Source: a bacterium (GTDB lineage: Bacteria; Patescibacteriota; Gracilibacteria; Peribacterales; Peribacteraceae). Taken from it: a DNA stretch of 40,587 nucleotides. Position numbers and translations under genes: made by a program. Positions 1 to 40,587 of this stretch are shown piece by piece. The stretch's first letter is position 1. The number at the start of each line of letters is the position of its first letter. Below the pieces are notes generated by a model that was not told the DNA's origin, ran no database searches, and was given only the letters and a program-made list of their open reading frames with translations. The DNA lies in contig JAKQEM010000013.1 of NCBI GenBank assembly GCA_029558515.1, forward strand, positions 1-40,587. The letters are read 5' to 3'.

Positions 1-90
1 ACAGGACAAACCAAATGGTAGAGGAGAAGAGTGACATTGTGACTCTTATGAATGTGCTTACTGTCAGTCATGGGAAGAGTCTACTCTGTT

Positions 91-330
91 TCACGCGTAG
101 CATCGCTCTCGAAGAGCGGGGTATTTACCCGACAGAATAAATACTTTGAACACAGTTTGTACTCTGCTCACTTGCGTCTGCTGAAGCATTACCTCGGAAA
201 CCAGCACCTGATACGCCCGTTCGTTCTCGTCTGCCATGGTGAGATCGCGCCACGGCAGCCACCGTTTGTGACGCGCGTACCACTCCCAGATTGCTTCCGT
301 GAAACCGATCATCCGCTCGAAACGCTTCAT
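91..330 (-). pseudogene. Truncated MutY-type DNA glycosylase (N-terminal remnant)
   Basis: The 79-codon frame reads WYARHKRWLPWRDL and then SEVMLQQTQVSRV, the N-terminal hallmark of MutY adenine glycosylases, which remove A mispaired with 8-oxoguanine. Similarity ends at about residue 60; some 20 unrelated residues and a stop follow. The helix-hairpin-helix, the catalytic Asp and the Fe-S cysteines of the usual protein of about 300 residues are absent, and none of the three minus-strand frames in bases 1-90 continues the homology. A -10-like TACGAT at 337-342, with TG one base before it, ends 6 nt upstream of the ATG, so the remnant keeps a promoter. It is divergent from the ABC exporter gene. 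Confidence 0.6.
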
Positions 331-362
331 GATCGCATCGTACCAGAGTATCCTCCCCTCTC

Positions 363-2096
363 ATGCGAGCATTCTTCACTGTATTTCGGCGAGCCATGCG
401 GGGACATCTGTTCTTCGTCCGTCTGTTCGTGCCCGTCGCCTTCTTCATGGCGCTCGTATGGATCGGGGAACCGCTGTACGCGCGGTACGCAATCGATCAG
501 ATGCTCCTGGCATTGGAGGGGGCACCGGTTCCGTTCGTGCGGCTCTTCGGTATCTGGCTGGGCATCTTTCTGCTCTTCAATGTGGTGAGCGCCGCGATGT
601 TCTACGTGAAGTGGGCGATCCAACACGATCTATTGGCACAGACGCGGCAGATGTACTACGAACGAGCGTTACAGCTCGATATTCGTCATCACGTGAAAAC
701 GCGCGGCGGCGAGATGATGAAGAAAATCGACAATGCCGCGGATGCGATGGTGGACCTCATGCGGCAAATTTTTCTGGAATTGCTGCCTTCCAGCATTACC
801 GCCGCCATCTTTCTCATCATCAGCGCGTTCATCAGCTGGCAGCTGACCGTCCTCATCATCGCTTTGCTGCCGCTCTTCGTGCTGCTGCTCACCGTCTACG
901 TGCGCTCCACTCGCGGCAACATGGACATCGTCAACGCACTGTGGGTGAAATCACTCGGACGCGGCTATGACGCGATGACCAACATTTTCACGGTGAAATC
1001 GGCGGGGGCGGAGGGCCGCGAACTTTCATCCATGGAAGAAATTCATCGAAAGGGCATTGCGGAATTGCGTAAGGTCAACCGCGCCTGGTCGATCTTCGAG
1101 GGCTTCGGCACGTTCATGCTCATCCGTCTCTGCCTCATCGCGTACGGCATGTACCTGCTGGTGCACGGGGAGCTGAGTCTGGGATCGCTCTTCTTCTACC
1201 AGTTCACGTTCTTCCGCATCGTGATGCCGCTTGAAATGCTCAGCTCCATGATGCCCCGATGGAACGAACTGATGGGCAGAGTGCGACTGGCCGAGGAGAT
1301 GTTCCTGCAGCCGGTGACGATCCGAAGCAAATCCGACGCCGTGCGGTTGCCCGACGTGCGAGGACGGGTCGTATTTGACCACGTCTCCTTCACGTACGGC
1401 GATGCGGATACGCTGCGGGACATCACGCTGGAGGTGGAACCGGGCGAACACATCGCGCTCGTGGGACATTCCGGAGCGGGAAAATCCACCATTGCGATGC
1501 TGCTCAATCGCTTCTATGACGTCTCCGGCGGGCGGCTGCTCATCGATGGCACGGATATCCGCGACTTGGACCTGACATGGTGGCGGCAACAGGTGGGACT
1601 GGTGATGCAGGAGAACGTCATGTTCAACGATTCCCTGCTGGAGAACATCCGCTACGCCTCTCCGCGGGCTTCCAGAGAAGAGGTGGAACAGGCGGCGAGG
1701 CGTGCCTCCGCCCACCACTTCATCGCGGCGCTCCCGCAGGGCTACGACACGCCGGTCGGAGAACGGGGCATTCGGCTGTCGGGCGGCGAGAGGCAACGAG
1801 TGGCCATCGCCCGCACAATCCTGAAATCTCCCGCCGTCGTGATTCTGGACGAAGCGACGAGCGCACTGGATTCCGTCACGGAACGCGCCGTGCAGCAGGG
1901 CATCCGGGAACTGATTGCCGGCCGGACATCCTTCATCATCGCCCATCGCCTGAGCACCGTCCGCTCCGTCCACCGCATCGCCGTAGTGGAGAACGGCACA
2001 ATCACCGCCTGCGCGCCGCATGAAACACTGATGAATCAAAGTACCGTCTATCGCGATATGGTGGAACTGCAGCGGGAAGGGGTGTTGGCGGAGTGA
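363..2096 (+). CDS. ABC exporter, fused permease/ATPase (MsbA-like)
   Basis: A 577-residue half-transporter of the type I exporter class, expected to dimerise in the inner membrane and use ATP to export a lipid, peptide or drug; the substrate cannot be told from sequence. About 310 N-terminal residues form six hydrophobic segments with long intracellular loops. The ATPase domain follows, with Walker A GHSGAGKST (about residues 367-375), the Q-loop VMQENVMFNDSL, signature LSGGERQR (about 470), Walker B VVILDEATSALD (about 491) and the switch histidine in IAHRLSTV. All catalytic motifs are intact and the length is normal. No Shine-Dalgarno is visible; TATCCT at 349-354 lies 8 nt before the ATG, compatible with a leaderless message. 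Confidence 0.95.
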   Translation: MRAFFTVFRRAMRGHLFFVRLFVPVAFFMALVWIGEPLYARYAIDQMLLALEGAPVPFVRLFGIWLGIFLLFNVVSAAMFYVKWAIQHDLLAQTRQMYYERALQLDIRHHVKTRGGEMMKKIDNAADAMVDLMRQIFLELLPSSITAAIFLIISAFISWQLTVLIIALLPLFVLLLTVYVRSTRGNMDIVNALWVKSLGRGYDAMTNIFTVKSAGAEGRELSSMEEIHRKGIAELRKVNRAWSIFEGFGTFMLIRLCLIAYGMYLLVHGELSLGSLFFYQFTFFRIVMPLEMLSSMMPRWNELMGRVRLAEEMFLQPVTIRSKSDAVRLPDVRGRVVFDHVSFTYGDADTLRDITLEVEPGEHIALVGHSGAGKSTIAMLLNRFYDVSGGRLLIDGTDIRDLDLTWWRQQVGLVMQENVMFNDSLLENIRYASPRASREEVEQAARRASAHHFIAALPQGYDTPVGERGIRLSGGERQRVAIARTILKSPAVVILDEATSALDSVTERAVQQGIRELIAGRTSFIIAHRLSTVRSVHRIAVVENGTITACAPHETLMNQSTVYRDMVELQREGVLAE

Positions 2097-2155
2097 GTCA
2101 TCTCGACAAAATCACCCGTATGCGGTATTATAGAACCAACATATACCTCCCCACC

Positions 2156-3595
2156 ATGGATCGCTCCCGCCGCCTCTGGGCAGTCTTCCTCACGCTCTCC
2201 ATCGTCTTCTTCCTGGTGGAACGCGGGGTATCTGACGTCTCCGTCGGTCAGGTGACGGAAACGGAAGAGCCGTTCCCCGCACACGCCATTGTCGTTGACG
2301 ATACGGACACGGAACGTTTCGCGACGGAGGGAGACGGCTGGGAGAAGAACGGTTTTCCCGTGGGCTACCGAAGCAGCGTGTGGATGCATCGAAGCGCGGA
2401 TGTGTCGGAGCAGGCAACGGCCGCCGCGCGCTGGACGTTCCCCGCGCTGCCCGCAGGCGTCTACGACGTGTATGCCACGTGGGTCTGGGGCAAGACGCTT
2501 CCCTCCTCGATCCCCTACATCGTCACAAGCAACACGCAGCAACTCCTCTCCGCAACCGTCGATCAGCAGAAAACACCCGTCGGTCCGCGATGGGAGGGAA
2601 GCATGTACCCCTGGCAGAAGCTGGGCACCGTCGTACTGGCGGCACAGGGCGCCGACCTGACCGTCTCCGTCAAGGGCGCTTCCACCGATACGTTCAGCGC
2701 CGATGCAGCCATGCTCCTCCCCCGCCAAACCGGACCCGTTCCTTCTTCCGTCGCTCCGGTCATTGCACCCGTCTCCGTCTCCTCCGCTCCATCAATTGCC
2801 ATCGATCAGATTTCCTCTGTCCCATCGTTTGCCATCGATCCGATATCCTCCGAAAACCCCACAGAAGCAAACGACGCTCAAGCATCTTCCGTTGCTTCAT
2901 CCGCACCAAGTTTGATCGGGTACCGCTGTGAAGACGGCGTTTGTCGCGCGGCATTCGGCGTGGATGCGACGCTGCAGCAATGCGAAGAGACATGCGACGC
3001 TCCCGCACCGCCGCCTCCCGTTTCCACGGACGCCCGATGGGTGGTCGTCGGCCCGCCGCACGCGTCCTTCACCTCGTGCGCGGAGCAGTGCGCGGCCCGG
3101 GGAGGCACCTGCGTGGAAAACGCGTGCAGTTCCTTTCAAACGCTCTGGGACGGCCAAGTGTGGACGGGCGGGCAGAAATTGAAAGCGAATGAATCATTGC
3201 TCTTCCATAATGTCTGCGACGCACAGTGGGGCAATCTCTCTCCCTCCCTGCACAATGAGTGCTGCTGCACAGGCGTGCTCGCCGATCCCGTCTGCGGAGA
3301 CGCTCTCCTCCAGACGGAACGCGGCGAAGAGTGTGACGACGGCAACGGCAAACCCGGCGACGGGTGTTCGACCTCCTGCACGCGGGAATTCTGCGGCGAC
3401 GGCTTGGTGAGCAGGAGCCTCGGCGAAGAATGCGATACCGCCCAATCAACCATTTCCGCGGGCGTATCCTGCAACGCAGAGTGTCTCTGGGAATACTGCG
3501 GAGACGGCATTCTCCAGGAGTCTCTGGGTGAAACATGCGACGACGGCAACCGCCGGGACGGCGACGGATGTTCCCCGGCATGCAAGCTCCCGTAG
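2156..3595 (+). CDS. Secreted golvesin-like/Myxo-disulfide repeat protein
   Basis: Predicted extracellular or surface protein, 479 residues from the ATG chosen here. A GTG start 63 bases upstream is possible, but the ATG puts a Lys/Arg-poor hydrophobic signal-anchor (LWAVFLTLSIVFFLV) at the very N-terminus. Residues of about 50-190 (GYRSSVWMHRSAD, ARWTFPALPAGVYDVYATW) resemble golvesin/xanthan-lyase C-terminal-like carbohydrate-associated domains. A Ser/Pro/Ile-rich linker follows, then a Cys-rich part ending in tandem repeats of the form CGDGxxxxxxGExCDDGNxxxGDGCSxxC, typical of Myxococcus-type disulfide repeats. The protein ends within the last repeat with no further anchor, so it may stay tethered by its N-terminus. 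A TATTAT hexamer at 2126-2131 is a candidate -10 box. Confidence 0.75.
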   Translation: MDRSRRLWAVFLTLSIVFFLVERGVSDVSVGQVTETEEPFPAHAIVVDDTDTERFATEGDGWEKNGFPVGYRSSVWMHRSADVSEQATAAARWTFPALPAGVYDVYATWVWGKTLPSSIPYIVTSNTQQLLSATVDQQKTPVGPRWEGSMYPWQKLGTVVLAAQGADLTVSVKGASTDTFSADAAMLLPRQTGPVPSSVAPVIAPVSVSSAPSIAIDQISSVPSFAIDPISSENPTEANDAQASSVASSAPSLIGYRCEDGVCRAAFGVDATLQQCEETCDAPAPPPPVSTDARWVVVGPPHASFTSCAEQCAARGGTCVENACSSFQTLWDGQVWTGGQKLKANESLLFHNVCDAQWGNLSPSLHNECCCTGVLADPVCGDALLQTERGEECDDGNGKPGDGCSTSCTREFCGDGLVSRSLGEECDTAQSTISAGVSCNAECLWEYCGDGILQESLGETCDDGNRRDGDGCSPACKLP

Positions 3596-3637
3596 GCGGC
3601 ATGGATCCAAACGGGCGCCGCACTCGATCGTTTGGTG

Positions 3638-3666
3638 TTGACCGTCGGCTTTGATTTGCCTAGACT
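3638..3666 (+). promoter_or_regulatory. tuf promoter
   Basis: TTGACC (3638-3643), a 17-base spacer and TAGACT (3661-3666) form a good vegetative promoter; transcription would begin near 3673, about 60 bases before the tuf ATG. Confidence 0.7.
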
Positions 3667-3677
3667 GCCTCGGCATT

Positions 3678-3710
3678 CAGGGCGTACCCTGTGTATCGCC
3701 CGTGTTTTTT
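3678..3710 (+). promoter_or_regulatory. tuf leader with two mutually exclusive hairpins
   Basis: CAGGG (3678-3682) can pair with CCCTG (3687-3691). Alternatively GGGCG (3680-3684) can pair with CGCCC (3697-3701), which is followed by GTG and six T residues like an intrinsic terminator. The two share bases and exclude each other, so the tuf mRNA leader could be an attenuator or a transcription pause. No leader peptide is visible. The stems are only five base pairs. Confidence 0.35.
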
Positions 3711-3733
3711 CCTTCCTCTTTCCCTCTCTTCCT

Positions 3734-4912
3734 ATGGCCGACAAGAAATTCGATCGTACCAAGCCGCACCTGAACGTGGGAACCATCGGTCACGTCGACC
3801 ATGGCAAGACCACGCTCACGGCTGCTCTCTCCATGAACTTCTCTCCCGAAGGGGAAAAGAAGGACTACGCAGCGATCGACAAAGCTCCCGAGGAGCGCGA
3901 GCGCGGCATCACCATCAACACCGCGCACGTCGAGTACGAGTCCCCCAAGCGCCACTATGCGCACGTCGACTGTCCGGGACACGCCGACTACGTCAAGAAT
4001 ATGATCACGGGTGCCGCCCAGATGGACGGCGCGATCCTCGTGGTATCCGCCGCCGACGGTCCGATGCCTCAGACCCGCGAGCACATTCTGCTGGCACGCC
4101 AGGTGAACGTTCCGCACATCGTCGTCTATCTGAATAAAATTGACATGGTGAAGGACCCCGAGCTCATCGAACTCGTCGAGACGGAAGTACGCGAGCTCCT
4201 CACCAAGTACAACTTCCCCGGCGACACGACCCCGATCATCCGCGGTTCGGCTCTGAAAGCCGTGGAAGGTGATGCGGAACAAATCAAAGTCTTGGGGACG
4301 TTGCTCGACACACTCGATTCCTTCATTCCTGAGCCGGTACGCGCCTACGACAAGCCGTTCCTGATGTCCGTGGAGGACGTTTTCTCCATCAAGGGGCGCG
4401 GCACGGTCGCCACGGGGCGCATCGAGACCGGCGTCGTCAAAGTGAACGAGGAAGTCGAGGTCGTCGGACTGCGAGACACGCGCAAGACCGTCGTGACCGG
4501 CGTCGAGATGTTCCACAAACTCCTGGATGAAGGACGTGCCGGCGACAACGTCGGACTGCTCCTGCGCGGAGTGGAGCGGGAGGACATCGAACGAGGACAG
4601 GTGCTGGCCAAGCCCGGTTCCATCAAGCCGCACACGGAGTTCGAATCCGAAGTGTACATCCTCACGAAAGAGGAAGGCGGCCGTCACACGCCGTTCTTCA
4701 AAGGCTACAAGCCTCAGTTCTACATCCGCACGACGGACGTGACGGGAGCCGTCACCCTGCCGGAGAACGTGGAAATGGTCATGCCGGGCGACAAGGTGAA
4801 GTTCGTCGTCCAGCTGGTGGCTCCGGTCGCTCTGGAAGACGGCACGCGCTTCGCCATCCGCGAAGGAGGCCGCACCGTCGGAGCCGGCGTCGTCACGAAG
4901 ATCATCAAATAA
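3734..4912 (+). CDS. tuf: Elongation factor Tu
   Basis: EF-Tu delivers aminoacyl-tRNA to the ribosomal A site as a GTP complex. The 392-residue product has the full set of motifs: G1 GHVDHGKT (residues 19-26), switch [14 protein letters not shown]3 DCPGH, G4 NKID and the C-terminal barrel ending [15 protein letters not shown]. The start [17 protein letters not shown] is the conventional one; the open frame extends 34 codons upstream but includes the leader. The gene is followed by rpsJ, the arrangement found at the str/S10 operon junction. Confidence 0.98.
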
Positions 4913-4927
4913 GTCTTGTATCGGGAT

Positions 4928-4954
4928 GAGGGAGGAGCTAGAGTCTCCTCCCTC
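4928..4954 (+). promoter_or_regulatory. Perfect 10-bp hairpin between tuf and rpsJ
   Basis: GAGGGAGGAG (4928-4937) is exactly complementary to CTCCTCCCTC (4945-4954) across a 7-base loop. No T-run follows, so it is more likely an RNA-processing or partial attenuation site that sets the tuf/rpsJ ratio than a simple terminator. A C/T-rich tract then leads to the rpsJ start. Confidence 0.55.
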
Positions 4955-4990
4955 GAAATCCCTTCTTCTTCCCCCGTTCCTTCTCCTCCT

Positions 4991-5416
4991 ATGGCCGCAC
5001 AGAGCACCAAGAAAGTAGCAGTCAAAAAATCTTCCAAGAAGGCTGCCGCCGCGGTTGCGGATGAGAAAGAGACGAAGAGGGCAAAGCCGGCAAAGAAATC
5101 CGAGAGCGGTGTTTCCGGTATCCGGATCCGTCTTTCGGCGTTCGATTACCGCGTCCTGGATGAAGCGGCCGCCAAGATCATCGATACGGCGCAGCGTTCA
5201 GGTGCCATCGTCCACGGCCCCATCCCGCTGCCGACGGACATCCGCAAATTCACGGTCAACAAATCGACGTTTGTGCACAAAAACGCACGCGATCAGTTCG
5301 AAATGCGCACGCACCGCCGCCTCATCGATCTCGCCGAAACCACGTTCAAGACGGTGGAGAGTCTGCAGTCCCTCTCGCTGCCCAGCGGCGTGGATATTGA
5401 GATTAAGATGAATTAA
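4991..5416 (+). CDS. rpsJ: 30S ribosomal protein S10 with Lys/Ala-rich N-terminal extension
   Basis: S10 is a small-subunit protein of the 30S head and also the partner of NusB in antitermination; nusB lies 1.1 kb away here. Residues of about 42-141 are standard S10 ([41 protein letters not shown]). The first 40 or so residues are a basic, low-complexity Lys/Ala extension that ordinary S10 (about 102 residues) lacks. The start ATG is fixed by the C/T-rich leader after the hairpin. rplC and the rest of the S10 operon do not follow, so the operon has been split. Confidence 0.95.
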
Positions 5417-5433
5417 GTGTTCCCTTTTTTCTT

Positions 5434-5699
5434 ATGCGTGTCCTCAAATATCCGGAGGGAATTGTGACTGAAAAGCAGAAAAGGAGTTTATTGACAATGC
5501 TGGAAGAGCATTGCCCGGAACAGGTGCTATGCCACTTCCAGGTGATCTTGATCATTTTGGCGTGCCAACAGATTCTTTAGATTCCGTTCCACTCGATGCA
5601 ATGCATACTCATAGAACAATTCGTGAAATTCTTACAGGGATGGGTGTTGACACGGGGAATCCAAATGATGAACGGAAACCGGGCCAAGCCCCTCTCTGA
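5434..5699 (+). pseudogene. Possible frameshifted small ORF of unknown family
   Basis: This is the only candidate in the 317 bases between rpsJ and rnc. An ATG at 5434 opens a frame starting MRVLKYPEGIVTEK. A -1 shift at the four A residues near 5471-5474 would carry it into a second frame with a protein-like stretch (DLDHFGVPTDSLDSVPLDAM) that stops at 5697-5699, giving about 88 residues. Third codon positions are A/T-rich, unlike the GC-rich neighbours, which suggests foreign origin. It may be a decaying gene, a programmed frameshift or chance; I do not recognise the family. Bases 5700-5733 hold a degenerate TTTTGCATTT tract. Confidence 0.25.
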
Positions 5700-5733
5700 C
5701 AATCATTTTGCATTTTGCATTTCACATTCTCCA

Positions 5734-6426
5734 TTATGCGTTCCCCCACCCCTTCTCCTTCAATCCGGCTTTCGCCGCATTTTGTTCCGCGCGCTGCTTG
5801 GAGTTGCCTTTGCCTTCCGCAATCTTCTCCTCTCCGATGAATACCGCACAGGTGAAGTTTTTCTGGTGATCCGGCCCGACGGCATCGACGGTTTCGTAGT
5901 GCGGCGTGATGCCGTAGTGCTCCTGCGCCTTCTCCTGGAAGACGCTCTTCTGATCACGATCTTTGCCGGCAGCGAGCAACTTGTCCAGGCGCTTCAAAAT
6001 ATACTGCATGCAGAATTCCTTGGCGTCCTCGAATCCTTTATCCAGATAAATCGCACCGATGAGCGCCTCCAGTGCATTCGAAAGCGTCGACGGCCGATCG
6101 CGGCCGCCGCTGGCTTCCTCGCCGCGACTGATGCTGAGGTACTGCCCCAGCCGGATATCCTGCGCGACGGCGGCGAGATTCTCACGTTGCACCAATGCCG
6201 ACCGCCAATTGGTCAGCTCTCCTTCGGGCTTTTCCGAGAGATGATACAGATACTCGGTCGCAGCCAATTCCAGCACCGCATCCCCCAGGAATTCCAGACG
6301 TTCATTGTGCCCGCTCCTGCGGCTTTCCCGCACGGCGCTGCGATGCGTAAGCGCCTGGGCCAGCAGCTCCTTGTTGCGAAAGTGAAAGCCGATCGCTTTT
6401 TCCAAATGAATGAAAGAAATTTGCAT
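5734..6426 (-). CDS. rnc: Ribonuclease III
   Basis: Double-strand-specific endoribonuclease for rRNA precursor and structured mRNA processing. The 230-residue product carries the signature NERLEFLGDAVLELA with its catalytic acidic residues, the second acidic site around ALEALIGAIYLDKG, and a C-terminal double-stranded RNA-binding domain (FQEKAQEHYG, GKGNSKQRAEQNAA). I chose the ATG at 6426 (MQISFIHLEKAIG) over the one 12 codons upstream because the fold begins there and TACACT (6435-6440 on the complement) lies 8 nt before it. It is 53 bases downstream of nusB on the same strand, a common RNA-maturation pairing. Confidence 0.96.
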   Translation of the reverse strand: MQISFIHLEKAIGFHFRNKELLAQALTHRSAVRESRRSGHNERLEFLGDAVLELAATEYLYHLSEKPEGELTNWRSALVQRENLAAVAQDIRLGQYLSISRGEEASGGRDRPSTLSNALEALIGAIYLDKGFEDAKEFCMQYILKRLDKLLAAGKDRDQKSVFQEKAQEHYGITPHYETVDAVGPDHQKNFTCAVFIGEEKIAEGKGNSKQRAEQNAAKAGLKEKGWGNA

Positions 6427-6479
6427 GCGCCTGCAGTGTAGAAGATCTCCGTGACTCGGCACAAGGCGCGTTTCCCGTG

Positions 6480-6878
6480 CTATTTCTGCGCCATTGCATT
6501 CAGAACGCCGTTCACGAATTTACCCGCTTCGTCGGACCCGAATTCCTTGGCGATCTCGATGGCCTCGTTCATGACGACGGCAGGCGGCGCGTCTTGGGCG
6601 AAGAGAAGTTCGTACGCACCGAGAAACAGCACGCACCGCGAAACGGGATCCATCCGCTCCAACGTCCAACCCGGCGCATGGTCCCGAATGGATTGCTTCA
6701 CCTCTTCCTCATGTGCCAAAAAACCCTGTAGCAGCGATGCGGCAAACGATCGATCCAACTCCTCAAATTCCTCCGCATTCATCGAAAGCGATGCCGATAC
6801 GTCAATCTCCGGCCGACTGTCACGCTCGAAGAGAGCCTGCATGACGGCGATCCGAGAGAGGTGGCGACGACGAGCCAT
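6480..6878 (-). CDS. nusB: Transcription antitermination protein NusB
   Basis: A 132-residue all-helical RNA-binding protein that, with S10, forms the antitermination complex on rRNA transcripts. Recognised by the N-terminal RRRHLSRIAVMQALFE and the C-terminal AIEIAKEFGSDEAGKFVNGVL, both diagnostic of the NusB family; length is normal. It is followed closely by rnc and preceded by a small basic protein gene, forming a probable three-gene minus-strand unit. Its upstream region is a degenerate pyrimidine-rich repeat running right up to the ATG (CTTTCTCCCC), with neither a Shine-Dalgarno nor a clear -10. Confidence 0.95.
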   Translation of the reverse strand: MARRRHLSRIAVMQALFERDSRPEIDVSASLSMNAEEFEELDRSFAASLLQGFLAHEEEVKQSIRDHAPGWTLERMDPVSRCVLFLGAYELLFAQDAPPAVVMNEAIEIAKEFGSDEAGKFVNGVLNAMAQK

Positions 6879-6989
6879 GGGGAGAAAGGACGAAGGACTA
6901 GGGACGAAGGAGGGATTAGGAATTTGGGATTTGGACTTCGGGCAACGAAACTACACACTCAAGACTCAAAACTCACAACTCACAACTCA
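6879..6989. repeat. Degenerate pyrimidine/purine repeat tract (copy A)
   Basis: Read on the minus strand this is a run of GTGAGTT-like units, a core CCCGAAGTCCAAATCCC and then TCCTTCGTCCCTAGTCC-like units ending directly at the nusB ATG. The same succession occurs at 12913-13040 in front of another start codon. Confidence 0.7.
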
Positions 6990-7166
6990 TCACGCTTTGA
7001 TCTTCCTGATCGCCTTGGATGCCTTCTTCTTGGGCTCGGCGGTCACACCGTACGGAGAATTCTGGCGATCACGCAGACGCTTCACTTCATCCGTCACATA
7101 GGCGGAATGCTGGAGCCGGGTGGCGCGCTTTGCACGCTTCTTCTTGGGAGTGGGGCGTTTGGCCAT
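6990..7166 (-). CDS. Small basic protein, possibly a bL32-like ribosomal protein
   Basis: A 58-residue, very basic open frame starting MAKRPTPKKKRAKRATRLQ and ending in KKKASKAIRKIKA. Bacterial L32 begins with a similar basic PKKKxSK..R segment and is often encoded near rnc, so a divergent bL32 is possible. The C-terminal zinc-binding or TADG-type part of L32 is not evident, and the match is too short for certainty. It is the first gene of the nusB-rnc unit. Codon use is GC-rich like its neighbours, which supports a real gene. Confidence 0.55.
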   Translation of the reverse strand: MAKRPTPKKKRAKRATRLQHSAYVTDEVKRLRDRQNSPYGVTAEPKKKASKAIRKIKA

Positions 7167-7240
7167 GGGAACGGGAGAATCAAGTGATGAGTGATCGAGA
7201 GAGTAGGGAGAAACAACCGCAATGTAAAGAGATTACGATG

Positions 7241-7337
7241 GAGTATAGAGTATTGGGTATTGGGTATTGGGTATTGGGTATTTGTGCATAAAATTCGTCT
7301 CATTCTGCTCAATACACCATACATCATACTCAATACT
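7241..7337. repeat. Palindromic GTATT-type repeat element (copy A)
   Basis: Tandem GTATTGG units on the left, a core containing TTGTGCATAAAATTC, and complementary CAATAC units on the right can fold into a long imperfect hairpin. A second copy with the same order lies at 17681-17775. The last bases overlap the stop codon of the BI-1 gene. Confidence 0.75.
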
Positions 7338-8026
7338 CAGCGCCTCTCCCCGCTCAGCGCGGTCATGAACCGCAGGACCATGAGGAACAGGTTGAAGATA
7401 TCCAGGTACAAGCCGATGGCAAGGAGGAAGGGATTGGCGCCCGCCCTGCCCTGAGCGGCGATGCGCTGCAGATCGTAGGCGGTAAACACTCCGAAGAGGA
7501 CGATGCCCGCTCCGGCAAGGAAGAGTTCGACAGTCTGCGTCCGAAGAGCCGGAACGAAGATCTGCGCAACGGAAAGGACCAAGAGACCGATGAGAGCGAG
7601 CACGAGAGCCCGGCTCCATCCCGCCAGTGACGGGGCCATCCGCGCGAGCACCGCGGCGGCCAGGCTGATGAACACGGTCGTGAGAACGGCATTGAAGAGA
7701 ATGGCCGGTCCATTGACATATCCTGCAACGATTGCAAGAAGATACGGTGTGATCGTGATGCCGGAGAGGAGCGGGAACAGTGCAAAGAGCACGATATTGA
7801 GAGGGCTCTTCCCCGACCACCGGTTTGCCGTGAAGATGATCGCAAGTTCCGCAATGGCAAGTATGACGTGCACGCCCGAGGTGAGAATCGTCTGCGCCCA
7901 GAGAATTCCCACGTACGTGCCGATGAGCGTCAGGGCCATGGCAAGGGCAAAAAGGCCGTACGTGGCGGATTGTGCGCCCGACGACAGGACGATGGGGCGA
8001 CTGCGGCGGTCTTCAAGGGAAGGCAT
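7337..8026 (-). CDS. Bax inhibitor-1/YccA family membrane protein
   Basis: A 229-residue protein with seven hydrophobic segments after a short polar N-terminus, of the BI-1/TMBIM/YccA family. Family members act as pH-sensitive calcium leak channels or modulators of membrane proteases; the bacterial role is often unknown. Recognised from the C-terminal GVFTAYDLQRIAAQG followed by ANPFLLAIGLYLDIFNLFLM, the conserved di-aspartyl region of the family. TACAAT (8033-8038, complement) ends exactly 6 nt before the ATG, a leaderless arrangement. It is divergent from the VirB2-like gene pair. Confidence 0.9.
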   Translation of the reverse strand: MPSLEDRRSRPIVLSSGAQSATYGLFALAMALTLIGTYVGILWAQTILTSGVHVILAIAELAIIFTANRWSGKSPLNIVLFALFPLLSGITITPYLLAIVAGYVNGPAILFNAVLTTVFISLAAAVLARMAPSLAGWSRALVLALIGLLVLSVAQIFVPALRTQTVELFLAGAGIVLFGVFTAYDLQRIAAQGRAGANPFLLAIGLYLDIFNLFLMVLRFMTALSGERR

Positions 8027-8073
8027 GCCTCCATTGTACAGATGGGCATCCTAGACGCAACCGACCGCAATCA

Positions 8074-8103
8074 TTGGCCAAAAAGTGGAACTTCTGCTAC
8101 AAT
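8074..8103 (+). promoter_or_regulatory. Promoter of the VirB2-like gene pair
   Basis: TTGGCC (8074-8079), an 18-base spacer and an extended -10, TG-C-TACAAT (8098-8103), lie 10 nt before the ATG at 8114; the untranslated leader would be only a few bases. Confidence 0.6.
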
Positions 8104-8113
8104 AATCGGATTT

Positions 8114-8977
8114 ATGTCCATGCGTCGATTCCTCCGGGTCATCGTTCCTCTCTGCGGTCTATTCCTGCCGCAGATGGCCGTCGCGCAAAATCCATGTATT
8201 GCAAATCCCGCATTGTGCAATCCCTGCTTTTCCGCACTCGGTCTCCCCTGTCTAGCCCCGGGGACCTTCGGTGCAGCGGGTTTGGTCACCTATTTGGGAA
8301 CGGTCATTCTGCCGGGAGTGCGCACAGTCTTTTACGCTCTTGCGATCGTCTTCTTCTTCTACTACGGCATCCGGCTGCTTCTGGAGAGCGATGAGGAGAA
8401 CACCATCTCTGAAGTGAAGAGCGCGTACGGCTACGGCATCGCGGGCGCAGTGATCGTCAGTTTGGCCGGATCGTTTGCGGATGCTTTCAGTAATCCCGCT
8501 ACGATCATCGAAAAAACGCCAATTGAATCGGGGCTGGGTCTCGTGATCGAATTCATCTTCCTGATCATATCCATCTCCATGACGGCGGCCATCGTCTATC
8601 TGGGCATTCGCCTCATCATGCTGCAGGGACAGGAATCGGAAATCGAGGAACAGAAGAAACGCTTCTTCCACGGCCTTCTGGGAGTCGCCATCATCATCCT
8701 GGCCAGAACGGTCGTACGCGCATTCATGCCCAACACATTTTATGGCGGCAGCGGCGCCGTGGTGCTGGCAACGGAAATCGTCGGCATCATCAACTTCCTG
8801 CTGACGCTGCTGGGTGCCTTGGCCGTCCTCGCCATCGTCGTCGCGGGCATCCTGCTCATGATCGCCACGGATGACACGCTCAAGGACCGCGCCAAGAAAT
8901 CGATCTTCACGGCGGTGGTCGCGCTGATCGTCGTCTTCAGTTCCCTCATGATCATCCGCTTCGTCCTGATGCTATGA
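8114..8977 (+). CDS. Secreted/membrane protein with three VirB2-like units (first of pair)
   Basis: 287 residues, with a signal peptide (MRRFLRVIVPLCGLFL, likely cut after AVA) and then a short Cys-containing segment. Three similar units follow at about 57-124, 143-204 and 221-287. Each has a hydrophobic segment ending in an xxGIRLxxx-type motif (YYGIRLLLES, YLGIRLIMLQ, VAGILLMIAT), a charged loop with Lys/Glu, and a second hydrophobic segment. A single such unit is the usual form of TrbC/VirB2-like pilin subunits, so this reads as an in-frame triplication. Expected in the cytoplasmic membrane or a pilus-like assembly. The ATG chosen follows the promoter directly; the longer open frame overlaps the divergent gene. 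It ends in an ATGA overlap with the next gene. Confidence 0.65.
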   Translation: MSMRRFLRVIVPLCGLFLPQMAVAQNPCIANPALCNPCFSALGLPCLAPGTFGAAGLVTYLGTVILPGVRTVFYALAIVFFFYYGIRLLLESDEENTISEVKSAYGYGIAGAVIVSLAGSFADAFSNPATIIEKTPIESGLGLVIEFIFLIISISMTAAIVYLGIRLIMLQGQESEIEEQKKRFFHGLLGVAIIILARTVVRAFMPNTFYGGSGAVVLATEIVGIINFLLTLLGALAVLAIVVAGILLMIATDDTLKDRAKKSIFTAVVALIVVFSSLMIIRFVLML

Positions 8978-9843
8978 ACAAGCGTCTGTTCCCGACGGCT
9001 CTGCTGCTCCTGCTGCTCCTTCTCCCCGTTCAGACGTGGGCGAGCGTCGTGGAGACGATCGAAGCCATTGATCCGCTCGGCAATACCTTCGACGCCACAT
9101 TCGGAGGCATCGCGCTTTTTCTGCGCGAACGCATGCTCCTCCTCATCGATGCGGTGGCGCTCTTCCTGCTGGTGCGCGCGGGACTGAAACTCATCCAGAG
9201 CCAGGAGGATGACAAGCTGACCACGGCGAAGCGTACGATCGGCGGAACAGCGGTCGGCATCATGCTGGCGCACCTCTCCGTCCGGCTGGTGGAAATCTTC
9301 TACGGGTTCACAGCCGCTCCCACAGGCGGCGTCCTCACACCGGGGACGAGTTCCGCGATGCTCACTCTGGAAATAAGCGGCATCATCAGATGGGTCACGA
9401 CGCTCGTTGCGGTCCTCGGCGTTTTGATGATCGTGGCGACGGCCATCCGCGCCATCGGGGGATTTGGCAAGGAAGACGGACTGAAGAACCTGAAGGAAAC
9501 GGTCTTCGGAACGGTGACGGGCATCTTCTTCATCACCATCAGCGGCGCCATCAAACTGACCTTCGGCCTGCCTGAAGATTTGGTGCCGGGAGGACCCCAC
9601 GATCCCACCCCCTTCCACATCATCGATCGCATCGGGGAGATCACCAATACCATCCTCGACTACCTGGCAATCGTCGCCGTGGCCATCGTCATCTATGCCG
9701 GATTCCTGATGATCTTCAGTGTGGGCGACGAGGAGCAGTTCAAGAAAGGACGAACGCTCATTTTCCGCGCCCTCATCGGACTCGTCATCATCCTGCTGAG
9801 CAACACGTTCGCCTCCTTCCTCATCGATATCCTGACGGATTAG
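8974..9843 (+). CDS. Secreted/membrane protein with three VirB2-like units (second of pair)
   Basis: 289 residues, paralogous in layout to the preceding gene: a Leu-rich signal peptide (PTALLLLLLLLPVQTWA), then three units at about 45-110, 133-197 and 219-286, each with two hydrophobic segments around a charged loop. The third unit (IYAGFLMIFSVGDEEQFKKG) is the closest to an ordinary TrbC/VirB2-like subunit. Translation is probably coupled to the first gene through the 4-base overlap, which would favour equal amounts of the two. They may co-assemble, and the VirD4/HerA-like ATPase at 35.9-38.1 kb could serve the same apparatus; both points are inference. Confidence 0.65.
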   Translation: MNKRLFPTALLLLLLLLPVQTWASVVETIEAIDPLGNTFDATFGGIALFLRERMLLLIDAVALFLLVRAGLKLIQSQEDDKLTTAKRTIGGTAVGIMLAHLSVRLVEIFYGFTAAPTGGVLTPGTSSAMLTLEISGIIRWVTTLVAVLGVLMIVATAIRAIGGFGKEDGLKNLKETVFGTVTGIFFITISGAIKLTFGLPEDLVPGGPHDPTPFHIIDRIGEITNTILDYLAIVAVAIVIYAGFLMIFSVGDEEQFKKGRTLIFRALIGLVIILLSNTFASFLIDILTD

Positions 9844-9907
9844 CCGTTTGAAAATGGGGCTGAATCGTCGAACAATCGAGAACCGCATGTGATACAATGC
9901 AACGGCA

Positions 9908-10072
9908 ATGTGGTTGATTGATCGTTTCCGGCGCAAGAAGAACAGACCGTCTCACGTCGCCCGCAAGGTGGTCGTGGGACTCATCATCGGCGGCGCCATC
10001 GGATCCATCATCGGCAAAAAACTCCTGGAGCAGCACGGTGCGGAGGCGGAAGAGGAAGAATCTAAGGATTGA
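9908..10072 (+). CDS. Small YtxH-like single-span membrane protein
   Basis: 54 residues: a basic N-terminus (RFRRKKNRPSHVARK), one Gly-rich membrane segment (VVVGLIIGGAIGSIIGKK) and an acidic tail (EAEEEESKD). This pattern is typical of YtxH-type small proteins whose function is poorly defined. The start is supported by an extended -10, TG-A-TACAAT at 9893-9898, 9 nt upstream of the ATG, again leaving almost no leader. The stop TGA is followed by the long unassigned stretch before gmk. Confidence 0.65.
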   Translation: MWLIDRFRRKKNRPSHVARKVVVGLIIGGAIGSIIGKKLLEQHGAEAEEEESKD

Positions 10073-10509
10073 AAGAGGCGAAAGAAGTGAAGAATACAAA
10101 CTTCTCAGCATACGATTCAATGAGCCGTCGCGTGGCGTGGGTCTCGTGGGCTCCATACGAAAACCCGCTCCTCCCCTCACGCTTTCACCCCGGACGGGTG
10201 CAAGAGTGGAAGGAGGAGCGGGTGGATCCAAGACACATGAGTATCTTGGAACTTGCGCAGTGACCGGCTGCTCTCCCCGCCACGGTGTGCGTTTTCGGGC
10301 GCACGCCCGTGTGTATGTTTGTTAATTTTTTCGTGGCCTGCGTCATCATGGCGACGGGGGCCGTGTGTGTGGGTGTGTGATCTCTGTTGTGCGGTGGTCA
10401 GCCGCGCGGCAGGGAGGAGTGGAAGGCCTGCATCCGCAGGTCACCCGCTGCTCCCCGCCGGGGGAGATTTCAAAGAGCAAATCCAAGAAGTATAGCAAAT
10501 TGCACGCAA
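10073..10509. other. Gene-free, strongly structured GC-rich stretch
   Basis: No credible coding frame spans these 437 bases. The left part folds into a long imperfect hairpin (10168-10227) whose outer arms CCCGCTCCTCC and GGAGGAGCGGG pair exactly. Further hairpins include CGGGCG/CGCCCG near 10295-10312, CCTGC/GCAGG near 10429-10442 and CTCCCC/GGGGAG near 10452-10467. A GCTGCTCTCCCC-like word occurs twice (near 10267 and 10447). A non-coding RNA is possible, but I see none of the conserved words of RNase P RNA, tmRNA, SRP RNA or 6S RNA. Confidence 0.35.
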
Positions 10510-10538
10510 TTGGACAAGGGAGAAGGAGTGGGTACAAT
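10510..10538 (+). promoter_or_regulatory. gmk promoter
   Basis: TTGGAC (10510-10515), exactly 17 bases, and TACAAT (10533-10538). The gmk ATG starts 7 bases after the -10 box, so the predicted first transcribed base is at or next to the A of the start codon. Confidence 0.8.
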
Positions 10539-10544
10539 CCACCC

Positions 10545-11156
10545 ATGGAACGGACAGATCCACCTGTTGCGGCCGGAAAACTGGTTCTTCTCATCGGACC
10601 GAGCGGCGTGGGGAAGAGCGTCATTTTGCGCCGCCTTCGGGCGACGCACCCCGATTTTGTTTTTCCCCGGTCCGCGACGACGCGCGCGAGACGGCCCGAC
10701 GAAGGCGATGAACTCTACCGTTTCCTGACCGAGGAAGAGTTTGATGCATTGATCCGTGACGAGGCGTTCATCGAAACGGCAGTCGTCCACGGTTCCGCCC
10801 GGTACGGTACGCTCAAGGAGGAAATTCTCCCCTTCATCGAGGCGGGCAAAACAGTCGTGCGCGAAGTCGACGTGCAGGGCTTCGATGCCATCCGACACGA
10901 TCCCCTCTTCACGGGAGAACATCCCGTCTACCGGCTGCAATCGATCTTCATCGTCCCGGAGAACACCGAGCAACTCATCCTGCGCATCACGCGGCGCGCC
11001 CCCATCTCACAAGAGGAATTGCAGCATCGTATCGCCAGCATGGAGAAGGAACTGGCCTTCGCCAAAGATTGCACCCATCGCATCGTCAACGTCGATGGGA
11101 AACTGGAAGAGACGATCGCGGAGGTGGAGAGAGTGATTGCTGCGAAACATACATGA
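10545..11156 (+). CDS. gmk: Guanylate kinase
   Basis: Converts GMP to GDP with ATP. The 203-residue product has the P-loop GPSGVGKSV (about residues 16-24), the GMP-binding segment PRSATTRARRPDEGDELYRF and the lid region RxTRRAPIS. Length is normal for the family. An upstream open extension of 60 codons is ignored because the promoter lies within it. The message is predicted to be leaderless. Confidence 0.96.
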   Translation: MERTDPPVAAGKLVLLIGPSGVGKSVILRRLRATHPDFVFPRSATTRARRPDEGDELYRFLTEEEFDALIRDEAFIETAVVHGSARYGTLKEEILPFIEAGKTVVREVDVQGFDAIRHDPLFTGEHPVYRLQSIFIVPENTEQLILRITRRAPISQEELQHRIASMEKELAFAKDCTHRIVNVDGKLEETIAEVERVIAAKHT

Positions 11157-11396
11157 GGAGATGGTGATGCATAAGTGCGGCACACGGCAAAAAATGGTTC
11201 GACACGCAAAGCTCTCCGCATATCGGAGAGAATACTGTGGTGAACTAAAGTAGACGATGTTCGAACCGAAACGAACAGGTGGTTCGACTCGGCTGTTGCC
11301 TCGCTCACCGTCATTCGACTCTTCAAATCATACAGATTGGCTCGGGATGACAGACGGTTCACCATGAGCGAGTCTGCCTGAGGCGGACGAGTCGAA
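11157..11396. other. Intergenic stretch with hairpin and GAGTCGAA-type repeats
   Basis: A 7-bp hairpin, CTCTCCG/CGGAGAG with a CATAT loop, sits near 11213-11231. From about 11283 on there are several copies of a dispersed word combining GAGCGAG and GAGTCGAA (in both orientations). A matching copy stands at 11540-11572, so each tRNA has the same sequence just beyond its 3' end. Related words recur near 20417-20445 and 30685-30712. Confidence 0.5.
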
Positions 11397-11473
11397 TGGT
11401 GGAGCTGAGGGGATTCGAACCCCTGGCCTCTTCCATGCCATGGAAGCGCTCTAGCCAGCTGAGCTACAGCCCC
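11397..11473 (-). tRNA. tRNA-Ala (anticodon GGC)
   Basis: Cloverleaf on the minus strand: acceptor GGGGCTG/CAGCTCC, D-stem GCTC/GAGC, anticodon stem CTTCC/GGAAG with the loop ATGGCAT (anticodon GGC), T-arm AGGGG-TTCGAAT-CCCCT, discriminator A and an encoded CCA. Confidence 0.95.
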
Positions 11474-11572
11474 GCACCGGATGCTCGCTTTGCTCGCATC
11501 GGTGCGGGGTAAACCCCACAGCAATGTTCCATGGTGGCTTGCCATGAGCGAGGAGCGAAGCGACGAGTCGAA

Positions 11573-11650
11573 TGGTGCGCCCGGCAGGATTTGAACCTAC
11601 GACTTCCAGATCCGCAATCTGGCGTTCTATCCGGGCTGAACTACGGGCGC
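11573..11650 (-). tRNA. tRNA-Arg (anticodon GCG)
   Basis: Cloverleaf on the minus strand: acceptor GCGCCCG/CGGGCGC, anticodon stem CCAGA/TCTGG with the loop TTGCGGA, T-arm GTAGG-TTCAAAT-CCTGC and an encoded CCA. The anticodon is GCG with G37. Most bacteria read CGC and CGU with an ACG anticodon edited to inosine, so a genomic GCG is unusual. Confidence 0.9.
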
Positions 11651-11743
11651 ACGCAAAGATTGAAAGAGCCCGCGAAGGCTACCATTCAACTGCAAAGGAA
11701 ACAATGGCAGACGCATCGCAGCGATTGAAGACCATCAAATGTA

Positions 11744-11772
11744 TTGACATTGTAATGACAATGAACTATCCT
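11744..11772 (+). promoter_or_regulatory. Promoter and operator of the RelB/YafQ pair
   Basis: TTGACA (11744-11749), 17 bases and TATCCT (11767-11772); the antitoxin ATG is 7 bases after the -10 box. The perfect inverted repeat CATTGT-AATG-ACAATG (11748-11763) lies between the boxes, a natural site for RelB autorepression. Confidence 0.75.
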
Positions 11773-11778
11773 GGGGCC

Positions 11779-12051
11779 ATGTCCTCAACCATCCAAGTCC
11801 GCACTGATCCCGCGACCAAAAAAGCCGCACAAATCATCCTGAGAAAATTAGGAATTGATCTGAGCACGGCCATCAACCTGTACCTCGTGCAGATTATCGA
11901 GAAGCGCGGGCTCCCATTCGAAGTTCTCACGGCCAATGGCTTCACGGAAGCAGAGGAACAAGCGATTCTGCGAGAAGTGAAGGAAGCAATCAACTATGGC
12001 AAAAGATACTCTTCCAATAAGGAGATGTTTGAGGATATTCTGCGTGAGTGA
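11779..12051 (+). CDS. RelB/DinJ-family antitoxin
   Basis: 90 residues. The N-terminal ribbon-helix-helix (STIQVRTDPATKKAAQIILRKLGIDLSTAINLYLVQII) binds DNA, and the C-terminal tail wraps the toxin. The motif GIDLSTAINLYLVQI followed by GLPFEV is diagnostic of RelB/DinJ. The ATG at 11779 is chosen over upstream in-frame codons because it sits at the predicted transcription start. Overlaps the toxin by 4 bases (GTGA). Confidence 0.92.
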   Translation: MSSTIQVRTDPATKKAAQIILRKLGIDLSTAINLYLVQIIEKRGLPFEVLTANGFTEAEEQAILREVKEAINYGKRYSSNKEMFEDILRE

Positions 12052-12335
12052 CACAGTATCAAACAGTAACTACCGCGCGATTCCGAAAAGATTTCCGCAG
12101 ATTGCATCGCGCCGGGTTTGATATTTCCAAACTCGACAAGATCATTGCGTTGCTGCGACAAGGACAGCCCCTGCCTCCACATGCCCGTGACCATGCGCTC
12201 CACGGAAACTTGCGCGATTTCAGAGCATGTCACATTGAACCTGATTGGATCCTGCTCTACGAAAAGCGTACAAATGAATTGATTTTGGTATTGGTGAGCA
12301 CGGGCGATCATCGCAGAACATTGGGCATTGAGTGA
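12048..12335 (+). CDS. YafQ/RelE-family mRNA interferase toxin
   Basis: 95 residues with a GTG start that overlaps the antitoxin stop. It has the YafQ active-site signature: a His in HALHGN, then FRACHIEPDWILLYE with the His-x3-Asp-Trp core, and the C-terminal His in VSTGDHRRTLG. Toxins of this family cleave mRNA at the ribosomal A site. The catalytic residues are all present, so it is probably active when the antitoxin is lost. Confidence 0.92.
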   Translation: MTQYQTVTTARFRKDFRRLHRAGFDISKLDKIIALLRQGQPLPPHARDHALHGNLRDFRACHIEPDWILLYEKRTNELILVLVSTGDHRRTLGIE

Positions 12336-12357
12336 GGCACGATGCTAAGCTTCCCTC

Positions 12358-12912
12358 ATGACCACTCCGCAGACCCTCGACGACCTCCGACAGCAGCTGA
12401 TCCAATGGAAAGGGATCGACATTGCCAAGACGAGCAATCCCGTGCCGGGAGACGGCAATCCGAAAGCAGCAATCGTCTTCGTAGGCGAAGCGCCGGGACA
12501 AAGGGAGGATGAACTGGGCAAACCCTTTGTGGGACAAGCGGGCAAACTGCTGGATGAACTGCTGGCGTCCATCGACTTGAAGCGCGAGGACGTGTACATC
12601 ACCAACGTCGTCAAATTTCGCCCGCCGGAGAACCGTGACCCCACCCCGGAGGAGAAAGCCGCGTGTCTTCCTTTTCTCCAACTGGAACTCGCCATCATCC
12701 GCCCGAAGGTGATCGTCCCGCTGGGCCGTCACGCGCTGACGCAGTTCTTCACGAACATAAGCATCACGGACGCGCACGGCAAACCCCGGAAGCTGACCGA
12801 CTCGCTCTCCATCTTCCCCCTCTACCATCCCGCCGCCGCTCTGCACAATCCCAATCTCAAGCAGACGCTGTTTGAGGATATGAAGGCACTGGGAAAGTTT
12901 TTAAGGGAGTAG
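12358..12912 (+). CDS. Family-4 uracil-DNA glycosylase lacking most Fe-S cysteines
   Basis: Removes uracil from DNA. The 184-residue protein has motif A GEAPGQREDELGKPFVGQAG, the central VYITNVVKFRPPENRDP and the C-terminal HPAAAL, all family-4 features. In the family four cysteines bind a 4Fe-4S cluster: the N-terminal CxxC, the Cys of VVKCRPP and one further on. Here the N-terminal pair is replaced (GIDIAKTSN), VVKCRPP has become VVKFRPP and only the last (AACLPFL) remains, so the cluster is probably gone. TAAGCT with TG-C (12346-12351) ends 6 nt before the ATG. Confidence 0.9.
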   Translation: MTTPQTLDDLRQQLIQWKGIDIAKTSNPVPGDGNPKAAIVFVGEAPGQREDELGKPFVGQAGKLLDELLASIDLKREDVYITNVVKFRPPENRDPTPEEKAACLPFLQLELAIIRPKVIVPLGRHALTQFFTNISITDAHGKPRKLTDSLSIFPLYHPAAALHNPNLKQTLFEDMKALGKFLRE

Positions 12913-13040
12913 GTGGTAGGTTGTAGGGAGTTGGAAGAAAGAAAGAAGATGTGAGATGTGAGAAACGAATCCCGAAGTCCGAATCCCTCATTCCAACTTT
13001 CGTCCTTCGTCCCTAGTCCCTTGTCCTTCGTCCCCGTCCA
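12913..13040. repeat. Degenerate pyrimidine/purine repeat tract (copy B)
   Basis: GTAGG and GTGAGAT-like units, the core CCCGAAGTCCGAATCCC and then TCCTTCGTCCCTAGTCCC-like units lead directly into the start codon of the next gene. It matches the element in front of nusB in order and orientation relative to the downstream gene. Confidence 0.7.
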
Positions 13041-13403
13041 ATGCCCCCCCTCCTCTACGCCATCCTCGCCGCCGCTCTTCTCTCCGGAACATCACTCCTG
13101 GCGATTCTCCTGCGCGTGAGTCCGCTGACCGCCCCGACCCAAGCGCTGCCCGCATTCTTTGCGAGCGTCTTTCTCACTGTTGCGACGGTCGGCACGCTGC
13201 TCCTCTTCGTCCTCTGGAAATGCGTGCCCGTCCACGCGTGGAGCGAAGGAAAGATCCTCGGCGTCTCCGTGCGGCAGGGGCTCTTTCTGGCCGTTGCCGT
13301 CATCCTCGTCCTCATCTTCTACCTGCTCGCCATGCTCACGTGGTGGATCGGCCTCTTGATCTTCCTCGTCTTTCTGCTGATTGAACTGGCGTTGGATCGA
13401 TGA
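13041..13403 (+). CDS. Small integral membrane protein, unknown function
   Basis: 120 residues with four predicted membrane segments (starting LLYAILAAALLSGTSLLAIL, then a segment around FASVFLTVATVGTLLLFVLW, then two closely spaced C-terminal ones) and one short polar loop between segments two and three. I do not recognise a family. The start ATG follows directly after a repeat tract with no Shine-Dalgarno, so it may be expressed from the preceding transcript. Confidence 0.6.
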   Translation: MPPLLYAILAAALLSGTSLLAILLRVSPLTAPTQALPAFFASVFLTVATVGTLLLFVLWKCVPVHAWSEGKILGVSVRQGLFLAVAVILVLIFYLLAMLTWWIGLLIFLVFLLIELALDR

Positions 13404-13453
13404 ACGAGGGAGTAGGTTGTAGGGGTTTGGAACAATGATGGTACAATCCCGGT

Positions 13454-14473
13454 ATGACCGTCACCACCATGGATTGGAACGCACAGATCGAACGAATCCG
13501 CGCTGCGAAAGATTCGACCGCACTCGATGCGCTGGAACTGCAGATGCTTGGCCGCAAGCAGGGCGTCCTCACCGATGCGCTCAAAGCACTCGGCTCCGTC
13601 CCCCCCGAAGAACGCAAAGAGAGAGGACGGGAACTCAATGAGTGGAAGGAGAAGATCGTCGCGGCTCTCGCTAAGCGCAGACAGGAACTGGGACATGCGT
13701 CTCTCTCGCGCCTTGCCGAAGATGATGCCATCGATGTCACACTCTCTCTTCCCGATTCCGCACATGCATCCATCGGCCACCTGCACCTCATCCCCGAGTT
13801 CATCCGACAGATAGAGGAAGTGTTCGGGCGGATGGGATTTGACGTCGCCGAAGGGCCGGAAGTGGAATCCGAAGAACTCAACTTCGACATGCTCAATATC
13901 CCAGAGAATCATCCTGCGCGCGACATGCAGGATACGTTCTGGATCGATGAGCTGCCCGGGTACGTTTTACGCACGCACACCTCTCCCGTGCAGATCCGCT
14001 ATATGGCCGAGCACACGCCGCCCTTCCGCATGATCTGCCCCGGCCGTGTGTACCGCAAAGATGCCGACGCCACGCACTCGCCCATGTTCCATCAGTTCGA
14101 AGGTTTGATGGTGGGGCGGGATATTTCCCTCGCGCATTTGAAGGCGATTCTCTCCACCGCTCTGCGGGAACTCATCGGTCGCGATGTGGAGTTTCGTTTT
14201 CGAACAGGATTCTTTCCGTTCGTGGAGCCGGGATTGGAGATGGATATGCTGTGGCAGAGCGAGGGGGACAAAGAGGGAGAGGGGCGCTGGTTGGAGATGG
14301 GCGGCTGCGGCATGGTCCACCCCAACGTCCTCAGCAATGGGAACATCGATCCGGAACAGTTCCGCGGCTTCGCCTTCGGATTCGGCATCGAGCGGCTGCT
14401 GATGATCAAGCATAGAATCAAAGACCTCCGCGTGTTCTATGAGGGGGATGTGAGGTTTCTGGGGCAGTTTTGA
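13454..14473 (+). CDS. pheS: Phenylalanine-tRNA ligase alpha subunit
   Basis: 339 residues; forms the alpha2-beta2 enzyme that charges tRNA-Phe and carries the catalytic class II core. Motif 2 is around FRMICPGRVYRKDADATHSP, motif 3 is FGFGIERLLMIKH, and the segment FHQFEGLMVGRDIS is typical of PheS. The N-terminal coiled coil for tRNA binding is present. pheT, usually immediately downstream, is not in the window. The extended -10 TG-G-TACAAT (13442-13447) ends 6 nt before the ATG, predicting a leaderless message. Confidence 0.97.
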   Translation: MTVTTMDWNAQIERIRAAKDSTALDALELQMLGRKQGVLTDALKALGSVPPEERKERGRELNEWKEKIVAALAKRRQELGHASLSRLAEDDAIDVTLSLPDSAHASIGHLHLIPEFIRQIEEVFGRMGFDVAEGPEVESEELNFDMLNIPENHPARDMQDTFWIDELPGYVLRTHTSPVQIRYMAEHTPPFRMICPGRVYRKDADATHSPMFHQFEGLMVGRDISLAHLKAILSTALRELIGRDVEFRFRTGFFPFVEPGLEMDMLWQSEGDKEGEGRWLEMGGCGMVHPNVLSNGNIDPEQFRGFAFGFGIERLLMIKHRIKDLRVFYEGDVRFLGQF

Positions 14474-14476
14474 TTT

Positions 14477-14580
14477 CCCTCCACCCCCCGACCCCCTCCT
14501 CCAGTGGAGGAGGGGGAGACACAATCCTGTCCCAAGTCACCCCTTCCTCCCTCGGAGGAAGGGGAAGGGGGATGGAGGAG
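14477..14580. repeat. Composite double-hairpin element (copy A)
   Basis: Two nearly perfect hairpins, CCCCCTCCTCCA/TGGAGGAGGGGG (14492-14516) and CCCCTTCCTCC/GGAGGAAGGGG (14540-14564), are enclosed by CCTCCACCCCC and GGGGGATGGAGG. An inverted copy is at 16858-16960; the pair brackets the dockerin and pyrE genes. Confidence 0.8.
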
Positions 14581-14647
14581 ACACAAGAAAACCGCTACCC
14601 CGATACAAAGGGGGCAGCGGTAGATGCTCGTTGGCGGTTGGCTTTCT

Positions 14648-14676
14648 GTGCCCGCCATTGCTGGCAGGCGGGGCAC
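14648..14676. terminator. Strong hairpin downstream of the dockerin gene
   Basis: GTGCCCGCC pairs with GGCGGGGCAC (one bulged G). It lies 30 bases beyond the stop of the minus-strand dockerin gene. No T-run is present, so termination is possible but not certain. Confidence 0.4.
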
Positions 14677-14705
14677 TAGGGAAAAGAAGGAAGTGCAAGA
14701 GGGGG

Positions 14706-16019
14706 CTACACTCCCTCAGCAAAGGCGGCATCGACCGCCTCGTGCCATTCGCCGATGGCCCCGGGGCTGACCACCTCATGCGGCCAGAACTCCTCGACGA
14801 CGGAGATCTGGAAGTGGGAACCGGCGGGGATGTCTGCGGACGAAATGGCGATGACGTCATAGTAGACGCTATCACCGAGGGGCATCTGCTCGAAGCGGAA
14901 GACCTCCTCGATTGCATTGCCGCCATCCGCCCACGACCCCGACCACCCCCAGCCCTCCTGAGCAGCGTTATCACCACTCAGAAGGATGTGGGGGAACGCA
15001 CCGCTCGGCCAGATCGGCCCCACGCCCTCCGGGAACTCCGCCCGCACTTGGACGAACACGTCATCCGTGACGTTCACGGTGTCCGCGCCGACGACGTCGA
15101 AACCAACAGTCCCCAAGCACACGTTGCTTTCGCCGGGGAAGAACGTGGTCGGCAAGTCGATGACCGACACCTCAAGGTCGACGGTCGTGACCGTCACGGC
15201 CACGCCCTCCGTCTCCGCCCAGGTATCGAAACCCGGGAACGACTCAACGGAGGCGTACGTCATCTCGATCGTCGCTTGGGACCCGACGCCCGTCGTGGGC
15301 GTGCCGTGGAGTTCGATCCCCAAGTATCCGTACTTGGGAGCGGTGGACTCGACGGACTCGAGGTTGAACCAAGCATAACTCGGCTCAAGCCCGCCGTCCC
15401 AGACATAGTCCACGGGAACGGTATCATCCTGATACCCGTCCCCGTTCCAGTCAATCGACACATACAATTCGTCGAATGACTCGAGTTTCCCACTGATTTC
15501 GAAACCGCGGACGACGGCCTCGGCACGCCCCGCCCACACCTGCGTCGCGATCAACACGGAATCCTCGCCCTGCTGGGCAAAGACCTCGGCGGGGCTGGAC
15601 TGCTGGAACGTGACGACGTTCGAGCAGCGGAGGACGTCCGCTACACGGTAAGGGCCGCGCTGGTTCACCCAGTTCACGACCATCAGTGCGTCCGACGGCG
15701 TCACCCAGCCGCTCCCGTCGACGTCGTACTGAAACGTCTGCATGTCAACGGGGCGGGCACCCGTCCCGCCACCGTCATTCCTCCCGTTGAGGAAATTGAC
15801 GATGGCAAGCACGTCACCCGCCGAGACGACATTGTCTCCGGTGACGTCTCCCATCGCCTCAGGGACGACGCACAGGGCATCCGTGCCCCAGCCTCCACCG
15901 AACAAATCCCCCGCCAGCAGATTCCGCTGCTCCATCGCTTCGAAGTGAAGCGTGCGGCTGCGGCGGGCGGCGTTGCTGCGGCGGGCGTTGCGGAGGGAAT
16001 ACAAACTGGAAACCTTCAT
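14706..16019 (-). CDS. Secreted dockerin-like protein with planctomycete-style N-terminal motif
   Basis: 437 residues. Near residues 20-40 it reads LHFEAMEQRNLLAGD, the LExxxxRxLLxGD sequence that marks many planctomycete surface proteins. Two dockerin-type calcium-binding repeats follow (GDVTGDNVVSAGDVLAIVNF and YDVDGSGWVTPSDALMVVNW). The remaining 300 or so residues look like Ig/beta-sandwich modules with acidic Asp/Gly loops (SIDWNGDGYQDDTVPVDY). Unlike most genes here it has a real Shine-Dalgarno, GAGGAG, 7 nt before the ATG, and a long structured leader. Together these point to horizontal acquisition; role in adhesion or polysaccharide binding is only a guess. Confidence 0.7.
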   Translation of the reverse strand: MKVSSLYSLRNARRSNAARRSRTLHFEAMEQRNLLAGDLFGGGWGTDALCVVPEAMGDVTGDNVVSAGDVLAIVNFLNGRNDGGGTGARPVDMQTFQYDVDGSGWVTPSDALMVVNWVNQRGPYRVADVLRCSNVVTFQQSSPAEVFAQQGEDSVLIATQVWAGRAEAVVRGFEISGKLESFDELYVSIDWNGDGYQDDTVPVDYVWDGGLEPSYAWFNLESVESTAPKYGYLGIELHGTPTTGVGSQATIEMTYASVESFPGFDTWAETEGVAVTVTTVDLEVSVIDLPTTFFPGESNVCLGTVGFDVVGADTVNVTDDVFVQVRAEFPEGVGPIWPSGAFPHILLSGDNAAQEGWGWSGSWADGGNAIEEVFRFEQMPLGDSVYYDVIAISSADIPAGSHFQISVVEEFWPHEVVSPGAIGEWHEAVDAAFAEGV

Positions 16020-16126
16020 CGAAATACTCCTCAAACAAGAAAGAAAACAGAAAGCCGTTGGTTCCAATGAGCATGCCACAAGCAAACCCATTTCCACTTC
16101 CGAGTGGACCAACGGCTTGCTTAAGC
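16020..16126 (-). promoter_or_regulatory. Structured 5' leader of the dockerin gene
   Basis: About 107 bases between predicted transcription start and ATG. On the minus strand, hairpin CGGCTT-AAGC-AAGCCG comes first. Then GCCGTTGG pairs with CCAACGGC at the far end, enclosing CCACT-CGGA-AGTGG and a conserved-looking unpaired region. A riboswitch-like or protein-binding element is possible; it does not match the c-di-GMP, cobalamin, SAM or fluoride consensus as I remember them. Confidence 0.45.
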
Positions 16127-16132
16127 CGAGTA

Positions 16133-16161
16133 ACTTTACATAACTTTTGACATCTCGTCAA
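16133..16161 (-). promoter_or_regulatory. Promoter of the dockerin gene
   Basis: On the minus strand TTGACG (16156-16161), 17 bases and TAAAGT (16133-16138). Confidence 0.65.
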
Positions 16162-16170
16162 TATGTTTCC

Positions 16171-16803
16171 TTATACCCTCCAACCCTTCGGATCTTTCGC
16201 AAATCGGCGAATCTCAGCAGAATCATCCTCCGTGATGCGGTCATGCTCCCGAGCGGTCTGCAGGAGGGCGGAGAGGCTGGAAAGCGGGTGGAATGTGATT
16301 TGCGCTGCCGATTCCTTCTCCGCTGCGGCACTCAGTTCATAGGTGAAGAGCGCGACAACGTCCGTGACGATCCCCTTCCCCTCCTCACGCAACGCCTCTA
16401 CGGCATCGATGGAACTGCCACCGGTAGAAATCAAATCTTCAATGAGGACAATGTGCCGATCCGGCTTGAGATCACCTTCGATGCGCTTCTTCGCGCCGTG
16501 TTCTTTCGGCTTACTGCGCACGTACACAAACGGCAGTTGCATTCGATCTGCCACGAGCGCTCCCCAGCCGATCGCCGCCGTCGCAGTCCCTGCGATCACA
16601 TCCGGTTTTTTCGACAGCGTGTTCACCGTTGCCACCAACGCATCCACGATCTCCGTGCGCGCTGCCGGGTGACTGTAGAGCATGCGATTGTCGCAGTAGA
16701 TAGGTGACTTGATCCCTGATGTCCATGTGAAGGGTGGATCGACACTGAGGCGCACGGCGCCGATATCGAGGAGGAATGCTGCGATGCGGGAGGAGTGGAG
16801 CAT
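16171..16803 (-). CDS. pyrE: Orotate phosphoribosyltransferase
   Basis: Converts orotate and PRPP to OMP in pyrimidine synthesis or salvage. 210 residues with the PRPP-binding motif VLIEDLISTGGSS, the flexible-loop segment YVRSKPKEHGAKKRIEG and an N-terminal TWTSGIKSPIYCDNR typical of PyrE. No other pyr gene is nearby. The ATG at 16803 is chosen because TACTAT (16810-16815, complement; TG-C before it) ends 6 nt upstream. The longer open frame runs through the composite repeat and is not real. Confidence 0.95.
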   Translation of the reverse strand: MLHSSRIAAFLLDIGAVRLSVDPPFTWTSGIKSPIYCDNRMLYSHPAARTEIVDALVATVNTLSKKPDVIAGTATAAIGWGALVADRMQLPFVYVRSKPKEHGAKKRIEGDLKPDRHIVLIEDLISTGGSSIDAVEALREEGKGIVTDVVALFTYELSAAAEKESAAQITFHPLSSLSALLQTAREHDRITEDDSAEIRRFAKDPKGWRV

Positions 16804-16857
16804 ACTCCAATAGTAGCAATCGAATGAAACAACGGCAAAGCGTGATGCCTCCTTCAT

Positions 16858-16960
16858 TTCCTCCATCCCCCAGCCCCTTCCTCCACCGGAGGAAGGGGAG
16901 GTCTTGGCATACTGCAGAGCCCCCCCTCCTCCCTTGGAGGAGGGGAAGGGGGTGGAGGAA
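16858..16960. repeat. Composite double-hairpin element (copy B, inverted)
   Basis: Hairpins CCCCTTCCTCC/GGAGGAAGGGG (16874-16898) and CCCCTCCTCC/GGAGGAGGGG (16923-16945), enclosed by CCTCCATCCCCC and GGGGGTGGAGG. Its hairpins occur in the reverse order to the copy at 14477, so the two copies are inverted relative to each other. Confidence 0.8.
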
Positions 16961-17011
16961 ATGGAATGTGAAAGAAGCCGGGGGATGAAGGAAAAGGTGT
17001 ATGCTACTCGC

Positions 17012-17689
17012 ATGGATACAGATCGTCAGCGTCCATTATTGGTGCGTTTCTTAGAAGAAAATTCGAAGCTCAACCTCTCCGCGCTGCGCACGGAGGACGC
17101 ATGCTGGCACGGGAACATACTCGATTCCCTGGCGCTCTTAGAACTAATTGAACCGAAGGGGCCGCTGCCCGTTCCCCAATCGCTCCTCGACGTCGGAACG
17201 GGGGGAGGGTTCCCCCTGCTGCCGCTTGCCGTGCACTTTCCGCACATGCGCTGCACGGGGCTGGATTCCACCAAGAAGAAGATCGATGCCGTCGGCCGGA
17301 TCGCCAAAGATCTGCACCTCAAGAATGTCACGCTCATCGCCGAACGTGCAGAGACCGCTGCATGGAAACCCACGTATCGCGATTCCTTCGACATGGTCGT
17401 CTCGCGCGCCGTCGCGGCGCTTCCCGTGCTGCTGGAATACGCGGCGCCCTTCGCGAAGTGCGGCGGACACATCGTACTCTGGAAGAGTCTGCAGATTGAT
17501 GACGAACTGACCGCGAGCGGTGCGGCGCAAGAAGCGCTCTGCTGCCCCCTGCTCTCCTCGCACATCTACGATTTGGGAGGAGAATGGGGCAAGAGACAAT
17601 TACTGGTCTTTCGCAAGATCGCTCCGACGCCCAAGAAGTTTCCGCGAGCAGTGGGAGTACCGGGGAAAGAGCCGATCAGCGAGTATTGA
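17012..17689 (+). CDS. rsmG: 16S rRNA (guanine-527 N7) methyltransferase RsmG
   Basis: 225 residues. The SAM-binding motif LLDVGTGGGFPLLPLAV, the DSTKKKIDAV segment and the VVSRAVAALPVLLEYAAPF motif are characteristic of RsmG (GidB), which methylates G527 in the 530 loop. TATGCT (17000-17005) ends 6 nt before the ATG. The last codons and stop lie inside a GAGTATTGAG repeat, so the C-terminal residues (SEY) appear to be donated by the element. Confidence 0.93.
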   Translation: MDTDRQRPLLVRFLEENSKLNLSALRTEDACWHGNILDSLALLELIEPKGPLPVPQSLLDVGTGGGFPLLPLAVHFPHMRCTGLDSTKKKIDAVGRIAKDLHLKNVTLIAERAETAAWKPTYRDSFDMVVSRAVAALPVLLEYAAPFAKCGGHIVLWKSLQIDDELTASGAAQEALCCPLLSSHIYDLGGEWGKRQLLVFRKIAPTPKKFPRAVGVPGKEPISEY

Positions 17690-17775
17690 GTATGGAGTAT
17701 TGAGTATGGAGGAATGGAAATTGGTGCTTGGTGCATACGAATTCCCCACTACGCAATACACAATACTCAATACCC
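17681..17775. repeat. Palindromic GTATT-type repeat element (copy B)
   Basis: Left arm of GAGTATTGAGTATGG units, core with TTGGTGCATACGAATTC, and right arm of CAATACACAATACTCAATAC units. Order and orientation match copy A at 7241-7337; the arms are mutually complementary. Confidence 0.75.
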
Positions 17776-17792
17776 CTGCTACACTTCTCCTC

Positions 17793-18599
17793 ATGCTCGC
17801 GCTCAAGAACGTATCCAAAACCTTCGGCGCGGTTACGATCCTGCAGGGAGCGACGCTGCAGATCAATCCCAAGGATACCGTGTGCATCGTCGGACCTTCC
17901 GGCAGCGGAAAGTCCACCATCCTGCGGTTGCTGCTGCGCCTCGATGTGCCGACCAAAGGAACGGTCCTCGTGGATGGCGTCGATCTCACGGTCGTCCCGC
18001 CTCCCGTCCTGCAACTCTTCCGTCGCCGCACAGGCATCATCTTCCAGGAACCCGTCCTCCTCGCGCACGCCACCGCATCGGAAAACATCGCACTTCCGTT
18101 GGAGCTCGCCGGCTTGGCCGAAGCCGCCATCCGCCGCGCCGTGGAAGATCTCCTCCAACGTCTGGGGCTGACCGCCGCAGCGAACCGTTTCCCGGATCAG
18201 CTCTCGCTCTCGGAGCGCTCTCTCGTCGCCATCGCGCGCGCCATCGTCACCGCACCCATGGTCCTCATCGCCGATGAACCGTTTGCCAACCTCGACGTCA
18301 CGCAAGCCAAAACCGTCGCAGCGCTCATCGGGGCGCTCCGCAAGAACGGCACCACCGTCATCGCACTGAGCCGCTCCGATGCAACCGCAACCCTGCTGGA
18401 TGCCCGCATCATCCGCCTGCAACGGGGCGCCATCGCCGAAGAATCCAAGCCGGCAGCCGCAAGCGACGCCGGCCGCCACCGCATCCTGGAACGTCCGACC
18501 GCCTCCCCTGCATCCAAGGAAGAGGAAACGGACGATGCCAGAGGGCGCAAAATCCGCGTCACCGCGATACGCTCGGAGAGTGTGAAAGACAGCGCTTGA
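17793..18599 (+). CDS. ABC-type ATPase with degenerate signature and switch motifs
   Basis: 268 residues resembling FtsE/LolD-type or amino-acid ABC ATPases. Walker A GPSGSGKST (about residues 33-41), the Q-loop GIIFQEPVLLAH and Walker B VLIADEPFANLD are intact. The signature, normally LSGGQ, reads LSLSERS, and the switch histidine after Walker B is replaced (VIALSRSDATA). About 45 charged residues follow the domain. No permease gene is adjacent. It may bind ATP without normal turnover, or be a regulatory subunit. TACACT with TG-C (17780-17785) lies 7 nt before the ATG. The first leader promoter begins inside its stop codon. Confidence 0.75.
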   Translation: MLALKNVSKTFGAVTILQGATLQINPKDTVCIVGPSGSGKSTILRLLLRLDVPTKGTVLVDGVDLTVVPPPVLQLFRRRTGIIFQEPVLLAHATASENIALPLELAGLAEAAIRRAVEDLLQRLGLTAAANRFPDQLSLSERSLVAIARAIVTAPMVLIADEPFANLDVTQAKTVAALIGALRKNGTTVIALSRSDATATLLDARIIRLQRGAIAEESKPAAASDAGRHRILERPTASPASKEEETDDARGRKIRVTAIRSESVKDSA

Positions 18600-18624
18600 C
18601 TTGGCAAAAACTCCTACGTACTCT
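18596..18624 (+). promoter_or_regulatory. Promoter of the aromatic-leader attenuator
   Basis: TTGACT (18596-18601), 17 bases and TACTCT (18619-18624); the leader-peptide ATG is 13 nt further on. Confidence 0.65.
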
Positions 18625-18637
18625 CTCACTCGTGCTG

Positions 18638-18709
18638 ATGCAGCAGTTTGCCTACGGCGCCTATTGGTTCTCCTTTAGCCGGGAGAAGGCGTCAACGTAT
18701 GTGAGCTAA
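18638..18709 (+). CDS. Leader peptide rich in Phe/Tyr/Trp (attenuator)
   Basis: 23 residues starting MQQ, then FAYGAYWFSF, that is seven aromatic residues in ten, and a stop TAA at 18707. Too short to be an enzyme; its position between a promoter and an intrinsic terminator, and the run of aromatic codons (TTT, TAC, TAT, TGG, TTC, TTT), mark it as a regulatory leader peptide like pheL/trpL. TTCTCC (18668-18673) can pair with GGAGAA (18682-18687). GGGAGAAGGCG (18681-18691) is an exact 11-base complement of the terminator's 5' side (18735-18745). A ribosome stalled on Tyr-Trp-Phe would melt the first pairing and free the second, preventing termination. Confidence 0.75.
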   Translation: MQQFAYGAYWFSFSREKASTYVS

Positions 18710-18734
18710 GCACCCATCACACCTGCTCTCTACC

Positions 18735-18775
18735 CGCCTTCTCCCCGCTCCGAAGGCGTTTTTGTTTTTTCTTTT
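18735..18775 (+). terminator. Intrinsic terminator/attenuator behind the aromatic leader
   Basis: Stem CGCCTTC/GAAGGCG (18735-18741 with 18752-18758), then TTTTTGTTTTTTC. The 5' arm also pairs with 18681-18691, giving a longer competing antiterminator. Confidence 0.8.
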
Positions 18776-18782
18776 TCACCCT

Positions 18783-19148
18783 ATGACTAATCGTGATGTA
18801 CTCGAACACATCGATACGCTTGCAGCGCAGATGGTCGCAGACATTGCAGATGTTGATTTGGATCAATTAAATGATGCATTGGCAATCGCGCTCATTCATC
18901 CGCATCACATCAATCGCACCTCGTTCCGACCATCACCGGACGATTTGCGCAGGTTCATCACTATCGCCATACGCCATCTACTCCACATGGCGTACGATCA
19001 AACAAAGAACCTTGATTGGATCAGGGACATGGTCAATAGCCGCTTGCGCACCATGCTCTCTCAGCATAATCCAACCGTCCTTACTGAAAGAATGCGACGT
19101 ATGAGCGAGACACATGACGAACCGGAGTGGAAAGAAATCGCGGCATAG
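18783..19148 (+). CDS. Small unknown protein A, under an aromatic leader
   Basis: 121 residues, no recognised family, no signal peptide or membrane segment. Predicted largely helical (VLEHIDTLAAQMVADIAD, DLRRFITIAIRHLLHMAYD). His and Asp are frequent. Only five aromatic residues (2 Phe, 1 Tyr, 2 Trp) occur. The ATG follows directly after the terminator's T-run, so expression requires read-through of the attenuator. The role is unknown; the control logic implies it is made when charged aromatic tRNA is scarce. Confidence 0.6.
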   Translation: MTNRDVLEHIDTLAAQMVADIADVDLDQLNDALAIALIHPHHINRTSFRPSPDDLRRFITIAIRHLLHMAYDQTKNLDWIRDMVNSRLRTMLSQHNPTVLTERMRRMSETHDEPEWKEIAA

Positions 19149-19165
19149 CACCCGCTGCCATGTTC

Positions 19166-19193
19166 TTGACACACGCAGCGTCTCAACTAGAAT
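19166..19193 (+). promoter_or_regulatory. Promoter of the leucine-leader attenuator
   Basis: Perfect TTGACA (19166-19171), 16 bases, TAGAAT (19188-19193); the leader ATG is 12 nt further on. Confidence 0.75.
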
Positions 19194-19205
19194 CACCCCG
19201 TACTC

Positions 19206-19280
19206 ATGCAGCAACGAGGACTCCTCCTCGGCCTTAGCCTTCTTCTCCTCCTTACGGCGGAAGGGCGGCTGGCTGCGTGA
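19206..19280 (+). CDS. Leucine-rich leader peptide (attenuator)
   Basis: 24 residues, again starting MQQ. Ten are Leu, including LLLGLSLLLLL; nine of the ten Leu codons are CTC or CTT, which a tRNA-Leu with anticodon GAG would read. GGAAGGGCGGC (19259-19269), immediately after the Leu run, is complementary in 10 of 11 positions to GCCTCCCTTCC (19312-19322), the 5' side of the terminator. CCTTC (19238-19242) can pair with GAAGG (19260-19264) as the protecting hairpin. This is the layout of leuL-type attenuators. Confidence 0.8.
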   Translation: MQQRGLLLGLSLLLLLTAEGRLAA

Positions 19281-19312
19281 GTGAATAGGACACAGTGACT
19301 TCACCACCAGAG

Positions 19313-19345
19313 CCTCCCTTCCACGAAGCGGAGGTATTTTTATTT
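19313..19345 (+). terminator. Intrinsic terminator/attenuator behind the Leu leader
   Basis: CCTCC...TTC-CAC-GAA...GGAGG (19313-19334) with a small internal loop, followed by TATTTTTATTT. The sequence just after it is similar to that after the third terminator, so the two regulatory modules are probably related by duplication. Confidence 0.7.
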
Positions 19346-19361
19346 ATGTTTCCATTTTCCC

Positions 19362-19766
19362 ATGAATCACGAACCACCACACCCGACGATCACAGATGAA
19401 TTCTGGCGCATGGATGCGCATGAGAGATTCATGATGCGATCTGCCGGAATCGCAGTGCCACATCCTGCGGATATCTCACATAGCATCTCTTTCATCCCGG
19501 AGGAACAACTGTATGAAATCAAAAAAATTTCCGGCAAAGCTGCAATGAGTGCGGCATGGGCTATTATCGATGAAATCAACATGAATCCTAAGAACCTATC
19601 GTGGCAGGAGATTACTGCTATCTATAAACAATATATGGGTTGTGAGCCACAAAAAGATGAAACAGCAAACCCTGTTGTGAAAGCATTGGCCAATTTTGCT
19701 GGATATTTGAACGGGACAAAGGCGTATGTGCGCAATGCATTCATGCAAATTTGCGAACATATATGA
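19362..19766 (+). CDS. Small unknown protein B, under a leucine leader
   Basis: 134 residues, no recognised family, soluble. It has a Met/His-rich N-terminal third and a C-terminal helical part (LANFAGYLNGTKAYVRNAFM). Composition is striking: I count only four Leu in 134 residues, encoded by CTG, CTA, TTG and TTG, so the CTC and CTT codons sensed in its leader never occur in the gene. That would allow full-length synthesis while the matching tRNA-Leu is uncharged. Start ATG lies 16 bases after the terminator's T-rich tail. Confidence 0.6.
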   Translation: MNHEPPHPTITDEFWRMDAHERFMMRSAGIAVPHPADISHSISFIPEEQLYEIKKISGKAAMSAAWAIIDEINMNPKNLSWQEITAIYKQYMGCEPQKDETANPVVKALANFAGYLNGTKAYVRNAFMQICEHI

Positions 19767-19773
19767 TTTTCTC

Positions 19774-19801
19774 TTGCAAGGTTCATTTCCACTGATACCA
19801 T
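19774..19801 (+). promoter_or_regulatory. Promoter of the isoleucine-leader attenuator
   Basis: TTGCAA (19774-19779), 16 bases and extended -10 TG-A-TACCAT (19796-19801); the leader ATG follows after 10 nt. Confidence 0.6.
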
Positions 19802-19811
19802 CGCGCCGTTC

Positions 19812-19865
19812 ATGCATCTCTCCATCATCAACCAGAGCATTATTATCATCCCGCGCACCGCGTGA
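19812..19865 (+). CDS. Isoleucine-rich leader peptide (attenuator)
   Basis: 17 residues, MHLSIINQSIIIIPRTA, with six Ile encoded by ATC and ATT. Its stop overlaps the segment GGAGGT (19866-19871), which is complementary to ACCTCC (19898-19903) on the 5' side of the following terminator. Pairing here is shorter (6 bp) than in the two preceding leaders. Arrangement promoter-leader-terminator-gene is the same. Confidence 0.65.
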   Translation: MHLSIINQSIIIIPRTA

Positions 19866-19897
19866 GGAGGTAACTCTGGACTGGCACTTGGCTATCC

Positions 19898-19926
19898 ACC
19901 TCCCCGCGCAGGGGAGGTTTTTATTT
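19898..19926 (+). terminator. Intrinsic terminator/attenuator behind the Ile leader
   Basis: ACCTCCCC-GCGCA-GGGGAGGT (19898-19918), then TTTTATTTG. A strong, textbook hairpin between the leader peptide and gene C. Confidence 0.85.
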
Positions 19927-19945
19927 GTGTTTCCCTCCAATGCAC

Positions 19946-20416
19946 ATGTCAGAAACGGCAACGCGATGGACTGCGGAAGACATCCCTTCCGAGGAATACT
20001 GGGGGGCGATTCTGCGGGTGCACCTTTCGGAAGGTACGATCCGTCTGCGGTGCGCAACACGATCTTTGCGCGATCATGCGGAACACGCGGATGCAATCGT
20101 GGCACTGCTGCTTGCGAGCATACGTCCGGAATTACAAACGCTCATGGGAGTTCTCCCCACTCAATGCGCCATATCAATCGATGTGCATGACGCAAGCAGT
20201 CCCTATCTGCATCCACCCGAACGTGGTACTGCGTTTCAGTACTGGCTGCGCGTTTTTGATACACGAACGCATCTCTATTTCATTCTCATGACGCATGAGC
20301 ACCAACACGATGATCGCGGTACCCTCCAATGCATTGTGGGATTGAGAAACGCCTGCGCGGAATGGGTACATACACTACAACCTCTCACGCCATCATCGAC
20401 AGCACCAGCGCAATGA
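19946..20416 (+). CDS. Small unknown protein C, under an isoleucine leader
   Basis: 156 residues (158 if the ATG at 19940 is used), soluble, no recognised family. It looks like an alpha/beta fold, with a central helix (ADAIVALLLASIRPELQTLM) and beta segments (AFQYWLRVFDTRTHLYFILM); a His-rich stretch, THEHQHDD, could bind metal. Ile content is ordinary (nine, including ATA codons that the leader does not use). Start lies about 20 bases after the terminator's T-run. Confidence 0.6.
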   Translation: MSETATRWTAEDIPSEEYWGAILRVHLSEGTIRLRCATRSLRDHAEHADAIVALLLASIRPELQTLMGVLPTQCAISIDVHDASSPYLHPPERGTAFQYWLRVFDTRTHLYFILMTHEHQHDDRGTLQCIVGLRNACAEWVHTLQPLTPSSTAPAQ

Positions 20417-20705
20417 GCGAAGCGAGGGAAGCTCGAAAGAGCGGCCGGTGAGGAAGGGAGGTAATCATGCAATTTCGTCTGAAGGTCCACGGTTGAGGAC
20501 GAACGTGGGGGGATTATCTGAACCAAAACCGTGAAAATGTCATAATTTCCCCGGATGCAACTTTGCCTCTGCACGACAGGCAAAAAGCCCACAGTGGCAA
20601 TTTTTTGATATGCCATAGCACCATTTTTTGAGAGAAATCAAAAATCGACTTTACAGCAGACTCTCGCTGCATACACTGGCGGCTTATTCTCACTTCCATT
20701 TTCCA
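20417..20705. other. Intergenic stretch with possible weak attenuator
   Basis: It starts with a GAGCGAAGCGAG-type dispersed repeat. GGAAGGGAGGT then stands 5 nt before an ATG (20467) that opens only nine codons. Further on, TTGCCT (20563-20568) can pair with AGGCAA (20578-20583), or its TTGCC with GGCAA (20596-20600) ahead of six T residues. The nine-codon peptide has no amino-acid bias, so a fourth leader is not established. Confidence 0.35.
20650..20677 (+). promoter_or_regulatory. Promoter of small gene D
   Basis: TTTACA (20650-20655), 16 bases and TACACT (20672-20677), about 28 nt before the ATG. Confidence 0.5.
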
Positions 20706-21071
20706 ATGACTGACATTACCCGTGAGACCAGCGAGGAATTCGCCGCGGCAGATTTGGCTGCGAATGAGCGCGTTGCACAACTGTTTTTTCTCATGCGATT
20801 GAGCGGTAATCAAGCTGTGATAGATGTACAAGAATTTATGCAGTCACTATCACCACCGGAAAGAACGCATGTCATGCAAAAACTCAACACAATGCGCAAT
20901 CCGACGGATATTGAGACACGGCGTACGCGCAGATCGCTCATTTTGATTTTGACTCCCCATGCAAATCCCTTTTTTGCACCCCGTGTTCAACCTAGTGCAA
21001 CAAATAAACAAACTCGCTTTCCGGACGAGTTTGACACGCAAGCAGAGCAACCGGTATCTGCCTCCTTATGA
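20706..21071 (+). CDS. Small unknown protein D
   Basis: 121 residues, soluble, no recognised family; helical N-terminal two-thirds (FAAADLAANERVAQLFFLMR, VIDVQEFMQSLSPPERTHVM) and a low-complexity, probably disordered C-terminus. It has the same length as protein A and the same kind of helical composition but no alignable motif. Last of the four-gene island; unlike A-C it has its own promoter and no convincing leader peptide. Confidence 0.5.
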   Translation: MTDITRETSEEFAAADLAANERVAQLFFLMRLSGNQAVIDVQEFMQSLSPPERTHVMQKLNTMRNPTDIETRRTRRSLILILTPHANPFFAPRVQPSATNKQTRFPDEFDTQAEQPVSASL

Positions 21072-21080
21072 ATTGCTTCT

Positions 21081-21710
21081 TCACTCTTCCCGAAAATTCG
21101 TCGCATCGCAATTGTCATTCTCCGAAGAGCAGCCAAGCTGCAGCCAGTTGTAGAGCGGTTCCGGATCGCCGTCGATGGCGAGGATCACACGGTTCACATC
21201 GGGAAATTGCGTGAGCGTCTCTGTGATTTCCGCCAGAAAGGCGGCAGAGCCGCAGCTGGTACCCGCGTTGGGAATGACATCCCGAATATCCGTCAGATTC
21301 ACGTAAGCTGTGTCATTGACCACACGCACGCTTCGCACCGCATTCGCCGTCTCCATGGAGAAGAACGACGTATATCCTGCAACCCGCTCCTCTTCCGTCG
21401 GTCCCGCAAACAGCGTCCGCACCAATTCCGCCGGCGTCACGTCGTCATCGATATTCGCACGAGTCACCCCGAAGACCGCATCGCAGATCTGCGCATTGGG
21501 ATTGAAGGTCGTGCTGCCGAAATACAGCTTGGGCGCGAAGGAAACGGGGGACGATGAAAAGACGACGGAAGCCGACGAAGACGAAACACCGCCATTATCG
21601 ACGATATCGGGAGGCGCGCAACCGGCGACGATGACACCCATGAGGATGATGAGCGGCAGCAGTGCGATGGGACGGATGGCCGCGGGACGATCGGGAGGAC
21701 GGAGATACAT
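21081..21710 (-). CDS. GerMN-domain lipoprotein
   Basis: 209 residues. A signal segment (IALLPLIILMGVIVAGC) ends in a lipobox VAGC, so the mature protein should be lipid-anchored at the Cys. A Ser-rich linker follows, then a GerMN domain (LVRTLFAGPTEEERVAGYTS, VRSVRVVNDTAYVNLTDI, TETLTQFPDVNRVILAIDG). GerMN domains occur in envelope proteins of spore-formers and non-spore-formers and are thought to bind envelope components. Stops 10 bases from gene D, to which it is convergent. Confidence 0.85.
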   Translation of the reverse strand: MYLRPPDRPAAIRPIALLPLIILMGVIVAGCAPPDIVDNGGVSSSSASVVFSSSPVSFAPKLYFGSTTFNPNAQICDAVFGVTRANIDDDVTPAELVRTLFAGPTEEERVAGYTSFFSMETANAVRSVRVVNDTAYVNLTDIRDVIPNAGTSCGSAAFLAEITETLTQFPDVNRVILAIDGDPEPLYNWLQLGCSSENDNCDATNFREE

Positions 21711-21835
21711 GGGGAGAAAGGGGAACAGAAAGTTCTACGAACCCAAAGACGTTTGGTCACACCATCTCTGTCTGCACTACATGCTCGCAGACATGGTTAC
21801 GGACACTTACACAAGCAAAATTTGGAAAATGAAAG

Positions 21836-21991
21836 AATATAGGGGTTGCAAAGACTACAAAGAAAACAAGGAACCAAAACTTCCTCGCAAGTCTTCGTTA
21901 GCATCTAAATTTTAGTCGTTGTAGTCGTTGTAGTCCTTGTAGTCTTCGTAGTCTTCGCAGTCGTTGTAATCCTAGTAATCCTTGTAATCCT
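21836..21991. repeat. Degenerate GTAGTCCTT-type tandem repeat with complementary arm
   Basis: About nine GTTGTAGTC/CTTGTAGTC/CTTCGTAGTC units (21914-21985) stand opposite a shorter complementary arm (GACTACAAAGAAAACAAGG, 21851-21870). It begins in an otherwise featureless 286-base gap between the GerMN gene and trmB and runs to the trmB stop codon. Confidence 0.65.
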
Positions 21992-21996
21992 TTTCT

Positions 21997-22752
21997 TCAC
22001 TTCGCCACGAACGCCGTCGCTCCCAACCAGGCCAGATCGAAAACGGCACGCATCGTCCGCGCAAACGTCGCGCTCTCCACCAAGAGCCCGAGCAATTCCT
22101 CTTTGCGTAATGAAACGATGCCGACGGTGTTGCCGAACACGAGAATCTCATTCTCGAACGGAAACTGCTCTTTGTTCACGAGAAGAATCTCGATGAGATT
22201 GGGATTGAAGTCTGCGGGGAGGAACGGATCAATCACGTGCACGCTCTCCACGGTATTGGGCGAAAGGTAGCGGGTCTTGATACCCTGCTTGATGCGCTCG
22301 TGCGTGTAGGATCGAAAGAATTCGGGAAAGAATGCAGTGACGCTGCGCAGATCGGTATAGCCCAAAATTTCTTTCCGCGCCGTGAGAGATTCCGTAAATA
22401 CGCGCTCCACCCCCTCTCTCCCGTCATAGAAACGGATCTTCGGCTTAAATCCCAGTGAGCTCTGCAACGTCTTCAGCTCCGGAATCAACCGCTTGGCCAA
22501 TGCCATCTTCTCCTGTGCAATGCGCTCCAACTGCTCGGGCGGCTCCGGCGAAAAATGCTTCACACCGTTTTTCACATGGACGGACACCAATCGCTTCTCT
22601 CGCAGATTCTCCAAAGTGTGATAGCAACTGACGCGATGGACGCCGACTTTCTTGGCGATCACCGAAACCGGCCCGCCGTTCACTTCGAGAGCAGCCAGGT
22701 ACACTTTTGCTTCTTCGTCGGTCAGGCCAAGATGCTGCAATTCCATCATCAT
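21997..22752 (-). CDS. TrmB-family transcriptional regulator
   Basis: About 251 residues: an N-terminal winged helix (LGLTDEEAKVYLAALE, GPVSVIAKKVGVHRVSCYHT) typical of TrmB, a short coiled linker and a C-terminal effector domain containing KIRFYDGREGVERVFTESL and the AFFPEFFRSYTHERIKQGI segment common in CPR TrmB-like proteins. Ligand unknown. Several ATGs are possible at the N-terminus. TATACT (22760-22765, complement) is 7 nt before the first. It is divergent from the first Cys-rich gene, and the palindrome between them suggests both are its targets. Confidence 0.85.
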   Translation of the reverse strand: MMMELQHLGLTDEEAKVYLAALEVNGGPVSVIAKKVGVHRVSCYHTLENLREKRLVSVHVKNGVKHFSPEPPEQLERIAQEKMALAKRLIPELKTLQSSLGFKPKIRFYDGREGVERVFTESLTARKEILGYTDLRSVTAFFPEFFRSYTHERIKQGIKTRYLSPNTVESVHVIDPFLPADFNPNLIEILLVNKEQFPFENEILVFGNTVGIVSLRKEELLGLLVESATFARTMRAVFDLAWLGATAFVAK

Positions 22753-22772
22753 CCATCTCAGTATACTCTTGT

Positions 22773-22790
22773 TGTAGATTACTTTCTACA
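22773..22790. promoter_or_regulatory. Palindrome between trmB and the first Cys-rich gene
   Basis: TGTAGA-TTACTT-TCTACA, a 6-bp inverted repeat with a 6-base spacer, lies just upstream of the trmB -10 box and 60-odd bases before the -10 of the divergent gene (TACAAT, 22853-22858). A likely operator for the TrmB-type regulator. Confidence 0.5.
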
Positions 22791-22884
22791 TAAAATTTGC
22801 GTCCATTTTGCATTTAGCATTTAGTATTTTGCATTTCCCAGATTTCCTGTTTTACAATATATTCATCAGTGAGACAATGCATGC

Positions 22885-24573
22885 ATGCAAAACATCTGCC
22901 CCCAATGCTCTTCTAACTTCGATATCACCGATGACGATCTCGCGTTTTTGGAAAAAGTATCTCCGATATTCAATGGCAAGAAGGAATTGATTCCCCCGCC
23001 GACCTTGTGTCCGGAGTGCAGGATGCAGCGGAGGCTCGCGTTTCGAAACGAGCGCAAACTGTATCACCGCAAATGTGATCTCACGGGCAAACAGATCGTA
23101 TCCGTATACGCAGCGGATAAACCGTTCAAAGCATACCAATCCGATGAATGGTACACGGACAAGTGGAACGCATTGGAGTACGGTCGCACTTTTGATTTCT
23201 CCAGGACTTTTTTTGAGCAATGGGCAGAATTGATGAGTGTAGTGCCTCGCATGTCCCTCGTGACTTCTCCCGAAGCGAATGCATTCAATTGTTCGTACAT
23301 CAACTTTGCCGGCCACAGCGAAAATTGCTACATGACATTTGACTCCGATTACAACAGAGATTCCATGTACACAAATGTTCTGAAACACTCGCAGAATTGC
23401 GTGGATTGCTCGTTCGTCCACGAGTGCGAGCTATGTTATGAATGTGTCGATTGCTATGCATCCTACAATCTGCGCTTCAGTGAGAATTGTACAAATTGCA
23501 GCGACTGCGCATTTCTCAAAAATTGCTCTGGGTGCAGACAATGCTTCTTCTGCTCCAACCTCGCACAGAAAGAATACCACATTTTCAACAAACCGTATTC
23601 CAAATCAGAGTACGAGCAACTCTTGGAATCCATGCAACTGAACACGTCATCCGGCTTGCACAAACTAAAGAATGAATTTGCGGAATTCACGAAACAATAT
23701 CCTCAGAAATTTCAGCACGCGCTGAAGGTGGAAAATGGTGTGGGGGATTATTTGGCAAATGTGCAAAATTGCCATCATTGCTTTGACATTGCCGATGCTC
23801 AGGATCTGCGATACTGCGACACACTGTACAAAGCAAAGGATTGCTGCGACGTCTCCTCCTTCGGAGAGAACATTGCATTGATTTATGATTCAGGAACAAT
23901 TGGAGTAGAAGGTTACAATCTGCAATTTTGCTTCAATTGCGTAATCAATTGCTCGGATCTGCTGTATTGCAACGAATGTCATCGTGCATCACATTGCTTC
24001 GGATGCATCGGTGTGGGAGAAAAATACTGCATCCTCAACAAGCAGTACACACAGGAGGAGTATGACACGCTCGTTCCTCAGATCATTGCTCACATGCGGA
24101 CCACAGGAGAATGGGGGCAGTTTTTCCCCGGTGCCCTTTCTCCTTTTGGATACAGCGAAACCATGGCACAAGAGCAATTTCCACTCACCAAAGAATCAGC
24201 GCTTACGAACGGATGGAATTGGTATGAAGAGCGCACAGAAGCATCAGACAACTACATGGGCCCAATGATAACTATCCCCGATTCCATCACCGATGTCCCG
24301 GACGACATCACCAAGCAGATTTTGAAGTGTGAAGCCACCGGCAAGCCCTACAAGATCATTCCGCAGGAACTGAAGTTCTATCGTGAAATGGGCATTCCGA
24401 TCCCGCGGAAATGTCCCGACCAAAGGCATAAAGAACGCATGGCGCTGCGAAATCCACGCAAGCTCTGGAAGAGAAATTGCATGAAATGCAGTAAAGAAAT
24501 CGAAACGACGTACAGTCCGGAGAGACCGGAGATCGTCTATTGTGAATCTTGCTACCTTTCTTCCGTGTACTAA
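22885..24573 (+). CDS. Cys-rich zinc-ribbon/repeat protein, copy 1
   Basis: 562 residues with about 39 cysteines, no signal peptide or membrane segment. Layout: N-terminal ribbon-like module with C5-x2-C8 and C42-x2-C45 (FNGKKELIPPPTLCPECRMQ); a repeat block of NCxxC/CxxCxxC units ending in the motif FNKPYSKSEYE (about residue 235); a second such block ending in YCILNKQYTQEEYDTL (about 385); and a C-terminal module (KCEATGKPYKI, IPRKCPDQRHKERMALRN, NCMKC, YCESCYLSSVY) that resembles the N-terminal one. Probably zinc-binding and cytoplasmic; the function is unknown. I remember similar CPR proteins being labelled hypothetical. First of seven paralogues here. Confidence 0.8.
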   Translation: MQNICPQCSSNFDITDDDLAFLEKVSPIFNGKKELIPPPTLCPECRMQRRLAFRNERKLYHRKCDLTGKQIVSVYAADKPFKAYQSDEWYTDKWNALEYGRTFDFSRTFFEQWAELMSVVPRMSLVTSPEANAFNCSYINFAGHSENCYMTFDSDYNRDSMYTNVLKHSQNCVDCSFVHECELCYECVDCYASYNLRFSENCTNCSDCAFLKNCSGCRQCFFCSNLAQKEYHIFNKPYSKSEYEQLLESMQLNTSSGLHKLKNEFAEFTKQYPQKFQHALKVENGVGDYLANVQNCHHCFDIADAQDLRYCDTLYKAKDCCDVSSFGENIALIYDSGTIGVEGYNLQFCFNCVINCSDLLYCNECHRASHCFGCIGVGEKYCILNKQYTQEEYDTLVPQIIAHMRTTGEWGQFFPGALSPFGYSETMAQEQFPLTKESALTNGWNWYEERTEASDNYMGPMITIPDSITDVPDDITKQILKCEATGKPYKIIPQELKFYREMGIPIPRKCPDQRHKERMALRNPRKLWKRNCMKCSKEIETTYSPERPEIVYCESCYLSSVY

Positions 24574-24633
24574 CCCTTCTTACCTTTCTGCCCTTTCTGC
24601 CTTTCCTCATCCCCCTCACTTTCCTCACCTCCC

Positions 24634-26310
24634 ATGCCTTCCTGCGCAAACCAGTGGTGTCAGCAGAGCTTCGAAATCACCGACGCCGATCTCGCGTTTT
24701 TGGAAAAAGTATCTCCGATATTCAATGGCAAGAAGGAAATGATTCCTCCGCCGACCTTGTGTCCGGAGTGCAGGATGCAACGGAGGCTCCTCTTTCGGAA
24801 CGATCTCTGTCTCTACCACCGAAAGTCTGATCTCACCGGTAGGGCTATGATTTCCATGTACGCACAGGACAAGCCTTACAAAGTCTACGATCAAGACGAG
24901 TGGTGGAGCGATCGGTGGAATGAATTGGATTACGGTCGTGACTTCGATTTCTCTCGAACGTTTACGGAGCAATTCCGAGAGCTCAATCTGGCAATACCGC
25001 ATCAAGGGCTCTTCACGACGAACGCGGAAAACAGCTACTATACCAACCATTCACTCAACACGAAGAACTGCTACCTCATTGCGGGGGCGACCAATCTGGA
25101 AGACTGTCTCTTCGGCCGTTTCGTCATCAGCGGCAACGACGTGGTCGACGGCCTTTCGCTCTACGGCTGTGCGTGGTGCTACGAAGGCATCGCATCCCAA
25201 AACTGTTACCAGTGTCTGTTCTTCCGGCACTCGCGGGATTGCAGCAGCTGCCTCATGATCGACGATTGCCAGTCCTGCAAAAACTGCTGCATGTGCTTCG
25301 GACTGAAGAGCAAAGAATACTGTTATTTGAATGAACAATTGACCAAGGAGGAATACGAACAGCGGATTCAACATCATTTCCCGATGACGGTCGATGGCAT
25401 TACAGCGATGCGCCGACAGCTTGCGGAATTATCAATACGATTCCCGCATCGTGCTCTCCAGGTTTTCAGCTGTGAAGACTGCACCGGAGACATGGTCTTC
25501 AGCAGTCAGCGTTGTGAGAGTTGCTTTGACTGCACCGATTCTCAGGATTGCAAATACATCAGCAATTCGCCGAACAGTAACAATAGTCAGGATGCTAATT
25601 ACACGGCACCGCAGGGAATAGAGCAGTGTTACAACGTTAACTCAACGTGTGGTATGTGTAATAGTGGGACATTTTTAGCTTGGTACTGTTCGGATGTCTT
25701 GTACAGTCGCGAGTGCCATCGAGGCGCCAATCTCTTCGGCTGCGTCGGCATCCGGCACAAGGAGTACTGCATTCTGAATAAACAATACACAAAAGAGGCA
25801 TATGAGAAATTGGTGCCAAAAATTATCGAGCATATGCGAAAGACCGGTGAGTGGGGTGAATACCTTCACCCGAGTCTTTCGACGATGGGCTACAACGAGA
25901 CGCTGGCACAGGAGTACTTCCCAATCACGAAAGAAGAAGCACTCTCACGCGGGTGGCAATGGCATGACGAAGCCGAACCGCAGCAGCAGTACCTCGGCCC
26001 CGACTACGTTGTCCCCGATTCCATCACCGATGTCCCGGACGACATCACCAAGCAGATTTTGAAGTGCGAAGTCACCGGCAAGCCCTACAAGATCATCCCG
26101 CAGGAACTGAAGTTCTACCGCGAGATGGGCATTCCGATTCCACGGAAGTGTCCCGACCAAAGGCATAAAGAACGCATGGCGCTCAGAAATCCGCGCAAGC
26201 TCTGGAAGAGAAATTGCATGAAATGCAGAAAGGAAATCGAAACGACGTACAGTCCGGAGAGACCGGAGATCGTCTACTGCGAAGATTGCTACCTTTCTTC
26301 TGTGTACTAA
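24634..26310 (+). CDS. Cys-rich zinc-ribbon/repeat protein, copy 2
   Basis: 558 residues, same layout as copy 1, but with a longer first knuckle (C4-x4-C9, CANQWC) and different repeat blocks (DCSSCLMIDDCQSCKNCCMC; ESCFDCTDSQDC). Block-closing motifs are YCYLNEQLTKEEYEQ and YCILNKQYTKEAYEK. It starts 60 bases after copy 1 with no promoter between them, only a CTTTCTGCC-rich tract, so the two are probably co-transcribed. The DNA of its C-terminal 300 bases is nearly identical to that of copies 1 and 3. Confidence 0.8.
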   Translation: MPSCANQWCQQSFEITDADLAFLEKVSPIFNGKKEMIPPPTLCPECRMQRRLLFRNDLCLYHRKSDLTGRAMISMYAQDKPYKVYDQDEWWSDRWNELDYGRDFDFSRTFTEQFRELNLAIPHQGLFTTNAENSYYTNHSLNTKNCYLIAGATNLEDCLFGRFVISGNDVVDGLSLYGCAWCYEGIASQNCYQCLFFRHSRDCSSCLMIDDCQSCKNCCMCFGLKSKEYCYLNEQLTKEEYEQRIQHHFPMTVDGITAMRRQLAELSIRFPHRALQVFSCEDCTGDMVFSSQRCESCFDCTDSQDCKYISNSPNSNNSQDANYTAPQGIEQCYNVNSTCGMCNSGTFLAWYCSDVLYSRECHRGANLFGCVGIRHKEYCILNKQYTKEAYEKLVPKIIEHMRKTGEWGEYLHPSLSTMGYNETLAQEYFPITKEEALSRGWQWHDEAEPQQQYLGPDYVVPDSITDVPDDITKQILKCEVTGKPYKIIPQELKFYREMGIPIPRKCPDQRHKERMALRNPRKLWKRNCMKCRKEIETTYSPERPEIVYCEDCYLSSVY

Positions 26311-26361
26311 CCCTTCTTACCTTTCTGCCCTTTCAGCCTTCCCTCACCTTCCCCACTTCCC

Positions 26362-26652
26362 TCACCTTTCTGCCTTCCCACCGATGCCCACCGCTTTCTG
26401 CAACATCGGCACCTTCACGACTTCCAGATCGTCAAGGCGTTCATCCAGATTGCCGATCTGTACGGACAATAGCTCAACTTTTCGTTCAAGCTTGCTCAAA
26501 CGCGCATCAATGGCATCAAATCGTTTATCCATGAGCGAAAATCTGGAATCGACCTGCGCAAAACGTGCATCCATATGTTGCATGATTCTGCGTTCCATCC
26601 CTTGCATATGCTGCAGGAGAATCGCCGGAGTGATGTCCTGGTTATCGGCCAT
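26362..26652 (-). CDS. Small coiled-coil protein, companion 1
   Basis: 96 residues: MADNQDITPAILLQHMQGM, then an uninterrupted heptad pattern (RFSLMDKRFDAIDARLSKLE, VELLSVQIGNLDERLDDLE) predicted as a parallel coiled coil, and the tail VPMLQKAVGIGGKAER. The last codons run into the CTTTCTGCC repeat tract. TTGCAG (26684-26689), 17 bases and TAACAT (26661-26666) form a promoter 8 nt before the ATG. Paralogue of the gene at 28502-28819; both lie antisense-oriented just after a Cys-rich gene. Function unknown. Confidence 0.65.
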   Translation of the reverse strand: MADNQDITPAILLQHMQGMERRIMQHMDARFAQVDSRFSLMDKRFDAIDARLSKLERKVELLSVQIGNLDERLDDLEVVKVPMLQKAVGIGGKAER

Positions 26653-26827
26653 GGATCCGCATGTTATGCCTCCCCGATATCCGCTGCAATCCAACCGCGG
26701 AGCTTTCTTTCCCACAATCCCGCTGATCTCTTCCCGAAGCCCTCTTTCCTGTTCTGTTCCCTCGTAGAACACCCCCGTCATTTCGCATTTTTCATTTTTC
26801 ATTTCCCATTTTCCATTCATAAAATCT

Positions 26828-28495
26828 ATGCAGCAGACTTGCGCAAACCAGTGGTGTCAGCAAAGCTTCGAGATCACCGATGACGATCTCGCGTTTTTGG
26901 AAAAAGTATCTCCGATATTCAATGGCAAGAAGGAATTGATTCCCCCGCCGACCTTGTGTCCGGAGTGCAGGTGGCAAACACGCATGGGATTTCGCAATGA
27001 ATGGAATCTCTATCATCGAAAATGCAACATGTCGGGCAAGCAACTCATCTCAATGTTCGCGCCAGACAGTCCGTATCCCGTCTACGATCAGGATGTTTGG
27101 TGGAGCGACGCGTACGATCCGTTGATGTACGGGAGGGACTTTGATTTCAACACTCCGTTCTTTGAGCAGTTTGATACATTGCATCGTGTTGTTCCAAAGG
27201 TTTCCATCCAGAATGCAAAGAGCGAAAACAGCGTCTACACCAACTACTCGGCATCGAACAAGAACTGCTACATGGTCGTCGGCGGTTTGGGCGATGAAGA
27301 TTGTCTCTTTGGGTACCGCGTGTTTTACTCCACTGATTGTACGGACTGCTACGACCTCTTCCAGTGTCAGCGCTGCTATGAGTGCGCGGAATCCAGCGGA
27401 CTCTATGACTGCATCCACTGCCACAACTGCCAAAACTCCTCGAACCTCCTTCACTGCGTTGACTGCGTCGGTTGCCAAAATTGCTACGGTTGCGCGGGCC
27501 TGCGTAATAAGGAATTTCATCTCTATAATGAAGCGCTCAGCGAGGAGGACTACCGCACGCAAGTGGCGAAGCTCGGTCTTCTCCCATTCCCGGAGAATCA
27601 AGCACGTATTCGACAGGTGCACTTGCAGGCGCCTCGTCTCTTCACACGCCAAATCCAGTCGGAAAACGTCACGGGTGATCAACTGCTGGAATGTCAGAAC
27701 TGCTTCGAGTGTTACACGATCAAACGCTCACAGGATTGTCGCTTCGTCATCAATGCCGATCACGACAAAGATTGCCACGACGCGAATTTCATAGATGACT
27801 GTGAACTTCAGTATTATTCCGCCAACCTGCAGGATAACTACCGCACTATTTTCTGTTCACTGCTCTGGTACACGAAGGAATGCTCCTACACGATGAACAG
27901 CTTCCACAGTCATCACCTCTTCGGATGCAGCGGTATGAAAAAGCATGCGTACTGCATCCTCAATAAACAGTACACACAGGAAGAGTATGACACTCTCGTC
28001 CCTCAGATCATTGCTCACATGCAGCATACCGGGGAATGGGGGCAACACTTTCCCATCCGCATCTCTCCCCTCGGGTACAACGAAACCGTCGCGTTTGAAA
28101 CACTCCCTCTTGCTCAAGAGGAAACTCTCGCACGCGGCTGGAAATGGAGCAATCCCCAGGAAACACAATCACAATACCTCGGCCCCGACTACGTTATCCC
28201 CGACTCCATCACCGATGTCCCGGACGACATCATCAAGCAGATTCTGAAATGTGAAGTCACCGGCAAGCCCTACAAGATCATCCCGCAGGAATTGAAGTTC
28301 TATCGTGAAATGGGCATTCCGATCCCGCGGAAGTGTCCGGATCAACGACATAAGGAACGCATGGCGCTGCGAAATCCACGCAAGCTCTGGAAGAGAAATT
28401 GCATGAAATGCAGTAAAGAAATCGAAACGACGTACAGTCCGGAGAGACCGGAGATTGTGTATTGCGAAGAATGCTACCTCGCTTCCGTGTACTAA
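26828..28495 (+). CDS. Cys-rich zinc-ribbon/repeat protein, copy 3
   Basis: 555 residues; first knuckle C5-x4-C10. Bases 26879-26971 are identical to 22930-23022 of copy 1, while the middle is different (CYECAESSGLYDCIHCHNCQ, then NSSNLLHCVDCVGCQNCYGC). Block-closing motifs are FHLYNEALSEEDYRT and YCILNKQYTQEEYDT. The C-terminal DNA again matches copies 1 and 2 almost exactly. Its start is preceded by a run of CATTTTTCATTT-like units; a good -10 box is not clear. Confidence 0.8.
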   Translation: MQQTCANQWCQQSFEITDDDLAFLEKVSPIFNGKKELIPPPTLCPECRWQTRMGFRNEWNLYHRKCNMSGKQLISMFAPDSPYPVYDQDVWWSDAYDPLMYGRDFDFNTPFFEQFDTLHRVVPKVSIQNAKSENSVYTNYSASNKNCYMVVGGLGDEDCLFGYRVFYSTDCTDCYDLFQCQRCYECAESSGLYDCIHCHNCQNSSNLLHCVDCVGCQNCYGCAGLRNKEFHLYNEALSEEDYRTQVAKLGLLPFPENQARIRQVHLQAPRLFTRQIQSENVTGDQLLECQNCFECYTIKRSQDCRFVINADHDKDCHDANFIDDCELQYYSANLQDNYRTIFCSLLWYTKECSYTMNSFHSHHLFGCSGMKKHAYCILNKQYTQEEYDTLVPQIIAHMQHTGEWGQHFPIRISPLGYNETVAFETLPLAQEETLARGWKWSNPQETQSQYLGPDYVIPDSITDVPDDIIKQILKCEVTGKPYKIIPQELKFYREMGIPIPRKCPDQRHKERMALRNPRKLWKRNCMKCSKEIETTYSPERPEIVYCEECYLASVY

Positions 28496-28501
28496 CCCTT
28501 C

Positions 28502-28819
28502 TTACCTTTCTGCCCTTTCTGCCCTTCCTCCCCTTCCTGCCTTCCCACCGATGCCAACCGCTTTCTGCAACATCGGCACCTGCACGACTTCCAGGTCATC
28601 CAATCGCTCATCCACATTGCCGATCTGCACGGACAGTAATTCGACTTTACGCTCCAGTTTGCCTAAACGTGCATTAATTTCGTCAAATCGAAGGTCCATC
28701 TTGTCAAACTTCTTCATAATGCGCTGCTCCATTGTTTGCATTTGCATGGAAAAATCTCCACGCATGGCCTGCATGTGCTGCAGGAGAATCGCCGGTGTAA
28801 CGTCTTGGTCATCCGCCAT
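28502..28819 (-). CDS. Small coiled-coil protein, companion 2
   Basis: 105 residues, paralogous to the gene at 26362-26652: MADDQDVTPAILLQHMQAM, heptads (MKKFDKMDLRFDEINARLGK, VELLSVQIGNVDERLDDLEV) and a C-terminus drawn from the repeat tract (GGKAGRGGRAERAER). Promoter TTGAAG (28851-28856), 17 bases, TATTCT with TG-G (28828-28833), 8 nt before the ATG. The duplication evidently included a Cys-rich gene and its companion. Confidence 0.65.
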   Translation of the reverse strand: MADDQDVTPAILLQHMQAMRGDFSMQMQTMEQRIMKKFDKMDLRFDEINARLGKLERKVELLSVQIGNVDERLDDLEVVQVPMLQKAVGIGGKAGRGGRAERAER

Positions 28820-28992
28820 GGAACGTGAGAATACCAATGCCTCGGTCTCCCTTCAATCCGATCACGACCTTTCTTTGCGAGATTGTTTTTGTCATCATAC
28901 CTTTTGCCTTTAAACAAGCCCTCTTTCCCCGTTCCGTCCGATAAAAGAACGACTCGCAATCTCGGACGTTCACGGTGCGTTATACTCCGTGC

Positions 28993-30663
28993 ATGCAGCA
29001 GACCTGCCGCCAATGCTCGACCTCCTTCGAGATCACCTCCGACGATCTTGCGTTTCTGGAGAAAGTCTTGCCGGTGTTCAACGGAAAGCCAGCGTTGATT
29101 GCGCCGCCAAGTTCATGCCCATTGTGTCGCTGTCGTATGCGAATGGCATGGCGAAATGAAAGAACCCTCTATCGGAGAAATTGTGCTCTGTGCGAGAAGA
29201 GCATGATCACCATTTTTCATCCGGATGAACCCTACATCGTCATCTGCACCTCCTGCTTCTGGTCGGATCAATGGGATCCGCTCACGTACGGACAGACCTA
29301 TGATTTTTCTCGACCATTCACCGATCAGTTTGTTGAACTCCTGCATCGTGTGCCACTCATCGGTCTCATCAATTTGAACACGGAAAAATCCGAATACTGT
29401 CATCGTATATTTAGCGGCCGTAACAACTATCTCTCCTTCATCGCAATCTTTGAGCCCGAAAACCTGTACTACACCTATTACACCATCTCCTGCAAAGATT
29501 GCGTCGATGTCACCAATTGTCAGTACTGCGAGCGATGCTATGAATTGACGGATTCCGAACGATGTTATCAATGTGCGTTTGGCAACCGCATCAAAAATTG
29601 TCGCGATTCTATGTTCTTGGAAGATTGTGTCGGCTGCTCCCATTGTTACCGTTGCAAGAATCTACATCAAAAATCCTACTGCATCGAAAACAAGCAATAT
29701 TCCAAAGAAGCATACGAAGCGGAAATACACACGAAACATCTGGATTCGATTGCGGCACTCGCACAACAACAAAAAATGGCACAAAACTTTCATCTGACAT
29801 TGCCTCATCGGGCAGCCGTACGCATCAACTGTGAGTATGCGACCGGAGCCAATATCTACAATTGTCGTGAGAGCACGAACATATTCGATTTTTATGAATC
29901 AGAGCGCATGGTCCACTGCGCTCAGGGAGAGGTAAGCCATGATTGCATGGATTGCTTCGGATTCGGAAAAGGTGAGTTTTGCTACGAATCGACCAGTTTC
30001 ATGGGTGGACAGCTTCTACGTTTTTGCATCGATTGTACGACGGGATCGGACATGCTGTACTCATACAGTTGCTTTCAAAATTCTGAGCATTGCTTCGGTT
30101 GTGTTTCTCTTAAACGTGGATCTTATTGCATATTGAACACGCAGTACACGCAAGAAGAATATGAATCACTTGTCCCCAAGATTATCGCGCATATGCGATA
30201 TATCGGAGAGTGGGGAAGTTTTTTCCCGCCGTCATTGTCTCCCTATGGTTACAATGAAACTGAAGGCGCAACGTTTTCGGCAGTATCGGAGGAACAAGCG
30301 GCGCGACTCGGGTTGCGTTGGCGCATACCGAATACACAGCACCGCATACAACAAATTGCTTCGATTCCTGATCGCATCACCGACGTGGTTGACACGATTG
30401 TGGATACCATTCTCCACTGTGCCGCATGTGGTAAACAATTCAAAATCATTCTGCAGGAACTGAATTTCCTGCGAGACTTGAAAGTTGCGCTCCCGACTTG
30501 TTGTCCCGACTGCCGCCATCGGACACGCATGGCTTCCCGTGCCCCTTTTCAACTCTGGAAGAGAAATTGTCAAAAATGCAGCAAAGAAATGGATGCATCC
30601 TACGCGCCCGAGCGGCCGGAAATTGTGTACTGTGAAAATTGCTACTTGGCTTCTGTCTATTGA
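28993..30663 (+). CDS. Cys-rich zinc-ribbon/repeat protein, copy 4
   Basis: 556 residues, more divergent than copies 1-3 (N-terminal LPVFNGKPALIAPPSSCPLC; extra knuckle CALCEKS). Block-closing motifs are YCIENKQYSKEAYEA and YCILNTQYTQEEYES. The C-terminal module keeps its cysteines (CAACGKQFKI, CCPDCRHRTRM, NCQKC, YCENC). TATACT (28981-28986) ends 6 nt before the ATG, so this copy has its own, probably leaderless, transcript. Confidence 0.8.
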   Translation: MQQTCRQCSTSFEITSDDLAFLEKVLPVFNGKPALIAPPSSCPLCRCRMRMAWRNERTLYRRNCALCEKSMITIFHPDEPYIVICTSCFWSDQWDPLTYGQTYDFSRPFTDQFVELLHRVPLIGLINLNTEKSEYCHRIFSGRNNYLSFIAIFEPENLYYTYYTISCKDCVDVTNCQYCERCYELTDSERCYQCAFGNRIKNCRDSMFLEDCVGCSHCYRCKNLHQKSYCIENKQYSKEAYEAEIHTKHLDSIAALAQQQKMAQNFHLTLPHRAAVRINCEYATGANIYNCRESTNIFDFYESERMVHCAQGEVSHDCMDCFGFGKGEFCYESTSFMGGQLLRFCIDCTTGSDMLYSYSCFQNSEHCFGCVSLKRGSYCILNTQYTQEEYESLVPKIIAHMRYIGEWGSFFPPSLSPYGYNETEGATFSAVSEEQAARLGLRWRIPNTQHRIQQIASIPDRITDVVDTIVDTILHCAACGKQFKIILQELNFLRDLKVALPTCCPDCRHRTRMASRAPFQLWKRNCQKCSKEMDASYAPERPEIVYCENCYLASVY

Positions 30664-30684
30664 TGGTTTTGGGTAGGATTCAAC

Positions 30685-30712
30685 CTGAGCAAGCGAAGCG
30701 CGTCGAAGGGTG
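30685..30712. repeat. GAGCAAGCGAAGCG-type dispersed repeat
   Basis: CCTGAGCAAGCGAAGCGCGTCGAAGG-like sequence downstream of copy 4 belongs to the dispersed family seen beside the tRNAs and near 20417. Confidence 0.4.
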
Positions 30713-30744
30713 AAGCATGCTATCTCTCTTCCGTGTACTTAAGA

Positions 30745-31584
30745 TCAAAGGAAATATGGCTCAAGTATCCGCCGAATGCGCTTCGCCTCGTCCGTGCTAC
30801 GACGGACGGCGATCTTGCAGCGCGTTTTCATGCGGAAAATGTCCGCGAAGAGTTCCGGATCGAAGTCCTCAATGCGTTGAATCGTCTGGAAGAAAAACGC
30901 AAAGTGTCGGCTGATGGCTTGCGGAAAAATGCATTCAATCACGTATTCACCGCAAGACCACAGAGCCACACCTTCTTTCGGAAAACCAGTGTCTCTTGCC
31001 ACCGCCGTTTCATATCCCGAAACATGGATGGCCTTTTCGCCATAGCGATCGAGAAATGTATCATTTCCAAAAAGGAGATGACAATAAATGCCAGCGGCGA
31101 CAATACTTTGATTGAGACGTGTTTCCGTATCGCGCATCCCGAGCGAATACCACGGATGGGAATTGTACACGAACCACTCACGTTCATCGGTCGTTCCAGA
31201 AAGTTCCAAAATCATGAAGTTCCAAACGGCATCAAGTTCAAAAAGTGAATTCGCGGTGAAAATGCATTTCTCTCCCTCATGCAACGTATCCAATCGCAAT
31301 GCTTTGCTCTGCTCCGATGCGAAAGAAGCCTGTGCACGTTCCACGAAATCACCGATCCGCGACACCCAAACATGATGGAGCGCAACGGTACCGTGCGTTC
31401 GCACGATGATCTGCTTGTCACTCATCTGCGAAAGCAGTCGATACAGTGTCGGCAACGATACCTTCACCGATGCATCCGATTGCAGCAGCGCAAGAAGCGA
31501 GCGCGTCGAAATGGGACCATGCTCGGCAAGGAGCTGGAGAACCGCACTCTGGAGCGGATGGAGAGGATCGATCTGCGTCAGCAT
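30745..31584 (-). CDS. Winged-helix-like regulator with unknown C-terminal domain
   Basis: About 279 residues. The N-terminal 70 fit a winged helix (PLQSAVLQLLAEHGPISTRS, LPTLYRLLSQMSDKQIIVRT). The remaining 200, with aromatic-rich EREWFVYNSHPWYSLGMRD, have no recognised family. An ATG at 31605 is also in frame but lies upstream of the best -10 (TG-A-TACTAT, 31596-31601 complement), so 31584 is preferred. It is divergent from copy 5 with only about 90 bases between starts, mirroring the trmB/copy 1 arrangement. Confidence 0.55.
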   Translation of the reverse strand: MLTQIDPLHPLQSAVLQLLAEHGPISTRSLLALLQSDASVKVSLPTLYRLLSQMSDKQIIVRTHGTVALHHVWVSRIGDFVERAQASFASEQSKALRLDTLHEGEKCIFTANSLFELDAVWNFMILELSGTTDEREWFVYNSHPWYSLGMRDTETRLNQSIVAAGIYCHLLFGNDTFLDRYGEKAIHVSGYETAVARDTGFPKEGVALWSCGEYVIECIFPQAISRHFAFFFQTIQRIEDFDPELFADIFRMKTRCKIAVRRSTDEAKRIRRILEPYFL

Positions 31585-31674
31585 CTGACACCATGATAGT
31601 ATCATTTTTTGAGAATTTCATATGATTTTTCTCACATTTCTTTACAATACGGTCTGAATGATGAAAATGCGACA

Positions 31675-33366
31675 ATGTCATCCGATGAACAGCACTGCAC
31701 ATCCTGCGGCTCTGCGTACGCCATTCTCGAAGAAGACCGAGCATTTTATGCAACCGTCTCCCCCGTCCTCGCGGGCACCACCGCAATCATTCCTTCTCCC
31801 ACCCTCTGCCCGGACTGCCGCCAGCAGCGACGCCTCGCTTGGCGCAACGAACGGACCATCTACCAACGAACGTGTGACTTGTGCAAAAAGAATATCGTCT
31901 CATCGCACCATCCCGACCACCCCTACCCCGTCCACTGTGTGCAATGCTGGTGGGGCGACGGGTGGGATCCGCATTCATACGGATTGCCGTTCGATTCGCA
32001 GCAACCCTTCTTCGAGCAATTCCTCGATCTGCAGCGCAGAGTCCCGCAGCTTTCCATGCAAAACGACGAGGGAATCACGAGTATGAACAGCGAGTACTGC
32101 TACGACATTTCCCGCTGCAAAAACTGCTACCGTATCATCGGGAGCTGGTTCTTGGAAGACTGCATGTATTCACTCTGCGTCAATCACTCAAAAGATTTAG
32201 TGGATTGCAATACGGTAAGTGAAAACTGCGAGATGGTTTATGAATCACTGGACTCGCAGCATCTCTATCATTGTCAGTATGTTCAAAACTGCGAGAATTG
32301 CAGTGATTGCTTCTTCGGCATAGATTTGAAAGGATGCAGCGACTGCATCGCGTGCGTCGGGTTGCGCCAGAAACGCTTCTGCCTGTGGAACGAACAGCTG
32401 ACGGAGGAGGAATTCCGTACGCGGACCGCCGGCATCAATCCGGGATCGTGGGCACAGGTGCGGCAACTGCGGGAGAAGTTCGACGCGTGGTCTTTGCAGT
32501 TTCCACGACTCTACGCCAACCTGCAAAACTGCGAAGGCTGCAGCGGAAACAATCTCTTCAACTGCAAGGACGTGCGCGGATGGAGCATTTTCAATGCCGA
32601 GGCATGCAAGTACGTCGACCGCAGCGATGGGCCGGTGCACAGCTATGACATCATCAATACCGGCGGTCCCCAATGGTGCTACGACTGCGTCACGCCCGAT
32701 GAATCCTACAGGACGCATTTCTCGACGTGGTGCTGGAAATGCAAAAATGTCATGCTAAGCGACAACTGCCACAGTTGCGAATCGTGCTTGGGATGCATCG
32801 GACTGAAGCGAGCGAAATACTGCATCCTCAATAAGCAATACACGAAGGAAGAGTACGAACGTCTCGCGCTGCAGATCATCCGGTCGCTGGAAGCGGAAGG
32901 AGCATGGGGCGGACATCTCCCTATCACCCACTCGCCATACGCGTACAACGAATCGGCGGCGATGGACTACTATCCGCTGACCGAGAAAGAAGTGACGCGA
33001 CGCGGGTGGAACTGGCGACAGAATTTGCCGTACACGACCGGCAAGCAGACTGTGGAATGGGACCAAGTCCCTGACGCCATTCGAGACGTACCGGACACCT
33101 TCACGCAAGAAATTCTCTCCTGCACGACATGCGGCAAGAACTTCAAAGTCGTCGAAAAAGAACTCGCATTCCTCCGCTCCATGCCGGCGCCCATCCCACG
33201 GCAATGCTTCGACTGCCGGCATTTGGCGCGTTTCCGACGCAAGACGCCGACGCACATCTGGACGCGCCCGTGCGATTCTTGCGGGAAGCAGCTGGAATCG
33301 ACATATGCGCCAGGCCGACCGGAAAAGGTGTATTGTGAAGAGTGCATCTTGCGCGAAGTGTATTAA
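31675..33366 (+). CDS. Cys-rich zinc-ribbon/repeat protein, copy 5
   Basis: 563 residues, a divergent member: the N-terminal C8-x2-C11 module reads VSPVLAGTTAIIPSPTLCPDC, and the middle blocks (YHCQYVQNCENCSDCFFGID; CHSCESCLGC) close with FCLWNEQLTEEEFRT and YCILNKQYTKEEYER. All C-terminal knuckles are present (CTTCGKNF, CFDCRH, CDSCGK, YCEEC). TACAAT (31643-31648) lies 26 nt before the ATG, the same distance as in copy 1, so these two copies, both divergent from a regulator, have short leaders while others look leaderless. Confidence 0.8.
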   Translation: MSSDEQHCTSCGSAYAILEEDRAFYATVSPVLAGTTAIIPSPTLCPDCRQQRRLAWRNERTIYQRTCDLCKKNIVSSHHPDHPYPVHCVQCWWGDGWDPHSYGLPFDSQQPFFEQFLDLQRRVPQLSMQNDEGITSMNSEYCYDISRCKNCYRIIGSWFLEDCMYSLCVNHSKDLVDCNTVSENCEMVYESLDSQHLYHCQYVQNCENCSDCFFGIDLKGCSDCIACVGLRQKRFCLWNEQLTEEEFRTRTAGINPGSWAQVRQLREKFDAWSLQFPRLYANLQNCEGCSGNNLFNCKDVRGWSIFNAEACKYVDRSDGPVHSYDIINTGGPQWCYDCVTPDESYRTHFSTWCWKCKNVMLSDNCHSCESCLGCIGLKRAKYCILNKQYTKEEYERLALQIIRSLEAEGAWGGHLPITHSPYAYNESAAMDYYPLTEKEVTRRGWNWRQNLPYTTGKQTVEWDQVPDAIRDVPDTFTQEILSCTTCGKNFKVVEKELAFLRSMPAPIPRQCFDCRHLARFRRKTPTHIWTRPCDSCGKQLESTYAPGRPEKVYCEECILREVY

Positions 33367-33382
33367 GATTGCATGCATACTG

Positions 33383-33411
33383 TTGCATTTTGCATACGAT
33401 TTGACTATACT
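33383..33411 (+). promoter_or_regulatory. Promoter of the second RelB/RelE pair
   Basis: TTGCAT (33383-33388), 17 bases, TATACT (33406-33411). The perfect palindrome TGCATGCA (33370-33377) just upstream, and GCAT repeats across the region, may bind the antitoxin. Confidence 0.65.
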
Positions 33412-33435
33412 CTGCATGTACATTCCCTTTTTCCT

Positions 33436-33732
33436 ATGGCCCAGAAAAGCATCCAGGTCCGCATCGATGAAGATCTCAAAATGCGGGCAGAAGCGGTATT
33501 TCGGTCCATTGGTATCGATGGACCCACTGCAGTGCGCGTATTCTATTCGAAGGTTGCCGCGACCGGAGGTATTCCGTTCTCTCTCGGCAAAGAGGCAGAG
33601 CCGGAGTACACACCGGAACAGATTGCGAAGCTGGATCAAATGGTGGATGAAGCCATGCAGCCGGGCAATAGCTTTGGCCCCTTCAATACTGTTGAGGAGA
33701 TGTTCGACCACATGCAGCAACAGAAGATATGA
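33436..33732 (+). CDS. RelB/DinJ-family antitoxin (second pair)
   Basis: 98 residues: ribbon-helix-helix (KSIQVRIDEDLKMRAEAVFR, SIGIDGPTAVRVFYSKVAAT) followed by GGIPF, the usual RelB/DinJ succession, and an acidic C-terminal toxin-binding tail. Overlaps the toxin by 4 bases (ATGA). Inserted between Cys-rich copies 5 and 6. Confidence 0.92.
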   Translation: MAQKSIQVRIDEDLKMRAEAVFRSIGIDGPTAVRVFYSKVAATGGIPFSLGKEAEPEYTPEQIAKLDQMVDEAMQPGNSFGPFNTVEEMFDHMQQQKI

Positions 33733-33986
33733 AGCTGCACTACACCGCACATTTCCTGCGCAAGCTACGCAAACTTTCACCTGTTGATCAGGCGTGCGTG
33801 CGTGCGACCCTGGAAATACTGGAACAGCATCCCGATCACCCCGCTCTCCATACGCATCCATTGCACGGATCAAAGCGGGGAATGTATGCGATCACGGTGC
33901 AGTACGATCTGCGCATCCTGTACGCCAAACACGAACAAAATATCTTGCTCATGCTAACCGTCGGCACGCACGATGAGGTGTATTGA
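33729..33986 (+). CDS. RelE/YafQ-family toxin (second pair)
   Basis: 85 residues. The core HTHPLHGSKRGMYAITVQYD, then LRILYAKHEQNILLMLTVGT and the C-terminal His-Asp (THDEVY), fit RelE/YafQ ribosome-dependent mRNA interferases; the Asp-Trp of typical YafQ is replaced, so substrate preference may differ. Coupled to its antitoxin by overlap. Confidence 0.85.
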   Translation: MKLHYTAHFLRKLRKLSPVDQACVRATLEILEQHPDHPALHTHPLHGSKRGMYAITVQYDLRILYAKHEQNILLMLTVGTHDEVY

Positions 33987-34072
33987 GGAGTAACGAAATA
34001 AACGAATAACAGGACATCCTGTCCGTTTCGCTTGCGTCTGTTATTCTCTGATATTCTCTGTATTCTTCGTTT
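33987..34072. repeat. Palindromic stutter element before copy 6
   Basis: AACGAA/AACGAATAACAG units on the left, a perfect GGACA-TCC-TGTCC hairpin (34012-34024), and CTGTTATTCTCTGATATTC units on the right that are complementary to the left arm. It ends at the copy 6 start and supplies its -10 (TATTCT, 34061-34066). Confidence 0.6.
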
Positions 34073-35749
34073 ATGCAGAAAGCTTGCCGCCAATGTCAGG
34101 CAACCTTCGAGATCACCGATGATGATCTGGCATTCCTCGAGAAAGTGAGTCCGGTATTTGCAGGAAAGAAAGAGCTGATCCCTCCGCCGACCATGTGTCC
34201 GGAGTGCAGGATGCAGCAGCGGATGTCATGGAGGAATCATCATCACGTCTATCGTCATGCATCGCGTTCGAAGGAACATGCCGGATTTGGTATGTGGACA
34301 CCGGACAGTCCGTTTCCTTCCTACGAAAACACTTACTGGTTTTCTGATGCATGGGATCCTTATGCATCGCAGCAGGATGTCGATCTCTCTGTGCCGTTCT
34401 TCCCGCAGTTTCTCTCCGTGCACAATCGTGCTCCTCACTTCGCGCTGGACAACGTGCAGATGGAGAACAGTGCATTCTGCAATAACGCGGACAACGTAAA
34501 GAATTGTTACCTCTGCTTCAATGCCTCTCAATCCGAAGATTGCATCACGTGCGACAATGTGTACGACTGCAATGATTGTCTCGACTGCACGCGGGTATTT
34601 GCTTGCGAACGATGTCTCGATTGCATTGATTGTGAACGATGTTATGAACTGCAAAACGCTCAGCACTGTGAGAACTGCAGCAATAGCGCATTCCTTTTAC
34701 ACTGCCGATCCTGTTCCAATTGCCTTGGATGTGTGAATATGCGACATCGTGAATACTGTGTGTTCAATGAGCAGAAAACTCCGCAAGAATATGCGGAATT
34801 TGTCCGTACAATGGCATTGGATACCAAAAGTGGTAGACAGGCGTTTTCCAAGAAATTTCAAGCTTTCTCCCTTCAATACCCAACCCCTCATACCGTCATG
34901 CGCATGGCGGACGGATGTACGGGCAACTACCTTACTCACTGCAATGATGTTCATAATTCCACATTCGTACATTCCGCGGAGCACTTGCACAATTGTCAGT
35001 TTCTTTCTGATGGAGCGGATAATTGTAGAGATGTCACTCTCTTTGGGGTGCGCGTGTCCCACTGTTATGAAGGATGCATCATGGGATTAGACGCATACCA
35101 ATCACACTTCTGCGTAAGTGTATGGGAAGGCACATCCAACATGCTGTACTGCTCTTTCTGCGTCGCCTGTTCCGACTGTTTCGGCTGTACCGGATTACAT
35201 CGTAAGCATTACTGCATCCTCAACAAGCAATACACAAAAGAAGAGTACGAAGATTTGGTGCCACGCATCATCATTCATATGCGATCAACCGGCGAATGGG
35301 GTGAATTTTTCCCTATCACCGGTTCACCCGTGCCCTACAATCATACCTTGGCACAGCAGTATTTTCCGCTCTCGAAGCAACAGGTGGAAGCGCTGGGCGG
35401 ACGGTGGTTGGAGAAGACGATCCCGGAGGCGGCGCAGGCCATCGAAGCGAATGATTTGCCGGATGGATTGCCGCAAACGGATGAGGCAATCATCGTGAAG
35501 AGTGAGCGATCGGGACGGCCATTCAAGATCACCTCGCAGGAAATCAAGCGCTACCGGCAATTCCGGGTTCCGCTTCCGCGACTGACCTACGACGAACGCA
35601 TGGAAGACCGGGCAAGGATCCTCGGCGGGATCCACCTGTACGACCGCACCTGCGCGAAAACCGGAAAACCGATCAAAACGACGATTCCTCCTGAAAGTCC
35701 ATGGATTGTGTGGGATCGGGATGCATGGGAGAAGGAGTGTGGGTCGTAA
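34073..35749 (+). CDS. Cys-rich zinc-ribbon/repeat protein, copy 6, C-terminal ribbon degenerate
   Basis: 558 residues. The N-terminal module is standard (CRQC, FAGKKELIPPPTMCPEC) but the following knuckle is replaced by a His/Ser segment (RHASRSKEHAGFGMW). The middle is Cys-dense (CNDCLDCTRVFACERCLDCI) and closes with YCVFNEQKTPQEYAE and YCILNKQYTKEEYED. In the C-terminal module most zinc ligands are gone: KSERSGRPFKITSQEIKRYR stands where others have KCEATG, and only CAKTG and one terminal Cys remain. TATTCT ends 6 nt before the ATG. Possibly a copy that has lost the C-terminal metal site. Confidence 0.8.
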   Translation: MQKACRQCQATFEITDDDLAFLEKVSPVFAGKKELIPPPTMCPECRMQQRMSWRNHHHVYRHASRSKEHAGFGMWTPDSPFPSYENTYWFSDAWDPYASQQDVDLSVPFFPQFLSVHNRAPHFALDNVQMENSAFCNNADNVKNCYLCFNASQSEDCITCDNVYDCNDCLDCTRVFACERCLDCIDCERCYELQNAQHCENCSNSAFLLHCRSCSNCLGCVNMRHREYCVFNEQKTPQEYAEFVRTMALDTKSGRQAFSKKFQAFSLQYPTPHTVMRMADGCTGNYLTHCNDVHNSTFVHSAEHLHNCQFLSDGADNCRDVTLFGVRVSHCYEGCIMGLDAYQSHFCVSVWEGTSNMLYCSFCVACSDCFGCTGLHRKHYCILNKQYTKEEYEDLVPRIIIHMRSTGEWGEFFPITGSPVPYNHTLAQQYFPLSKQQVEALGGRWLEKTIPEAAQAIEANDLPDGLPQTDEAIIVKSERSGRPFKITSQEIKRYRQFRVPLPRLTYDERMEDRARILGGIHLYDRTCAKTGKPIKTTIPPESPWIVWDRDAWEKECGS

Positions 35750-35857
35750 GCAATCTCACCATGACGCCATCACACCCATCTGCTATAATTGCAGAATCCA
35801 CTGCATTATCTGTGGACATTAAAGGTATTATGCAATAAAATTAGATTACTGTCCAAT

Positions 35858-38113
35858 ATGCCCTCTCCCTCGCTCCGCTATCTCCACGTCATCGTTCCGC
35901 AGGGAACTGAGGGAACGCACAAACTGGAATCCAAATTCCAGGAATTTCTGGTGAACATGCGTAACACCTTCACGGGGGAACGCGTTTCCCTTGAATACTT
36001 CGGTTTCGCGCAATACACCTACTTCTTCGTCGTCATTCCCGAAACGCTCTTCGAAACGGTGGAAGGTTTGATCTACGCGACGTTCCCGGACGCGGAAATT
36101 CGCAAAACCGAGGATTATGCCAAGCAGTTCCAACTCGGGAAAAACGGTATGATCGCAGGAACGGAATTGCACATGAAACGGAGCGACGCATATCCCATCA
36201 AAACGTACGACGTCTTCGATGAAGACAGCGCCTCCAGACTCTTCTCCATCATCTCGAAGATCGGCACCGACGAACAAGCATGGGTGCAAATCATCGCCGA
36301 ACCGCACGATGACACGGCTTTCTTCCACTTCACGCGTTCACTACGTCTGAAACTTGCCAATGTACGCCTGATCTTCCGCATTCGCGACTGGTTCCGCAAA
36401 GGCGGACGTCGCGGCGTCTCCTCCACCCGCGTGCAGAAAGCGACGGAGAAACTCGCACTGGACCCGTACCGCGTCAGCATTCGCATCGCCTACATCGCAA
36501 AAACCGAGATGATCGCCAGGCAAAAACTGAAGGCGCTGGCATCCAGTTTCTCTCAGTACAATGAGAGCGACATCAATGAATTCCACAGCGGCTCGATTCG
36601 CACGGGATCCGTATTTTTGGATCGTTACCGCAACCGCACCCCCGGTCATCATCTCATCCTCAGCGTGAAGGAAGTCGCGACGCTCTACCACATTCCGAAC
36701 GCCGACTACGTCCCGCACATCGTGCACGTTCTGTCCCGCAAATCGGAACCGCCGCAAGACCTGCCAAAAATTCATGAGAAGGATGTGAGCGGCTTCGGCA
36801 TGACGAACTACCACAACAACTACATCCCCTTCGGCATTCAACGCTCCGATCGTCGCCGTCACCTCTATACCGTCGGAAAATCCGGATCCGGCAAAAGCAA
36901 ACTGCTTGAATTGCTCATCTATGATGATCTCATCAACGACAAAGGGATTGCCGTTCTGGATCCGCACGGCGATCTGGTCGACGCCATCCTGCGTTTCGTG
37001 CCCAAACACCGCATCGAGGACGTCGTCATTCTGGACCCGGCGGACATCGACTTCCCCATCGCGTTCAATCCGCTGGAGCACGTGGATGAGACGTACAAGA
37101 TGCAGGTGACGATCGGATTTCTTCAAATTTTCAAAAAACTGTTCGGCAGCAACTGGTCCGACCGTCTGGAACACGTGCTGCGCTACACCACGCTCGCGCT
37201 CCTCGACAGCCCGAACACCACGGTGCTCTCGATCCTCAAAATGCTGACGGACAAGAACTACCGTCAGAAAATCGTGGCGCGCATCCAAGACTCCGTGGTG
37301 AAGAGCTTCTGGGTATCGGAATTCGCCGCATGGTCGGAGAAGTTCGACGCCGACGCCATCACGCCGTTGCTCAACAAAGTGGGACAGTTTGTCGCCACCA
37401 ACATGATTCGCAACATGGTGGGACAACCGAAAACAAAATTTGAAATTCGTGAGATCATGGATCAGAAGAAGATTCTGCTGGTGAAAGTCAGCAAAGGTCT
37501 GTTGGGCGAAGAAAACTCATCACTCATCGGATCGATGTTCATCACCAAACTGTACCAAGCGGCCATGAGTCGCGCGAATATACCGGAGGAAGAGCGCGAG
37601 GACTTCTACCTGTACGTCGACGAATTCCAGAACTTCGCGACCGAAACCTTCGCGGAAATTCTCTCCGAAGCGCGCAAGTACCGCCTCAACCTCACGCTCG
37701 CCCATCAGTACATGGGGCAGCTCTCTCCGACCGTCCGCCAAACGGTCTTCGGCAACGTGGGTTCGATGATCAGCTTCCGCGTCGGCGCGGAAGACGCCGT
37801 CATTCTGGCCGAGGAATACAATCCGATCTTCAAAGAACGTGACATCATCAACTTGGGAGTTCGGGAGTTCTACATCAAGATGTCCGTGGGAGGGGAACTG
37901 CGCGAAGCGTTCTCCGGCCGCACGCTGGATGCTCCGCATCTGACGGAAGACCATACGAAGGAAATCATCGCCGCCTCCCGACGCAAGTATTGCCAAGCGC
38001 GCAAAGATGTGGAAACGATGCTCGAACAATGGGATGAAGCGGCCTCCGCGCCACCCACCAAGGAGGAAGCCGTGGCCGCCGGAGCGGAATCCTTCGAAGA
38101 GCCGCTGATTTAG
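35858..38113 (+). CDS. VirD4/TraD- or HerA-like conjugation-type ATPase
   Basis: 751 residues. The first 330 or so form a polar N-terminal domain without clear membrane spans. The motor domain has Walker A GKSGSGKS (residues 340-347), the family motif VLDPHGDLVD and Walker B YLYVDEFQNF (about 584-593), followed by LAHQYMGQLSP and a C-terminal GRTLDAP segment. Such proteins, common in CPR genomes, couple ATP hydrolysis to DNA or protein transfer through type IV secretion-like systems. An extended -10 TG-C-TATAAT is at 35784-35789; an in-frame TTG at 35789 would add 23 residues but overlaps it. It interrupts the Cys-rich series. Confidence 0.85.
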   Translation: MPSPSLRYLHVIVPQGTEGTHKLESKFQEFLVNMRNTFTGERVSLEYFGFAQYTYFFVVIPETLFETVEGLIYATFPDAEIRKTEDYAKQFQLGKNGMIAGTELHMKRSDAYPIKTYDVFDEDSASRLFSIISKIGTDEQAWVQIIAEPHDDTAFFHFTRSLRLKLANVRLIFRIRDWFRKGGRRGVSSTRVQKATEKLALDPYRVSIRIAYIAKTEMIARQKLKALASSFSQYNESDINEFHSGSIRTGSVFLDRYRNRTPGHHLILSVKEVATLYHIPNADYVPHIVHVLSRKSEPPQDLPKIHEKDVSGFGMTNYHNNYIPFGIQRSDRRRHLYTVGKSGSGKSKLLELLIYDDLINDKGIAVLDPHGDLVDAILRFVPKHRIEDVVILDPADIDFPIAFNPLEHVDETYKMQVTIGFLQIFKKLFGSNWSDRLEHVLRYTTLALLDSPNTTVLSILKMLTDKNYRQKIVARIQDSVVKSFWVSEFAAWSEKFDADAITPLLNKVGQFVATNMIRNMVGQPKTKFEIREIMDQKKILLVKVSKGLLGEENSSLIGSMFITKLYQAAMSRANIPEEEREDFYLYVDEFQNFATETFAEILSEARKYRLNLTLAHQYMGQLSPTVRQTVFGNVGSMISFRVGAEDAVILAEEYNPIFKERDIINLGVREFYIKMSVGGELREAFSGRTLDAPHLTEDHTKEIIAASRRKYCQARKDVETMLEQWDEAASAPPTKEEAVAAGAESFEEPLI

Positions 38114-38217
38114 GGGGTAAAGGGTAGGGGGTAGGGAGAAGGAAGAAGAAATTGTTTCTCGAAGTTCGTTCTTCGTTTTTCGTTGTGTCAGGCACAGCTT
38201 CTCTGATGCAAAATCCG

Positions 38218-38263
38218 TTGCTTATTCTCTAGAAGAGGAATAGTATGGTACTAAATTCAGTAC
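38218..38263 (+). promoter_or_regulatory. Promoter and operator of the Phd-like/RelE pair
   Basis: TTGCTT (38218-38223), 17 bases, TAGTAT (38241-38246). The perfect inverted repeat GTACT-AAATTC-AGTAC (38248-38263) covers the predicted transcription start, as expected for autorepression. Confidence 0.65.
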
Positions 38264-38282
38264 TTTATTTACCTCTATCAAT

Positions 38283-38528
38283 ATGACTACCATCACCCTC
38301 CAAGACATCAAAAAGCACGGCGCGAAGGCACTGCCCGATGACCGCGTCTGCACCCTCATCGTCAACTCGAAACCCAAGGGTGTCTTCGTCCCTCCGCACC
38401 TGTACGAACCGCTCATCGAAGCGTTGGAAGATTTGGAGGATTTGGAGCTGTTGCGAGAGTATGAAAAGAATAAGGACAAGGAGGAATTGATTCCTTTCGA
38501 GGAAGCATTCCCGGAATTTCAGAAGTGA
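38283..38528 (+). CDS. Phd/YefM-like antitoxin
   Basis: 81 residues: TTITLQDIKKHGAKALPD and LIVNSKPKGVFVPPHLYEPL fit the N-terminal fold of Phd/YefM antitoxins, followed by an acidic helix (EALEDLEDLELLREYEKNKD) for toxin binding. The family assignment is tentative because the sequence is short. Overlaps the toxin by 4 bases (GTGA). Confidence 0.75.
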   Translation: MTTITLQDIKKHGAKALPDDRVCTLIVNSKPKGVFVPPHLYEPLIEALEDLEDLELLREYEKNKDKEELIPFEEAFPEFQK

Positions 38529-38794
38529 CCTACAGCATTCTCTTTACGTCACAGGCACAAAAAGAGCTGGATCGACTGCCGGAGAATATCCGCAGGCGGA
38601 TGATCGATGCCATCACGGGTTTGCAAGATGATCCGCTCCCTCCCGGCCACCGCAAACTGCACACCCCTCGCAACACCTATCAACGCATCCGCGTCGGTGC
38701 CTACCGCATCATCTACCACATCGAGCACGACCGATTGATTGTCATCATCGTGCGCTCGGGACACCGGAAAAAAGTGTATCGGGGATTACATTGA
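38525..38794 (+). CDS. RelE/ParE-family toxin (third pair)
   Basis: 89 residues with a GTG start in the overlap. TSQAQKELDRLPENIRRRM, DPLPPGHRKLHTPRNTYQRI and RVGAYRIIYHIEHDRLIVII followed by RSGHRKKVY are the usual succession in RelE-like toxins, with the C-terminal Arg/His residues that act on mRNA in RelE. Function as an mRNA interferase is likely; a ParE-like gyrase poison is less so. Confidence 0.88.
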   Translation: MTYSILFTSQAQKELDRLPENIRRRMIDAITGLQDDPLPPGHRKLHTPRNTYQRIRVGAYRIIYHIEHDRLIVIIVRSGHRKKVYRGLH

Positions 38795-38871
38795 GTGAGT
38801 GCAACCGGGGTGCATGAGGCACATTTCCCATTTCGCATTTTGCATTTAGCATTTCTCATTATACTCATCGT

Positions 38872-40581
38872 ATGCAACGGACCTGCCGCAATCCCTGGTG
38901 CGCTCAACCCTTTACCGTCACGGATGATAATCTGGCGTTTTACGACAAAGTATCTCCCATATTTAACGGAAAGAAGGAGCTGATCCCGCCGCCAACGTTT
39001 TGTCCGGAGTGCCGCATGCGCCGGAGACTTGCATGGCGCAATGAACGAACTCTGCACCGCCGCACCGAATCTCGAACGGGAAAACCGATCCTCTCCATTC
39101 ACCATCCGGACAATCCGTATCCTGTCTACGAAAATACCTACTGGTGGAGCGATGCATTTGATGCAAAAAAGTACGGACGCGATTTCGATTTCACCCGGCC
39201 CTTTCTTGATCAATTCCTGAAACTCAAAGCCATTGTCCCCATGCCGGCGCGTACCATCGATGAACCGACGACGGAAAATAGCGAATACTGCAACGAAGCG
39301 GGATCCATCAAAAACTGCTATCTCTGTTTCGAGATCATACAGCTTGAGGATTGCATGTACTGCCGTGGTGTGGGCTGCAGTAATACCTGCGTCGATTGTC
39401 TGAATTGCGCCTACTGCACTTTCTGTTACCAGTCTATAGAATCCTTGAATTGTTACGGATCTACCTTCCTCAATGACTGCCGCGAATGCAACGAATGCCA
39501 CTTCTTGGCAGATTGCTATGGATGTAATAACTGTTACGGCTGCGTGAACCTGCGCAACAAGCAGTTCTGCTTCTTCAATGAACAAATGCCCGAAATGGCA
39601 TACCGGCAACGTGTTCAAGAGAAGTTCGCATCCCTGCCACAGGAAGCGCTGCTTCGGGAATTTCTTACATTCAAGGAAAAACAGATCGCACGCGCGACTC
39701 ATATTCGACAATCGGAACAGTGCTCTGGAGACTATCTCATAAACTGCAAGAATTGCCTGCAATGCTTCTCCTGCGGCGATTGTGAAGATTGCCAATACTG
39801 TGATGGCGTAGCGGGAAGCGAGCGAAATTGCGACTGTATGGACGTGACCCACTTCGGCGTCGGCGCGCTTATGAGCTATGAGTGTCAATGCATCGGAGGA
39901 AACCCAGGCTCCACATACCATGCGCTCTTCTCCGATTCGTGCTGGCCAGGATCGGAGCTCATCTGCTGCCACTACTGCGTCGCCACCACGGAACACTGTT
40001 TCGGCTGCATCGGGCTCAAAAAGGGAAAATACTGTGTGTTTAATAAGCAGTACACCAAAGAAGAGTACGATCAGCTCGTTCCGAAGATCATCGCACACAT
40101 ACGTGAAACCAACGAATGGGGCGAGTTCTTTCCGGCGGGAAATAGCCCGTTTTGCTACAACGAATCTTCTGCACACGAGCACTTACCACTCACAAAGGAA
40201 GAGGTACTGGCGCGCGGTTGGAAGTGGCGCGATCAGACCGATGAGATGCCGAAAGTCGATAAAATCATCCCCGCTTCCCAACTCCCCGATTCCATCGACG
40301 ATATTCCCGATGACATTCTCAACTGGGCCATCGAATGTGAAGCGACGAAGAGACCGTTCAAGATCATCAAACAGGAACTGGAGTTTTACAGACAGATGCG
40401 CCTCCCCGTTCCGCACTTCCACCCCGACGAGCGGCACAGAAGGAGAATGGCGCTCCGGAATCCGAGAAAATTGTGGAACCGTCAATGTGCCAAATGCCAA
40501 CAGCCAATAGCCACAAGCTATTCGCCCGAGCGGCCGGAAATAGTCTATTGTGAATCCTGCTATTTGGCCGCTGTCTATTGA
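38872..40581 (+). CDS. Cys-rich zinc-ribbon/repeat protein, copy 7
   Basis: 569 residues, C5-x4-C10 first knuckle (CRNPWC), FNGKKELIPPPTFCPEC, dense middle (CVDCLNCAYCTFCYQSIES; CRECNECHFLADCYGCNNCY) closing with FCFFNEQMPEMAYRQ, and a second block ending YCVFNKQYTKEEYDQ. The C-terminal module keeps KCQQP and YCESCYLAAVY but has lost the CPDQ-type Cys (HFHPDERHRRRMALRN). TATACT (38860-38865) ends 6 nt before the ATG, within a CATTTTGCATTT-rich tract. The gene ends 6 bases before the window edge. Confidence 0.8.
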   Translation: MQRTCRNPWCAQPFTVTDDNLAFYDKVSPIFNGKKELIPPPTFCPECRMRRRLAWRNERTLHRRTESRTGKPILSIHHPDNPYPVYENTYWWSDAFDAKKYGRDFDFTRPFLDQFLKLKAIVPMPARTIDEPTTENSEYCNEAGSIKNCYLCFEIIQLEDCMYCRGVGCSNTCVDCLNCAYCTFCYQSIESLNCYGSTFLNDCRECNECHFLADCYGCNNCYGCVNLRNKQFCFFNEQMPEMAYRQRVQEKFASLPQEALLREFLTFKEKQIARATHIRQSEQCSGDYLINCKNCLQCFSCGDCEDCQYCDGVAGSERNCDCMDVTHFGVGALMSYECQCIGGNPGSTYHALFSDSCWPGSELICCHYCVATTEHCFGCIGLKKGKYCVFNKQYTKEEYDQLVPKIIAHIRETNEWGEFFPAGNSPFCYNESSAHEHLPLTKEEVLARGWKWRDQTDEMPKVDKIIPASQLPDSIDDIPDDILNWAIECEATKRPFKIIKQELEFYRQMRLPVPHFHPDERHRRRMALRNPRKLWNRQCAKCQQPIATSYSPERPEIVYCESCYLAAVY

Positions 40582-40587
40582 TGAGCA

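Follow-up and report, generated by a model that had tools for sequence, protein, structure and literature searches.

Leader-peptide attenuators in front of small genes in a Candidatus Peribacteraceae genome are probably derived from biosynthetic attenuators

Results

Organization of the island

The window analysed here, a stretch of 40,587 nucleotides, is contig C4 of a 1.31-Mb genome (99% complete) that belongs to the family Candidatus Peribacteraceae of the CPR. Directly 3′ of rsmG and an ABC ATPase gene, three tandem modules of promoter, leader peptide, antiterminator–terminator and small gene occupy the positions 18596–20416 and are followed by gene D (Table 1). Each module has a sigma-70-type promoter, a leader of 17–24 residues and a GC-rich hairpin with a T-run, and the open reading frame starts ∼20–27 nt past the hairpin. 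The leaders are rich in aromatic residues in module A, in leucine in module B and in isoleucine in module C. An earlier description made from the sequence alone (the sequence-only reading) had reported three modules of promoter, leader, terminator and small gene with these biases and had restricted the attenuators to three genes of the island. All these parts are present, the leader sequences confirm the biases, and gene D lies in the island without an attenuator of its own. The antiterminators did not appear in that description and were identified in the follow-up.

In all three modules the end of the leader is able to pair with the 5′ arm of the module's own terminator, and this arrangement equals the 2:3 versus 3:4 anatomy of an attenuator. 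Searching the modules with the Rfam covariance models yielded no family at the gathering score for any of them. The −35 element of module A overlaps the 3′ end of the ABC ATPase gene.

Table 1. Features of the island, with positions counted from the first nucleotide of the window.
Feature	Position	Strand	Details
Promoter-like site A	18596–18624	+	TTGACT at 18596, 17-nt spacer, TACTCT at 18619
Leader peptide A, aromatic	18638–18709	+	MQQFAYGAYWFSFSREKASTYVS; control codons TTT..TAC..TAT TGG TTC..TTT; homologous to DAHP synthase leaders in relatives
Antiterminator A	18681–18745	+	GGGAGAAGGCG (18681–18691) pairs with CGCCTTCTCCC (18735–18745); duplex −22.8 kcal/mol
Terminator A	18735–18770	+	CGCCTTC/GAAGGCG stem (18735–18758) and T-run
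Gene A, 121 aa	18783–19148	+	weak coding signal
Promoter B	19166–19193	+	TTGACA at 19166, 16 nt, TAGAAT at 19188; −35 invariant in five genera
Leader peptide B, Leu	19206–19280	+	MQQRGLLLGLSLLLLLTAEGRLAA; control codons CTC CTC CTC..CTT CTT CTC CTC CTT; homologues in 59 of 74 family genomes
Antiterminator B	19259–19322	+	GGAAGGGCGGC (19259–19269) pairs with GCCTCCCTTCC (19312–19322); duplex −22.7 kcal/mol
Terminator B	19312–19345	+	hairpin (19312–19334) and T-run; −13.6 kcal/mol
Gene B, 134 aa	19362–19766	+	carries the attenuator-linked motif
Promoter-like site C	19774–19801	+	TTGCAA at 19774, 16 nt, TACCAT at 19796; weak consensus
Leader peptide C, Ile	19812–19865	+	MHLSIINQSIIIIPRTA; control codons ATC ATC..ATT ATT ATC ATC; match in the strict scan
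Antiterminator C	19864–19905	+	GAGGAGGT (19864–19871) pairs with ACCTCCCC (19898–19905); duplex −19.7 kcal/mol
Terminator C	19898–19927	+	hairpin (19898–19918) and T-run; −16.6 kcal/mol
Gene C, 156–158 aa, orphan	19940–20416	+	weak coding signal
Promoter-like site 5′ of gene D	20650–20677	+	such sites are about as frequent as by chance
Gene D, 121 aa, without attenuator	20706–21071	+	weak coding signal

Modules elsewhere in the genome

A broader genome scan for a leader and a terminator returned many artefacts within coding regions, so that strict filters were needed. The strict scan covered 97.8% of the genome and required a leader with at least four control residues in seven, an antiterminator, a terminator and a downstream open reading frame. 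Five sites passed, namely the modules B and C, a Cys module and two apparent coding-region artefacts; the reversed sequence yielded none. Module A passes the strict criteria with the exception of one filter, because its leader lies within a longer open frame (in-frame open stretch of 143 codons). The Cys module on contig C43 has the same layout with the leader MTFTCCCCLPSITRPFGRE, a terminator and a gene of 139 aa, and a homologue search with its protein gave nothing convincing. A weaker candidate, a Val/Ile/Leu module with the leader MHLIPSLVVVKTIRVTAEGMLHV, is found on contig C39. The present genome contains four specificities in the same module architecture.

Conservation and covariation of the attenuators

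Twenty loci around rsmG were taken from relatives. These loci contain homologous Leu leaders, for example MHQSSLLLGLSLLLLTAEGGLRA and MNKQALLLGASLLLLMAEERLRA, and in an alignment of five genera the −35 hexamer TTGACA, the Leu codons and the antiterminator core GGCGGAAG are invariant. The covariance model of the Leu element matched in 59 of the 74 family genomes (E up to 0.1), 49 of them strongly, and in 35 of 40 genera; outside the family, two weak matches were obtained among 288 genomes of the class. A DNA pattern run over 84,980 species genomes matched only in Peribacteria/Peregrinibacteria records, and the names on genomes with the Leu element include Candidatus Peribacter, Peribacteraceae and Peregrinibacteria. 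In 26 genomes, the present one included, rsmG is followed on its own strand by the element at a distance of 2.2–6.3 kb.

Over 60 distinct sequences, both sides have changed in 19 of the 23 pairs of the antiterminator. The same sequences contain 120 compensatory cells versus 29.8 after shuffling and at most 18 with slid pairings; the model used to align the sequences was derived from five of them, and fitting to it inflates the pairing, but the slid controls are clear. We also considered the 43 sequences that are followed by a gene without recognised biosynthetic function; nearly all of these genes are small ORFs, and one aromatic leader before DAHP synthase (L208) is included. This set has 75 compensatory cells versus 19.5 after shuffling, and on average 14.7 of the 17 helix pairs are formed versus 15.1 in the leuA-linked sequences. 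The Leu RNA is equally well conserved in front of small ORFs and is therefore not simply decaying. Several leaders contain repeat-like insertions that keep the reading frame, and the Leu residues of the leaders are kept with different codons. Thus, the Leu module has a leader ORF with a Leu-rich predicted translation as well as a mutually exclusive antiterminator and terminator that share one arm and show compensatory changes, as in a ribosome-mediated attenuator.

The aromatic leader A (..YGAYWFSF..) aligns with a leader of DAHP synthase in relatives. Using an aromatic covariance model that includes module A, related elements were found across the family; module A itself scores 109 bits with this model (R2), being one of its five training sequences. 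The leader bias and the antiterminator of the aromatic module are conserved in relatives, and the antiterminator shows moderate covariation in ten sequences. For the Ile module no homologous module was found in relatives. The sequence-only reading had proposed to look in related genomes for conserved leader bias together with compensatory changes; both are found for Leu and, to a moderate extent, for the aromatic module.

Downstream genes and probable loss of the pathways

The gene next to the attenuator is leuA at ten loci (NCBIfam identification of a representative). In addition, a homologous leader with the stretch ..VIITLRII.. heads the branched-chain aminotransferase gene (ilvE) in relatives, and the leaders MVSRSYAFGFWFFAFMAGKGRA and ..YGAYTFSF.. 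head DAHP synthase. A small ORF follows the attenuator at 41 loci from 24 genera, and 33 of these 41 loci have a Leu-rich leader (median length of the small ORF 85 aa). The small ORFs are 55–195 aa long and mostly without similarity, and in most genomes the small gene begins 11–50 nt past the attenuator match. Two genomes have the order attenuator, small ORF, leuA, and within four genera the leuA state and the small-ORF state are both present.

LeuA is found in 20 of the 74 family genomes, and a LeuA-family protein is missing in 30 of the 49 genomes that matched the Leu model strongly. In the present genome LeuA was not found anywhere in a search of the whole genome, and DAHP synthase, branched-chain aminotransferase and an ACT protein had no match in 97.8% of it. 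These absences agree with the suggestion of the sequence-only reading that the bacterium is probably auxotrophic. The usual criterion that the regulated gene belongs to the sensed pathway applies to the relatives with leuA but not to the Leu module of this genome; the attenuation mechanism does not require it. Complete Peribacteria genomes have few amino-acid synthesis genes, and uptake from outside has been inferred (PMC4736985). This study does not mention an attenuator in the Peribacteria genomes, and our literature search yielded no account of attenuation by leader peptides for this CPR group.

The small proteins

Protein B carries a motif (type RY-x3-ER-x-MMR-x2-GI-x-V) that recurs in small ORFs following the Leu attenuator across many genera. 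The motif is restricted to attenuator-linked ORFs, and the rest of the examined sequence does not contain it. At the pooled sites of this family synonymous changes are saturated (pS 0.76) and non-synonymous changes are not (pN 0.46), and the motif region of protein B is therefore under constraint. Outside the motif divergence is fast, and one close pair of B-type ORFs appears nearly neutral with a dN/dS of 0.89. In two relatives the Leu attenuator and leuA flank a gene for a member of the protein B family. Gene A has no homologues in 58 relatives, and gene C gave two weak matches only in the family search.

Pfam, NCBIfam, PHROGs and PADLOC returned nothing usable for the proteins A–D. AlphaFold predicted a 64-aa homologue of protein B, encoded next to leuA (L186/L212), with modest confidence (pLDDT 71) and protein B of the window poorly (49). 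A Foldseek search of the PDB with the predicted structures gave no match below E 1. A profile match to the ribosomal protein bS20 (E 0.18) was treated as chance. We also rejected the idea that protein B is a decayed LeuA: a LeuA-like stretch occurs in one small ORF only (L180), and the common motif does not look as if it came from LeuA.

Discussion

An attenuator is usually taken to belong to a biosynthetic operon. The Leu and aromatic modules of the island descend from attenuators of such operons, as judged from their homology and, for Leu, also from the shared locus. We consider it rather probable that the modules are biosynthetic attenuators which were kept after the loss of the pathways and which now control small, fast-evolving proteins upon amino-acid shortage. 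From the sequence comparisons, ribosome-mediated attenuation is a well supported prediction for the Leu module and a moderately supported one for the aromatic module. The Ile module is a weakly supported candidate on the basis of its anatomy, and the Cys module is a putative attenuator on the same basis.

The modules would operate as follows. The polymerase would start at the promoter and a ribosome would translate the leader. With a plentiful control amino acid (aromatic for A, Leu for B, Ile for C), the ribosome would reach the stop codon of the leader, the 3:4 terminator would form and transcription would end before the small gene. A shortage of the charged tRNA would make the ribosome stall in the run of control codons; the end of the leader (segment 2) could then pair with segment 3, the 5′ arm of the terminator, and allow transcription of the small gene. 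Thus, the attenuators probably turn on the small genes of this host-dependent bacterium when leucine or aromatic amino acids run short. In this lineage the biosynthetic genes would have been lost, and the attenuators would either have retained small lineage-specific genes or gained them. We infer loss of leuA as the direction of change because leuA is absent in most genera and because both states occur side by side within genera.

The main rival explanation is that the modules are relics, i.e. that promoters and attenuators persist by inertia after the loss of leuA and DAHP synthase and that the ORFs behind them are chance or decaying frames. The wide range of lengths of the downstream ORFs and their general lack of similarity would fit such relics, as would the nearly neutral dN/dS of the close pair and the weak coding signals of the genes A–D. 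Two sequences also look like decay, a LeuA-like protein that lacks the DTTLRDGEQ motif (L203) and the LeuA-like fragment in the small ORF at L180. Against this stand the compensatory changes that were kept over the 43 sequences of the small-ORF set from some 24 genera, the leaders that remain in frame, and the conservation of the B motif at the protein level despite saturated synonymous sites. We regard relics as unlikely, the covariation in the small-ORF set weakening this explanation, but individual genes may still be relics.

It could also be argued that the product that matters acts in trans, being either the leader peptide or the leader RNA left by termination, and that the small genes are secondary. 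The leader RNA is indeed conserved and the small genes are hypervariable, and the leader peptide peTrpL of Sinorhizobium meliloti is a precedent (PMC7298713). Nevertheless, few parts are as well conserved as the antiterminator, whose only use would be read-through, and the small gene follows closely behind the attenuator match in most genomes, which makes a trans-acting product improbable. Finally, it is hardly tenable that ordinary small genes and terminators lie here without attenuation, with a Leu leader that by eye resembles a signal peptide. Four specificities in one architecture speak against it, and for Leu and aromatic it is already contradicted by the covarying antiterminator, by the aromatic model and by the homologues that precede leuA, ilvE and DAHP synthase and carry the corresponding control codons.

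Attenuation of small genes in Peribacteraceae shares features with several known systems. As in leuL, trpL, pheL and ilvL of enterobacteria, a leader with control codons and an alternating antiterminator and terminator lie directly before the regulated gene. However, no sequence relation was found (no Rfam match), the elements form a separate Candidatus Peribacteraceae family, and the regulated gene is mostly a small ORF and not an enzyme gene. In Corynebacterium a leader ORF or attenuator precedes the branched-chain genes ilvBNC (uORF/ilvB-II motif), but there biosynthesis is controlled, in a different lineage (PMC10272879; PMC11857589). The DUF1127 uORF of S. meliloti also places an attenuator before a non-biosynthetic small gene, whereas the proposed signal is ribosome availability and translation efficiency sensed via C-rich codons and not a single amino acid (PMC12218461). 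The peTrpL system shares with the modules the possibility that products of an attenuator work beyond the operon; there the leader peptide acts in trans (PMC7298713).

The sequence-only reading had proposed amino-acid-specific, ribosome-mediated attenuators in front of small proteins, and the homology of the leaders and the covariation in relatives support this. It had further proposed a starvation-response or scavenging system rather than biosynthesis. The separation from biosynthesis does not hold, since in relatives these attenuators act on leuA, DAHP synthase and ilvE and the island is thus a derived state of biosynthetic attenuators. A starvation response may still be the role of the small proteins, and we found no specific support for scavenging. 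More tentatively, the single-amino-acid attenuators for aromatic residues, Leu, Ile and Cys might have been kept as a parallel sensor array in obligately dependent CPR bacteria without amino-acid synthesis of their own, each activating its own fast-evolving small protein when the supply is lost, so that a response to shortage or host contact would replace biosynthetic control; we see this as possible, if somewhat short of an even chance.

The attenuator family is conserved without its pathway in some 24 genera, where it precedes small proteins instead. This suggests how a regulatory RNA can persist after its pathway is gone and take on a new use. The modules may offer a handle on how dependent bacteria sense their amino-acid supply, with concrete small proteins named.

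Other features of the window

An array of about seven paralogous Cys-rich proteins, each of ∼560 amino acids, occupies positions 22885–40581. As the C-terminal parts are almost identical in several of these paralogues (..ITDVPDDITKQILKCEVTGKPYKIIPQELKFYREMGIPIPRKCPDQRHKERMALRNPRKLWKRNCMKC..), the sequences suggest that members of the array arose by recent duplication or underwent gene conversion. The intergenic region 21880–21995 contains degenerate short repeats of the type GTAGTCNTNGTAGTC between its two flanking genes.

Small adjoining gene pairs of the window
Positions	Appearance
11572–12335	toxin–antitoxin-like (RelB/RelE-like)
33373–33986	toxin–antitoxin-like (RelB/RelE-like)
38283–38794	toxin–antitoxin-like (RelB/RelE-like)

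Leucine attenuators and attenuator islands in relatives

At the loci L159/L165, L180, L181, L191, and L193 the Leu leader contains a repeat-like insertion (type CCTGAGC..GTCGAAGGG) that preserves its reading frame. At L180 (genome G096) a 72-amino acid open reading frame lies between the attenuator and leuA, and its C-terminal half carries SVVDEHAFCHEAGIHQ, similar to the conserved LeuA stretch VVGxNAFAHEAGIHQ. Downstream of another Leu attenuator (L203:5919–6848, genome G073) a shortened LeuA-like protein lacking the DTTLRDGEQ motif is encoded, possibly a decay intermediate or a reused enzyme. Another type of small protein, with the pattern TxEEAxxLVxxRFGCxxHxLP.., is found close to the Leu attenuators of L190, L202, and L218, and in L190 it is joined to the motif of protein B in one fusion.

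Attenuators are arranged in tandem or in clusters, several with small open reading frames, at G086:C10 10144–10663, G065:C123, L207, and L208; thus, attenuator islands of the window type recur in other genera.

Follow-up and report, generated by a model that had tools for sequence, protein, structure and literature searches.

A predicted leucine attenuator of the leuA type preceding a small, leucine-poor protein in Peribacteraceae

What does a leucine attenuator control in a genome that lacks leuA? The question is raised by a 40,587-nt stretch of DNA (contig JAKQEM010000013.1 of assembly GCA_029558515.1), hereafter called the window, from a member of the Peribacteraceae with a genome of 1.3 Mb (G000; 99% complete). 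Three tandem attenuator modules, for aromatic amino acids (A), leucine (B), and isoleucine (C), are located in the window downstream of a gene for an ABC-transporter ATPase (17793..18599, + strand), which serves as a syntenic anchor. In each module, a promoter-like site and a leader open reading frame (ORF) are followed by a terminator and then a small gene, and an antiterminator strand is located at or close to the leader's end. A scan for attenuators over ~680 kb, roughly half of the genome, returned modules A, B, and C and two chance-like matches, and nothing else. The original prediction for this locus held that protein B is adapted to be made when leucine runs short. In the literature searched, neither attenuators nor leucine biosynthesis in Peribacteria was found described.

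Anatomy of the three modules

Module B begins with a promoter, TTGACA - 16 nt - TAGAAT (19166..19193, + strand), that matches the consensus at 11 of 12 positions; position 19166, the start of the span originally singled out, is its −35 box. The ATG of the leader follows the promoter by 12 nt, leaving a very short 5′ untranslated region (UTR), and the relatives G272 and G131 possess a matching TTGACA/TAxAAT promoter with a short UTR. Among the promoters of the three modules, that of module B alone passes a consensus promoter scan. The promoter-like sites of module A (TTGACT - 17 nt - TACTCT, 18596..18624, + strand) and module C (TTGCAA - 16 nt - TACCAT, 19774..19801, + strand) were recognized by eye and fall under the threshold of the scan. 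In all three modules the leader starts 10 to 13 nt past the −10 box (18624-18638, 19193-19206, and 19801-19812), and the leader mRNAs may therefore be nearly leaderless. No clear Shine-Dalgarno sequence was seen upstream of genes A to D.

The leader peptide of module B, MQQRGLLLGLSLLLLLTAEGRLAA (19206..19280, + strand, ending in a stop codon), contains 10 leucines among 24 residues, nine of them encoded by CTC or CTT and one by CTG, and a recount of the sequence agrees with the original prediction on this point. The 5′ strand of the antiterminator, GGAAGGGCGGCT (19259..19270, + strand), is contained in the final part of the leader ORF. Its partner, AGCCTCCCTTCC (19311..19322, + strand), is a shared strand that either pairs with the antiterminator or is taken up within the intrinsic terminator (19312..19346, + strand), which is built of a CCTCC/GGAGG stem, a CTTC/GAAG inner stem, and a T tract. 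Where a 10-of-11 antiterminator match had been noticed originally, the recount gives 11 pairs in 12 positions for GGAAGGGCGGCT and AGCCTCCCTTCC. When the module was folded with the footprint of a ribosome masked, the antiterminator reached a probability of 0.89 with the ribosome stalled, and the terminator reached 0.82 with the ribosome at the stop codon. Gene B (19362..19766, + strand) follows and encodes 134 amino acids with the N-terminal motif TDEFWRMDAHERFMMRSAGIAVPHP.

Module B therefore combines the features of a ribosome-mediated attenuator, namely, a leader rich in control codons, a terminator, a covarying and mutually exclusive antiterminator, and in silico switching by the ribosome. 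The Rfam covariance models for operon leaders, riboswitches, and T boxes gave no relevant match to the module up to an E value of 5, and a gene for tRNA-Leu(GAG) is present in the genome. Judged from its sequence, module B is a ribosome-mediated transcription attenuator, with an established anatomy of leader, antiterminator, and terminator. Because the scan gives few other matches and the leucine leader is conserved across the family, the observation at this locus is confirmed as real and beyond chance.

The two flanking modules are organized similarly. In module A, the leader MQQFAYGAYWFSFSREKASTYVS (18638..18709, + strand, followed by a stop codon) contains three Phe, three Tyr, and one Trp; the antiterminator 5′ strand, AGCCGGGAGAAGGCG (18677..18691, + strand), was placed by the scan and by folding, and a terminator of CGCCTTC/GAAGGCG plus a T tract (18735..18767, + strand) precedes gene A (18783..19148, + strand; 121 amino acids). 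In footprint folding, module A switches like module B, apart from a return of the antiterminator when the ribosome is at the stop codon. Searches for relatives of the aromatic leader gave chance-like matches only. In module C, the leader MHLSIINQSIIIIPRTA (19812..19865, + strand, likewise followed by a stop codon) contains six Ile and is succeeded by a candidate antiterminator strand from the attenuator scan, GCGTGAGGAGGT (19860..19871, + strand), a terminator found in the scans (19898..19923, + strand), and gene C (19940..20416, + strand; 158 amino acids). Equilibrium folding of module C gave no switch, the pairing of GCGTGAGGAGGT not being favored over the terminator.

A fourth small gene in the row, D (20706-21071, + strand), has its own promoter-like site (20650-20677, + strand), and the scan found no attenuator between 20650 and 21071. 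Elsewhere in the window are a cluster of seven long, CxxC-rich paralogs of about 555 to 585 amino acids with similar C termini (22885-40581) and, on the − strand at 14706-16112, the gene for a protein that carries a type I dockerin domain (Pfam, E = 6.7e-9).

The leucine attenuator family and leuA

Modules of relatives were collected from a comparison set of 74 genomes of the family by means of the conserved leader core, CTTACGGCGGAAGGNNGGCTG. With up to three mismatches allowed, the core occurs in 49 of the 74 genomes; after chance matches among the loci with three mismatches had been dropped and the loci read, about 43 leucine modules remained. In many relatives the attenuator is located 2 to 4 kb downstream of an ortholog of the ABC ATPase gene. 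Leader, antiterminator, and terminator are conserved over these modules, with longer terminators in many relatives. The leaders are of the type M-x-Q-R-x-LLLGL-x-LLLL-TAEGRL-RA-stop, and their synonymous bias is strong, with CTC and CTT accounting for 85% of the Leu codons. A mean of 10.76 of the 12 antiterminator pairs is kept across modules, whereas shuffling the partners among distinct modules 5,000 times gave 10.11 on average and never more than 10.41; G-C/A-T compensatory replacements occur at several pairs. In 41 of 43 modules, footprint folding gives an antiterminator with the ribosome stalled at the upstream Leu codons and none with the ribosome at the stop codon. With the ribosome at the stop codon, the terminator exceeds a probability of 0.5 in 25 of 43 modules only. 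Six leaders carry an in-frame insertion (L152 in G184, L160 in G012, L161 in G131, L128 in G174, L129 in G299, and L162 in G010) that resembles a palindromic repeat, about CCCTGAGCNTNGTCGAAGGG, and adds about 9 residues (e.g., PALSVVEGL); these leaders retain the Leu codons and the antiterminator.

A leuA-like gene is located directly behind the leucine attenuator in 10 genomes. Among those tested with NCBIfam, the genes of G016 and G299 exceed the cut-off for 2-isopropylmalate synthase and the others match the same family below the cut-off. In G272 and G131 a small motif ORF stands between the attenuator and leuA, and the leuA genes of these two genomes exceed the cut-off as well. Homologs of the isoleucine leader were found in G174 and G206 only, each directly before an HMGL-like (leuA/cimA-like) gene, for which the best NCBIfam models are citramalate synthase in G174 and 2-isopropylmalate synthase in G206, both below the cut-off. 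PF00682, the Pfam family that comprises the leuA/cimA homologs, is absent from the genome bearing the window and from 52 of the 74 family genomes in all; about 24 of these 52 keep a leucine attenuator before a small protein. Predicted control of leucine biosynthesis genes by the attenuator is thus found in 10 relatives and not at module B. Because homologous attenuators front leuA or cimA and this genome has neither, the attenuators of modules B and C have probably outlived their leuA/cimA targets. On this comparison, leuA would have been lost in the present lineage, rather than never having been linked here and gained by the relatives.

The contig region of G206 at 7197-7150 (− strand; L111) holds a second leucine-type core, whose leader reads Lys and Thr codons (MLKTKKTS..), and the gene behind it is aspartokinase-like. 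A normal leucine module is located 1.4 kb away, and the Lys/Thr module is apparently a duplication with a changed sensed amino acid. The leucine-type switch thus appears to be reusable. These comparisons also bear on whether the element is a sensor at all, since a hydrophobic, Leu-rich leader might itself be a functional micropeptide or a type I toxin-like peptide that merely precedes an ordinary terminator. We regard that as highly improbable: the conserved part of the leader is the LTAEGRL end that encodes the antiterminator and covaries with the terminator arm, the element precedes leuA in relatives, and the G206 duplicate reads Lys and Thr codons ahead of the aspartokinase-like gene.

The small proteins behind the attenuators

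Protein B has no significant match in Pfam or NCBIfam and lacks the HMGL-like TIM barrel of 2-isopropylmalate synthase (LeuA). Direct homolog searches with proteins A to D found no relatives, a borderline match in G174 having proved spurious on reading, and the relatives of B came solely via the attenuator. Genes behind leucine attenuators share the motif WR[YFM]xxxERxMMRxxGIxV, which is present in B. A profile of the motif built from nine relatives, with B left out, ranked B first, at an E value of 6.8e-7, among 3,974 ORFs of the sampled genome, the second-best ORF having 0.31, and the motif alignment including B gave 9 matches in 288 genomes of the class, all of them behind leucine attenuators. 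By these searches, B is not an orphan but a member of a motif family found only behind leucine attenuators. The small proteins evolve fast, sharing a short motif only. Selection on them is moderate, as pairwise dN/dS was about 0.25 to 0.47 in four of the computable pairs; another pair gave 0.89. A further set of small proteins under leucine attenuators (L139 in G286, L140 in G026, and L156 in G137) shares a Cys-rich CxxCxR... segment and a LTAGRRLAA variant of the leader.

In the small ORF of L161 (G131), the C-terminal half contains a LeuA-like segment, HAFCHEAGIHQ, fused behind the small-protein motif, and ACT-domain-like genes adjoin the locus in several relatives; both features were noted by eye. 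Together with the gene order in G272 and G131, they would fit a small protein whose gene once headed a leu operon and that acts as an accessory in branched-chain amino acid metabolism, such as a regulator, a transporter helper, or a protease adaptor that restores leucine. This is unlikely in our estimate, as leuA/cimA homologs are lacking from most of the genomes that carry the small gene and the protein has neither a Pfam domain nor an enzyme signature.

To characterize composition, the first ATG-initiated ORF with 45 or more codons was taken downstream of each attenuator, yielding 32 small proteins. Leucine accounts for 5.1% of their residues, compared to 9.9% across a background of 331 small genes (Mann-Whitney, P = 2e-11), the background being drawn from a simple ORF caller instead of curated annotation and, for the relatives, from the regions fetched. 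No other amino acid is depleted as strongly against this background, and Ile is enriched. The subset with the motif contains 4.4% Leu, and the fraction of Leu among L, I, V, M, and F is 0.20 versus 0.32 in the background (P = 2e-8). The depletion persists when GC3 and composition classes are regressed out, with P values of 1e-5 to 6e-11 at three background thresholds. Leucine is below the background median in 23 of 23 genera, a genus-level count that partly controls for the relatedness of the small proteins. By comparison, the neighboring lineage-specific proteins A, C, and D contain 8 to 11% Leu.

Such a composition might also arise without adaptation if the attenuators were relics left by the loss of leuA/cimA, with young or decaying small ORFs behind them whose odd composition stems from weak selection and disorder. 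The small genes' low GC3 and rapid evolution, the shortness of the shared motif, the lack of relatives for proteins A, C, and D, and the low-confidence AlphaFold models of B (mean pLDDT, 61) and C (mean pLDDT, 45) are consistent with decay. However, covarying antiterminators are kept in the about 24 genomes without a leuA/cimA homolog, the motif is tied to the attenuator, the depletion falls on leucine most of all while Ile is enriched, and it outlasts the composition controls and is not shared by the neighbors A, C, and D. Position-specific base composition likewise predicts 7.5% Leu where 5.1% is observed, with K and V deviating as much. We therefore consider decay alone to be unlikely.

The codon choice of the small genes was shifted as well, CTC and CTT making up 32% of their Leu codons versus 50% in the background. 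Part of this shift is general, because the small genes have low GC3 (0.45 versus 0.63); against GC3-matched genes, the avoidance of CTC/CTT gave P = 0.003 at two thresholds and 0.07 with the strictest background. In the four-codon box of Leu, pyrimidine endings drop from 0.62 to 0.47, while the boxes of Val, Pro, Arg, and Ser hardly shift, those of Ala and Gly go down by about 0.05, and that of Thr goes up by 0.07. The leuA-like genes behind attenuators contain 6.4% Leu and display no codon avoidance. On the reading that we prefer, the leucine depletion would be adaptive, and the composition of the protein family, along with its codon choice at the family level, would suit synthesis during leucine shortage.

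Protein B itself contains four Leu among 134 residues, encoded by CTG, CTA, TTG, and TTG, exactly as first described. The comparison with size-matched genes that had been proposed as a check places its Leu content in the lowest 2 to 4% (3/92 including B; 3.6%). CTC and CTT are used for none of the four Leu codons, which has a probability of about 0.08 at the genome frequency. Two outcomes had been named that would speak against the idea, ordinary Leu content in homologs of B and genome-wide rarity of CTC/CTT; the homologs are Leu-poor, both overall and in the motif subset, and the two codons account for 47% of the Leu codons in ordinary genes genome-wide. The adaptation originally proposed for B thus holds up for the leucine family, in the depletion and in most codon tests, but not in the codons of B taken alone.

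For the flanking modules, the idea that the sensed amino acid is depleted is not clearly supported. Protein A was originally called poor in aromatic residues, and the count of 5 in 121 is correct but falls at the 14th percentile of the genes of the genome, short of a clear depletion. Protein C, with 9 Ile in 158 residues, stands at the 55th percentile and is, as had been stated, not poor in Ile. Each of proteins A, B, and C is the lowest of the three in its own sensed amino acid, for which the chance is about 1 in 27; this is suggestive of adaptation at most.

A proposed starvation switch and its relation to known systems

In the mechanism that we propose, leucine would be sensed mainly via CTC/CTT codons read by tRNA-Leu(GAG). 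When leucine is plentiful, the ribosome would reach the stop codon of the leader and cover GGAAGGGCGGCT, the terminator would form, and gene B would be off. When leucine is short, the ribosome would stall in the Leu run, GGAAGGGCGGCT would pair with AGCCTCCCTTCC, the terminator would be blocked, and gene B would be transcribed. The element is homologous to the leuA attenuator of the relatives, and as the genome has no leuA/cimA homolog, the switch would now serve a small Leu-poor protein. That a leucine-sensing attenuator of the leuA type has come to control a small, Leu-poor protein adapted to leucine shortage is, on sequence grounds, probably correct in our assessment. Protein B might then be synthesized exactly when tRNA-Leu(GAG) is uncharged, as the original prediction had it, with the attenuator switching in vivo and B yielding a functional starvation protein. 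We suggest more tentatively, as a possibility that we hold slightly less readily than its negation, that in Peribacteria that do not make leucine, single-amino-acid attenuators are starvation switches for small effectors adapted in composition and codons to the missing amino acid. A role of the switches as a substitute for a missing stringent response was rejected, as RelA/SpoT domains occur in 73 of the 74 genomes, this one included.

If the proposal is true, reduced and probably host-dependent bacteria can lose a biosynthetic operon and yet keep its sensor, rewired to a starvation response. It names a small-protein family and the condition in which to seek its products, and the 23 genera offer a natural test of the idea that an amino acid in short supply is avoided by the proteins required during its starvation. 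A biosynthetic attenuator that predicted auxotrophs retain for the control of small Leu-poor proteins would be a new variation on known attenuation.

Among the known systems, a Leu-rich attenuator peptide is located upstream of ilvD in Staphylococcus aureus (PMC5794164). Module B resembles the leu and ilv-leu attenuators in its leader rich in Leu codons, its mutually exclusive antiterminator and terminator, and its read-through at leucine shortage, which is predicted here, and the family shares with them a leuA-like target in 10 relatives. Unlike these attenuators, module B targets a small protein of no recognized family in a genome without a leuA/cimA homolog, its antiterminator strand lies within the end of the leader ORF, it is one of three consecutive modules for different amino acids, and it has no match among the Rfam models.

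Selective tRNA charging has been related to the choice of control codons by Elf et al. (2003; taken up in PMC1183508), and the 85% CTC/CTT in the family leaders is in line with this. The present case departs from that account in that the small proteins under control shun the sensed amino acid itself and, at the family level, also the sensed codons, whereas the leuA-like genes behind the identical type of attenuator show no codon avoidance. Low cognate bias, described for biosynthetic enzymes by Fasani and Savageau (2014; PMC4209129), similarly holds that proteins needed in amino acid starvation contain little of that amino acid, although the small proteins here are not recognizable biosynthetic enzymes. 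In the Chlamydiaceae, Bonner et al. (2014; PMC3937554) described sets of down-Trp proteins, with Trp as a survival cue. The parallels are the reduced genomes, the depletion of an amino acid as the proposed cue, and the low-content proteins made at that time; the chlamydial pattern, however, concerns protein composition across pathways, whereas the link here would be a cis-acting attenuator before one small protein.
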